A DNA stretch of 64,000 nt. It comes from Rhododendron vialii (lineage: Eukaryota; Streptophyta; Magnoliopsida; Ericales; Ericaceae). Below, piece by piece: positions 1 through 64,000 of the stretch. The notes under the pieces were generated by a model. It saw nothing but the letters and a program-made list of their open reading frames with translations, was not told where the DNA came from and ran no database searches. A program made the translations under genes and the position numbers. The stretch lies in assembly GCF_030253575.1 (NCBI RefSeq), contig NC_080561.1:35115564-35179563 (forward strand), written 5' to 3'. Position 1 is the stretch's first letter. Every line of letters starts with the position of its first letter.

Positions 1-1020
1 GCTAGTGTAGCTTAGGGTTGTAAATGAGCTAACCATTAAACCCAAGGGCTATCTAACCTCTATCCCAAACACTTGCACCATTACTAATCTACAAACCAAT
101 GGTATGAAGAGTTGAAAAGCAACCTCTACCTCAATACAAATTTTAGCCAAAAAAATCTGTTTCAGGAATGCCTGGATATTGCCGACATTGTAGCTTAATC
201 CTTTCGCATTCCAGAACCTCAACAGAATTGGAACCGAAGAGGGGTTTTACTAAACTTTCTCCTCTAATGGCATGCTACTTTTCAATATAATCAATCATCC
301 AACAGAGTGCCATGGTCCAGTCTCAGTAACCTGCCTATAGGCCCGGATTGCTCAAATTTGAAGAGCCACCCTTGTTCATTTTGTATTTTTATTTTTTTGA
401 CAAGACCCTTGTTCATTTGACAAAACCTTGGTTAACCCAAATTTGAAAAGCAATAGCTTCACATCCCGAACCTGTAGTTGGACCGAAGAGGGGATTTCTC
501 GTCGCTGTGTACCAGGTGGTGCCGTGGTGACGGCCCGTCCTCCCGGACGGTAGCTATGGCTCGAACCGGACATTCCACAGCGGGTCGGGAGCCCCTATGG
601 TCATGCCCAAGGTGGAGTTGCTACGCTGGTTGTCCCCTCCCACCATTTTTAATGATAAAAAAAAAAAGTACCCTACACCACCACACTCATTTCATTTCAT
701 TTCATTTAATCTACTCCTAAATCTTCAACCTCAACTGGAGGAGAAACTAACGCTTTATTCTCCTTAATCTGGGAGGAAAATGGCTCCATTTCGTACGGGA
801 ATGGGAAGGAACATTTTTAATTATCATTGCCATCGGAAAACCTTATTGCTTGACTGATCTTGAACAATGATGCGCCCCCATTTTCTCAACGATTCCCTTC
901 GCATCTAGGCTAATTTTCTAAGGCGCGCATTCTCAGCATTCAATTGCGAATCATCTGCCTCGCAGCAGGGCCATCAGATTCATCTATTTCTAGATGCGTC
1001 TCGCTTGGCACCATCGCCTT
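1..1020. other. Intergenic, no gene recognised
   Basis: No exon or conserved protein is seen in this stretch. It holds an A-tailed retroposon candidate at about 478-671 (listed separately) and a short ATTTC-type run near 690-710. Homology with the second segmental copy becomes visible only from about 1015-1065 on, where 1131-1160 pairs with about 15450-15480. This stretch therefore lies outside the A/B duplication or has diverged beyond recognition. Confidence 0.5.
478..671 (+). repeat. A-tailed SINE-like retroposon candidate
   Basis: A GC-rich block of about 170 bp sits in AT-rich surroundings and ends in a run of A (659-669), as a retroposed short element does. A stretch near 555-570 (GGCTCGAACC) resembles a Pol III B box. 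No clear target-site duplication was found and the 5' end is uncertain. It could also be a piece of an older element. Confidence 0.25.
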
Positions 1021-2912
1021 TTCTAGTCTTGTCAAACAATCAAATTAACAGCATCGCGACCCTTGCCACATTAGTCTATGCCTATGTTACGACTGGCATT
1101 ACGCCTTTGATATACAGCTCATCGCGGAAGATTGCACTTCGAAATCCATGAACACGTGAAAAGGAATTGTTTGAGGGGAAATTGTGGAAAATCTATTCAT
1201 GGATTACCATTTTAAAGAGAATACAAGTGTTCATGGATTTGTCTTTACGTTTATGACTTGAATTATTCTACAGAAGAATAGACTTGCAAGTCCTCAAAGA
1301 CTTGAGAGAAGCCAAGTCCTACACTTTAAGATAAGCATTTGTATGAAGGAAATATTGCAAGTCCATTCTCTTAAAAAGAAATTATGAAAAACCTATTCTA
1401 TCCGTAAGATAGACTGAAACATAAGTTTCAACTATTTTGAGATTTTTTCCATCTTAACCACCACCATCCAACGAGCAGCCGTTCGCAAGACCTCGATGAC
1501 CGATGCATGGGGCAACTCTTTCGGACCTCGTACCATCTATTTGGACCCCTTTAGGTGGGCACTGCGTAAAGAAACTCAGCCTTACCCTGATGCAGAATCC
1601 AGTTAATTACACGAAAGATGTGACAAAAGATTGCCAACCTATCTTAGACGCCCAAAGAGTCGTGCGGTAAACGGAGTTGTAAGTTTAGGACACTAAAGAC
1701 ATAAACGATACCGTCATGAAAACGTTTCCATTTTTATACAACGTCCCTAAGTAGATAATCATTTGCTGCTAGTGAATTTGGCAAGTCCGTCGACCAATTC
1801 TCCAGTTTTGCCTTGGCCTTGACTAACCCTTCTTCGAGTTCACGAACCTTAGCTCTACCCACCTTCAGAGCAGTTTCGCACAAATCCATGTCGATAAGAG
1901 ATTCCGCGCGTTTATTAGCCTTCTTTGCTTCCTCCAACCTCTTCTTCAACCACGACAACTCCAACCCAACATGCTCAAAGTCCTTGATCGCAAGGGTGGC
2001 CTGCCTCAGTACATCCTCTTGCACTTCATTGACCTTAGTGGTAGACATGGATTCAATGAACAAGGCAAACGACTCAAGTAGTAAAGTCTGCAAATTTTGA
2101 CCAAAAATTGAGAATTTAGTGAAAGTGTCCTTGTGAATGTTGAGGATCCTTTCGAGTAAAAGGGACGCCTCGGAAGAAACCCAGTATGCCAAAAATCTGA
2201 TTTTGCCAGCTGGAGCATTGGCAGAGTGAGTCTGTGTGGTCGAACCGTCAGAAATGGTGCTTCGGCTCCTTTCAGTCGGTTCTGGCTCAGAGCTAATAAG
2301 GCGCCTGGAAAAAAACTCAAAGAGTCAATATGTTGACAGCATTAGCTCAGAAATAATTTCCACTGTAGATATGAACAGACCTGCGTTTTCTGTGATGCTC
2401 CAGTTCGATCTGCTTGGATCATTCAAGGGAAAAGGCAAATGCAAGAATTAGATATCTCAACCAGGACATAAGAGAATACCCCAAATCCAAGACAGAACAT
2501 AACAAGAAAACTAGATCCACAACTCTAAAGAATGAGCTAGAGCAGACAAGTTGCAGTTTTTAAGATGGAGTAGTGGGAAAACACAAATAGGAAAACAAAC
2601 ATGGAGACAACATTTTTGGGAGACGTTGCTTCTGCATAAGAGCTAGTTTCGGAACTTAGAAACCAATTCAAAAGGACGACGGAAGGCATTGGAAGGTATT
2701 ATGCAAACATCTATAAAAAGGTCAGCACTGAAAGTCCTCTAGATCCAAAATGAAACGAACTGTAGACAACTATGAAGCATGAATACTTGGGAATGAAGGC
2801 TCGTTGAGTACCTGATGACAATTCACATAATCCAGAAAAGAAGGAGCATCAGGATGCCCACATTGTCCAAAACATTCAGCTTGAGATGATTTCTGAAAGC
2901 AAATGATGTCGC

Positions 2913-4362
2913 CAGGGATGGAGCTAGGGAGGGGCCAGTAGAGGCAGTCGCCCCTGTAAAAAGAAAAAAAAAAAACTTTACTTATTATATGTAAAATAAA
3001 AAGTTTCTATGAAAGTATAGAGGCTCGCCCCCCTCTAGTATTTTGGGAGAAAAGAATCAAATGGTAGTAAGTAGTTAGTAACCTTTGAAATGCAAGGATA
3101 CCAGCGTAAACTTTGTAAATGCTACGGGTTAAATAAAACAAAACATAGTGAGGGTTAACATAGTGAGCACTCAATTATTTAACTCTCAGTTTTTACTCAC
3201 AAAAATCCCTAATCGTTAAGAGGGTTTCATACGTTTTCTTCTCTCTGCCAAAAAAATCTCCATGGCACACCAGACCTCTCTCCCTCTTTCTTGGCACAAG
3301 AATCCCACATCGTCAAAACTTTGAAGACGGTTTCGAGAAAATAAGAACATAGGAGAAGAGATTTTGAGAACTCTAAGTAATCTTGGTGAAATATAAATTG
3401 TAACTATGAAATGAGTGAATACTAGACTCCGCAACACGATGGGGGATGAACTTTAGCAAGTTTCTAAATCACTTACATGGAGAGGGATAATGCGAAAAGG
3501 TTTGATGCCGATTCTAGCATCGATATTTTTAATAACATGAAAGAGCGGAATGCAATTGAAGATGCCTCATTTTACTAGATAAGCTGAGGTAAGTCGTTAA
3601 TACTTTTGCAATATTTATCAACTCCCGTGGTGGCACTGTTGATAACGATTATCATTTTGTAGTCAGTAGTAATCTTAGCTTTATCACTTTGGATTTTTGT
3701 GTTACATTGTTTGGAGGGGGGGAAACATGCTAATAGAACTTCACAGGGAGTAGCTCCTTGCATAGGCAATGTATAATCAATATCTTTTATATGCTTGCTG
3801 CTTTATCTTTTTTAATGTTGTTTGATTTTCTATCTTTAAGGTATGGTGCAAAGGTCGTCGCCACAACAGGCATCCCGCATAGGCATGACACGCTTAAGAG
3901 TGCCATGCCACGCCACGACACATGCACAACACGAGCACGAAAAAAGCACGGGCACGACACATGCACAGTACGAGCACAAACATTCATTTTTAAATTTGCA
4001 ATTGATTGTCGATTGATAGTTGAGTAGAAGCTAACTTAGTTAAAATGTACTCAAACTATAGTGATGCAACTCTTACCTATTTACATTCATTGTATTACGA
4101 AATTGCAATTTTCCATAATATTTTGTATTTTTTAGTTTAATTGTTTTATTTTAGTATTTTTATGCAGAATTGGTCGCATATTTTATTTAAATTCTTTTGG
4201 GAGCATAATTTATGAAAAGCATAATTAAGTATGAAGTAGTCATGTTGCTATTTTTTACATTTTTGAGTTTTAATGTATTCACGTTGTTATGCACGTTTCT
4301 TTTTTTTTTTGTCTCGTATACATGGTCGCTCCTGTGTAGTGAAATTCCTGGCTCCGTCCCTG
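2913..4362. mobile_element. Non-autonomous hAT element inside an exon of copy A
   Basis: The 1450-bp element has terminal inverted repeats CAGGGATGGAGCTAGG and CCTGGCTCCGTCCCTG, typical of plant hAT elements. It is flanked by a perfect 8-bp target duplication, GATGTCGC, at 2905-2912 and 4363-4370. It interrupts the exon that encodes LEDGDI...CFQKS in the sister copy. No transposase frame is seen inside. Around 3860-3980 there is an irregular repeat of GCACGACAC-like words. It is absent from copy B, so it came after the duplication. Confidence 0.92.
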
Positions 4363-5728
4363 GATGTCGCCATCTTCAAGCTGCAGGAGGAGAACAACAT
4401 TTGATTTATCATGTACAAACAGAAAATGACTTGCAATTGACACGCTTCTACCTGACAACCACGAAATGTGACCATCTTGTTCACAACTTCACATATGAAC
4501 GGTGGTTCATATTTTATTTCCCAAAAATGAAATTGAAGTAAGATGGACGCGGACTAAATCCCGAACAACGAGCCCACACAGGAAAGAAGGCAATTGATTT
4601 TTGCCCTCCTGCTTACTATTTGCCCTCCTTTCTGTCTTTTCCTGTCTGAGTTTACAATACTGTCCTTTTCCATGTGAAAGAGTGAATATTAGTGTCGGAA
4701 ATTCACTGGAAAAAAGACAAGGAAAGGAGTGTCGCTATAAAACATGTGAGTGCGAAAATCACTGCCACTAATAAGAAATTCTAGTAAAAGCCTTAAAAAC
4801 AACCGATTTACCTCAAAGAGTTCAATATCTTCATTGGGAGCAAATCCAGCCAACCCATTAATCTTGGACAAAATTTCCACTGACCTCGACATACAATCGC
4901 CCAACATAACTGACAACATATAAAACAGCCTCAGAAACCAACCAAGGCGGAGAGGACAACCCAGCTACGTGCAACACCAACCCAAGGAAAGGAATGTTAA
5001 GTACCTGAGCTCCTCTTTCAAAGGGTCATAAAGTTTGAAAAAAAGAAGAATATCCTTTGCACTCTTAACAGGTGGAGGAATCGGTCGAAGACACTGTATG
5101 GTTGTGATAAAGAAGTTCACCACCTGGGTTACAAGAACCGTGTACTGGCTCTCCCACGCGTGCTAGACTCACATACGCACACGGCTATCATAGGCTGCAT
5201 GCGATGGTCCACTTGGGGATGGAATGCCAGTTATTTTCTATTTTTATTGTATTGTAAATCACTGTGATGCATGATTAAACGGCGAACATTATCACACAAA
5301 CTATATATGCTTATCCAAAAAAAAAAAAAATTGCACAAACTCAGTCAATCAAACTCACAAAAACAAGCACCACGAAATCTAAAACAAACCTAGAAGGCTA
5401 GAACCCTAGTTTTTTTGTTTTTGGCTATAGAAAACTCAGGAAACTGACGAAAACAAACAAAAAAATGAAAATCGAGGAAACACAACACATACAAGCCAAA
5501 CTACGTGGATTTGGTTCGGCTACACACCGAGGGACTTGTTCATTGAGCTACTACGTACAACGAAATGACTACAATCAAATGTGTACGTTTCTTTTTGTCC
5601 CTTTTCTCACACATTCTAGTTAACCAAATAGAAAAACGGCGAACAAACTATGCTTATCCAAAAAAAAAAAAAAAACATACACAAACTCAAATGCACAAAC
5701 TCTTGCAATCAAACTCACAAAAACACGC

Positions 5729-5862
<134 letters not shown>

Positions 5863-6215
5863 CTTCAACCATCTGTTTTCTGAGAAAGGCTAGAACCTTA
5901 GTTTTTTGTTTTTGGCCGCAGAAAACTCAGGAAACAGACAAAAAAAAAAAAAATGAAAATGAGGAAACCGAACACATTCACGCCAACCCACATAGATTTG
6001 GTTCAACTACACACCGAGGGACTTGTTCATTGAGCTACAACAACGAAATGACTACGATCAAATGTGTACGTTTCTTTTCTTCCCTTTTCTCACATATTCT
6101 TGTTAACCAAACAGAAAAATGGCGAACATGCAAATTACACTTATCCAAATAAAAAATACATACACAAACTCAAATGCACAATCTCTTGCAATCAAACTCA
6201 CAAAAACACGCACGG

Positions 6216-6220
<5 letters not shown>

Positions 6221-6258
<38 letters not shown>
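6221..6258. repeat. (GA)n microsatellite
   Basis: GA run of 38 bp in the third unit of the array, homologous in position to the run at 5736-5860. Confidence 0.95.
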
Positions 6259-6260
<2 letters not shown>

Positions 6261-6832
6261 TAATCGATTGTGAGCAAGTGACCTCTTCAACCATTTGTTT
6301 TCTGAGAAAGGCTAGAACCTTAGTTTTTTTATTTTTGGTCGCAGAAAACTCAGGAAACGGACGAAAAAAAAATAAAATCAAGGAAACAGAGCACATTCAA
6401 GCCAAACTACATAGATTTGGTTCGACTACACACCGAGGGACTTGTTCATTGAGCTACTACAATGAAATGACTACGATCAAATGTGTACGTTTCTTTTCTT
6501 CCCTTTTCTCACACATTTTTGCTAACCAAACAGAAAAACGGCGAACAAACTATGCTTATCCAAAAAAAAAAAAAAAAACACACAAACTCAGTCAATCGAA
6601 CTTACAAAAAAAAATAAGCAGGAAATAAACAAGAGAGAGAGAGAGAGAGTAAAAGACCTTTTCAACCATCTGCTTTTTGAGATCCTGAAACAAATAACGA
6701 GTCACAAGCCTACGATTCTCCATTCTTGAGCAGACGAGCTGGAGAAAGAAACCTAGAGAGAAGGGGAAACGTCCAAAGGAAAAGCTGACTCTCAAGGTGA
6801 CATATACCGATGTACACTGCACGCACTCCCAC

Positions 6833-6866
6833 TCCCCCCCCCCCCCCCACCTCTCTCTCTCTCTCT
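6833..6866. repeat. Poly-C followed by (CT)n
   Basis: A homopolymer C run is followed by about eight CT repeats. It lies at the right edge of the tandem array. Confidence 0.9.
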
Positions 6867-8155
6867 ACCTTTTCATGTTTTTCGTGCGAAGGAGTCCACT
6901 TAATAATATATAATAGTAGTACTACCTAAAAATTACTCTCTCGAGTCATGTTTGTTCGTCCATTTTCCTTATTCGAGATCTGTTTTAAAATGTTTATATC
7001 TTTTCATTTATAAAGGGTTTCATAATTTTAAAATTTTCGTATAATAAAACTAATTGAGATCTATAAAATAAAACAAATATTACATATTTTTAAAGATTCG
7101 TATTAAAGACATGTACAATTTTATAAGATGTGTGGAATAGTGGAAAAGAACGGAAAGAGTAATTTCAAACTGAGCATGAATCAATAATTCATAAAAAAAA
7201 ATTGACACAAAACTAAATTAGGCCCTCTCCCACTAGAGTTTATTATTTTTTAAGTATTTTTTTGCTTTACGAAATATGTCATTCTCTCATAAAACATCAC
7301 ATTTAATTAAAATAATAAGTACTTATTTTTGGTTTGTGGAACACATCCTTAATGCAATTTTTTTTTTTGAATAAAAACAAAAAATAATTTAGCTCAATTG
7401 TTTAGCTAAAACACCCCTTAAACAGTTAAATGTTTCTAATAGAAGAAATGATCTTGCCACCTTTGTGGGGACCAAATCTTTTTCAATCTCTGGAAAATTG
7501 TCAAACTTTCCCTCTCATAACAGCAAATAAGGCTTTTTGCATCATAAAAAGTAAAAACCCTAAGTTCGGGCATAGTGACCAGTGACTGTATAAGAACTGT
7601 CTATACTTAATCTATCATAATGTATTAACTATCCGTTCTTAACTTTTCGTTCTAAAAATTTATATGTTTGCCAAAGTTTGAAATACTTACGTGAAGAATT
7701 TAGGTGTTTAATAAGGATACTCAAAAATTCAAAACGCGATTAGTTCTTTCATGAAAAAAACACCAATGTACTTCGATGAGGATTCAATTATGTACATATT
7801 ATTAAATTATCACATAATAACTTATATGCAAATTGCATTTTCTTCTTAGTGAAATTAAGCATTAAGAAGCAACATTAATGGGGTTAACGATATAGTATTT
7901 TTTGTTGTCATATAGACGCTGCCGATAAAAAAAAAATAGACATCAAAATATCACTTGTTTCTATTAAAAAATGTCAAAAATATCATCTAGACAATAGAAT
8001 TAAGAAAAAGGGTAAATTAAGTAGGAGGACATACTATAAGATTTTTTGCTTTAATAAGGACATAAATTTTTTCCCTTAAAGTCTAAAGGACATTCTGTCC
8101 AGAATTTACAAATAAGGCCCCCTAAAGTCACGCGAGCTCAGAATTTAAAAAACAC
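6867..8155. other. AT-rich, no gene recognised
   Basis: No exon or recognisable repeat ends are seen. The stretch is very AT-rich with many short A and T runs. It lies within the foreign block in copy A. Confidence 0.5.
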
Positions 8156-8530
8156 GTGAGCCTCACTTACACCTCTCAAACTTCACTGTACGCCTCTTTG
8201 AAATTCTCTGGAAACGAAAAGGGAGAGAGAGAAAGATCAATCGACAGAGAATTGACAAATCTTTTTTATTTCGATCGATCGATCACTAATGGAACGTCCG
8301 GTGAGTTAATCGACCTCGTTTTCACTTCTCATTCTGGATCGAGTTCATCATTGTCTTCTTCATCTTATGGTTTCATGTCTGTATCTGAATGCATGTTCTC
8401 GTTTTCATTTCTTATCGTCGTCGTTGAGTTCATCATCGTCTTCTCCATCTCCTTCTAACTAGGGTTTCATGTCTGTATTTAAATGCATGTTGGTAAATCT
8501 GTTCGATTCTTGTAGTTTGAAGCAATGATG
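8156..8530 (+). other. Gene-leader-like fragment: 5' UTR, tiny first exon, donor site
   Basis: A CT/GA-rich leader with AGAGAGAGAAAG is followed by ATG GAA CGT CCG at 8289-8300 (Met-Glu-Arg-Pro) and directly by a strong donor, GTGAGT. T-rich, intron-like sequence follows with TCATCGTCTTCTTC words. This is the look of a plant gene's 5' end, but no downstream exon follows before the LTR-like piece at 8691. It may be a captured or truncated gene start. The parent gene is not recognised. Confidence 0.25.
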
Positions 8531-8690
8531 GTCTGTTTGTTAGTCTATATCTATTAGTACACTTGGTATATCTGTTGTTTTGTGTTGGTATATCTATTTG
8601 GATATTGTATTTATGTAGGTGCATCTATTTGGTAGTATTTTGGTATATTTGTTGTTTGTGATGGTACATCTGTTTGTTTTGTGCTGGTAT

Positions 8691-10247
8691 TGTGGGCTAC
8701 CACAGCCCCGGGTGGATTCGGGGCGGCCCGAAAAACAATGGTTTGAATCGAAAAATAGAAGAGTTGCCACCCGGATTTATGGTTTGCCACCCGAGGAACC
8801 GTTTTGATTTTGAAAAAAATTATTAATTGAATTGAAAATCAGAGATTCGTTTGAGGATTCGGAAGCCATGTTATGAGGGGGGAAGGGTTTTATGGCACCT
8901 CCTCGCCCGATACGAGATTGGTCTCTACTAAATATTTGCGGGATTTTTCAAAACCATTTTGCTTCATTAAACATTTAGCAAATATTCACAGGGATATCAA
9001 GTAAAGGGTGTATGCTAGTGCCAGTGTACAATATATGGTAAAATAATGATGAAAAATGGACAATGACGGGAAAGAAATGGAAAATTGCTACTGGAACCAC
9101 TCCCGAGCGCTCGGGACCTCACTCTTGAACGCTCAGGAGCTCTACTACCTGATCCTGCAAACTTTGGTTAAGCAAGTATACTGTAATGTTTGAAGTGAAA
9201 GAAATATTAATGATACGGGCTAATGCTTAACAAAGAATTTAAACAGCCAAGAACTGATCTTGGAAAATCAAATCTTGCCTCATTGCATTTGAAATTAAAA
9301 TTGAACAGGTTCTGGAAGTTCTAGAATGTCTCCAATATTAACAAAGGCATTAAGAGGGAATTTTCAAGGAAAATGTAACTTTAGCATACCGATCTCGATA
9401 TGTTATTTTCACTTTGTTTTCTGAAAATGAAAATGCTTCTGGAAACATCTGAAGACTCTGGATTATTCACAACAAAATTTAATGATGTGGTTATATGATC
9501 GCTAAAATATTCATTTTCCTTGAATATTCGATCAGAAAAATAGAAACGTGGACGAAACCACTCCTAAGCGCTCAAAAGCATTCCTGAGCGCTCGGGAGTC
9601 CTAAAAAGCTCATTTGAAAATTTTGTTTGCAACTCTTTTGCCCTTGTTTTATGATAAGGCCATCCAACCACACATCCAACACAAAATACTAGAGTGGACT
9701 GAATGGCCTCCCTCAGAAGGGAAACATCCCTTAATGGTTTGAAAAAGTAGAAGAATTCTACCTTCTTGAGTGGAACTTAACTTCTTGGCTGGATTTTGAA
9801 GATGGAAAGGAGTGGAAAAATCCAGGAATTAAGACTGAATGTAACTCCTAACTTCCTGCATTTTCTTCTTGATAAATTTATGATGGCTTTGATTTTTGGC
9901 AAGATTTAGAAAGTGATTTTTGTTACTAAAAAGAGTTTTTCACCGGAGAATGAGAGAGTAAGGGTGCAATCTTTCATGGTGCCCAAAATGTAGCATGAGA
10001 CTGCTATTTATAGGGCAAGGGAAAACATTTTTGAATTTTGAAATTTAAAATGAAAATAAAATAAAATAAATATTTTGAGAGGGAAAAACAACATGATTTG
10101 GTCTTCTGAAATCTCTGATGGAGGTTACTGTATCAAGACCGAATATTTGAATAAACATGGCCATGTGCTACTGAAAAAGCTAGAAATTCAAAGTAAAATA
10201 GTTGACCCGAGCGCTCTGGTCAAAGCTCAATTAACACTAGAGACTTT
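8691..10247 (-). mobile_element. Fossil LTR-retrotransposon-like non-coding fragment
   Basis: Three features suggest a regulatory or LTR remnant. Words of the form GAGCGCTCGGGA recur at about 9110, 9560-9600 and 10210. The segment 8740-8900 (GTTGCCACCCGG, then TTCGGAAGCC...GGGGAAGGG...GGCACC) resembles untranslated parts of plant Ty3/Gypsy elements of the Tat/Ogre kind. On the minus strand a TATA-like CTATAAATAG lies near 10000-10012. No gag or polymerase coding is present. The ends are uncertain. A GGTAT at 8686-8690 and again at 10248-10252 might be a short flanking duplication, but this could be chance. It is an old, incomplete copy. Confidence 0.35.
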
Positions 10248-10252
10248 AAAGG

Positions 10253-11622
10253 TATGAAAGATTTCATTGACTCATCATAACATGCTAATGCGAAAACAAA
10301 TTTAACACCATGCGGTTAAAGGGAGACAGCGAACTAGTGACTGTAGCGTTATATATAACGAGAACTCAAGAAAACACTTAAAATACCGAGCGATTAAAGA
10401 TAGACAGTGAAGCAGTGACTCTAGCATAAATATATCCTTCGAATTCAGTTGACTTAAAAGTGGCTTATAAATAACAAATCCCCAAGTGACTAAGCAGTAA
10501 TTTTCTCATTAGGTATCAAATAGATTGCAGATGAACCTGAAAGACAAGCTAGAACGAACACCAAAGATATACACACAACCACAAAAAGAGCAAGGAGAAC
10601 GGTTGACTCATACAGAAAAAGAAGTTGCAATTCAAGAACCCAAGGTCTATTATTCTTGACAGATACAACCACATTAACCAAGTGTACAGGCAACTTAACT
10701 GCAATTTAAATTAAAACTTTATAACAGTTTATAACCGACTAATGCATATCCAATTCACTAAAGAAACAATATTTCGAACAGGCCAACCTTAACAATACTC
10801 TATGTAGAACATGAACGTGCTGACAAAATAATAGCCTTCACTGGACCCTAAAACTCAGGTAAGCCCAATTACGGAAATTTTCATCAAAGCCATCAAGTAC
10901 CAAATTAGCCACCGTCGTCGAATGCTAAGTTACTTTATGAGTGTGGACCCTTATGTTTGAATCATAGATGAGAACAGAAAGACTTGGTATAGAAACTTCA
11001 ATGAAAAGGCATAAGCAACTATTCATTAAGCATCAAAACTTTTAATGGTGAAAAGCATTAGGCGAAGCAGCAAGGCATTTTACTCTCTGGATGTAATATG
11101 TATGCAATACAAAGAAAAGATAAGCCCCGGAATCTTTAAATTTCAGACAGATAGATAAACAAGAATGATTTCTTCGAAGAAGTACGGCTCTGATAGCCAC
11201 CCTAATGTCATCTTACCAGAATGACAACAAGTACATCTTGTTTTTTAAAATTCATGAGAGGCGGCGTTTTAAGTATTAAGTATTAAGTATTAACATCATG
11301 ATACATTTTGTCACTAAAATGTGATTAAGACTTAGGAGTTTAACCTTTAAAAAATTATTACAGTAATAACTAGCCTGAAGTTTGCAAAATGTTGCTCCAA
11401 ACTCATGTTCAGACAATGTGACCATCAGGTTTTCATGTGAAGTTCGGCAATGCAAGAGACACAAACAATTGGTGGATTTAGGAAAATAAACATACGCACA
11501 TGCATATCTTGAAACGGTGAAGGTGAATCTTAAGTGTGGAGCTGTCGTAACTAAAAAATTAAGATAAAGACCAAAGATGAAATAAATAACACCAGAAAGG
11601 AGGAAAAGTCAAAAGCATTTAC
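10253..11622. other. Intron sequence of copy A
   Basis: Collinear with B 19460-20819 (for example 10490-10690 with 19690-19920), with scattered indels and no conserved reading frame. B carries a GA tract at 19521-19575 in this intron that A lacks. Confidence 0.7.
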
Positions 11623-13383
11623 AGGTTGAGCTTCCTCTTGTGGTGTCAAATGCCGAGTTGGACGGTATGTTTTGTTCAAACGCTTTGTCCATAGCCAGAA
11701 ACGTTGAAATTGTACGGGTATGCCAAACTCTTTGGCAACTTCCTCCTGCATACAATCTAAATATTCGAATGCTATAACAAGAAAAGCAATACGTGGTAAA
11801 CATACAAACAAAAACTAGCATTATTCATCCGTTAAGTTTGAAGCACTCTCTATTATAGGTACATCTATGACTTGAATCAAGAGTGTTGGCTTGGACAAAC
11901 GTAAAAGCAGTCTCAAAGGCAGAACAACTAATACCGGTCTCTTTTCTCATGGAATATGTCATAAAACCTTGGCATACAGTTAAATCAATAAGGTAAACAT
12001 ATGGCCTCACAAGAGCTTCAATTGCCAAATCTCTCAATTAACAGTTTCAACTGTCATCAAATAACCGAAGGCCGATTCAGAAACTGAAAGTTCACTGCAT
12101 TCCCTTCGCATAAAGAACTAAAACAATAAAGGCCACCGATAGGCAATATTTTCCTATCTACTTTTCCAGATACAAAGCTCCTCTAAATGTTAACGAGTGA
12201 ACCTCAGCAAGTCCGGGTTTCTAACTAGCCTTGTAGACTGAGCTGACCTTTTTACATACTCTGGTGGGGACGCTTGCTCCTTCTATGCCTGTTTCCCTCT
12301 CGAATCAAGATGCAAATTTATAATAAGTTACACTTACATCTAAATCCACCAAAAATGGTACTCCAATAAATCAAACCTAATCAAACTAAAGTCATTCTGG
12401 TACGCACTTAAACGGTACAAGATTTAAGCAAACTCAAATCCCAGTAGAATGATAAAGAATACCTTAAAAAGGTTAAAATGCATCTGTCTCTCAATACGAA
12501 AGCTACGAACTTTGTTATGATCCACAAGGTCAAAAGACATATCCCTTCCAATCTGTTCCATAAGGTCCTCATCGCGAGCAACCTGACTCATTAAATAACT
12601 GATCAGCAAAGAATGATCCACAATTAATTTGCTAATGGAATCTCATCATCCATCCCGAAGTGATATGGGCGGTATATTCCCGTCATAACATGAAACTTCA
12701 GGGGGAAGTTAAGAAAGTTGTAGCCTTTACAGTAGTATATTGATGTGCTTTTGCCATTTCCGTTCTCTTTTGATACTTTCTTCTTGTGCTTTTGTCAACC
12801 TTATCTGCGATTTGAAGTCCGAAGTCCACAGAGTCGGTTAACAATTTGATTGACCAAAAAATCATGAATCCAAGGCGACACTCGATTTGAATTACTTTAG
12901 ACAAAGTGGTCTGCTATGTTTTCTCCTTGTCAATTAAGCATACATATTACATAAACAAGTGCACGCATGCATTAGAGTATTTTGTAAACTTCAGTGGAGT
13001 TTCTGAACCCAATATTTGGTAGGCTAGCTGTGGTATATAAGCAAAGAACAGAAAAGAAAGTAGTTAAGTGAAGATTAAACAAACTGACAAACATTGGAAG
13101 TACAATTGTGAAGCTTTGACCTGGAAATTTTAGAAGGGTGATAGAATTATTTCTCTGACTAACAAATCCACATAGAAAACAGTCTGCAAATAAGAAACTG
13201 AAGAATAAATTAAATTCATTTATCATGAATAACTGATCACCATACCTATATTCATGAGCGCAGATATTGAATTAGATCTCTAGAGGCCTACCACTCTGAT
13301 CCCTTCAAGCTTTGATTTTGGGGCATAGTTCCACAACATAATGTCCCTTGAATTCCTTGACTTTCGGGGGGGGGGGGGTGGGG

Positions 13384-13535
13384 GGCGGCGCATTAATTTA
13401 GTGGTAAAACTTTCTAAGAGCAGTTACTAACTATGTGCACATATTACCAAAGGTCTATTTCAAGTCCTCCTCCGATCATTGGGGATTATATAGGTACTGT
13501 TATTGCTGTTAACTTTCCACAATACCGTAAGGTCT
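13384..13535 (+). repeat. SINE-like candidate
   Basis: GCATTAATTTAGTGGTAAAAC resembles a tRNA-type A box region, and about 70 bp later GGTCTATTTCAAGTCC resembles a B box. No A-tail or target duplication is clear. Confidence 0.25.
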
Positions 13536-13554
13536 AGGAATTGAAATAGCTCAC

Positions 13555-13610
13555 AACTCGTGACAAAACTCATCCACCATAGGTTTCTCCAAAGAACTGT
13601 AGCAAACGAC
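13555..13610 (-). pseudogene. Out-of-order UBP12-like exon remnant
   Basis: It reads VVCYSSLEKPMVDEF, matching the first exon of copy C (VVRFRSLEKPKEDEFSLK). The acceptor side is kept and about 150 bp of upstream intron also matches C (13620-13760 with 53210-53360). In an intact UBP12-like gene this exon follows the exon ending YVHHHQ; here it lies upstream of the exons that should precede it. No open frame continues through it. Confidence 0.75.
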
Positions 13611-14748
13611 CTATGAATTGTGACCATGTGAAAAACTAATATTAAGGACTCTAGCTCGAATTAGAATGTCGGCACATCTAAATTGAAAACTTTTGGTCAA
13701 GGTTCAATATCCATTGAATGGATTGTCCTTCACTAAGCCAAGGATGGTTTCATTTCCAGCATAAATTAAGGAGTTATGACAGTGCAAGCCCAACCGCATG
13801 GTTGATCTTTTGGCTAAACTGAAACTTATAATTTGCACGTATTCGGGTGCCTAAGGAAGTTCCTCATAAATAAACAAATAAAAAAAGAAAAAGAAGAAAA
13901 AGAAAAAGACAATCCACACAAATTCCTGACGAAAACAAGAAATTAACATACCCACCATAAACATTTGTGCGCATTTGTTTGCCACGTAAAGTAGGTGGAT
14001 TGAATAGTGAGTAACTTGTGGTCCGTTTGTGATATGCAACAGTTAGTTGCACACTTCGACAATGGGATAGTGTTGCGGACTTGCAGTATAGGACACCATA
14101 GCCACGAAGGTATAGGACACCATATACATCAAGATGGGATAACTTACCTCTACTGAAGAGGTTAGAGTGAGAGAAAAGACAAAAAAACAAAAAAAGGGCA
14201 AACTTCACTTATTAGACCCCATTTGGTATAGTTGATGTGCGGATGCACACCACCTCTCCTCTGTTTATGAGCAGGCAATTCCTTGTGCTTTGTGAACTGC
14301 GTGCACGTATAATTTTTCCACCCAATTTGAATAACATTACCAAGTCTACAATGCTAGCGGTCCAATCCAGTGCCGAGATGGGATAGGCTCATGTAAATTA
14401 TACTTCATGATGTTTCTAATCGCATGGGATACACAAACAAACTTACACCAGCAATTGTTGTTGTGTTTCTTATGGCTTAGGTTCTACATTTTTAAACCCT
14501 TTTTTGTTTGTTGCCTCAGAAGCTATGTCAAAAACAACTTTAAAAATTTGAAAATATCAGTTATAAAATCTCCATAGTCTCTAGCCCCCATATCAAACAA
14601 GACATCGTAATATATACTAGGGTGTGTGCATCTAGAGGAAAAGGTTTTTAACACTGATAGAGCTTCCCAAAAAAAATCTAAAGAAAAAAACACTGCCGGA
14701 GGAAAAAACTTCTTGGAGGCCTTTCCTAGGATTAACCCTTCTCTGTAA

Positions 14749-15095
14749 ACCCCAAAGGAGTTGGCCTGGTGATCAAGGCCGGAGACTTAGGGGTTTGCTT
14801 CTTCTTGAGGCCTCAAGTTTGAGCACTCTAAGGTGATATCAACTCCTTTAGAGCCTGTCCATACGGACTGTCCATGTGGAGCATTAAGTGGGCCCGCTAG
14901 TGGACGGTGAGTTTATGATCTCTAGAATTAAGTTTGAGCACTCTCAGGTGATATCAACTCCTTTAGAGCCTGTCCATACGGACTATCCATGTGGAGCATT
15001 AAGTGGGCTCGCTAGTGGACGGTGAGTTTATGATCTCTAGAATTAGTCGAGGTGCGTTTTAGCTAGCCCAGACACCTGCTTATAAAAAAAAGACT
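14749..15095 (+). mobile_element. tRNA-derived SINE with internal tandem duplication
   Basis: A tRNA-like head (GGCCTGGTGATCAAGG as A-box region, AAGTTTGAGCACTC as B-box region) is followed by a body ending TTAGTCGAGGTGCG...CAGACACC and an A-tail at about 15084-15091. Flanking direct repeats CTTCTCTGTAA (14738-14748) and CTTCTTTGTAA (15096-15106) differ at one base. A body segment of about 118 bp is present twice in tandem (from 14812 and from 14930). A diverged relative lies at 22815-23016. Confidence 0.75.
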
Positions 15096-15106
15096 CTTCT
15101 TTGTAA

Positions 15107-15918
15107 GTTTTCCCGTTGTAGAAAACGATCACTACACTCACAACTGATGAAACGATATCCATGCGGACAAAAATAGATATATTAGAGCATCTCCGACCCA
15201 TCTCCAAAACTCCAAAATGGAGAATGGATGTGCAATATCAAAGAGTTCCGATCATGATTTTTTACTTTTCTAATTTTCTCGTCGAGACAGACCAATAATC
15301 CACAACAATTTAACGCGAAACTAACAAATGCAAAAAAATAAACTGAATACCCTTGCCACCATTACGATTGGCATTAGGCCTTTGATTACTCACGAGATCA
15401 AGATCTATTTGCATTACTCCCACCCACACTAATCAAAGGATTAGAGGTCAGCGCAGAAGATTGCTTTTTGAAACCCATGAACACGTAGATAAAATAAATC
15501 GTATGAGAAACTATGAAAAAATCTTCTCATGAATTTCCAATCTTAAACAGAAATTATAAAAAAACCTATTCATCAATCTGTTAAGATATATTAACAGTGA
15601 AAAATAGCATCTTGAGACTGTTTCCATCTTACCAACCACCATCCAACGAGCAGTCGTTCGCAAGACGTTTAAAACGATAACCAATGCATGGCATCTCCCT
15701 TCAGAAGCTGGTACCATCTATTTGGACCCAGTGAGGTGGGGCACCGCGTAAAGAAACTCGGCCTTACTAACCTGATGCAGAATCCAGTTAATTACACGAA
15801 AGATGTAACAAGAGATTGCCAACCTATCTTGGACGCGCAAAGATTTGTGCGGTAAACAGAGTTGTAAATTTAGGACACTAAAGACCTAAACGATACCGTC
15901 ACGAAAACGTTTCCATTT
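15107..15918. other. Spacer between tandem units A and B
   Basis: No gene. It holds a truncated MITE-like piece (starting GAGCATCTCCGACCC near 15186) joined to a fragment of the AT-rich foldback family (about 15240-15345, homologous to 56760-56860). The 3' flank of copy B begins at about 15350 and matches A from about 1065. Confidence 0.6.
15240..15345. repeat. Fragment of AT-rich foldback MITE
   Basis: The stretch with CCAATAATCCACAACAATTT and GCGAAACTAACAAATGC matches one arm of the foldback elements at 56558-56900 and 58924-59290. Confidence 0.6.
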
Positions 15919-18900
15919 TTACACAACGTCCAGAAGTAGATAATCATTTACTGCTAGTGAGTTTGGTAAGTCCGTTGAACAATCCTCCAGTTCCGCCTTG
16001 GCCCTGACTAACCCTTCTTCGAGTTCACGAACCTTAGCTCTACCCACCTTCAGAGCAGTTTCGCACAAGTCCACATAGACAAGAGATTCCGCTTGTTTAT
16101 TAGCCTTTTTTGCTTCCTCCAACCTCTTCTTCAACCACGACAACTCCAGCCCAACTTGCTCAAAGTCCTCGATTGAAAGGGTGGCCTGCTTCAGTACATC
16201 CTCTTGCACTTCATTGACCTTAGTCGTAGACATTGATTCAACGAACGAGGCGAACGACTCAAGTAGTACAGTCGGCAGTTTTTGACCTTTCATTGAGAAT
16301 TTAGTGAAAGTGTCCTTGTAAGTGCTGTGGATCCTTTCAAGTAAAAGAGACGCCTCGGAAGAAACCCAATATGCCAAAAATCTGACTTTGCCATCTGAAA
16401 TGTTGGCAGAGCGAGTCTGCAGGGTTGAACCACCAGAATCGGTGCCTTGGCCCCTTTCTATCGGTTTTGGCTCAGAACAAATTCGACACCTGGAAAAAAA
16501 AAAAAAAAAGTCAATATGTTGACAGCGTTAGCTTGGAATAAATATTTTCTCCAATATAAGCATGAACATACCAATATTTGCTGTGATGCTCAGGTTTGAT
16601 CTGCTTGGATCATTCAAGGGAAAGGCAAATGCGAGAATTAGAGATCTCAACCAGGACTTGGAGAATACCCCAAACCAAATAAGGAAACTAAATTCCACAA
16701 CTAAAAAATGGGCTAGAGTAGATAAGTAGCACATTTCAGGACAGAGGGATCGATTGGGAAAACACAAATAGCACAACTAGTATAAAGCATGAATACTCCG
16801 AAAGTAGTGGGCATGTGGTATCTGATTCCAGGACAGCCCAATACGCATCGGATACCAAAAACAAGTATCTGGTGTTAATTTAAATGTTTTCCATTTCAGA
16901 TACGTTTTTGGATACGCGCGGGATACGACTGGAACTAAAACAAGATGTTCTGAAGTATTAAGTAACTTAGTAAGGGCCAAACTGTAAATGAAATATAAAT
17001 ATAGATGATTAGTCAACAGACAAGTAAGACTTAAAAAAACCCTAGCCTCTAGAGCAATTGATCAATACATCATTGTCTCTGTTCTGTTCTCTCTTCGCAG
17101 GTTTGTTCTCAGGCTCTTAGTTGCAGGAACCTTCAATGTGGGTGGCGAATCCACCTCGGAACCTCACTCCCACGCTCCGAAGTCAGGAACCTTGCTCCCA
17201 TTGAGAAGGAACCCGCTCCCAACTAGGATAGAACCTCTTAGGCATATAAATCCCAAAAGAAACAAAAATAAAAAGATACCAAGCAAGATAAAAGACAAAG
17301 TAATGATAAGATATTAGAAAATTATTAACTTAAATTTGCTCAATTACATAATATAACCATAATATTACTTAGTTACTAAGATAATCTTTGCAATTGACAT
17401 GAATGACGCATAATAATATTTACTTGCATTACATATTTTCATGTTCATGTATTATTCCTAAACGCTCCCCGTCCCGAAAGAGGAGCTCCTATAATTCTCC
17501 ACCACTGATCCCACTCCCGCCCCCGCTTTGTGCAACTAAGATATGGAGAACAGCTGGAATCACATATTAAATCTATATATATTTTTATGTTTTGCATTTT
17601 AAGTGGTAGAATAATATTTTCTTTTTGACATCTACCTACATTAAAATGCATAAAAATAAATAATTTTTCCTAAACGCTCCCTACGGCGCTCCCACGCTTA
17701 GCTCAGGCTTCGAACATAGGGTACAAAGACTGAGCCACCGCAACACTTACCACCTTCTCCAAGGACACAACACATACACCCTACGGAGAAGGCATGTGTC
17801 ATGTCAGACAATGACGCTCTTAGGACGCTTCTAAAATCGTGTCCGACTAAAAGCATGCCCGACATTTCTTCAGTTCATACACTTCACGGACACTTTCACA
17901 AAACTTCTTCAACCCTCCAAACGTGCCCTCCCGGAATGAAACTCATTAAGTAAATGTGGTGCATTCTGAAGACTGCCACTTATGCACTCTAAATACGTAT
18001 TGAAACATGCGTAAGATGAATACCTCATCTGCTTTACAATGATGTGCAAATTTTCAAAACTATCCAGAATGCAAGCATTATGCGAACAATAAATGCCAAC
18101 CTTACAAACGTGTTGAATGGCTACTGTTTTTCTACTTTGTATAAAAATCTTGGTGACCACAATTTCAAACACAAGTTAAAACTGAGAGACTCATGGAATA
18201 TTCAAAGTGACTTCTGTGAAATATACCAGGGTCACACTGGGCTCATATATTACTACAAATCCAAAGTAAAGAAGAATAAAACAGAGATTACACCTGATGT
18301 CCCACAAAAGTCTCAAAAGAAGTCGAAATCACATTGCAAAGTCTCATTGAGTACCTGATGATGATGCACATATTTCAGAAATGAAGGAACATCAGGATGC
18401 CCACATTGTCCGCTACTTTCAACTTGAGGTGATTTCTGAAAGCAAACGATGTCACCATCTTGAAGCTGCAGAAGGAGAACAACATTTAACTTATCATATA
18501 CAATCAGAGAACAACTTTTGCAATTGACATGCTTGTACCTGACTACCACGGAAAGTGACCATCTTGTCCACGGGTTCACACATGACACTTGGTTCAAATT
18601 TTATTTCCTGAACATGAAAATGATTTAAGATGAATGTGGACTAAATCCCGAGCTGCCAGACTACACAGGAACTACGAAGTTAATTTGCCCTATCGTTCAC
18701 CATGCGCACTCCTTTCTTTGTCTTTACTTGTCTGAATTTACAATACTGCCCTTTTATGTGTGAAGAGGCGAATATTTATGCTGTAAATTCAGAGGAATAA
18801 AGGCAAGGAAAGGAGTGTCGATATTAAAGACATGAGTGCAAAAATCACTACCCAATGACAGGATATCTAACAATAGCCTTAGAAACAACCGATTTACTTC

Positions 18901-19519
18901 AAAGAGTTGAATATCTTCATCAGGAGCAAATCCAGCCAACCCATTAATCTTTGCCAAGATTTCCACTGGCATTCCACTGGCCTTGACATACAATCGCCCA
19001 ACATAGCTGACAACATATAAAACAGCCTCAGAAACCAACCGAGGTGGAGAGGACAACCCAACTACATGCAACACCAACCCAAGGAAAGCAATGTTGAAGT
19101 ACCTGAGCTCCTCTTTCAAAGGGTCATAAAGTTTGAAAAAAAGAAGAATATCGTCACTACAAACAGTTGGAGGAATCTTTGGCAGACCCTGCATGGTTGT
19201 GATCAAGGAGTTCAGGACCTAGAGCTCCATATGTATATGAGGAATATGACGATTTGACCCAAATAAATGTTATTTAAAAATTTTGAGCAATCGGAAAGAT
19301 GAAATCAGATTAAATAGCCACTACCTGTCTACTACGTTCCACTTCCAAAAACAAATTCAACTCTGCATCATTTGCCTCGGGTGCTCTCAAACGTCCAACC
19401 TACAATGTGTTGAAGGAATACCAAAAGCCAGATCAATTTGATCAAAGCTCATTGAAAGATTTCATTGACTCATCATAAGTTCATAACATGCTAAAGAGAA
19501 GACACAAACACCAAGAAAT

Positions 19520-19577
<58 letters not shown>

Positions 19578-22232
19578 TAGTGACTATAGCATAAATATGT
19601 CCTCTGAATTCAATTGACTTAAAATTGAAATTGGGTTATACATGGAGACTTGGAATACTCAGTGCACCACAAACCCCCTAGTGACTCAGCAGAAATTTTC
19701 TCATTAGGTATCAAATAGACTGAATGCAGATGAACCTGAAAGACAAGCTAGAATGAACACCATAGATAAACACACAACCATAAACAGAGCATGGAGAACA
19801 ATTAAATCATACAGACAAAGAAGATGTGCATTAAGAACCCAAATTATATAGTTCTTAAAAGAAACAGCCACATTAACCAAGTCCAGTAGTCCACAGGAAA
19901 GGCAACTTAACTGCATTATAAATTTGAAACTTCCAAGGTGGACTTAAAATTGCAAGTTATAACCGACTAATACATATCCAAGTTGTGGCTAAAGACACAT
20001 TATATTGAACAGGCCAACCAAAAGAGTCCACTGGACCCTAACACTCAGGTAAGCTCATTACGAAAATTTGTATTAAAGCTGTCAAGTACCTAGTTAGCCA
20101 ACGTCATCGAACGCTAAGTTACTTTATGAGTGCAGGAGCATATGTTTGAATCACAAATGAAAAAAGAAAGACTTGGTATAGAAACTACCACGAAACGGCA
20201 CAAGCAACTATCCATTAAATATAAATATAGAAACTTCTAAAGGTGAAAAGCGTTAAGCAAAGCAGCGAGGCACTTTACTCTCCAGATAAAATGCGTAAGT
20301 ATTAATAAAAAAGATAAGCCCATGGAATATCTAATTTTCATACAGATAGGTAAACTATAGTAATTTCTTTTAAGAAGCATGGCTTACAGCCACACTGAAG
20401 TCATCTTACCAGAATTATTACAAGTAGCTTGTTTCTTAAAATTCAAGGGAGGTGGAGTTTTAAGTATAACATCATGATAAATTTGTCAGGAAAAAATGAG
20501 TAGGGCTTTAAGTTTACTAAAGATAAATAATTTGCCTGAAATTTGCCAAAATTGAGCTCAAGCTTGTGTCCATACAATGTGACCATCAGGTTCTCATGTG
20601 AAGTTCAGCAATGCAAGACACAAATAGTTGGTGGATTAAATATATACACATAAGCTCACATATTCTCAAGTTGTGAAGGTAGATCTTAAGGCTGATTAAG
20701 GTAAAATGCTACACTAGGAGACTATATGATATGGAGCTGTCGTAACTTTAAAAAAAATTAATGAAAAACCGAAAAGAAAAATGTAACACCAGAAAAGATG
20801 AAAAGTCGAAGGCACTTACAGGTCGAGCTTCCAGTTGTGGTGTCACATGCCAATGTGGACGGTATGTATTGTTTTTGCGCTTTGCCCATAACCAGAAACG
20901 TTGAAATTGTACAGGTATGCCAAACTCTTTGGCAACTTCCTCCTGCATATAATTTCATTATTTGAATGCTATAACAGGACAAGCAATATGTGGTGTCATG
21001 AAAACAAAAACTACCATCATTCATCCATTAAGCTTGAAGTACTAAAAAATGATAGGCATATCTACAACTCGCATCAAAGCGTTGGTTTGCACAAAAGTAA
21101 AAAAACAGTCTCAAAAGCAGATCAACTATTACCGGTCTCTTTTCCCATGAAAATATGTTATAAAACCTCAGCAAATGGTCAAATTAATGCACTAAACATG
21201 AACCTCTCAAGACCTTCAATTGCCAAATTACACAATTAACAGACTAATTGAAACTGTCATCCCAGAACAGAAGGCAAGTTCAGAAAATAAAGTCCACTGC
21301 ATTCCTTTTGCACAAAGATATGAAAAAGGTCACTGATAGACAACATTTTCCTGTTCAATTTTTCAGATACAAACCTCCCCGAAGTTAACGTGTGAACCTC
21401 AGCAAGTCTGGGTTTCAAACTAGCCTCCTACAATGAACCGACCTTTTTGTATACTCAGGTGGAAATGCTTACTCCTTCTATCCCAACTTCCCCCTTAAAT
21501 CAAGATGCAAATTTTATGGTTCCCCCAAAACATGGTTCTCCAACAAATCAACACCTATTAAAAACTAAAGTCATTCTGTTATGTTATTAGCCACGCAAAA
21601 TTTAAGCAAACTCAAATCCCAAAAGAATGATAAAGAGCACCTTAAAAAGGTTGAAAGGCGTCCATCTCTTAATACGGAAACTACGAACTTTGTTATGATC
21701 CACAAGGTCAAAATATCTATCCCTTCCAATCTGCTCCGTCAGGTCCTCATTGCGAGCAACCTGACGCATCAAATAACCGATTTAGCAAAGAATGATCCAC
21801 AGTACATATATTTGCTAAAGGAATCTCATCATCCATCCTTAATGATTTGGAGTGGTATATTCATATCATAAAATGTAACTTCAGGGAGTGCAATTTTGTT
21901 CACCCTCCTTAAAAGAGGGTGAACATTACCCTCTCTCTTATTGGTTGAGATGGTGAGGACCCCATCAGAAAGTGATGACATGCTTACCATGCAATACATT
22001 TTTTGGTAAGCATGACATCACTTTCTGGTGAAGTCCACATCATTTCAACTAATAAGGAGGAGGGTAATGTTCACCCTCCACTTAGGAGGGTGAACAAAAC
22101 TCAACTCAACTTCAGGGGGGGGGGGGGGGGAGGGGGGTTAAAAAGTTGTTACCTTTACAATGGTATAGAGATCTGCTTCTGCCATTTCCTTTATCTTTAG
22201 GTCCTATCTCCTTGTGCTTTCATCAACTTTGT
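15919..22232 (-). CDS. UBP12/13-like ubiquitin-like-domain region fused to coiled-coil tail, copy B (no protease domain seen)
   Basis: UBP12/13 are plant USP7-type ubiquitin proteases whose C-terminal ubiquitin-like domains control activity and bind partners. Exons 5' to 3': 21641-21760 (DLTEQIGRDRYFDLVD), 20820-20942 (KEFGIPVQFQRFWLW), 19325-19399, 19103-19218 (DDILLFFKLYDP), 18898-19006 (YVGRLYVK...LAGFAPDED), 18539-18607 (EIKFEPSVMCE), 18355-18465 (LQDGDIVCFQKS...YVHHHQ), 16572-16603 and 15919-16489. Phases agree across all nine, giving 441 codons and a stop. A further 5' exon remnant (22154-22232, ending AEADLYTIVK) has a good donor but a broken frame. No MATH or Cys/His protease domain precedes it. 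After YVHHHQ the normal UBP12 exons are skipped and a 32-bp exon leads into the tail (LSWLKKRLEEAKKANK), which resembles tails of MATH-coiled-coil proteins. The start codon is unknown. It is a truncated gene or a well-kept pseudogene. Confidence 0.65.
16805..18325. other. Insertion of about 1.5 kb in a copy B intron, nested repeats
   Basis: Copy A has only a few bases here (about 2780-2800), while B has 1.5 kb. It contains GGATACGCGCGGGATACG-like words (about 16830-16930), GAACC(T/C)CGCTCCC-type GC-rich words (17130-17230, 17455-17530, 17680-17700) and a stretch at about 17780-17900 with GACACG-like words. These look like remains of nested non-autonomous DNA elements. No ends could be fixed and no coding was recognised. 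Confidence 0.5.
19521..19575. repeat. (AG)n microsatellite in copy B intron
   Basis: A 55-bp AG run, absent at the matching place in copy A (about 10320). Confidence 0.95.
21886..22107. mobile_element. Mutator-like MITE in copy B
   Basis: This foldback element of 222 bp has arms starting GAGTGCAATTTTGTTCACCC and, read inward from the other end, GAGTTGAGTTTTGTTCACCC. It is flanked by a perfect 9-bp duplication AACTTCAGG (21877-21885 and 22108-22116). Nine-bp duplications are typical of Mutator-like elements. Copy A keeps the empty site near 12695, so insertion followed the A/B duplication. A G-run directly follows. Confidence 0.9.
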
Positions 22233-22814
22233 CTGGAATTTGAAATCCACAGAGCCAAGAACAATTTGTTTGGCAAAAAATACGAGGAATCCAAGTGGAC
22301 ATTAAATTTGATTAACTTTACCTAAAGTGTTCTGCATGTCTTTTTTCCATTAATGTTGCCTATTAGGTTCTCCGAGTCAATTGAATGTACATGAACAAGT
22401 GCACACATGCATTAGAGTATTTTTGTAAGCTCCAATGGAGTTTCTAAACCCAAGGTTTGTTTGTGGTAGTTATGGCATATAACGAAACTACCAAAGTACA
22501 GAAAAGGAAGTAGTTAACGAAGGTGGGGGTGGGGTTGATTAAGTTATTTGCGGGAACCTAGTTAGTTGCACAGTTTGACAATGGGATAGTGTTGCAGTTG
22601 TAGGAAACCATATCCATGAAAGTGGGCTAACTTATCTCCATGGAAGAGGTTAGAGTGAGAAATGATCATGCTATGAATAAAATTACCAAATCTGCAAAAG
22701 TAGTGGTCCAAGCCATTAACAACATGGAATAGGATCCTGTAAATTATACTTCATGATATTCCTAATCCCATGGTATACACAACTTACACAGCGATCAGTC
22801 TGTTTATTATTGGT

Positions 22815-23016
22815 TAAGTAGTGACCAGGTGTTTCCTGCGGCTTTAACTCAGTTCAAAACTTCTCAGGTGCTATAAACACTTATGGGCCCAGCTTCTAAG
22901 GGACTTTTTCCCGGCTTTAATTGGACTACCGCTAATGGACAGTGGAATTGGTCCCCGTAAAAATAGTTGAGGTGCACGTATGCTTGTTCGGACAAATCTA
23001 AATTATCGAAAAAAGT
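22815..23016 (+). repeat. Degenerate SINE, same family as 14749-15095
   Basis: The body CCGCTAATGGACAGTGGAAT followed by TAGTTGAGGTGCAC and TTCGGACAAATCTAAATTAT matches the tail half of the better preserved SINE. The head is poorly kept. Confidence 0.55.
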
Positions 23017-24009
23017 ACTGGAGCTGTAAACCTTTTTATTTCTTCCCTCAAAAGTTGTGTCAACCAATTTAGCGCTACTTCTATTTTTGGCAAATGGGCC
23101 AAAAACAACTTTAAACAGTTGAACGGGGTTGGTTTTAGAAACTCCATAGTATTTAACCCCACGCCCAAATGAGCAATGCCATAAACACACCTTTAAAACA
23201 CAACTCTCGACGCAATCGTGTTCGGAATGGTTAGATGCACACAGATTCACATACACTTCCGGACTTAAAGGTGTGGTGTGTTCCTGGACCTTTTGTACCC
23301 CAAAATAAACGTAGTCTTTCATTTTATGGCGCCTTCATCACTGCATTCAGTGGAATAGGGTTTTAAAATACTGATAGAGGAAAAACCTACTTTCACAGCA
23401 TTAAGCCCCGTTCCTCTTAGGTTTTTGGGCTTCCTTCTCGTTCCATCCTCATTTGAATTTGTTTCAACTTTTGTTGAGCTATTTTTGGATATTTCCAAAA
23501 ATCTTTGTAAAAATTAAAAAAAAAATTACTTTTTCGACCGCTCTCACTCTCGTCAGAGAGGAATCACCTGACCCAAAAAAGGAAAAAACCCAAAAAAGCC
23601 AAGGAGAACAACACCTGACCCTTTTCTGGAAGTTTTTCTCGGTGTAGAAATGGGCTTCTTATGAATTACTGTTAACAACCAGAGGAAAGACGATGATGAA
23701 AGAAAAGGCACTCACAACTGAAGATGATACAACATACATGCATATCAAATACTATATTGCAAAATTCGGTGATGGAGGTTTTGTAATTACCAGGTACAAC
23801 GTCAGCGGATGAATCCAAAGTTGTTTAAGCAATGTAGTTGTCCTCTCTCAATACTTCTGGTGCGGTAATGGTAAAGCTAGTAAAGCGACAGCTCTGTTTT
23901 TGGCTGTTTTCACGTTGGGAAAAGAGAAAAGAATCCAATTATTCTTTTCTTCGACCACAAGCAAGGGCGGAAGTAGCACAAGGTTAGGTTGGGAAACGAT
24001 TCCAACAAT
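23017..24009. other. Right edge of unit B and spacer, no gene
   Basis: About 23026-23800 aligns loosely with A 14480-15180 and marks the end of the duplication. The frame at 22864-23322 is not conserved in A and spans SINE sequence, so it is not taken as a gene. Confidence 0.5.
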
Positions 24010-24442
24010 GGCTCCGTTTGTTTCGGCGTAAAATGTTTTTCAGTAAAATATTTTACCTATTTTTTGGTGTTTAGTTGTGTAAAAAATGAGAAAAATATTT
24101 TATATGTAAAACTTTTTCTATTAATTGGATGAAAATGACTTACCATTAAATCTTTCGTAAGTTATTTTCTAAAATAAACCTACTGCTTTCTACTGCAATT
24201 CTCACTACTCAGTTTCATCTATTATTAATCCTAACTCACGTTCAATTCCAATATTCTCATATTTCTCCACCGTTTAATCCTCTCCTCTCTCTCTCTACAT
24301 TTTTTTATCGATTTCTGAAAATATTTTTCAAGTGACAACCAAACACCGAAAAATAAAAGTTTGAAATTTGTTTTTTGAAAAAATATTTTACATAGAAAAC
24401 ATTTTACATTGTAAAACATTTTACATCGAAACAAACAGAGCC
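24010..24442. mobile_element. MITE with GGCTCCGTTTGTTTCG ends
   Basis: Terminal inverted repeats GGCTCCGTTTGTTTCGGCG and (inward) GGCTCTGTTTGTTTCGATG continue into TAAAATGTTTT on both sides. Length is 433 bp. No clean target duplication was read, so the superfamily (hAT or PIF type) is open. Confidence 0.8.
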
Positions 24443-24873
24443 AAACTAAAAAAAAAAAAAATTATATGTAAATTTTTAGTCCAAATGAATTTAGTCCAAC
24501 CTATCATCCGTTTGAATCGGTACAAAAATTTTAATTTTTTTTATCCTTTTATCCTAAAAGTCATAATTAATTTTTCTAGCTAGAGCTTTTATAATCAAGC
24601 ATCTAGCATCTGCTCTTTATTTGGTATCCTATATTAATTATGATTCTTTAGAATAATATGATCAGAAAAATAAAATCTTCATACCAATTCAAACGGATTG
24701 AAAATTGAAGCACTTGAGATACTTGCCAAAATATTGTAGCGAAATGTATTTTACCTAACTGCTGTGGGTTTTCCCAATTTTTGATAGCTATAATAGCTAA
24801 TATTCCATTTTTGCTACTCTACTATGCATGCTCTAATCGAATAACAAAATAAAAGTTGAGAAAACACTCTTTT
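24443..24873. other. AT-rich spacer, no gene
   Basis: No exon, repeat end or other feature seen. Confidence 0.5.
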
Positions 24874-25078
24874 GGCCTTGTTTGTTTGCTAGTTTTGGGT
24901 ATTTTAGTGATAATGACTAGAGAGATAAATAAAGTAATGATTAGAGAGGGGGTAATAAGTAGAGAGAAAAATAAAAGTAATAATTGAAAAAATAAAGTAA
25001 TAATTAGAAAGAGAAATAGAGTAATGATTAGAAAAAACAAAACTAAAACAAATTTAAAATTACAAAACGGACAAAGCC
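24874..25078. mobile_element. MITE with GGCCTTGTTTGTTTG ends
   Basis: Inverted ends GGCCTTGTTTGTTTGCTAG and (inward) GGCTTTGTCCGTTTTGTAA surround repeated AATGATTAGAGAGA-type words. A related element lies at 54585-54775, and traces occur near 47580 and 60355. Confidence 0.65.
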
Positions 25079-25490
25079 TTTGTCGTTGTTCAAACTCTTT
25101 TGTGCTTTTCTTTTGTTTATTTTTTAAAACTTAGATGTTCTTGTACGAGTTTGCCTCTTTTTGGTTCATATATATAGATTTTGGTTAGCCAGGGCGAAAT
25201 AAATTCATGGTTCTGCCACACAAAACCTGCACTAACACGCTCACATTTACATGAGGACCCCAACACTTCCGGGCTCTAGTACGTGTGGGACTCACGAATA
25301 AATATGAATGTGTGTACAAAGTGTTTGTGGTTATAGAATTTTCCAAAAGATTTACCGGATTAGTTCGGTTGGTTGGTGGGTTTATAATAAAGTTTTGGCG
25401 TGAATGCAGAAAAAGAATTAATTGAGATATGCATAAACTGATCCGGATACTTACGGTAAACCCAAAAGGAAAAAAGAGACCCATACCATA
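25079..25490. other. Spacer, no gene
   Basis: Nothing recognised. Confidence 0.5.
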
Positions 25491-25722
25491 GAGAAATTTT
25501 TCAATGCCGAGTGGGCATGGGCCACGTGGTGCCGAGCACGCATCTCGGCCGTCTAAACGTATTTTGGATGGCCTAGATCTATTTGGGTTTGAGGGGGTGT
25601 TTTGTTAATTTTATATTAAAAAATTACCTAAACAGATCTGAGCTGTCCAAAACACGTTTGAACGGCCGAGATTGTGCTCTGCACCACATGGCCCGTGCCC
25701 ACCCAACACTGAAAAACTTCTC
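25491..25722. mobile_element. Foldback MITE of 232 bp
   Basis: The arms pair over most of their length: GAGAAATTTTTCAATGCC at the left with GAGAAGTTTTTCAGTGTT read inward from the right, then GGGC(A)(T/C)GGGCCA(C/T)GTGGTGC, CTCGGCCGT and CAAACGT-type segments. No coding. Confidence 0.85.
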
Positions 25723-27023
25723 CATCCTACTAACCAACCACTATCGGAACACGACTGGAGTCACTGGGGATATCTATCACCAAGCGCATTACCCGTTCTT
25801 CGCGGCACTTAAAAAAATTGTGTTATGTTTGGCTCCGACTATGGTTTTTGTTTTTTTGTTTTTTTTTTTAACAAAATGTCTATAGTTATTACCATATTAT
25901 TTCCAACCATATGCAACTAATAGATTCTATAATTATCAACATGATCAACTATCGAAGAGAGAGAGGGAGAAAAAAAAAAAACTATGTTAATAATGATTAA
26001 TTATGAGATCTCTATATAGTAAGAAAATGAAAGTTGAAATTATCAACTTATTAATTATTAGAAGAACATTCACGAAATGAAAGATGGGAAGATGGAAATC
26101 AATCAATCAATCAATATTATATGCAAATGTAGTGAAGTGTTGATAACGCTTCAAAATGCAATTCCTAATTTCTTAGGATTTTGAATTTTTTTTAATCAAC
26201 AAAAATTGGGAAAGAGGGAAACGGGAGAGAGAGGGAAACGTGGGGGCTGGGTGGAGAGAGAAAGGCGTCCCACATTCAAAAGAATCAAAACCACACCACC
26301 CATAAAACCCATGTTTGTCCCAGACTCGAACCCAAACACCATGCAATCCGGCCCGCCCATTGATGATTTCAACAATTCCACAATTTTACCCCATTGATGA
26401 TTTCATGATCTACCTCCTCATGGCAATCATCTATGATTCCTTACAAATTTCTTAGTACTAAGTTTGGCTCCGTTTGTCAAGAGAATTTGCCCGAAACCTT
26501 GAGCACCAAAATTCGGCTTTGTCAGTTTTTTTTTACCAAGAATTCGTTCACTGATTTTTACTACCAAGCTCGGCTTTGCTACATTTGTTATGAGAATTTT
26601 TTCTTTGAGGTTTTTTTTCCTACGGAGTTCTATTACAAGAATTTGTTCACGGATTTTAACGGAAAGGTTAGTCCGTCTGTTACGATATATATATTTTTTT
26701 TGGGTATATCAAGATGACATTGATGGTGCAAAGATCCTATATTTTTGTTAGTACATTCAACTCCAGGAGAAAATTACTAGAACACATTAGAATCCCATTT
26801 CTGACCACTGATGTTCACATGCATCCACATGTGCTTCAAGCAAAGTGCAACGTTGAAGAATGGGCTTTTTTCGTTTGGCTATATATATTTTGCGTGTAGA
26901 ATTATAGTCCACACGCTACCTATTATGCCATGTATTATATTGGGCGTGCATGTTAATCTTGCCCGTGCATATTAGTCTCGGTGCATGGGGATTAGAGGAG
27001 GGTAATCAATTTCAATAAAACAT
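25723..27023. other. Spacer, no gene
   Basis: It contains a short AATC microsatellite (about 26098-26115), GA-rich words near 25957 and 26222, and loosely repeated words (AAGAATT(C/T)GTTCAC, GGCTTTG) at 26430-26660. No conserved exon was recognised. Confidence 0.5.
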
Positions 27024-27402
27024 GGGTATACCATTTGGTGTACACCAAATATACACTGTGTTTGTGAGACCCATTTTGGAGTCCCACACAAATGATCAGA
27101 GCCGTCTACTTGTTTAAAACACTTTTTTAAGCATACCTTTAAAAAATCAGCTATATCAGATATTGGTAAATGCTTGATTGATTCTATGCCCAATGTTTGA
27201 TTGATTATGCGCCCAATTTGTTGACAAAAAATTAGGTGTAAAATTGATCAAGCCTCTACCGATATCCGACGGAGCTGGCTTTTTACAACGATACTTATAA
27301 CATTACATTTAAAAAATTAAACGACTCTGATCATTTTTGTGAGACGTCGAAGTAGGTTCCATGAAACGCGGTGTACATTTGGTGCACACCAAATGTGTAC
27401 CC
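27024..27402. mobile_element. Foldback MITE of 379 bp
   Basis: Ends GGGTATACCATTTGGTG and (inward) GGGTACACATTTGGTGTG form long inverted repeats. The inner parts (GTGAGACCC, GATCAGAGCCGTCTAC and their complements at 27325-27360) also pair. Similar inner words appear at 56360-56470. Confidence 0.8.
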
Positions 27403-27743
27403 AGTAACCCATAGCAGGGCTCGGTAATTTTTGGTTTTCTTCCTAAAACAGGAAACATAATGCTGGGGGAGCTGATATTTACATACTATTGTCCCTTCAA
27501 AAACCCTGGTAACAGAATTGAGTATCATCTACATACGGTGAGACTTTACCTTCGGTCACACAGGTGTGATGGAGTCCCCTATAAATAGTGTGGTGTGGGG
27601 TGGTGTGACGGAGCTATACTTCCTAACAGAGGTTACGGATACTATACATGGATTTCCATTTTAAGCACCAAGAAAAGTACTAGGCCCAATTATTTGGGCT
27701 CCATTCTGGCTAGAGTGCATACATGCTTTATCTCCCGTTCGTC
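27403..27743. other. Spacer, no gene
   Basis: Nothing recognised. Confidence 0.5.
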
Positions 27744-27751
27744 CCTCCAAG

Positions 27752-28101
27752 TAGGGCTATTAACAAGTTGAGCCGAGCCGAGCTAGTCATTTATTAAACG
27801 AGCCTCTTTAATTGAGCCGAGCCATCCTTAAAGAGCCGAGCTTTTGTTGAACGAGCTGCGGCTTGGCTTGTTTATTAAACGAGCCAAAAACTCTAGCTCG
27901 ACCCTTATCGAGCCGAGTAGAGTCATTTACTAAACAAGCCTCTTTAATCGAGTTGAGCCACCCTTAACGAGCCGAACTTTTGTCGAACGAGCCGCAGCTC
28001 GAGCAGAAAACTCGAGCTCGAGCTCAGCTCGTTTACTAAACGAGTCAAGCCTTAACGAGCCGAGCCAGGCACACGAGCTACTCGGTTCGTTTAGAGCCCT
28101 A
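27752..28101. mobile_element. Non-autonomous hAT element rich in GAGCCGAGC words
   Basis: The 350-bp element has short inverted ends (TAGGGCT / AGCCCTA) and a perfect 8-bp target duplication CCTCCAAG at 27744-27751 and 28102-28109. The interior is a dense run of GAGCCGAGC, AAACGAGCC and GAGCTCGAGC words, a family common in plant genomes. Confidence 0.9.
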
Positions 28102-28109
28102 CCTCCAAG

Positions 28110-28549
28110 CACATGGCTCCCTAAATTCAACAACAAAATCAGCAAAAAAAAATCCTCAAGAAACAAAGGTTTGGGGCTTATTAGGTTTGAGATTTTTGCA
28201 TATTCCTGGAGAGAGATTAAAAAAAAAAGTGTAAGTAACTACCGTAGAGAAGTTCTTTCAATCCATCAAGTATCAACTCCTTTATTCTCATTTGAACATA
28301 TGAGATCTGCGTAAGAAGGCATAAAACAATGCAATTGGAACCAGCCTTTTACATTTCCTGCGATCACTCATTAGTGGTTACCAAAGTACAATGAATAAAA
28401 AACCTGCAATTCGACGGGAACAAAACTAACCTGCAGTTCAGCCGTTTGGCTCGGGCTGTTGGAATCTTAAGTTGTCATATCTACGACTACTGAAAACCAT
28501 GCTTACGTCGATTCAGAATGAAGATAATGCCACACCATGTTAAGCGAGT
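28110..28549. other. Spacer upstream of Aurora pseudogene
   Basis: No clear exon. Earlier Aurora kinase exons could not be recognised here. Confidence 0.45.
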
Positions 28550-29550
28550 TTCGAGATCAGATGGCAGGGTGGTCTGAAGATTGCTGACATCGGGTGGTCT
28601 GCACAATCCAGAGGCAAGAGATGAAGAACGTGTGGACTGTGGATCACCGGACTACCTTGCACGGGAAATGGCGGAGAACAAACCACACACTTATATTCAG
28701 TTGATAATTGGACTTTGGGTGTCCTTTTGTATGAGTTCTTGTATGGTGTCCCTCCACTTGAGTCTGAGAGCCAAGCTGATACAATCGAAAGGTGAGGAAC
28801 AGATTCGTTTTGTTCTCTTGTGTTTTGGGGATTCATGTGGTGTTTAGATATATCCTATCGCCAACGGGTTGAAAGGTGGATAATATAGTAACTTCGAATT
28901 GAATACAGGATTGTGAAGCTAAAAATCTCATTAGCTGTGTAAGCTTCTTTGTTCGCGTCCCATCATTTTAATTTTATGTTCATAAGTACGACTGCTATGA
29001 AAGGATTCGCCTTCAAACTTTGCAGCTGCTCTTGAAAGACTCGTCCAAGAGGCTCTTTCTTCAGAAGATCAGGAGAACGTACCCTTGGATAATTATGAAT
29101 GCTGATAACATGGAAGATACTAATACAATTCTCTGTCCTGAACTATTCTCAATTTCTGCACATGCCACAGAAATTCATTTATCGACATGGAATCATGATG
29201 GTGTACATGTACGCAATCATAAAGCACTGTATTTATCAATTGAAAATTTGGAACTGATAAGCTCAGATAGATCGAACTTGTCAGGATGCGGCCATTGCTT
29301 GTCACTCCCCCGTATATGGCCATTGCTTCATTCCCTCAATGTTGGTTCTTTCATTAGTCGCGTAAGTCTACTTATTTGTGTCTCATCATTTTGAGTGTTA
29401 GCCTTATAAGTATGATTGCAATGAATGGATTCGCTGCTTTAACTTTGCAGCTACTCGTGAAGGACTCGTCTCAGCGGCTCTCTTTAGAAGATCATGGAGC
29501 ACCCTTGGATAATTATGACCGATACCATGGACGATAATACCCATCTTAGC
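28550..29550 (+). pseudogene. Aurora kinase pseudogene
   Basis: Aurora kinases are mitotic Ser/Thr kinases. The C-lobe is recognisable in pieces. The activation segment is at about 28575-28640 (LKIADIGWS for LKIADFGWS, so the DFG motif is lost). Next come [13 protein letters not shown] at about 28650-28690 and [18 protein letters not shown] at about 28705-28760, then ESESQADT up to a donor at about 28792. A short exon at 28909-28938 (RIVK...AKNLIS) has lost about 14 codons. The last exon begins at 29026 (LLLKDSSKRLFLQ...PWIIMNAD). A second copy of the last exon begins at 29451 (LLVKDSSQRLSLEDH). Frameshifts, an in-frame stop after SRGKR and the missing N-lobe make it non-functional. Confidence 0.85.
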
Positions 29551-29795
29551 TCCCGGGTCCCAGGTCTCAAGCCTCAACACTACAGGTAAATACTGTTTGT
29601 CTATAAACTACTCCCAATTTCCGCAAAACTATTCTCAATTTCTGCCATGCCACTAATATTCGTTTATCAATATGGAATCATGATGGTATGTACGTACACA
29701 AGCAAAAACTGCTATATTTATTTCACCAATTGAAAATTTGGAACTGATTAGCCGATAGATCAAACTTGTCAAGATGTGACCATATGGATTTCTCT
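28930..29795 (+). repeat. Direct tandem duplication of about 425 bp carrying the last Aurora exon
   Basis: 28930-29310 and 29355-29795 align: TTTGCAG at the acceptor, the exon start, then CTATTCTCAATTTCTGC, TGGAATCATGATGGT and CAATTGAAAATTTGGAACTG. Acceptor-to-acceptor spacing is 425 bp. The copies differ at many bases, so the duplication is old. Confidence 0.85.
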
Positions 29796-30204
29796 AATGA
29801 ATCTCAACAATCAAGACACGCCCATATAAGAAAGTCACAACGAAGTACCTAAAAATTAGCGACACAAGAAACCCAACCGTAAGTAGCTGATAGACACAAA
29901 CCCTCCACTACAATGACAGGAAAAAAAAATATGCTTTGCTTCTTCCTGACTACCAAAGACAAACCGTGGGGTCCCAGTGGATGAGGCACCTCCATACCAG
30001 CTGTGGTGCTTGGCTTCAATTTGGATAGCCTAATTCCTTCCTGAGGAAGGTTAAGAAAAAACACTCTCCTAACTACATCCCTAAACCCCTCTTCAAAAAA
30101 AGAAAGGAGAAAACTACACAAATGGCATTTGCTCCTTTGCTTGAAACTAGGCGTATGCCAATCAGATGCATGTACTCTTCTTCAATTGTAAGAAATAGCG
30201 TATC
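29796..30204. other. Spacer 3' of the OMA1-like gene
   Basis: Nothing recognised. It would include the 3' UTR of the minus-strand gene ending at 30205. Confidence 0.5.
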
Positions 30205-31900
30205 CTAAATGAAACTTCTGACCCCAAGGCCACTTTTGACTTCCTTGTATATGGCCACAGCTTGTTCCATCACCTTAGGTTCCTTCAGCTTCTTTGCTCT
30301 CTTACGCCAAGATGGATGACTTAAGAATAGACTAGCAAATAAACCACCTAAGGGTGGATATTGGTCATGCAAAGTACTCACAAAGTGGTGGTGCCAACTG
30401 TGGGTTATACCCAGCTGAGGCCATTAACATCAACCCGATGTAGTCTGCTTCCATTTCATGCCTAACCAATAACAAAATCAAAACAGAAATTACCTACCAA
30501 ACATATTAAACAACGAAAACAAAATTTTAGGCATTGGATAGGGGATTAAATCAAAGATATACCGCCGGGAGATAAAGCTAAACACAAGGGCGAGCGGTAC
30601 TTCAGAGTAGGGTATGAACATGAGCAGTGGCAGGGTACCGACAATATGTAGACACCTCGATAAATGTTCTAAGATATGCCGAGCTACCACATGCCCAACC
30701 TGAGCGAGGAAACAATGTTCAATCCTAACTTGTAATTATGTGGAACTGTTGTACCAAAACATAATGTGGAAAGTAGGAATTGTTTTCGTTTTCTTGTTTT
30801 TTCGAAGAAAAGAACCAAAGCGAATTTCATAGTATACATCAATATAGCTTGTGAAAATCCAGAAACGTATGTCTAGTGTTTCTTGAAGTATTTTGGTTAT
30901 TTTCAGAAAAAATTACACAATAACAAATAGGGGTTCCAATGAATCAATCAAATGACACTGCTAGAAAATGTACCTCATGCCCAAGGCTGGCTGCTACCAC
31001 TGCATCGGATTGGAGTTTTTCAAGAAGACTATTAGTCACCACAAGGGTACCATTAGTGAAACACCAGACATCATCAACTCCATCATCTTTTGTATCCACC
31101 ACCATCACTTCCCATTTCATTCCATCCAAGTGCTCTGTATCGAATCTTGTACACCGTTTTCCGCTGTCAGGCAGCCTTAATCCGCTGTGCATTGCTTGAA
31201 CTATCTCCTCCAATATCGACTTCACACAAACGGTTTGAGGGCTGTTTGGAGGGAGAATGAAACCTTTGTAGGACTCCTCCAAATCCTCTAACGTGGCACG
31301 TCCGAACGAACCAAACCGTGTAGGAAGCAAATGGTATCGGTTGGAATAAGGAATCCTCTTCAACTGAGTGTCAAAGAGGGTGGTACATAAACCACCGTAA
31401 AATAGTACAATTTTAGGTGCCCGGAGCAACTTCTTCCACATTAATAAATAGCATCCACACATATCAGAGTAATCATATTGGCCAAATAAGTGAAGCTTGA
31501 CTTTGTGTAATGCTAATAACAAGGAATTTTTCAGTTTGGATTCCCGAATAGTAGTCTTTTGAATCCCCAATGCCCCTCCCTTCTCTCGCGACTCGCCGCC
31601 CAAACTCGACGTGAAGTTTTTCGAGCTCGTCATCAGCGCCACTTGCTCGGGACAATGCCGGTACCGCCGAGCAGGCGACATCGTCCGAGTCACCGAGTTC
31701 CGCCACTCGGCACGCCAGTAGTTCAAAATCGTACCGCCGTACTGTTGTTTGGCTATGGCGGAATCGTTTAACTCGGTGTGTATACGAGGCCGCCGAGCCG
31801 CGGATGAAGAGGCCTTCAATTGGGGATTAGGGTAGTGAAAAAGGGAACACTTTCGAGGGAGCTTTGATGATCTTCTTATCATGAAGTCGGAAAAAGCCAT
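30205..31900 (-). CDS. OMA1: OMA1-like mitochondrial M48 metalloendopeptidase
   Basis: OMA1 is a zinc protease of the inner mitochondrial membrane that takes part in protein quality control. Four exons: 30974-31900, 30494-30699, 30382-30461 and 30205-30347. All join in phase with GT-AG introns, giving 451 codons before the stop; plant OMA1 proteins are of similar length. The zinc site HEVGH (residues about 308-312) is split by the first intron, and the third ligand lies in EMEAD (about 380-384). The N-terminus (MAFSDFMIRRSSKLPRKCS) is basic and Ser-rich like a mitochondrial presequence. The family block HLDGMKWEVMVVD and the C-terminal HPSWRKRAKKL are present. It differs from typical plant OMA1 by a divergent stretch around residues 200-240 and a gap of about 15 residues before HPSWRKRA. 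The start is the first Met of the long open exon. It is probably functional, perhaps a divergent paralogue. Confidence 0.85.
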
Positions 31901-33385
31901 TGCTTGTGCCTGTGAAGTATGTTTTAAGCTTCGTCAATGGAGGCTTTCGTTTTAAGGTGGAATCATATTCATTAAATATACTATATCCCGAGTGACAGAA
32001 ACGGTGGTGTTTGGGTGAGACAGGTCGGGGAAAAAGGTTAGACCATTGTTGTTCGAGACGCGAAAAAATTGGCTGATGAGAGGGATGAAGAGAGTATTTA
32101 TTCGGTCAGTCAGCCGTGCTACCCTTGCCGCAGGATTTTTACTGATATCCGTTGTAGTTGATTTTTTTCAAAATCTCGTAAGAAAATATTTTAGAATTTA
32201 TGGGTTTTACTGCATGGTTTGATTGCATCCAAGATTTCAAAAAAAAATACTCATAAATTTTAAAATATTAATTGTTCAATTTCGCTCCTACGAATTTAGA
32301 AAATATATGTACCGATATTGGTTGAAATTGAGGTGGGCCCCACGCGGGATGCGGTCAAACGTGCGGTAAGGTTAGACTTAATGTTATTCACCGGTCTTGG
32401 GTATTGCCACGTGGTGTATAACACCCTTATCCATCATAGTACATTTTTGTGGGGTTTATTTAGTATCTAGGGTTGCTCACGGTCCAGATCCAAATCCGCG
32501 CGTCATGATTTTTAAAAAATACAATCCGTGTTCGGAGCAAAAGTCCTGCGGTTCGGTTCCAATTCAATTCGTGAGTCATGGATCGACTACGATTTTATCC
32601 ACATATTTATATATCATAAGAAAATAAGCAACCATCAAGAGGAAAAAAAAATTTAGCAATTTCTGAATTCTGCATTTCTGATTGACAGATTTAGTCTATA
32701 TTTCCATCATTAGAAATCCATCATTGAAGGTTCAAGTGCAATAGTAATGCAGGTTAGGAATTAAGGTTTAAATTTTAGCCTTAGGACTATACGTATAACC
32801 TTTACGCCTAGGTTTTATATGAATATCCAGTCTATCACATTAATAAATAGTAGTACTAAAATAGTTTAAAATACTAGGACTGCTATAACTCGAATAATAT
32901 AGACCAAGAAAAAATATGAAGGTAAACCACAATGAAATATAATAATGATCCAATTATTTATACATGCACACACATAATTATTTGAATATAATAAATATCT
33001 CACGGTCCAGTTCGGTTAATCCATGATTTTAAAATGAAAATCCATATCTGAACCGCGAGTCACGATTTTTTAAATTTTAAATCTATGTCCGGACCATTAA
33101 TCCCCATTCCAATCAATAACGTATGGATCGGATCGGATTGTACCGATTTCACGGAAAGTTAGAAAGTTCCAAGAAATGGTGAAAGTGCCCCTTAATCTTA
33201 CCGTGATCGGGAAGGAAACCACGCTTGTAATCTTGGCGTGGCGTTCCCAAAAGTGCGTAGCAGAGAGAGAGAGAGAATATCATCATCTCATCTACTGAAA
33301 TACTAGCTTTGGATAGACCAGTTTGTTTTCCTCGAATTAGGCTGCAGTAGAAGATTCACTAGGACTTCACAATTCGATTCTATAA
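31901..33385. other. Spacer with remnants of a GC-word element
   Basis: At 32466-33150, words such as GCTCACGGTCCAGATCC, TCGGTTCCAATTC and GATCGGATCGGAT suggest a degraded non-autonomous DNA element. The left end resembles AGGGTTGCTC, but no matching right end was found. The remainder is AT-rich without exons. 31901-32100 is the presumed promoter side of the OMA1-like gene. Confidence 0.4.
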
Positions 33386-33824
33386 GAGCATCAACAATGT
33401 AATAATCAAAACTAAAAAGTTGCTAAAATTAGCAATATTTGCTTAAAAAAGTGCTCACATTGTAATAACCAAACTTAGCAACCTCTTAGCAACTCATTAA
33501 ATTTTGACCTTTGAATAACCAAACTTAACAACTTTTACCAATAACCAAAACTCAATAACCAAACCCAATAACCAAATTCAAAACTAAAAAATTAAAAAAC
33601 ACCTCATATTAGAATTAATTTGATGTGGTCGGGTGCGTGATTGGAACTCGTTTGCAATTGGACATAGATGCATTGCGTATTGTGGGGGTTTTTTTTATAG
33701 AGATACAAAAATAACCAATATGGAGATCAAGTTTGTTAGGTTTGATTATGAACTAAATGGATAATCAAATGCTGACGTGACACATTTTGGTTATCGATTT
33801 TGATTATTCCCATTGCAGATGCTC
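33386..33824. mobile_element. PIF/Harbinger-like (Tourist-type) MITE
   Basis: Ends GAGCATCAACAATG and (inward) GAGCATCTGCAATG, flanked by TAA at 33383-33385 and 33825-33827. Three-bp TAA/TTA duplications are typical of this superfamily. The interior is rich in AACCAAA words. 439 bp. Confidence 0.8.
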
Positions 33825-33827
33825 TAA

Positions 33828-34214
33828 TAGCCTCCGTCTTTCCCCATGCCTCAGCCGCCAAGGCCGATTATGCGACCTTCATTACTCGTAAAATCTGAAA
33901 AATGTTCTAGGTGCTACGACTTTTCTCTGTTTTGAATGTAGGTCACCTCAAATACTTGTTAAACAAATTCTCCAATTCTATCAATATTTAGTATTTTCAA
34001 TCTTTCGTTCGTATTCCATTGTTCATGTCCTCCTGGTAATGAAGCTGATGCACAAAGAAAGAGACTGGAAACAGTCGTGGTTGAGCAATTTTCTACATTC
34101 TATTTGAGACGACTCGGAAACAGATCATTTGCCGATCGCCAGACCGATAGTCTGCATGGGTTGAAGCGTGAATAACGATAGAGGTGCGAAAGAAACTTGT
34201 GTTGCTTTCCCCAG
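33828..34214. other. Spacer, no gene
   Basis: Nothing recognised. Confidence 0.5.
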
Positions 34215-34222
34215 AGGCAGTA

Positions 34223-35095
34223 CTGGCTGTCCATCAACCCGGCCCGCCCGACAACCCGACCCGATCCAAAATACAGCTATCGGACGGTTCTGATCGGGTG
34301 GTCGGTTCGGGTTCGGGTCGAAATCTGAGAAAAAATGTGTGTGTCGGTCGGGTGTCGGATGTAGGGGATTATTTTCCATCCGACCCGAACCCGACCGATA
34401 TTTCTATTATAAAAGCAAAAAAAAACCCTAATACCCACCTCAGTACCTCCCCTTTCCACTTTTCCGGTTCCTGAGTTCCGCCTCTCTCTCTCTCTACATA
34501 AACAGCAGTACAGTACACCCAGCCCCCACCCTAATCTCCCCTCCCCCTTCTCTCTCCCAAGTCCCAATCCAATCGACCCTCACCCTCTCGATCTCCACCT
34601 TGACTGAATCCAAGGGTTTTCAAATTCCCTCACCAAGATTCCTCCGTTCGCTTAAAAAATCGCAAGATCTGCGCATGGATTCCTGGGATTCGTTGGTCGC
34701 CATTCTCGTCTTCTTTGATCGACGGCGGCGGCACTCTGTTGACGACGATGGCGTTCTCAGTGCACTTGTTCGACCAGTTGTTTTTGAAGGTTGATGTTCT
34801 TGATTATTAGTGTATTTATGTTTTGAAATAGCAAGTGATGTTACTGATATTGATGGGTTCCTCGATCTGTATGCATATGGGTTCCTCGATCTCTTACTCC
34901 TGATTTCTGTATGAACTATGAAGTTTGTTTTTTTTTTTGGGTCCGACAACCCGACCGAACCCGACAGCTACAACCCGATCTCATTTCGGTCGGAGCCCGA
35001 CCAGTGGTTCGGTCGGTTTCGGGTGCATATTTCATAATCCGACAAATAGTCAGGTCGGGCTCGACTCGACCCGAACCCGACCGATGGACAGCCCT
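34223..35095. mobile_element. Internally deleted hAT element with promoter-like interior
   Basis: Ends CTGGCTGTCCATC and (inward) AGGGCTGTCCATC, with a perfect 8-bp target duplication AGGCAGTA at 34215-34222 and 35096-35103. Both subterminal regions are packed with CCCGACC / GGTCGGG words, as usual for hAT transposase binding. The middle (about 34470-34800) looks like a gene start: a CT-rich leader, TCTCTACATAAACAG, then an open frame from 34675 (MDSWDSLVAIL) ending at 34794. No hAT catalytic domain remains. 873 bp. Confidence 0.9.
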
Positions 35096-35103
35096 AGGCA
35101 GTA

Positions 35104-35619
35104 GGTGTGTTTCTCCTGCGCTAGGTCAGGGGTGTCTAACTGACTTGTGAATTTCTCGCAAAAGATAAGACTGTTTCCCAACTCTACAGAAAACTCAAAA
35201 CAAGTAGAAAACATGTTACCTACAGAAGAGGAAACAAACTCAAAGCATGTTGATAACCCCATGCATATAGCAGAAGCTGCCCAGAGTTGCTATCAAAACA
35301 TTTGTCATCAAATCTCTTCATATAATGAAGCATTCCCATTACCCCATGTATTTAGGCACATTGAAAAGATGCATACCATGTATAGCTTATGCAAAAACGC
35401 AGAGGGAAAAAAGGAAACTGCAAATAAAACCTGGGGATCGAATATACCAAAAAATAAGCCATGCTTTATTTTCTAATGGCCATAATAAAACCATAGTAGT
35501 GCATTTAATTTAGGACAAATTTTTATCTTCAATAACTTGCTAGCAAGTTAAGAAACACAACTCATAGTCTAAAGCGAACAAATCCCGAAAGAAAAGTAAA
35601 ATACCAAACTGACCTCAGA
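35104..35619. other. Spacer 3' of DHDPS
   Basis: No gene recognised. Open frames on the plus strand here have no family signature. Confidence 0.5.
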
Positions 35620-37638
35620 CTAATACCGACCCACCAAAATAAAGTCATCGTCATCAAGAACCTGGACATCTCTTTTACCTACAAAATTCTCCCGCCCAAT
35701 TTCCTTCACAAGCTTCACAAATTCCACCCTCTTTGCCAAGGGAAGCGGCACATAAGGTAGCCGGAAAACTGACCTCACAACCCCAAGCTGAGCCAATGCT
35801 GTGTTTAGGCCAATGGGATTAGGCTCTTGGAAAAGCCACTTCATTAAAGGCAAAACCATTGCATTTAGAGAAGGGTTCTTTCCCCCAAAGATAAGCTCAT
35901 GCATCAAACCTGGAACCAAATTGCTGGTGACTGAAACAACTCCAACAGCACCATGGCTCCATCTAGAGTCATGGCATTCATCATCATTCCCACTCCACAC
36001 CACAATTCCATTTTTCGTATAATTCTCCACCCGGTCGTTTCCAACACACTCTTTTACACCTGCCAAATTGGCACTCTTTGCCACACTGTGAATTACAAGC
36101 GGAGGGATATCTTGCCCAGTTCGTGAAGGCACGTTGTATATAATTGTGGGGCCCATAGGGAGTACGCTATTAAAATGAGAAACCAAACCCTCCAAGGAGG
36201 TTTTGCCATAGTAAGGGTTGATGTGGAGAGCGGCGTGCATTCCGACCGCAAAACCTTGCTCAGTTGCGTGGATTGCTTCCCTTGTAGAGTTGCTTCCCGT
36301 GTTTCCGATAACCTTGATTGATCCCCCAAAACAGTTCACTGTGTGACCAATAAGCATTATGTGCTCATCCCAGCTCATCAATTGACCTTCACCAGTTGTG
36401 CCGCCCACAATCACAGCTTCTGCCCCGTGTTCTATCTGCATGTTCACCAATGCATCGTAGGCTTCAAGATCGAATCTGCCATCTGGTAAATATGGAGTTT
36501 TGATTGCAGTAATTAATCTCAGAGCCTTGATGTCCTCTACAGATGTCCTGTGTACGTAAAAAAAAGAGCATATAACCATCTCTCGGACAAATCTTGTAAC
36601 TTAATGCCAATTTTTCCTAGAATACAAATGTATGATAAGGAATGTGACATAAAATAAAGAATTTTCGAACACCCTGGTAAGATGATATAAAATTGTTGGT
36701 GTCACTACAGGTCATTTGGTGAATATCCAAGAAGAAATTTACCATAACATTTCAATTTACTTTCTTATGTACTTAGTCCTTTATGGAATGCAGATTTTAC
36801 GAGAAAGGGCTGTAGATGTAACATCTTCGTGTAAAAATTGAAACAAAAGGAGTGGTTCAAAATGCTAATATCTCAATAGTTGAATAGGTTACCAGTTGGT
36901 GGATGCACAAGAGGAATGGAAATCGAAAGCCATTGTCCAGTCCTCATACGACATAAATGTAAAAAAGAAACAATCCCACCCTTCCATATCTTGCGGTAAG
37001 GAATAGGAGAAACCAGTCAGCTCACAGCCAGTATAGTCCTATTCCTACACCACACATGAACAAGCATATCATAGGAGGTTACCGGTTTTTCACTTCAAAG
37101 CTACGCATAGGAAGGTGAAAATTAGGGATTGCGGCAGCTCGTGGGGACCTCCATTTTGCATTCCTCCTGCGGAGAACCAAACGAAACTGCATTAGCATAG
37201 CACATTTTCTTGAAATAATTGCAGCAAGAGAATAACCAATTTTAGCTTCAGATTGCCAGTAGCTAATCTTTGAAGATAAATAGGCCTAAAACTTTTCTTC
37301 TGTCCAAAACAATGCACAACGAAAAAATGTTTCAAACTCAAAAATTAATTACCAGTTGAGAAAAGGTTCGTATTTTGTTTAAAGTCAAACCAACTAGGGT
37401 AAGTCCATTTATTTTTTCACAACTGAGGTCTAGGACTAAATGCAAGGGGTTTTGGCTAGTAAGGAGTTGTTTGTCGTATTGTACAGAGGAGTACCAAATA
37501 ATTCAAACAGATATTTAAAAATGATAGATAATGGTTCGGATTTAACCTCGTGGGAGGTGGAAACTGGAGAGCAGAGTCCCTCAAGCACACACTGCTAGTA
37601 AAGCAGCTCTTGAACGCAGCCGCCACGGCAACCAACAT
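35620..37638 (-). CDS. DHDPS: 4-hydroxy-tetrahydrodipicolinate synthase (DHDPS), chloroplast
   Basis: This enzyme condenses pyruvate with aspartate semialdehyde, the first committed step of lysine synthesis, in plastids. Three exons: 37547-37638, 37083-37166 and 35620-36547, all GT-AG and in phase, giving 367 residues, close to other plant DHDPS. Residues 1 to about 55 ([18 protein letters not shown]...) form a Ser/Ala-rich transit peptide. The catalytic part starts at [20 protein letters not shown]. Visible key residues are Thr109-Thr110 in GGTTGEG, Tyr196 and Arg201 in YNVPSRTGQ, and the Schiff-base Lys224 in AGVKECVGN. The lysine-feedback region ([16 protein letters not shown]) is intact, so feedback inhibition is expected. 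The C-terminus [11 protein letters not shown] is the usual plant ending. No damage is seen. A 46-codon upstream ORF precedes it (37710-37850). Confidence 0.96.
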
Positions 37639-37709
37639 ATTCGATCCGATATATCAGATAATACAAACGCAGAGATCTAATCAGAGCGGATTATTCGATC
37701 GTTATTGTT

Positions 37710-37850
37710 TCAGCAAATTGTGATGGTAGCATACGTTGAAATAATAATGATAGTGAGAATCGACGAGGTCAGAGCGATGGTGGCGGAGGTGATGGTGGTG
37801 GTACGGCGGCCGGAACGGAGGAGGTCGAAGGAGGAGCTCAGGCGGCGCAT
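37710..37850 (-). CDS. Small upstream ORF, 46 residues, hydrophobic C-terminus
   Basis: It begins ATG at 37850 and stops at 37710, 71 bp before the DHDPS start codon, on the same strand, in what should be its leader. The peptide starts MRRLSSSFDLLRSGRR and continues with a Thr/Ile-rich stretch (ALTSSILTIIIIS) long enough to span a membrane. The family is unknown. It could be a true small membrane protein on a shared transcript, a regulatory uORF, or chance coding in a low-complexity leader. Confidence 0.3.
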   Translation of the reverse strand: MRRLSSSFDLLRSGRRTTTITSATIALTSSILTIIIISTYATITIC

Positions 37851-37965
37851 GTCGGTTGTCGGCGGCGGCGGCGTGTTGATAAAGCTGGATTTTGTTGAAG
37901 TGTTTGTTCGTGTAGAATGGGGGTTGGCTGCGGTTTCCTCTGATTTTCCTAGGGTTTATGTGATA

Positions 37966-38181
37966 CTCCGTCTGTTCCAAAATGTTTGTCCGGTCCGCAA
38001 AACAAAATCTTAAAAATAATACAATTTTTGCAAAGAAAAATTCAAAAATTTTTTAACTACGTACGAGATATCAATGAGTTCTTCTAATTTGTGAAAAAAA
38101 TTTAAATTTTTTCTTTACAAAATTATATTATTTTTAAGTTATCGTTTTGCAGATTTGACAAATAATTTGGGACGGAGGGAG
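37966..38181. mobile_element. Stowaway MITE upstream of DHDPS
   Basis: Ends CTCCGTCTGTTCCAAAA and (inward) CTCCCTCCGTCCCAAA, flanked by TA on both sides (37964-37965, 38182-38183). This is the signature of Tc1/mariner-derived Stowaway elements. It is 216 bp and lies about 330 bp upstream of the DHDPS start codon, so it may overlap its promoter. Confidence 0.93.
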
Positions 38182-38183
38182 TA

Positions 38184-39386
38184 AATAAAAGGGTAAATTG
38201 CACTGATCTCTCCTGAGGTTTCTCATAGTGACAGTGACCTACTTTCAGGTTTTAAAAATTGACAAAAACTCTCCCTCTCCTTGACTTTTTGGTCTTTTTT
38301 TTTGTCGTTTTTTTTTTGAATTTTTTTTCCAACTTTTGTCTATATTATACTATACCAAATCCTCTAGTCGAGACGGAAAATGTGATGTAAAAATTTGACC
38401 CGAGTCTTGCAAATATTAACAAAAAGCAACCAAAAAGATCTTGCCAAAAATCTCCCGGAAAATTAGGCCGAACTCGTCTGCTTAACGAAATTGATCTCTC
38501 AAAGTGACAGAGACCTACCTTTAAGTTCCAAAATTTGACAAAAACCTCTCATCTGATTAACTATTCAGTTTCGATTCTCCCTTTACTCAATTAAGAATTA
38601 TGAAAGAAAAAGAATTTGATGAACTTGCATCAAAATGAGTATACAATGCCCCATTTTTACTTTTCTCTGAGCCTTTGATGCCATCTATGTCAAGGATGAA
38701 AATACAAAACTACCCCCTTAGTCCTACCAAACACACTACCTATGCTAAGAAATTATGTTCATCGAATATATGGTGATATGATATTTTTTTGGAACGCGTT
38801 TATGTTAAAAAATAGTTTCAATCCGGTGTTTTAGTTTTATTTTCCACATTAATGAATTCCGAAAATATATCAATTATTGAATCATGATATATTCATCATA
38901 CATCTTGGCCAACAAAAACATAATAAATTGTTCAGAAACATGATAATTTACTCAATCGACTAAACCATGGTCAATTTATTAAGAAAATGATCAATCTCAA
39001 AAACATGATAAATTTCGGTAATTCAATTTCAAACATGCAAAAAGAAACTTACGCACTTAAACTCCACCAAACAGGAGTTCGCTTCTTTTCTGATTAGCGT
39101 TTAACACAATGAAAGAAGAAGGGATGAGTTGTTGAGGTATAGGTTTACTGTCAAATGGAACCCGTGTATCTTGGGAAAGGGATTTGCATATTGGACTTTG
39201 GAAGAGGAGATGAAGAATTCGAGTTATTTAGAGAGTTTATCGGAGGTGCGAAATTGGAAATTTGTTCACATTCTGGACGTGGTAAATTAGGAATGTAGAA
39301 CCATGGAAATTTGTGTTGAGGGTAGTTTTGGGTTTCACAAAATTCAAGACTGAAACCTAACACCTAACTTTTTATATCATCTAGGA
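38184..39386. other. Spacer with a twice-repeated motif, no gene
   Basis: A motif of the form ATTGATCTCTC(...)TTTCTCATAGTGACAG(...)GACCTAC recurs at about 38195-38270 and 38490-38560, probably remains of a dispersed repeat. The rest is AT-rich with no exon seen. Confidence 0.4.
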
Positions 39387-39397
39387 TGATTACCTAA

Positions 39398-39678
39398 CAG
39401 AAAGTCCAAGGAACCCGACCAAAGGGATCCTGACGGCACGCCGAGTCCACTTTGGTTACCAAACGGCTGATCCGAATTGTCCAAAAATTCTAAAAAAAAT
39501 ACATACAAAAAAATGGTGTGTTTGGGTCGGCCACCTACATACATCGAATGCCGTTGATTCTCGCGCAGGCCCACTCGGTTTTTTTTTTTTAGAATTTTTG
39601 GACAGCTCGAATCAACCGTCCGGTGGCCGGAATGGGCCCGGCGCGGCGTCGGGATTCGGTCGGGAACTGTAGCACGGC
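39398..39678. mobile_element. Mutator-like foldback MITE
   Basis: The arms pair around GTCCAAAAATTCTAAAA / TTTTAGAATTTTTGGAC and outward through CGGCTGATCCGAA/TTCGAATCAACCG and CCGACC/GGTCGG segments. It is flanked by the direct repeat TGATTACCTAA (39387-39397 and 39679-39689). A 9-11 bp duplication fits a Mutator-like origin. Confidence 0.75.
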
Positions 39679-39749
39679 TGATTACCTAAACCACACTAGA
39701 AAGATAGATTGACTAGTATAGTCTTACATAGAGTCAAGCTCATAAAAAC

Positions 39750-40606
39750 CCACCCAACTACTCAACCACCAATCATAAAAAGCTCATCGTTTAGGCGACT
39801 CCTATAACTAAAAATCAAAAGTCTACCTGGAAAATAATTTTATTATTATTATTAGTATAAGTTAATCTAATGTTATACTAAGTACGTGAATAAATTTGAG
39901 TAAATATTTTTCTATTCTCTATCGACATGAAGCAATTATTTCTCTGATATCGCACCATTATTTCGTATCTTCTCTTTGCCATGTTGCTCTTATTTCTTTA
40001 GAAAATCATACATACAGGGATCAGTTTAGTTGGGAACACTTTTATTTTTATTTTTATATATAGTATTTTTCAATAGGACCGAAGTTCGTAGGAGGTTAAT
40101 TCTCACTTGGCGCGAGAGTGAGACCCTGGGGTGAATTCGTCTGCGAGACTGCAACTAAGCAGTAACCTTTTCGATTACGTTGAGCATCCTTTTCAGTTTC
40201 TGATTATAGTCTAGCTCCCTGTGTGTGCATCTGGGCAAATTTAATTAAGAACACTCATCCTTCAAACATTCCTGTACCAGCAAAAATTATACAAACTTCA
40301 GCTACACCCTCGAAAGACGACTTACAAGCATTATATTACAAAAAGAGTGTTTCTTTTTACACAACATCCTTGCAGGGGAAAAAAAAAAAACAGAAACACA
40401 TAAGTGAGTAAAGTAGAAGAGAGAGTTTGAGCAGTTACAAAACTATGCACTGGGGCTTCCTATCCTTGCAAATCGGCATACGAAACACCAGTTGAACACA
40501 AAGGAGCTCAGGAACATTTTCGACAAAAGTTTCCATTTAATAAAACACCCTCGAGTACAGGATCATTTACACCAAGTGATTTGGGTGATTCCCTCAACAT
40601 AACCTC
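39750..40606 (-). pseudogene. Tail-only remnant of the UBP12-like/coiled-coil family
   Basis: About 39750-40606 aligns with the 3' flank and last codons of copy C (46870-47945): GGGGTGAATTCGTCTGC, CTGATTATAGTCTAGCT, then 40536-40606 encoding RESPKSLGVNDPVLEGVL on the minus strand. The stop codon is lost (reads on through TTATTAAAT), and the match breaks exactly where the palindrome begins. It is the third C-type unit, reduced to its end. Confidence 0.8.
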
Positions 40607-40611
40607 CACCA

Positions 40612-41477
40612 GTGATTCTGCCAGAAACTGAGGTGAATGAGGAAAGAGTTGCACCGATTAAGGTTAGAGTGCCTCAAATATCAAGAGCAAGTGGGTGTAC
40701 ACAAAGTCAGTACGATCTCAGAGAGAGATTAGCAACAAACATGCAAGAATCCCGATCACAACCAGTAGATAGAAAAAAGAAAAGAAAAGAGGCTGAAGAA
40801 CAAACAGAGGTAGATAAAGAACACACACAAGCAGAACAAACACAACCAACAGGCTCTAACCGGTGCAATTTGCAGTCTATATGTAGAGTACTCAAGGATA
40901 CCAAATTGAATGACCGACATATAGCATCCCTCAAGAAAACGCCATTTTGGTTATTGATTGAAGCTATTATGAATAAGAAGCTATTAAGTGATAATTGTAG
41001 AAAGTACGACGAAGTGGTTCTGAAAGTTATACAGTCATAAGAAGAATATAGCAGAAGTTTTATAGTGGGTGACAGGAAGTTGAAGCTAACAAAGAGCACG
41101 TGAAGGTTATTTTTGGTATTTCTTGTGGTTCTGTTGGGATGGTGGAAACAAATACAAAGAAAGAAAGCGTTGCATTAGCCAAGAGGCTTGAAATCAAAGA
41201 GGCAAGGTTATCAGCACCAGCCATGAAGCAAAAGATCAAGAAACTGAAAAGTAGTGAGAAGGAACAAGATGTGGATGATGTTGTGAGATTACTCTGTCTA
41301 TACCTTTGTGTAACATTGTTTTTCTCCAACCAAGGAACTACAGTCAACTGGTCGTATGTACAACACATGAAATATCTCGAAAAAGTGAAGCAATATGACT
41401 GGACAGAAGCTATCGCAAAGTACCTGCTTATGTTAATTCACAACAATCACAAAGAACTACTAGTAATGAAAACATAA
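40612..41477 (+). pseudogene. Ulp1-element-type N-terminal region, left arm
   Basis: The frame 40612-41040 has a basic, charged start (ILPETEVNEERVAPIKVRVP, then DRKKKRKEAEEQTEVDKEH). Next comes a domain with RCNLQSICRVLKDT, SLKKTPFWLLIEAIMNKKLL and NCRKYDEVVLKV. It continues in another frame (41100-41477) with FGISCGSVG, SAPAMKQKIKKLKSS and VRLLCLYLCVTLFFSNQGT. This order resembles the region upstream of the Ulp1 (SUMO protease-like, C48) domain in plant mobile genes. The protease domain itself is absent. A frameshift and a stop separate the two parts. Confidence 0.5.
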
Positions 41478-41879
41478 CTCTACTCAAATTCTTTGATTTA
41501 AAATCAAGTTACTTGTGTTATTGATTTTTAATTTTTTTTTCTAGCAGTATTAGCTTTGCGAGCACACAAAACTCGTAGAAGTAAAAAATCCAAATGCAAT
41601 TCCAAGAGTAGTCAAATGGAAAATTTCAGAAGCCTCAAGTTTTTCGAACAACTGAGTCAACTTCCCGCTGATAAAATAATAATGTCTCTTCTTCTCTTTA
41701 TCACCAGAAAGTTGACTCAGTTGTTCGAAATCCTTGAGGCTTTTCTGAATGTCTGAAATTTTCCATTTGACCAATCTTGGAACTGCATTCGGATTTTTTA
41801 CTTCTACGAGTTTTGTGTGCTCGCAAAGCCAATACGGTTAGAAAAAAATTTCAAAATCAATAACACAAGTAACGTGATT

Positions 41880-42815
41880 TTAAATCAAAGAATTTGAGTA
41901 GAGTTGTGTTTTCATTACCAGTAGTAGCATGGTAGATCCGTTAAGCTCTTTGTGATTGTTGTGAACTGACATAAACAGGTACTTTGTGATAGCTTCTGCC
42001 AAGTCATATTGGTTCACTTTTTCGAGATCTTTCATGTGTTGTACTTGTACATAGGACCAGTTGACTGTAGTTCCTTGGTTGGAGAAAAACAGCGTTACAC
42101 AAAGGTATAGACAGAGTAATCTCACAACATCATCCACATCTTGTTCCTTCTCACTACTTTTCAGTTCCTTGATCTTTTGCTTCATGGCTGGTGCTGATAG
42201 CATTGCCTCTTTGATTTCAAGCCTCTTGGTTAATGCAACGCTTTCTTTCTTTATATTTGTTTCCACCACCTCAACAGAACCACAAGAAATACCAAAAATA
42301 AACTTCACGTGCTCCTTTGTTAGCTTCAACTTTCTATTACCCACTATAAAACTTCTGCTATCTTCTTCATATTTTCTTCATATTCTTCATATGACTGTAA
42401 AACTCTCAGAACCAATTCATCGTACTTTCTACAATTATCACTTAACAGTTTCTTATTCATAATAGCTTCAATCAATAACCAAAATGGCGTTTTCTCGAGG
42501 GATGCTATATGTCGGTCATTCAATTTGGCATCCTTGAGTACTCTACATATAGACTGCAAATTGCACCGGTTAGAGCCCGTTGGTTGTGTTTGTTCTGCTT
42601 GTGTGTGTTCTTTATCTACCTCTGCTTGTTCTTCAGGCTCTTTTCTACCCATTTTTCTTTTCTTTTTTTTATTTACTAGTTGTGATCGGGATTATTGCAT
42701 GTTTGTTGCTAATCTCTCTCTAAGATCGTACTCTTGCTCTTGACATTTGAGGCACTCTAACCTTAATCGGTGCAACTCTTTCCTCATTCACCTCAGTTTC
42801 TGGCAGAATCACTGG
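41880..42815 (-). pseudogene. Ulp1-element-type N-terminal region, right arm
   Basis: Inverted copy of the left-arm sequence. Frames 42344-42652 and 41880-42344 keep a slightly longer version: it retains QSYEEYEENMKKIAEVL before the junction and KLKLTKEHVKFIFGISCGS after it. The upstream charged segment (from 42815) has stops. No protease domain follows. Confidence 0.5.
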
Positions 42816-42820
42816 TGTTG

Positions 42821-43460
42821 GGGTTTAACTCTCATTATTTGAGCTTTCCTAAAATCCGTGTTCGTGTCTTTTTGCCAGCGCTGCATAGTTTTAAAAGGAC
42901 ACACAAAAATTAGAAAAAACAAAATAGACATTCACACAATTGTAAAACCAATAAAGCAAAGTATTGAAACAAAGCAGACCCGGCTTCTTGGCACAAACAA
43001 CTTCACAGATTGTGATGCATTGAAAAAAAATATTGACCTTTTTCATGCTAAATCACATATTAGGATCCTTAATCTTATTCTTCTTGATTTCATTGACATT
43101 GACTAGTGTCGTGTCGCTCCAGGGTCATACTAAGTTAGTTGTCTTTCATGTGCTCAACAAAGGAAACCATTGAAGCCGTAAACAAAGTTTGCAATTAGGA
43201 TCCTGAAAACTGGCCCGGAGGTATGGTAAATTAAGGTTGTAGTTGGAAATATTGTTATACAATTAATAATGTGTCTCACTAGTTCTGACAAACACGGCTT
43301 GGATTCTGCATATAAAAAGTGACTGGAGCATGAAAAGTTCAGACTCTAGTCTTAGATTATTAAAACTTCTTCAAACATCTGGAGCTGAAGAATTATAAAT
43401 TTAGTTCTATAATAAGGCAGCAAATGCAAAGAGTTTTTTTTGGGACAGCTGATGGAATCT
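42821..43460. other. Spacer, no gene
   Basis: Nothing recognised. Confidence 0.5.
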
Positions 43461-43620
43461 GCAGTCTAGACACAAACTTTGCACTCTACACACAAACTTT
43501 GCAATCTAGACACAAACTTTGCACTCTCCACACAAACTTTGCAGTCTAGATATCAACTTTGCACTCTACACAAAAACTTTGCAGTCCAGACACAAACTTT
43601 GCAGTCTACACACATACTTT
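43461..43620. repeat. Tandem array, eight 20-bp units with 40-bp periodicity
   Basis: Eight successive 20-bp units of the form GCAGTCTAGACACAAACTTT. Odd units mostly read ...TAGA and even units ...TACA, so the higher-order period is 40 bp. There is no spacer diversity, so it is not a CRISPR array. Confidence 0.95.
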
Positions 43621-43679
43621 GCTGTTGCATAGTGTACATAATGATGAATGAAAACTGAATTTAAAACTGTTAATACGTA

Positions 43680-44130
43680 CTTTTCTTCATCATTGTAACT
43701 GTCAGTGCAGCAGGGCTTGCAAAAGTTCGCACAATGTGGAATTTAGAGATGCTGCGATGAATTTTTCAGCTTCGAATCCACCAAAAGGTAAACTACATTG
43801 TTGACAATAGCAGTTGCTGAGTAAAACCCTAAGGAAGGGACTCAAAACCGTACAAGGCACTAAAAAACCCTAAAATGTGACCCCAAAAACCTAAAATGTA
43901 CAAAGGCACTCAAAAACCTTAATCGTACGAGTTGCTGATGAGTTCACGGAGAAAGATCACGATTTTCAAAAACTAATTGTTATATGATACGTCTTGTCTC
44001 TATTTCTGAAGAAACTCGATTTCTGAAAAACAGTAGAGACAGAATGGCAGATACGGAGAAGTCAGAGTAGTCGGAGTAGTCGTGTCTTCTCCATTGAGCT
44101 TCTCCAATGTCAGTAGTCGGAGGAGTCGCG
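43680..44130 (+). pseudogene. HSP90 leader and start fragment, first copy
   Basis: Aligns with 44578-45060. It keeps the leader (GTTGACAATAGCAGTTGCTG, AGTAAAACCCTAA, GATACGTCTTGTCTCTA) and a start ATGGCAGATACGGAG at 44044, matching the MADTE of plant HSP90. Relative to the second copy it has an internal deletion right after this, so coding stops at once. Confidence 0.6.
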
Positions 44131-44577
44131 TCTTCTCTAATATCTGGTGAAGTGTCACTAATTTTTTTGAAAAGTGTTTTTTGCTCAAATCTAGAAAATG
44201 TTCACTAGTTTTCATAACAAAGTGCCACTTTTTGTAAAGTGTTTAGCGTCCAGATCCAGTGGATGTTCATAATAATTACTCTTACTCACAGAGGTTATAT
44301 CTAGTGAAGTGTCACTAATTTTTTGAAACTTATTTCACTCAATCAGATCAACTAGTCCTCTTTTGCTATATTGGTTCTTCTGTAAGGAATTTCGACGAAA
44401 ACATGGTGTGCAAAGTTTTCTATTAGGAATTTCGACAAACACATGGTGTGCAAAGTTGGAGACCCACTCTAAACTTTATGAAAGTTAGATAGATCAATGA
44501 ACAAAGCTACAAAGCTATTTCGAACTACAGAACAAATCTAGTGAGCTGTCATTAAATATTTAAGAATGTTATACGTA

Positions 44578-45060
44578 CTTTTCTTCCTCCCTGTGACGTG
44601 ACTGTCGTACAGCACCGCGACGGATTTTTCCTCTTCAAGTCACCCAAAAGGTAATCTATATTGTTGACAATAGCAGTTGCTGAGTAAAACCCTAAACAAG
44701 GGAGTCAAAACCGTACGAATGCACTAAAAAACCTAAAATGTGATAGAACTTACCCCCAAAAACCTACGCCATACGAAGGCACACAAAAACCTTAACTGTA
44801 CGAGTTGCCGATGAGTTGACGGAGAAAGAACTCGATTTTCAAAAACTGATTGTGACCTGATACGTCTTGTCTCTAGGTTTTGAAAAACTCGATTTCTAAA
44901 GAACAGTAGAGAGAGAATGGCCCATACAGAGACGTTTCCGTTCCAGGCGGAGATCAACCAGCTGTTGAGTTTCTCCGATGTGAGTAGTCATCTCTTCTCT
45001 AGCGTAGTCGTTTCTTCTCCGATGCGAACGGTCGATCGATTTTGGGAAAGTTACGGAGTG
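44578..45060 (+). pseudogene. HSP90 leader and first codons, second copy
   Basis: The frame from 44917 starts MAHTETFPFQAEINQLLS, nearly the N-terminus of cytosolic HSP90 (MADTETFAFQAEINQLLS). The match stops there and the frame runs on into unrelated codons (to 45156). No ATPase-domain sequence follows. A 5' gene fragment, including leader and perhaps promoter, was copied here and then duplicated with the first copy. Confidence 0.75.
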
Positions 45061-45156
45061 TATTCCTGTAAAAAAAAAAAAATTTCAGCCCCTTTTTTTT
45101 TACGAACACTTACATTCTTTCCTGATAATTATCAAGCCACCACACCAGCAACCTAA

Positions 45157-46144
45157 TGTTGTCATTATCAAAGAAACTACTGGATTTGATTTTCCCAATT
45201 CCAACACAAACAAAATCAGCCAAGGAGTATCTCATTTTCTCAGCCAAGAAAAGCCAGAAGAAATCAGTGAACACCTACGGAGTATATGATTTCTTTCTTC
45301 CCTGTTACTCCACGTTATTAGCTACTAATTAACCAAAAACCACAAAAAGGAATGCTTTCTATTATGTGTGCATGTGTGGACTTATATCTCAGCTTCAGGC
45401 TTCCCTGTTACTCCATGTTATCAGCTACTAATTAACCAAAAACCACAACTAGTAAACTGGATTCATTTTCGATCACAGGCTCCAAACAATTAACTGAAAT
45501 TAGTTACCAAATTTTTTTTTTAAACAGAAATCATGGATTGTCTACTCTAATCAATGTTATTGACCAAACAAAAAGCCCTAATTTCGCATTCAATCAAAAA
45601 AGCCCTAATTTTTTTTTCAAGATTCCTGGAATTCACAAACGGAGATATACCTTATTTGTCAAGAGTCTTTGTTGTCCTTCATTGTCATGGGTAATCGTCA
45701 TCGTCGGTCGTGTGTGTTATCTTCTCTGGTTTCCAAACAAATCCCTAGGATTTTCAAAGAGAGAGTGAGAGTCAGCTCTGGAAATCAATCGAGAGAGTAA
45801 TCGAGAGAGAGAGAAATAGAGCCAGAAATTGTTCAGATGATCAGCTCAGAGATACCTGATATGATCAGGACTATATATATCCCGGTAATTTTTTTTTTTT
45901 TTGGCCGATTTCTAGCTACTACCTTTAAAAAATCACGTTTTGAACATATTGAGTAGCGCGAATCATCGAAATTTGATCCGAAAAAAGGAGGTGCGGACGG
46001 TCCTGATTGTAAGAGGTGTGAATTTGATCGGGACTGTATATATGGTATTCTCTTCTCTCTTTTTTTCTTCACTTTTATTTGACTGTTAAATTCAGTTCAC
46101 TAACAAGTTTATCCCTAAAATCTATGAATTAGTAGTACTTAGCA
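45157..46144. other. Spacer, no gene
   Basis: Contains a short direct repeat (CTCCA(C/T)GTTATTAGCTACTAATTAACC-like words at about 45308 and 45410) and GA-rich words near 45790. No exon seen. Confidence 0.5.
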
Positions 46145-46229
46145 AATATAGCCCTCAATAACCTTATATTTGTCTCATACTTTATTTTTCTTTCATCTGT
46201 CTTGACATCACTTTTATTGCAGTCATTAA

Positions 46230-46521
46230 GGCTCTGCTTGGAAAAGCTTTTATTTTCAGTTTTTTGTTTTTGTTTTCAATATTTTTTGAAACAAGCACCA
46301 TAAACATGTTTGTGTTAGTACTATTTTTGTTTACAAAATAGATAATCAATTCTACTAGTTTACGGAAATTCTAGAAACACAAAAATTGCGTTTTCATTTG
46401 TTTTGAAAACACTTTCGGTAGCCCAAAAATAAATAAACAAAGCTATTATGGTCACCAAACATGTTTTTTATTTTTATTTTTAATAACTAAACAAAAACTG
46501 GCAATTTTATCAAACAAAGCC
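46230..46521. mobile_element. PIF/Tourist-like MITE specific to unit C
   Basis: Ends GGCTCTGCTTGGAAAA and (inward) GGCTTTGTTTGATAAAA, flanked by TAA at 46227-46229 and 46522-46524. Unit D has no such element at the matching place (about 58905), so insertion followed the C/D duplication. Confidence 0.8.
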
Positions 46522-46524
46522 TAA

Positions 46525-47872
46525 CTAACTTTAATTTCTTAATGACCTTAGGAATCAAATTATCTCATAAAATCTATAGTTTTTTTCATGTACATCCCGA
46601 ATTCATTTGTAGCGTGTTCATTTGTGCCTTAGATGAAAGAAAGTTTTGTGTAATCATGAAATCTTAACAAAAAAAAAATTAATCGATTAAATTTTGTAAT
46701 TGAATGCCAAAAGAAATTGGGACTGCAAGAGTAATAATTTTGTAATTGAAAAAGAAATTGGGGTTAAAGAGATTCTTTTTTGAGTTCAAATAGTATACTC
46801 TTGATATAAAGATAAATAAAATAATTCACTCATAATAGAGCCCAAGCTAAGAAAAAATCATCCAATTAATCAATTATACCAATCCTAGAAGCTCCTCGTT
46901 TAGGCAATTCCGGCAATTAAGAATCAGAGTCAACTGCAAATGCTTTTTTATTCTCTTTTATTAATTATCAAATATAAGTCAATATTATGTTCATACTAAG
47001 TAAATGAATGACTTTGAGTAAATATTTTTCAATATTCTAGAAGTCGCTAGGCGCTTGTCAGGCTGAAAAGAGCCGCCTAGCGCCTAGGCACCAACTAGTC
47101 GGCCGCATAAGTGCCCAGGCAGGAACTAGGCACCGACTAATTTGCTGCCTTATCTAGGCGGAGAGTAATCGGCTTAGGCGGCTGACTGGTAGAACACCGA
47201 TACTTTTCTAGTATCTTGTTGATATGAAGTAAATGTTTTTCTAGTATCACATTGTTACTTCGTTTTTTCTCTTAGCTCTTTGTTGCTCCTCTTATTTCTT
47301 TTGAAATTCATATGCTTCAAAGGTTCTGCCTTTAGTTGGAAACGTGCTCTTTTTTTCAATAGAAACGAAGTTCCTACAGGGTTAATTCTGACTCTAACGT
47401 GCGGGACGGAGATTCTGGGGTGAATTCGTCTGCTAGACTGCAAGTAAGCCTTAACTTTCCGACTACATTGAGGGGCATTCTTTCTAATTATAGTCTAGCT
47501 CGCTGTGTGCGCATCTAAGCAAATTTAATCAAGAACAATCATCCTTAAAACTTCAGCTACGTTCTCAAAAGACTTGAAAAATATTTTTGATGTAATGAGT
47601 AGAGAGAGAGAGAGGAAATTATTAAAAAATGTGCAACGAGAAAAATGGGTTTCTCAAAGATGGGAACCAAACAAAGGTAACTAATAATGTTTCTTTTTAC
47701 ACAGCATCCTAGCAGATAAAAGCAGCAACATATACAAGTCACTCAAGCAGCATAGAGGAATTGAGCCGTTACAAAACTATGCACTGGAGCTCCTATCCTC
47801 GCAAATCAGCATGCGAAGGCATCAATCAAACACAAAGGAGTTCGAAAACGTTTTTGACAAAAAGTTTGCATT
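46525..47872. other. 3' flank of copy C
   Basis: No gene. Includes a GC-word stretch (47040-47200, GCCGCCTAGCGCCTAGGCACC) shared with D 59800-59945, and a degraded MITE near 47580-47680. Confidence 0.6.
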
Positions 47873-50800
47873 TTACAAAACACCCTCGAGTACAGGATCA
47901 TTTACACCAAGCGATTCGGGTGATTCCCTCGACATAAGTTCCACTTCTTCCTTAGCCCTGGCAAGCACTTCTTTGAGTTCATGAACCTTGGCTCGAGCCC
48001 ATTTCAAACTAGTTTCGCACGATTCAACAAAGATACGCGAGTCTGAGAGCTTATTCACCAATTCCGCTTCCTCTAGCCTCCGCTTTAGCCATGATAAGTC
48101 CAGCCCCACTTGCTCAAACTCCTTGACCGAAATGAATGCCTGGCAGATCGCTTCTTCATTCACCTCATTCACCTTGGTTGTTAACATCGACTCAACGAAC
48201 AAAGCAAACGACTCGAGTACCCCTGTTTGCATAAAGCGGCTAGTCACGGAGAATTTGACGAAAGTGTCCTTGTGAAGGCCGTGGATCTTTTCGAGTAACA
48301 GGGATGCCTCAGAAGAAACCCAGTATGATAAGAATCTGACTTTGCCTGCCGGAGGAGGAGTTGCGCTGTTTGAGTCCCGGTTTGAAGCATTGACGAATTG
48401 AGTGGGTTCAGAAGGGACATGCTTTGCTGCCTTAACAACATAAAGATTTTCTTTACATCACAAGTCACAACCATGTCAACATAATAGTAATCATTCACCA
48501 AATTACGTCACAGTCTGATAAACGCTAAGGCCCCGTTTGTTTGTATTGAATAAAGCATCAGATTGAACTATAAAATCAATGAGACCACATATCATGTATT
48601 AAATATCTTGTTGGATAGCAAATTCCACAAGACATGCAACATATACCATGGGGGATCTGGTATTATTGGTGCCCTCGGTATCACTCTCCTACTATCATGG
48701 AATTATTATCAATCCACTGTTAGTCCAGCCAAACAAACAGGGCCTAAGAGGCATGAGACGAAAAATTATGTACCTGATTTGCTGCATATGACTTCTTAGG
48801 AACATTCTGATAGAGCTGATTTCCTTCCTTCAACCTCTTAGGAACAGTGTCAGAGTGCTCCAACCCAAGGTACTGTTTCCACACCCCTACAACGTCCCTT
48901 TTCTGGAAAGAAAAAAAATGTCAAAAGTAGAAAAAGAGGGAAAATGCTAACCACCTCATCCAAGTATTGTATGCATGGGAATGAGCTAAGACGACACACT
49001 TAGATATGTGTCCAAAGTCCAAACTTTTATACTCCTAGTCAGACACCTTGGGGACACCCTAGGACATGTCGGGGACAGGCTGGGACATGATTTGAACACG
49101 TTAATGACATATAAGGATATCGTAATGCAATTATTATAAACTGCAAGAAAGCAATTTTTATAAGCTGCGAGAAGGCCAAAATTGCCGCAGATGATTAGTT
49201 GATGAATACTTATCTAGTTATTGCAGGTTTATATTTTTCCTAATGTTACCATTCTTCATGTTCCTTTATCAGATGTTACAAATTGAATTTATAGGATAAA
49301 ACTACAACATATATATGTTCAACATGTCCCCAAAGTGTCAGTGTCTTTGGAAGAATGATGTGTCCACTTGTCCAAGTCAGTGTCTGTATCCGTATCAGCG
49401 CGTGCATGTGTCCATGTGTAAAAGAGAGAAGGATTTACAAGCACCTGAACACGATTACAAATGATGTCCGAGTCCAGAAGGTATTCACGACGCACCAAAG
49501 ATAGTACTGCAAACTTCCACTGAGAAAAAGAGAATACATTAATTGCAGAAAGAACATTAAATGATGACAAAGCATAGATGGCATCTCCAAGTAAAGAGTT
49601 TGATGCGCCATAGAAAAATGTTAACTACTAAGAAGTAGTTGTACCTTTGAAAACTCCTCATCCGGCACCTGCAGTCTCTTTTGTATGCGTACCTTGACTT
49701 CAGCCAAGGTCTCACCGTCACGGACGACAAGGAAAAAAGGTTCCCCAAAATTCTGGACAGAGGTGCTACTTCTTGGTTCCCCTTGGTTCTGAGCTGCATC
49801 GACTTTAAAGTGATGAGCATGAATGAGACGGTCATGAGGACCAAGTTTCTTCTCCTCCTCTGGAATCTGTTATGAGGATTAATAAAGTCAAGAATGTTCT
49901 GACAAAAAGAGTAGATCAACTACAACATCACGAGAAAACTTGGCTTGCTGTATTAGTCAGGTGGACACATCCAAAGCAGCTTGCTGAGCCGCTGATAATG
50001 AACAGTCAATAGTTATTTCGGTCAAGGAAAAAGCCTCTCCAAACATGGGGGTAAGGTGGCACTAATCTTCCCTACAGAAACCCTGGTTTAGTGAGAACCT
50101 CACTCACACGGACACTGTCACCCTTTATCCATTTTGTAACTTTTGTTGAGTAAGGAAAATGAATATATATTTGTGTCATAGAGTCATTTCTGTATCAGTT
50201 ACACATTGTTAAATGAAACAAAAATGTTTTACCCATATGAGACTGAAATTTTGCCTTGGGAAGAAACTTGGTTGAAAACTGGAAACTGGAGAGGAAGCTA
50301 ATTAGTGAAGGCTTAGGTAATTTCCCATTCATCAATAACCGACACAAAAGCGCAAGCTAATTAGTGAAGGCTTGGGTAATTTCCCATTCATCAATTAGCC
50401 ACACAAACGCACAAGCTAACTAGTGAAGGCTTGGGTAATTTCCCATTCATCAATAACCGACAGAGCTGTTTGTGAAAGAACGATTGTGTAAAGTTCAATA
50501 AAGATCAAAACATCCAGTCTGAAGTCTTGATCACACAAATCAAGAAAAATGAAGCACCTTTTAGAAGAATTAAAGTATCATTTTAAGCAGAAAACACACA
50601 AGAAAATATGGAGAAACTCAATGCCAAGTTGCCAACATGCATATTAGACCAGCAAATGAAGATTATATATTACCTCCTCTGCACGTAATGTCCAGAACTG
50701 ATCATTGATATTCTCAATCTTTTCATCAATTGGGAAAATCTGCAAAATATACGGTGGCAGAACAACATATATTACAGGAAAGTTCTCAGTACAAATTAAT

Positions 50801-53209
50801 GATTTTACTTTGGAGGCCGCCCTATCAATCACTATCTCCCAAGAACCTTTGTAATGTGATAATTTCTCAAAGTATATTAAGACTGCAAGATCTTGTCCCA
50901 CATTGGTTAATTATTATCACCTCCAAAACTAGTACATAAGCCGGATGAGCCTCTCCAATTAAAGCCAATTGGTTTTGAGTTATATGCTTTAACACGGTAC
51001 TAGAACTAAGCTTGCGGAGGCTTTCAGACAAGATTCCTTTAATTGTTTGCCCCCATGTTTGTGCCATAATACCTTACTTTGTTGTGAACCCTATAGCGCG
51101 GATCATTTTTTAACATGCGATTGGGGGATGCACGCGGGGGAAGTGTTCTAGCTTTCATCATATAGGTTAATTATCACCTCCAAAACCCATGTGGCACCGA
51201 CACCGACACTCTAAATATGCAACACCTTATATACTTTAAATCTTATTTATCGCCACATCATCACAAAAGTATTCCAACACAAAGTGTTTCATCATCTACG
51301 TCATTAAAATCAATGAACTATTATATTTCACACAAGAAAGACTTTTCTAAGCTTCAACAAGAGTCTTAATTGCTTCGTTTAACACCCCGGACATGTCCTG
51401 TGAGTATCCCAAGAGTGTACAGAGCACTTTTTAGCTATGAAGCACCGACACCTTTAGAGGTCGAAGTATCGTAGTATTGGGACACGGGGACACATATGGG
51501 ACACGCCACGTGGCATTTCCCATAATTTAATTTAAATTTTTTTTTAGGGACATGATTGGGGACACGGGGGGACACGGCAGGGGCCCAATTATATATTTTT
51601 TTTAAAAAAATTAGGGACCAAATTGTAATTTTAAAAAAATGGGGATCAAATTGTAATTTTTTAAAATTTTGAGACCAAATTGCAATTTTTTTGTGTCAAA
51701 CTAAAATTATTTATTTATATAAATGAATAAATAAATAAATATATATATACACACACACACGCACGCACATGTGGCGTGTCCCCCACCATGTCCGTGCCCC
51801 TATTTTTTTAGAATTCTCGTGTCCCTGTGTCAGTGTTCGTATCCGTATCCGTGTCCGTGCATCATAGCTTTTTAGAGTGTCCCCGAAGTGAACAAACAAA
51901 GGATGATGAGAAATAATAGGACACTTCGGATTTTGACTGCTAGACACGTGTCTGGAGAGTGTCGGTGTCCGAAAATCCAAGAAATGTCTAACACCGCACA
52001 TGGACTCCGACGATGTGCCCTTGCTACATTGTCCAAAATTAATATTGTGAGCCTTAGCAACCACTCACATACAACTCATTGCTTTTTAGTTGGATGCTTT
52101 AACAATGATACAATAACAATCCATCAAGATGCATTTACTTCGAGCTCTTCTCAAGTTTAGTCCACAAACTCATAGTAATAGCTTGAAACATCTTTACCTT
52201 GTTGATCTTGTGATAGAAAATTTCAAGCAACCTAAGTTCGACTTTTGGATGTGACAACTCAACCTGTGCCAACAAAATGCAACAGGTGAATTACATTCTT
52301 GTTAAAATCGCATGAGAAGATGAACTCAGACGAAAATGGAATATTCTCAAATAAATTCGCCAAATCAGAAATAGTAAGAAGTTTGGCACAGAAGTGAGTG
52401 AAAGAGAATGGCATTTCAAGCAAGACAGGCACACATTATCGGGAATAAAGTATGCGTCCTGACAGAAGACTTACCATTGTCTTAAGTTCATTAAGAACAT
52501 CTCCGACAGTGCTCTGTTTTGGCAACCTGATAGTGTGATTTACTACCTGAAAATGGTTAAAACACGATTGAATAGGAGACTAGATCTAACACAAAAAAGA
52601 AAAATAAAACGACAGCTACAACTTGACACTCACTTCATCCTTGGAAGAAAGATGGAAAGCAACTTTTAGAGTTTTCAGGCCTTGAAGTTCTGGTAGAGGG
52701 ATATCCAATATCTCATAGTAAAGAATGTCCGAAATCTGCCAACCAGAAAGAGAAGATATTCGAAGCTAAGAATATAAGAGAAGCCTAAATCAGGGTGACA
52801 ATAATATGTTGGAAGAACCTGATTGTAGTGAACCAGCATGTCTGATAGATGTTCCACTCCTCGATAGTTGATTGGCTGGGGTTTAGGTTGCTGGGAGTAG
52901 CAGTTATGAGATGTAAGCCTTATTTTAGATGGATCATCCAAGCCAAGATGGTTGGCTACTCTTTCGACGACGTCATCATAATTGCGAACCTTTGATCTGA
53001 AAATTTAGACGAAGTAAACTTCTTTCTCAGACAAGTAAATCCATAAAGCACACTAAGCAAAGAAGAATAGAAACAAGTAAACAACTGATTAAATGCATTT
53101 TACCAGGAATAATTGTGGACAATAGCATAATTTGAAGAATTCGAAGAACTTACAACTTAAGAGAGAACTCATCCTCCTTAGGTTTCTCCAAAGAACGGAA
53201 GCGAACAAC
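47873..53209 (-). CDS. UBP12/13-like C-terminal ubiquitin-like region fused to coiled-coil tail, copy C (no protease domain)
   Basis: Ten exons: 53154-53209, 52819-52996, 52634-52735, 52475-52546, 52198-52263, 50674-50739, 49645-49866, 49445-49519, 48774-48902 and 47873-48430. Phases agree throughout (508 codons with stop, no internal stop). Hallmarks of the USP7-type C-terminal region follow each other: RFRSLEKPKEDEFSLK, DDVVERVANHLGLDDPSK, SDILYYEILDIPLPELQG, RLPKQSTVGDVLNELK, ENINDQFWTLRAEE, NFGEPFFLVVRDGETLAE and YLGLEHSDTVPKR. Where UBP12 should end just after YAANQ, a 558-bp exon adds about 185 residues with LSYWVSSEASLLLEKIHG, VESMLTTKVNEVNEE and a heptad-like LSWLKRRLEEAELVNK. No MATH or peptidase exon is found upstream (53210-58800), so it starts within the gene. 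Expected role, if made: a partner-binding or regulatory protein without deubiquitinase activity. The start codon is not identified. Confidence 0.75.
48529..48744. mobile_element. PIF/Tourist-like MITE in last intron of copy C
   Basis: Ends GGCCCCGTTTGTTTG and (inward) GGCCCTGTTTGTTTG, flanked by TAA (48526-48528, 48745-48747). The same element sits at the same place in copy D (61309-61524), so it predates the C/D duplication. Confidence 0.85.
50295..50465. repeat. 59-bp minisatellite, about three units
   Basis: Units start AAGCTAATTAGTGAAGGCTT at 50295, 50354 and 50413. Copy D has one unit (about 63278) preceded by about 210 bp that C lacks. Confidence 0.9.
51425..51872. mobile_element. Degraded non-autonomous DNA element (GACACGG-word family)
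   Basis: Ends AGCTATGAAGCACCGACAC and (inward) AGCTATGATGCACGGACAC are inverted repeats. The interior has GGGACACGG words, an AT-rich core with a short AAAT microsatellite and ACACAC run (51720-51770). It lies in the long intron (50740-52197) of copy C. The ends and word content suggest hAT. A clean target duplication was not seen. Related words occur at 49010-49120 and 49325-49410. Confidence 0.6.
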
Positions 53210-53397
53210 CTATGAAACATTATGTCACGCGAAACCATTACTTAGGAAGCTCCTCTAAACAAAACGTCAGCACATCAAAAGATAAAAGTTTTCAATCAAC
53301 TTTTAACACCCACTGAATTGATTGTCCCTCTCCTTGAGTGAGGAAGTGTTTCCAATAGCATGCTACATTTACGACATCCGAAATCCAACCCGTATGG

Positions 53398-53525
53398 GTA
53401 GTCCAATGGCCAAGTGGTTAGACTCTGGGATGAACCATAAGATTGAACATCCCGGATTAGACTATCGAGGCTTGACTGGTACTTGTGATTTGCAGGTTAT
53501 TGAAGTTATTCCCGGTTGTTTGTAA
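53398..53525 (+). repeat. SINE head candidate
   Basis: AATGGCCAAGTGGTTAGACT resembles an A-box region, and AGATTGAACATCCCGG, about 40 bp on, a B-box region. No tail or flanking duplication found. Confidence 0.35.
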
Positions 53526-54584
53526 AATGCTTCCAAGTTTGTAAACCAATGAATGTGGGACTGACTAAAACTGCCTAAGAGTTGTTTTTCTTCCAAGGCG
53601 AAATACTTTACACATTAGGCACAAATAAGAAAAGGTGTATGGTATTACTATACACATACATCAAAAGCTTAGTACATAATCCATTGCAAGTATAATTTCC
53701 AATACTCTTCAAACAGTAAGAACAAGGCTGACTTTTCAATCCACCAAATAACAAATGTCCCTTTAAATTTTTATTGACGCTATTGCAAATACACAGAGGT
53801 CCATTTGCCAATCATTTGCCATATTTATGACTGGTCATGGAAAGGGTAAAACTTAAATGAACTACATAAAGATAAAACTTTTTAGGTAATTTTTCTTTTA
53901 GAAATGTACAGCTATACTTCTTTGTTTATGTATAAGTTTAAGTACATTTCTCGGTACTTTTTGACGTCATGGTTCAGATCCAGTGTGTTCACCCTTTTGA
54001 CTATCTAATGGAGGAATTGAGTCGTGAATCTCGTTCTTGTTCCTGTTGATTCACCCAGTGGACCCGTGGTTGAACCAATGCCCCATCTGTTGGTCCCTTC
54101 TCACGTTCACTTCAGTGTCTAATTTCGAACCATTGCTTCAAGCCGAGCAGAAGTCGAAGTTCGTCTCACCCATCTCTGTGAGTGCATGTGCGCTCAGCAA
54201 CTTGTTAGCTTGAAGCCATCTCTAGACTTGGACAGTATCTTCACCAACTCAACCATAGCGGACTTAGGCCCTAAGCCAAACCGCAGTACCAGACAAAGTA
54301 TATGCTTTGGGCCCTAAATATTTCTCTTCAAAATACGGACCCAACATTTTGTGTAGTCTTATAATGCACCCAAAAATCTGTTCTACGAATCCATGAAAAA
54401 CGGGAGCCTCGTTCAATCTTGCAGTGGTGTATACACACCCACACTCACAAAAGGGTGGAGCCCGCACACACTACACACCCAGTGTGTGTGGGCCCCACCT
54501 CAATTGTGAATATGGGTGTTGATTTGGGTGTGTGATTGGATGTGGTTTTAGAAAAATTGTTTCTTTTTTAGGAGGTGCTCAGAA
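53526..54584. other. Spacer, no gene
   Basis: No further UBP12-like exon is found upstream of copy C. Short CACAC words at 54430-54500. Nothing else recognised. Confidence 0.5.
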
Positions 54585-54775
54585 ACCTGACCCTGTTCGT
54601 TTTGGGATATTGGATTTTGATTTGTATGTAATGAGTGTAGAGAGAAATAGAGTAATTATTGAAAATAGGGGTAATGATTGGAGAGAAATAGAGAAAAAAA
54701 AATGAGAATAATGATCGAAAAGAAATAAGATAATGATTATAATCCAAAATCCAAAACCCTGAAACGAACATGGTT
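54585..54775. mobile_element. MITE related to 24874-25078
   Basis: Ends CCCTGTTCGTTTTGGGATAT and (inward) CCATGTTCGTTTCAGGG surround GTAATGATTGGAGAGAAATAG-type words as in the related element. Confidence 0.65.
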
Positions 54776-56557
54776 TAACTTTTATTTACTCTAGGCACTT
54801 AACTTTCACATTGCACATAGTATTACTAATTGGACCTTACAGAAATTTTTTTAATCTATTTTTTTCAGATTGATTCCACCTATTTGAATTTGAGTTCGAA
54901 TATGTACGGAGCACCCAATATTGTGTGTTCTCTTTGTACCCAAAAATCCTCAGGCCTTCCCTGCATCCATATCCCAGTGAGAGTCTATATACCTTTATCA
55001 TATCCAAGGACGGAACCAGAATTTTATCCTAGCAGTGGTGAAATGTATACTAAAAAATCTGGTGACGAGACTATATAAGTTGGGCATAATTTTATTTTTT
55101 TACATATAATAATTGTATTTTCTAAAATTCTTGTTGTGACGGTCGCTGTCACTAGACCCCCCTGGTCTTATCATTGATCATATCCCTTAATAGCATCTTA
55201 CGTCTTAGCTTCTTCTTTTTCACTCATACCCAAATTTAAAGTAAAACCCCCATGAAATTCACTCTACTTTGCCTCAAAACACCCCATGAAATTCACTCTA
55301 CTTTGCCTCAAACTATACCCAATTGAGTTTGTCAAGTTTTTAATTCAATCAAAAGCAGACTCACATCTTATTCAAATTTGAGAATGCCATCAAATATATA
55401 ACTATGCAATTAATAAAGTTTTTACTCAAGTTTATGCTTAGATTTGAGTTTGACTGCTTCATATCACGTGAAGCTTTACTGAAATTTAAACTTGAATTTG
55501 AGTAAAAGCTTGAGTAGGTGCTACAGAAGGTCTTGTTGAGAAAATGGGCCAAGCCAACACGTACACAGGAGAACAATTAAAAACAGAAAACAAGAATGCA
55601 AGACACACAGATTTTTGTGTGGTTCTTCAATTGTGTATAGTTGAGTACATACACGGCTCACACCAATTCTACAATTTAATTCGAATGAAGATATACATCC
55701 ACCTAGAGTTTGCATCACCGATTACCGTAATACCCCTAACTAGTTTTGGGGTCCCTGAATAGTGTGAGCGAGACGCGACCCAAATCGAATCAGACCCCAA
55801 CAGGTCTAACCAAACGTACCACTATGTATGTATCAGTGTTTGTGCAACTAGTGAAATAGGATTTTATTTTATTTTTATTATTATTATTATTTTGAACTGC
55901 GAAAAGTTTATTTTAGTGAAATAGGAGTTTGCAAAATGGTACTACAAGCTTACTTGGAGGCGGTTCATGGCATCAACACTTTCCCCGTACCGTATATCCT
56001 TTCGGCCGAAGTTGTTTGCTGCTGGGCAGGCTTCTTAGGAATTTTAGTTCCAGTGGAAGACGATCATATCCTGAAAGAAATATCACACCCACAAAACTAA
56101 AAGAACAAAAAATTGTGATGGAAGATCTGCAGATGAGATTAGTATTATACTATCAAATAGTGCTGAGGTAGTATCAAATAATAGCAGTACTAGTTTAAGC
56201 AAATACTATATACTAGCATTTCTTGGGAAATGTTTTGATGGGATGATGACATAGTGGTGATGTCATAACCTTAACCTTGAAGTAGGCCAAAATCCTTAAC
56301 CATGAAGCAGCATAAAGTCTATTGACACATACTTTTTATACATAGATCATGTACATACCATTATGTGGGGTTCATTATGGGTTTCACACGAATGATTCGA
56401 GCCGTTCATTAAATGTAAAATATTTTTTCAAGGGTCCCCGTAAAAAATCAGCTCAATCCAATATCTATAGGCTCTTGAAGTCTGCTGGCGGTGGAAAAAT
56501 GGCCGAATCTTTTCGGTGCATTAATTGCACTATGCAACTTTTGTTGTTTTTGCTAAA
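54776..56557. other. Spacer with minor repeats, no gene
   Basis: A 38-bp unit CCCCATGAAATTCACTCTAC... is tandemly doubled at about 55246-55317. The stretch 55560-55800 has ACACACAGATTTTTGTGTGG and similar words often seen in old retroelement leaders, but it is too degraded to assign. 56350-56480 resembles one arm of the MITE at 27024-27402. Confidence 0.4.
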
Positions 56558-56900
56558 TAGGTCAAATGGCTTATTTTTTGTCTTTATTCAAATTTTTTTT
56601 GTATTTGTTAGTTTTTCGTTAATTTTTTGGAGATTATTGCTTCGTCATGACGAAAGAAATCTAAAAAATAAAAAATTACGATCGAAATTTAATTTTTTTT
56701 TTGAATAAAGATAAAAAAAAATTGGCTTATTGGCTTATTTTTGTCTGTATTCAAAAAAATTAGGTTTCGATCGTAATTTTTTACTTTTTAGATTTCTCTT
56801 GTCATGACAAAGCAATAATCCCCAAAAATTTGACGATAAACTAATAAATGCGAAAAAAATTGAATAAGGACAAAAAAAATGAGCCAAGTGGCTTTTTTAG
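56558..56900. mobile_element. AT-rich foldback MITE
   Basis: Long inverted arms: GGTCAAATGGCTTATTTTTT and TGTCTTTATTCAAA at the left pair with GAATAAGGACAAAAAAAATG and AGCCAAGTGGCTT at the right. The inner ATTGCTTCGTCATGACGA pairs with TTGTCATGACAAAGCAAT. Same family as 58924-59290. Confidence 0.8.
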
Positions 56901-57195
56901 AAGAACAGGCCCGAAAGGAAAATAAATACTTATTTTTTAAAAAGATAATTTTAAGCTCAAAAATTATATGCTTATGCAAATAATTTTTCTATCAATATAA
57001 ATTTTGTTGAGATCTTTTATATGGTGTAAAAAAAATTGAAAAATTATTTTTTATTTACATTATTTTTAAGTTTGAAAATGTGAAATAAATACTATGGAGT
57101 ATTTTTTAAGAAGGTGTTCTGGAACGGAGCCTTAGTCCCTCATGTTTTCTGTATTTCAAGTTTAGCCGCTAAGGTTTCATCTATAAATATACACC

Positions 57196-57490
57196 GGGAA
57201 TTTTTTGTTATAATCTGAATCGTTCATCTTATAGGGCCTGCAGAATAGTATATTCATGCAAAAAATGAGATTGATTGGACATTAATAGATATATTAAAAA
57301 TCGAATTTTGATTTAGGAAATGGACAGTCGTGGATGGTTTTAACTTCAAAATCTATGACCGTTCATTTTTTAGACCAAAATTCAAGTTTTGATATATCTA
57401 TTAATATCCAATCAAGCTGATTTTTTTCATGGAAATACTATTCTACTTATCCTACAAAATGAACGGTTCAGATTATAACAAAACAGTTTT
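57196..57490. mobile_element. Foldback MITE of about 295 bp
   Basis: GTTATAATCTGAATCGTTCA at the left pairs with TGAACGGTTCAGATTATAAC at the right. GATTGGACATTAATAGATAT and its complement pair further in. Confidence 0.85.
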
Positions 57491-57836
57491 GTGGGACCCA
57501 TAAGCGATGGACAAAACCATGGGATTTTCACCTTGGTGGATAGAATTTACTCTCTACTAGTTTTATTGATTCAGAAAAATCAGAGAGATACTATTGCAAA
57601 GGAGTGAAAGTAGGTTTTTGGGAAATCTATATTATAAAACAGAGCGATTTTTATGCACACATACAAACACGAGTACCTCTCCAGCCGTCAGATCAAATTT
57701 CCAATAGGTTATAGCCATCCAATCAACTTCTTTAATAAATTTATCCTATCCCTCCCTCCCTCTTTCCTTACTTCTTTGGCAATGTTGTCATATCTAGGGA
57801 CAAACATATATTTTTTATTTATTTAACAAGGGTAGT

Positions 57837-57944
57837 GATTTTGCCACACCATTTTTTGATAATGTCACACCCTGCAAGTGTATTTTTTGGTGCAAAAATG
57901 CACTTGCAGGGTGTGGTATTATCAAAAAATGGTGTGACAAAATC
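57837..57944. mobile_element. Nearly perfect 108-bp palindromic MITE
   Basis: GATTTTGCCACACCATTTTT...CACCCTGCAAGTG on the left is mirrored by CACTTGCAGGGTG...AAAAATGGTGTGACAAAATC on the right, with a loop of only a few bases. Confidence 0.9.
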
Positions 57945-58923
57945 ATTTCCCTTTAACAATGAGCCTTTTATTATCAAAACGTTTTCTTTTCCCTATCATC
58001 AATCTTTAACTCTATTATTGGGATGTTGTGCATTGTCCACTCATCTATTAGAAAACTCTATTTAATTTCTTTCTTCCATCAACTGAGGTAACAATAGAAA
58101 AATATTATAAAAACTTTACTCATACAAAAGAATAAACTTAATTTTTTTTTTTTGGTAACAAGTTGTTTCACCTATTTCTTGGACGCATGATTGAAAGTAG
58201 TAGGGCTTGATAATTTGTCTCAGTTATAGGCCTGTAGCATTCCTTTGATTTTAAGGGGGAAAAAACTCAAGTCGTGGCATTCCGTTGCAAGAATTATTTT
58301 CAATGTAAAAAAAAAAACAACATTCATTAACTTACGGGAAGTGGAGTTTTAAAACTATTCATTTTTTTTTTTGGATTAGTTGTTGGTTGAACTATATTAG
58401 ATACGGGTGTGATATAAGTATTGGTTGATCGTGATAGCTGTTAACAAATGGTTGTGCATAAGTTAATTACAAATTTCATTTGGGTATGTGCTCCTACTTT
58501 TCAACGAGTGTGGTATTATTTGTTGTGAAACTATTCTTAGAAGAAATTAGTTCAATTTATACCATTTGTCTATTTGAAGAGAATTTTAAAAAATAAATTA
58601 TAACATTTTTCATTTGGGTTTTTTAAGATTACTAGAAGGGAAGGATAATTTTTTTTAATTTGTAATAAAAAAGTGTTGTGTCGTGTCTTTTTTTTTTTTA
58701 TCGACGTATTGTGCCTAATCACTAGTACTTCAATAATATTCACCTCTCTCCCTTGATAGTTCCTGAAACAACTATCTTCTCATATATATTGTGTTCTCTA
58801 GTTTTTATTTATTTACTTTTTTAATAGCCCTCAATAACCTTATATTTGTCTCATCCTTATTTTTCTTCCATCTGTCTTGACATCACTTTTGCTGCAGTCA
58901 TTTACTAACTTTGATTTCTTCTC
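57945..58923. other. AT-rich spacer, no gene
   Basis: Nothing recognised. The C/D duplication boundary lies at about 58820. Confidence 0.5.
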
Positions 58924-59290
58924 CAAATGGCTTATTTTTTTGTTCGGCCTAATAAGTCAAATGACCTTTTTTTTTTGTCTTTATTCAAAAAAAAATCGCA
59001 TTTGTTAGTTTTTCCTCAAATTTTTTAGAATTATTGCTTCATCACAACGAGAGAAATCTTAAAATAAAAAAATAACGATTGAAACTCAATTTTTTAATAA
59101 AGACAAAAATAAGCCAATTTTTTCATCTTTATTAAAAAAAATTGTGTTTCGAATGTAATCTTTTTACTTTTTAGATTCCTCTCGTCATGATAAATCAATA
59201 ATCCACATAAAAATTTATGAAAAACCAAAAAATACAATTTTTTTTTGGGATAAGAAAAAAAAGAAGCCATTTAGCTTATAACGGCGAACA
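58924..59290. mobile_element. AT-rich foldback MITE specific to unit D
   Basis: Same family as 56558-56900: AAATGGCTTATTTTTTTGTTC at the left pairs with AGCCATTTAGCTTATAACG and GAACAAAC at the right, with an inner TTGCTTCATCACAACGAG segment. It is absent at the matching place in unit C. Confidence 0.75.
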
Positions 59291-60652
59291 AACACATATC
59301 TCATAAAGTCTATAAATTAGCATAAATAAATCTCTATAGTTTTGTTCGTGTACATCCAGAATTTATCTGTAGCGTGTTTATTTTTGCCTTAGATGAAAGA
59401 AATTTTTGTTTAATCATGTAATCTTAACTAAAAAATTAATCGATTAAATTTTGTAATTGAATGCCTAAAGAAATTGGGACTGGGAGAGTAATAAATTTTG
59501 TAATTGAAAAAGAAATTGAGGTTAAAGAGATTCTTTTTGAGTTCAAATAGTACACTCTTGATATAAAGATAAATCGAATAATTTACTCATAATAGAGCCC
59601 AAGCTCAGAAAAATTCACCCAATTAATCAATCAATTTCCAATCTTAGAAGTTCCTCGTTTTGGCGATTCCTGCAATTAAGAATTAGAGTCAGCTGCAAAT
59701 GCTTTTTTATTTACTTTTTTTAATTATCTACGATAAGTCAATCTTATGTTCATACTAAGTAGATGAATAACTTTGAGTAAATATTTTTCAATATTCTAGA
59801 AGTTGTTAGGCGCTAGTCGGGCCGAAAAGGGCCGCCTAACGCCTAGGCACCAACTAGTCGGCCGCTTAAGCGTCCAGGCAGGAACTAGGCACCAACTAAT
59901 TGACTGCCTTATCTAGGCAGGGAGTAATCAGCCTAGGTGGCTGACTGTTAGAACACAGATATTTTTCTAGTATATTGTTGATATGTAGCAAATGTTTTTC
60001 CAGTATCACATTGTTACTTCGTTTTTTCTCTTAGCTTTGTTGCTCCTCTTATTTCTTTTGAAATTCATATGCTTCAAAGGTTCTGCCTTTAGTTGGAAAC
60101 GCACTCTTTTTCTCGATAGGAGCGAAGTTCCTACAAGGTTAATTCTGACTCTAAAGCGCGGGACCGAGATTCTGGGGTGAATTCGTCTGCTAGACTGCAA
60201 GTAAGCCGTAACCTTTCCGAATACGTTGAGGGGCATTCTTTCTGATTATAGTCTAGCTCGCTGCTCACTTTGTGCGCATCTAAGCAAAATTTAATCAAGA
60301 ACAGTCATCCTCAAAACATCAGCTACGTTCTCGAAATACTTGAAAAATATTTTTGATGTAATAAGTGGTAATGAGTGGAGAAAGATCGATAGAGAAAGTT
60401 ATTGAAAAACGTGCAGACATAAAAATGGGTTTCTCGAAGATGGGAACCAAACAAAGGTAACTAAAATTGTTTCTTTTTACACAGCATCCTTGCAGATAAA
60501 AGCAGCAACATATACAAATCACTCAAGCAGCATAGAGGATTTAAGCAGTTACAAAACTATGCACTGGAGCTCCTATCCTCGCAAATCGGCGTGCAAAAGC
60601 ATCAATCAAACACAAAGGAGTTCGAAAACGTTTTTGACAAAAAGTTTGCATT
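59291..60652. other. 3' flank of copy D
   Basis: Collinear with 46560-47872. No gene. Confidence 0.6.
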
Positions 60653-63600
60653 TTACAAAACACCCTCGAATACAGGATCATTTACACCAAGCGATTCGGG
60701 TGATTCCCTCGACATAAGTTCCACTTCTTCCTTAGCCCTGGCAAGCACTTCTTTGAGTTCACGAACCTTGGCTCGAGCCCATTTCAAACTAGTTTCGCAC
60801 GATTCAACAAAGATACGCGAGTCTGAGAGCTTATTCACTAATTCCGCTTCCTCTAGCCTCCGCTTCAGCCACAATAAGTCCAGCCCCACTTGCTCAAACT
60901 CCTTGACTGAAATGAAAGCCTGGCTGAGCGCTTCTTCATTCACCTCGTTCACCTTGGTTGTTAACATCGACTCAACGAACAAAGCAAACGACTCGAGTAC
61001 CCCTGTTTGCATAAAGCGACTAGTCACGGAGAATTTAACGAAAGTGTCCTTGTGAAGGCCGTGGATCTTTTCGAGTAACAGGGATGCCTCAGAAGAAACC
61101 CAGTATGATAAGAATCTGACTTTGCCAGCCGGAGGAGGAGTTGCGTCGTTTGAGTCCCGATTTGAAGCATTGCCGAAGTGAGTGGGTTCAGAAGGGACAT
61201 GCTCTGCTGCCTTAACAACATAAAGATTTTCTTTACATCACAAGTCACAACCATGTCAACATAATAGTAATCATTCACCAAATGAAGTCACAGTCTGATA
61301 AACGCTAAGGCCCCGTTTGTTTGTATTGAATAAAGCATCAGATTGAACTATAAAATCAATGAGACCACATATCATGTATTAAATATCTCGTTGGATAGCA
61401 AATTCCACAAGACATGCAACATATACCATGGGGGATGTGGTATTATTTATGCCCTCGGTATCATCCTCCTACTATCACGGAATTATTATCAATCCACTGT
61501 TAGTCCAGCCAAACAAACAGGGCCTAAGAGGCATGAGACAAAAAATTACGTACCTGATTTGCTGCATATGACTTCTTAGGAACACTCTGATATAGCTGAT
61601 TTCCTTCCTTCAACCTCTTAGGAACAGTGTCAGAGTGCTCCAACCCAAGGTACTGTTCCCACGCCCCTACAACGTCCCTTTTCTGGAAAGAAAAAAATGT
61701 CAAAAGTAGAAAAAGAGGGAAAATGCTAACCACCTCATCCAAGTATTGTATGCATGGGAATGAGCTAAGACGACACACTTAGATATGTGTCCAAAGTCCA
61801 AACTTTTATACTCCCAGTCAGACACCTTGGGGACACCCTAGGACATGTCGGGGACAGGCTGGGACATGATTTGAACACGTTAATGACATATAAGGATATC
61901 GTAATGCAATTATTATAAGCTGCAAGAAAGCAATTTTTATAAGCTGCGAGAAAGCCAAAATTGCCGCAGATGCTTAGTTGATGAATACTTATCTAGTTAT
62001 TGCTGGTTTATATTTTTCCTAATGTTACCATTCTTCATGTTCCTTTATCGGATGTTACAAATTGAATTTATAGGATAAAACTACAACAACATAGATATGT
62101 TCAACATGTCCCCAAAGTGTCAGTGTCTTTGGAAGAATGATGTGTCTACTTGTCCAAGTCCGTGTCCGTATCCGTATCAGCGCGTGCACTTGTCCATGTG
62201 TAAAAGAGAGAAGGATTTACAAGCACCTGAACACGATTACAAACGATGTCCGAGTCCAAAAGGTATTCAGGACGCCCCAAAGATAGTATTGCAAACTTCC
62301 ACTGAGAAAAAGAGAATACATTAATTGCAGGAAGAACATTAAATGATGACAAAGCATAGATGGCATCTCAAAGTAAAGAGTTTGATGCGCCATAGAATAA
62401 TGTTAACTACTAAGAAGTAGTTGTACCTTTGAAAACTCCTCATCCGGCGCCTGCAGTCTCTTTTGTATGCGTACCTTGACTTCAGCCAAGGTCTCACCCT
62501 CATGGACAACAAGGAAAAAAGGTTCCCCAAAATTCTGGACGGAGGTGCTACTTCTTGGTTCCCCTTGGTTCTGAGCTGCATCGACTTTAAAGTGATGAAC
62601 ATGAATGAGACGGTCATGAGGACCAAGTTTCTTCTCCTCCTCTGGAATCTGTTAATGAGGATTAATAAAGTCAAGAATGTTCTGACAAAAAGAGTGGATC
62701 CACTACAACATCACGAGAAAACTCGGCTTGCTGTATTAGTCAGGTGAACACATCCAAAGCAGCTTGCTGAGCCGCTGATAATGAACAGTCAATAGTTATT
62801 TGGGTCAAGGAAAAAGCCTCTCCAAACATGGGGTAAGGCGGCACAAATCTTCCGTATGGAAACCCCGGTTTAGCGAGAACCTCACTCACACTGTCACCCT
62901 TTATCCGTTTTGTTGAGTTAGGAAAATGAATATATAGTTGTGTCATAGAGTCATCTATGTATCAGTTACACCTTGTTAAATGAAACAAAAATGTTTAACC
63001 ATATGAGACTGAAATTTTGCCTAAGGAAGAAACTTGGTTGAAAACTGGAAACTGGAGAGGAATATGGGGAAAGAAAAAATGAAGAAAGAAAACCCAGGTC
63101 ATTACCAAACCCCGAAGATGCAATATTTATGTAGCTTATATTAAATCGAAAGGGTTGTGACCGAATTTGACAAGAGTTAGTATGTTAATTCCTAGCACAG
63201 TTATCCTAGGGGTTCCCTTCAATCAAAAACCAAAGGCATGCACATAGTTGTTTTTTTGCACGAACCCAAACGTGGAAGCTAATCAGTGAAGGCTTGGGTA
63301 ATTTCCCATTCATCGATAACCGACATAGCTGTTTGTGAAAGCATGATTGTGTAAAGTTCAATAAAGATCAAAACATCTAGTCTGAAGTCTTGATCACACA
63401 AATCAAGAAAAATAAAGTACCTTTTAGAAGAATTAAAGTATCATTTTAAGCAGAAAACACACAAGAAAATATGGAGAAACTCAATGCCAAGTTGCCAACA
63501 TGCATATATATTAGACCAGCAAATAAAAATTATATATTACCTCCTCTGCACGTATTGTCCAGTACTGATCATTGATATTCTCAATCTCCTCATCAACAGG

Positions 63601-64000
63601 GAAAATCTGCAAAATGGCAGAACAACATATATTACAGGAAAGTTTTCGGTACAAATTATTGATTTTACTTTGGAGGCCGACCTATCAATCACTATCTCCC
63701 AAGAACCTTTGTAATGTGATCATTTCTCAAAGTATATTAAGACTGCAAGAGCTTGTCCCACATTGGTTAATTATTATCACCTCCAGAACTAGTACATAAG
63801 CCGGATGAGCCTCTCCAATTAAAGCCTTGAGTTATATGCTTTAACATGGTACCAGAACTAAGCTTGTGGAGGCTTTCAGACAAGACTCCTTCAATTGAAT
63901 GCCCCCATGTTTGTGCCCTAATACCTTACTTTGTTGTGACCCCTATAGTGCGGATCATTTTTTTAACATGCGATTGGGGGTTGCACGTGGGTGAAGTGTT
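60653..64000 (-). CDS. UBP12/13-like C-terminal region fused to coiled-coil tail, copy D (partial, 5' part beyond window)
   Basis: Visible exons 5' to 3': 63541-63606 (ENINDQYWTIRAEE), 62427-62648 (NFGEPFFLVVHEGETLAE), 62227-62301 (SLGRPEYLLDSDIVCNR), 61554-61682 (DVVGAWEQYLGLEHSD) and 60653-61210 (the coiled-coil tail exon). Exon lengths equal those of copy C and phases agree, with no stop. At several residues D is closer to ordinary UBP12 than C is (HEGE versus RDGE, GRPEY versus RREY, GAWEQY versus GVWKQY), so D is probably nearer the parent. Whether D has a protease domain cannot be seen, because the gene continues past the right edge. Confidence 0.8.
61309..61524. mobile_element. PIF/Tourist-like MITE in last intron of copy D
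   Basis: Same element and position as 48529-48744 in copy C, flanked by TAA. Shared by descent. Confidence 0.85.

Follow-up and report, generated by a model that had tools for sequence, protein, structure and literature searches.

A probable non-catalytic fusion of UBP12-type ubiquitin-like domains with a PEARLI-4-like tail in a gene cluster of Rhododendron vialii

Introduction

The closest described relatives of the gene studied here are UBP12 and UBP13, the plant USP7 enzymes of peptidase family C19. For USP7, activation by Ubl45 is reported to need the C-terminal tail, with tailless Ubl45 still binding the catalytic domain, weakly, and with a very weak contact of Ubl45 in trans (apparent KD 110 uM), while Ubl1-3 is described as a platform for partners (PMC6335408). 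Arabidopsis UBP12/13 are described as binding GIGANTEA through the MATH domain and not through the C-terminal part (PMC6704089). A second related group is the MATH-PEARLI-4 class, in which RTM3 is named and is reported to self-interact (PMC12238093, PMC3377653). Non-catalytic MATH genes are likewise clustered in the ParPMC1/2 locus of apricot, where one allele is broken and silencing by a MATH pseudogene has been hypothesised (PMC5787289), but the ParPMC products are given as MATH-only proteins with two MATH domains each (PMC12238093).

Here we analysed a window of 64,000 nucleotides of Rhododendron vialii (NC_080561.1, positions 35,115,564 to 35,179,563), with focus on a gene herein called copy C. 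This gene is like UBP12/UBP13 in its UBL3-5 sequence and exon layout, but lacks MATH, catalytic domain, UBL1-2 and the last, activating-peptide exon, and it is without the U4b-U5a intron and carries a 14-residue insert. As to the MATH-PEARLI-4 class (RTM3 and relatives), its tail is similar to PF05278, for which the related copy B scores over the cut-off, and four genes of the cluster combine MATH with a tail of the same kind; copy C, however, has UBL3-5 in place of a MATH domain. We found no report of UBP12/USP7 UBL domains fused to a PEARLI-4 tail in the open-licence literature, a scope outside which most subscription papers fall.

Results

Rebuilding the exons of copy C gave ten exons on the minus strand (53209-47873), having GT-AG borders in 9/9 introns, agreeing phases and 507 open codons followed by a stop, thereby reproducing the gene structure proposed in a preliminary description of this DNA. 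Copy C is composed of UBL domains 3-5 of a UBP12/USP7-type protease and a tail of 185 residues. The view of this gene as a free UBL block with a tail and no protease was also borne out, with the frame open in two copies, C and its near-twin D. Not all of the five C-terminal UBL domains of UBP12/USP7 were present, as Pfam gave only PF12436 (positions 172-241) and PF14533 (2-202, matching residues 83-298 of C) and then, on the tail, PEARLI-4 below threshold. Compared with the UBP12 gene of the cluster (P), dN was 0.095 and dS 0.38 over 303 comparable codons.

Table 1. Positions in the window of copy C, its siblings and their relics
Feature	Position	Strand	Description	Basis
Copy C, exons 1-5	53209-53154, 52996-52819, 52735-52634, 52546-52475, 52263-52198	-		exon rebuild
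Copy C, exons 6-10	50739-50674, 49866-49645, 49519-49445, 48902-48774, 48430-47873	-		exon rebuild
Copy C, UBL3-5 block	48774..53209	-	exons 1-9, homologous to UBP12 exons U2c-U5c	exon rebuild, piece search, codon comparison
Copy C, exon 10	47873..48430	-	185-residue PEARLI-4-like tail with heptads, replacing last UBP12 exon	
Copy C, candidate first coding exon	55954..55968	-	MNRLQ, donor GTAAGC, phase 0, ATG at 55968	inference
Copy D	60653..64000	-	architecture as C; exons 6-10 in window, exons 1-5 at 65692-64704 beyond window end	
Copy B	15919..22185	-	ten exons from ATG to stop (441 aa): UBL1-2, 29-nt exon (16600-16572), tail	
Copy A	1734..12582	-	damaged UBL1-2 and tail; frame breaks, splice acceptor lost, tail frame still open	
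Relic	39697..40609	-	3' end of further C-like copy, three matching pieces	
Relic	13554..13610	-	exon U2c, between B and A	

The tail occurred eight times in 137 kb, each time fused to a non-catalytic piece of UBP12. In four genes, all on the plus strand, this piece is MATH; in B, which is intact, and in A, which is decayed, it is UBL1-2; in C and D it is UBL3-5. Tails of a similar PEARLI-4/coiled-coil kind are found in the MATH-PEARLI-4 (RTM3) class; the PEARLI-4 (PF05278) scores of 27.2 bits for C and 19.8 for D fell under the Pfam cut-off of 29.9, whereas the homologous tail of B exceeded it at 36.9. The structural model of the tail was all-helical but of low confidence (pLDDT 52), and its best 28-residue heptad window was matched by 3/300 shuffles for C and 4/300 for D. 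The tail had been described as absent from ordinary UBP12, which was true of P, but it appears to belong to a known class and is found in eight neighbouring genes.

P ends NRHTFEKPVRIYN, and its last exon is absent from C and D, which have the tail exon in that place. When P was aligned with human USP7 (4yoc_C), the match ended three residues into this last exon, leaving 10 residues of the plant protein and 11 of the human one; by position the exon is the counterpart of the activating C-terminal peptide of USP7. The proposal that C carries the part switching on the protease was not supported, as C and D lack this exon and Ubl45 activation is reported to need the C-terminal tail (PMC6335408); because the PEARLI-4-like tail replaces it, the UBL part of C should be regarded as being without its switch.

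Among the tail genes lies P, an apparently complete UBP12 on the plus strand. The MATH genes of the cluster carry a UBP12-like MATH, and one of them, MC3, retains UBP12 sequence (SHDSKKETG) that stops just short of the catalytic Cys box. A presumed stop codon in the first MATH exon of MC4 was dismissed, since its TAA is part of the splice donor (TG/GTAAGT), and MC4 is hence not shown to be broken. In copy B, Pfam matched PF12436 at 1-170, and as this match stops at position 170 while that of C/D starts at 172, the UBL pieces of B and C/D are complementary.

We searched for MATH and catalytic exons with the UBP12 gene on C1 as 30 query pieces (M3 overlapping UCH1) against C5:35025001-35209000, listing matches to E 0.5. 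All 30 pieces (30/30) matched P, in order. The minus strand here had no match at E < 0.1 (lowest 0.18) to any of the 11 pieces that cover MATH and the catalytic domain (M1-M3, UCH1-UCH8); the MATH/TRAF pieces M1-M3 gave nothing to E 0.5, and for the UCH domain with its Cys and His boxes 0/8 pieces matched at E < 0.1, compared with 8/8 in P. By Pfam and piece search, a MATH domain was absent from C and D. N9, the piece right after the catalytic ones, was found as a worn relic with a stop in A (E 0.002) and as a doubtful match in B (E 0.21); other doubtful N9 matches near 55.3-55.8 kb (E 0.04 and 0.21) were on the plus strand. These searches upheld the claim that no MATH or catalytic exon lies upstream of C, as none was found within 40 kb on the minus strand at E < 0.1, and gave no support to catalytic exons being joined from upstream of 58.8 kb. 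A reading of C as the last exons of an ordinary UBP12, with such exons joined from further upstream, would be in line with exon 1 opening at an internal UBP12 splice acceptor, but the lack of pieces extended to 35209000, a point 40 kb upstream of exon 1, copy D with its own 3' end sits in between, and UBP12-like sequence reaches no further above exon 1 than 11 nt in C and about 45 nt in D. This explanation is strongly disfavoured and we give it hardly any credence.

Because exon 1 starts at that internal acceptor and has an in-frame TAG directly upstream, 53209 is not the start of gene C. The candidate start codon, common to C and D, is the ATG at 55968, to which 67433 corresponds in D, beyond the window end. 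The conservation of this exon sits within generally homologous C/D flanks and counts as modest evidence for it; since C and D are homologous there, a shuffle control on the shared ATG exon (0/100) was uninformative. A genome search with 231 bases around the exon, common words being skipped, matched only C itself and D (bases 20-99). An earlier alignment-based scan for shared ATG exons had given six matches with poor donors, the 55968 exon not among them. A start at an internal Met (residue 71) is possible and leaves PF14533 and the tail intact, but the upstream ATG exon common to C/D was preferred.

Comparing C with D, no indel was found in 1,524 exonic bp, as opposed to 44 events in 3,256 aligned intronic bp, from which 20.6 exonic indels were expected (P about 1e-9, as a Poisson count that ignores clustering); introns 7-9 had just two indels, so that the lack of exon indels in the 3' half is uninformative (P 0.22). 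Substitutions numbered 67/1524 in exons and 207/3256 in introns (Fisher p 0.006), and the splice sites of the introns were kept in both copies (18/18). The preliminary description had named a dN/dS near 1 as evidence against a functional gene. After C and D parted, the UBL part has such a value (omega 0.92, not different from 1, p 0.8); the tail does not (0.29, Fisher p 0.012), and the indel counts disagree with it as well. On the UBL stem branch before the split omega was 0.37 (below 1, p 0.0037), and tail pairs across three clades gave 0.22-0.44. By these values the tail is constrained, and the UBL part has been near-neutral since the split. Introns 7-9 of C and D were 97-98% alike, hinting at possible gene conversion, and the probability of no stop after 67 random substitutions was about 5%.

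Discussion

We tentatively interpret C and D, at somewhat under an even chance for this reading as a whole, as a recently duplicated, protein-coding non-catalytic chimera acting as a UBP12 adaptor or decoy; that they are protein-coding is probable. This reading is favoured by the lack of exon indels, the tail and stem omegas and the presence in B of its own ATG with an open frame, while the UBL omega since the split, a start codon that is only a candidate, the poor tail model and the sub-cut-off PEARLI-4 scores of the tail count against it. The main rival, somewhat unlikely in our estimate, is that C and D are young duplicates heading to decay, with frames kept open through recency or gene conversion and a UBL-tail protein having no role. 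This would fit the near-neutral UBL block, the uncertain start, the alike introns, the 5% chance of escaping stops, and the fate of their neighbours, with copy A broken by now and more relics found at 40609-39697 and 13610; it accounts poorly for the deficit of exonic indels, the intact splice sites and the low tail omega.

That constraint in C/D falls on the tail and not on the UBL block, together with low omegas for tail pairs in three clades and the open tail frame of even the decayed copy A, could also mean that the coiled-coil tail alone is functional and the UBL block a passenger. We consider this quite unlikely, since the UBL exons are likewise free from indels and their stem branch was constrained. 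In the cluster, copies A-D run opposite to UBP12 (P), minus against plus strand, and these copies might act as RNA, giving small RNAs that silence UBP12 or siblings, similar to the ParPMC2 hypothesis in apricot (PMC5787289), but a lack of indels specific to exons points to protein coding and makes this very improbable.

Returning to the chimera as a coding gene, C/D may be a regulator rather than an enzyme, because its neighbours join other non-catalytic UBP12 parts to the same tail. The tail would then self-associate or pair with siblings of the MATH-tail and UBL1-2-tail kinds. The UBL block of C, for its part, may bind the catalytic domain of UBP12, or partners of UBP12, but would be unable to activate, with the protein serving as a non-catalytic adaptor or decoy tuning UBP12 in a fast-evolving cluster. 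The very weak trans contact of USP7 Ubl45 and the binding of Arabidopsis GIGANTEA via MATH count against an adaptor role. A bolder proposal, distinctly unlikely, is that in this lineage all non-catalytic parts of UBP12 (MATH, UBL1-2 and UBL3-5) have become genes of their own, whose products come together via their common tail as a UBP12 look-alike lacking the protease, which captures the substrates and partners of UBP12 without deubiquitinating them.

If the chimera is what we propose, the plant makes deubiquitinase regulators from the enzyme's own non-catalytic domains, by repeated fusion to one tail, and the cluster would tie UBP12 biology to an adaptor class that includes RTM3, a restrictor of virus movement. 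The locus provides a compact natural series (MATH-tail, UBL1-2-tail, UBL3-5-tail and complete UBP12) for testing function as well as the birth and decay of chimeric genes.

Structure of copy C and its siblings

The window corresponds to C5:35115564–35179563. The ten-exon open model of copy C given in the preliminary description was reproduced exactly, running on the minus strand from 53209 to 47873 with 507 codons and a stop, and upon rebuilding of the exons all nine introns had GT-AG borders. In Pfam comparisons C matched PF14533 almost as a whole domain (2–202 of 204) and PF12436 only at positions 172–241, the end of that family. Compared with solved structures, residues 10–303 aligned to 804–1089 of a 1102-residue human USP7 chain (9plr_C), the ubiquitin-like (UBL) part of C thereby aligning with human USP7. 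The sibling copy D had exon lengths identical to those of C and kept every splice site. Copy B, with an ATG at 22185 and ten exons (441 aa), contained UBL1 and UBL2 followed by a 29-nt exon, required for the frame, and the tail; its PF12436 match covered 1–170 vs 172–241 in C and D, and the UBL array is thus split at one exon boundary between B and C/D. Copy A had the layout of B without the small exon N12, and was broken.

The 5' end of exon 1 in C is an internal splice acceptor of UBP12. In C as in D, TAG is the codon preceding exon 1, and above this exon UBP12-like DNA extends for no more than 11 nt in C and about 45 nt in D. Candidate start exons are listed in the table, from which proteins of 512 aa for C and 512 or 523 aa for D are predicted, an in-frame 33-nt insertion in D bringing an extra, earlier ATG at 67466. 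When the genome was searched (532.6 Mb, 13 contigs), the 5' piece holding this exon matched C and D only. Just ahead of it, at 56070–56030 and near 67715 in D, lies a possible seven-codon upstream frame common to both, MI(V/F)FHWN, preceded by the shared acceptor-like site TTTCTTTCAG. The C/D alignment also displayed a tRNA-like stretch upstream of exon 1 (53480–53400 in C, about 66047–65900 in D, with a unit of ~50 bases repeated head to tail in D), which we take to be SINE-like.

Candidate start exons and other features (window numbering; positions above 64000 lie beyond the window end)
Feature	Position	Strand	Details
Candidate first coding exon of C, MNRLQ	55968-55954	minus	donor GTAAGC, phase 0
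Candidate start exon of D, MKRLQ	67433		counterpart of the MNRLQ exon of C
Long dihydrodipicolinate synthase frame, within the cluster	35620-36600	minus	PF00701, 303.5 bits
Frame with weak M48 peptidase match	30944-31933	minus	16.7 bits, under cut-off 20.3; we assume perhaps an exon of an OMA1-like gene
Similar frames, inverted pair	40603-41477, 41880-42691	plus, minus	one with weak DUF1985 match; possibly a palindromic transposon copy
156-codon open frame	22864-23334	minus	no Pfam match up to E 0.01

The surrounding cluster

Searching C5:35025001–35209000 with the C1 UBP12 gene cut into 30 exon pieces, we found all 30 in order in the plus-strand gene P (35092631–35114979), the sole complete set in the region and apparently a complete UBP12, in which the Cys and His boxes are recognisable. 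None of the 11 MATH and catalytic pieces matched the minus strand of this region below E 0.1, bearing out the earlier statement that no such exon lies upstream of C. The piece directly following these, N9, was seen in A as a worn relic (E 0.002) containing a stop. Protein matches to the tail were found at no fewer than eight places, all within C5:35.04–35.18 Mb, with a further weak match at C5:12.53 Mb (27% identity); these are lower bounds, the search having given 12 matches with three genes represented twice. Four of the eight places are A–D on the minus strand. The other four, MC1–4, lie on the plus strand and have UBP12-like MATH exons, the last of them in one open frame with the tail; the MC3 linker retains the UBP12 sequence SHDSKKETG to just short of the Cys box.

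Junction and tail

The last exon of P codes NRHTFEKPVRIYN, and in its place C and D splice exon U5c, the last UBL piece, to the tail exon. Aligned with human USP7 (4yoc_C), P was matched until three residues into this last exon, beyond which 10 residues remain in the plant protein and 11 in the human one; the remainder corresponds by position to the C-terminal peptide of USP7. According to the excerpted text of PMC6335408, activation of the USP7 catalytic domain by Ubl45 needs the C-terminal tail, although tailless Ubl45 continues to bind weakly and to raise ubiquitin affinity; the apparent KD of trans activation is 110 uM, and Ubl1-3 form a platform for partners. C and D accordingly retain the docking part but lack the switch.

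The cluster tail is similar to the PEARLI-4 region found in the MATH-PEARLI-4 class (excerpts of PMC10218331 and PMC3664471), to which RTM3 is assigned (PMC12238093, in part); as excerpted from PMC3377653, RTM3 self-interacts, with both its MATH and coiled-coil domains mattering for resistance. Against the Pfam cut-off of 29.9 bits, the tail of B scored above (36.9), and those of C (27.2), D (19.8), MC1 (26.8) and MC3 (29.0) below. Modelled with AlphaFold from four sequences, the tail of C came out all helix, but the model was poor (pLDDT 52). The best heptad window lay in the last long helix of C, D and MC1, where 3, 4 and 0 shuffles out of 300 did as well, and in an earlier helix of A and B (5/300 and 15/300); for MC2, MC3 and MC4 it was reached by 10, 11 and 11 of 300, and these three tails have a two-heptad duplication of 14 residues there.

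History of the cluster

The tail tree gave three clades, (C,D), (A,B) and (MC1–4), one per architecture, with all separating branches at 100% ultrafast bootstrap. Synonymous distances were 0.92 [0.62–1.34] between the tails of C and B, 0.38 [0.29–0.49] between UBL3-5 of C and P, and 0.50 between UBL1-2 of B and P. The C–B tail split being older than the C–P UBL split, these distances suggest that UBP12 pieces may have been captured separately by tail-bearing genes. However, MC4 (C5:35085566–35087356, beyond the window) is a mosaic with a tail firmly in the MC clade and a MATH part far nearer P than that of MC1 (0.29 [0.17–0.46] vs 0.79 [0.54–1.30]). This pattern speaks for recent exchange or gene conversion involving P and neighbouring genes, by which the C–P distance could have been reduced too.

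Constraint and possible function

The chief rival to a functional gene is ordinary decay after duplication, consistent with the broken state of A and with near-neutral change in the UBL part. Codon models over 303 codons (C, D, P and the UBP12 genes of C9 and C1) gave a background omega of 0.045 and 0.37 on the C/D stem, below 1 with p 0.0037 on a branch that may span time preceding truncation; the C/D tips, at 0.92, did not fall below 1 (p 0.8), and the comparison of tips with stem gave p 0.048. The tails of C and D differed by 10 synonymous and 10 nonsynonymous changes (omega 0.29, Fisher p 0.012), and the entire proteins gave 0.55 (p 0.025). As a check on the claimed gene, dN/dS thus spoke for constraint in the tail and, since the split of C and D, not in the UBL part. 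The exons had no indels in 1,524 bases vs 20.6 expected from the introns, where 44 events occurred in 3,256 aligned bases, 35 having a length not divisible by three. Introns 6–9 alone predict 9.8 indels in their adjacent exons and introns 7–9 only 1.5, so the missing-indel signal stems from the 5' part. Substitutions numbered 67/1,524 in exons and 207/3,256 in introns (Fisher p 0.006). With exon indels absent and these omega values, frame and tail look maintained and the UBL sequence relaxed or fast-changing. Introns 7–9 were 97–98% alike and introns 1, 2, 5 and 6 only 86–93%, which suggests gene conversion in the 3' half.

Judged from its domains, C is best read as a non-catalytic adaptor or decoy. 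Its tail would keep it oligomeric, either by itself or together with siblings, its UBL block would engage UBP12 or partners of UBP12, and absence of the activating peptide should keep C from switching the protease on. As excerpted from PMC6704089, Arabidopsis UBP12/13 need the MATH domain for GIGANTEA binding, and neither the protease part nor the C-terminal part mediates this contact; a MATH-tail sibling could thus compete for GIGANTEA, and C would not be expected to. We found no description of a fusion between USP7-type UBL domains and a PEARLI-4 tail in the open-licence literature. The single parts are known; their combination appears to be new, as does the sharing-out of the non-catalytic modules of UBP12 onto one tail.
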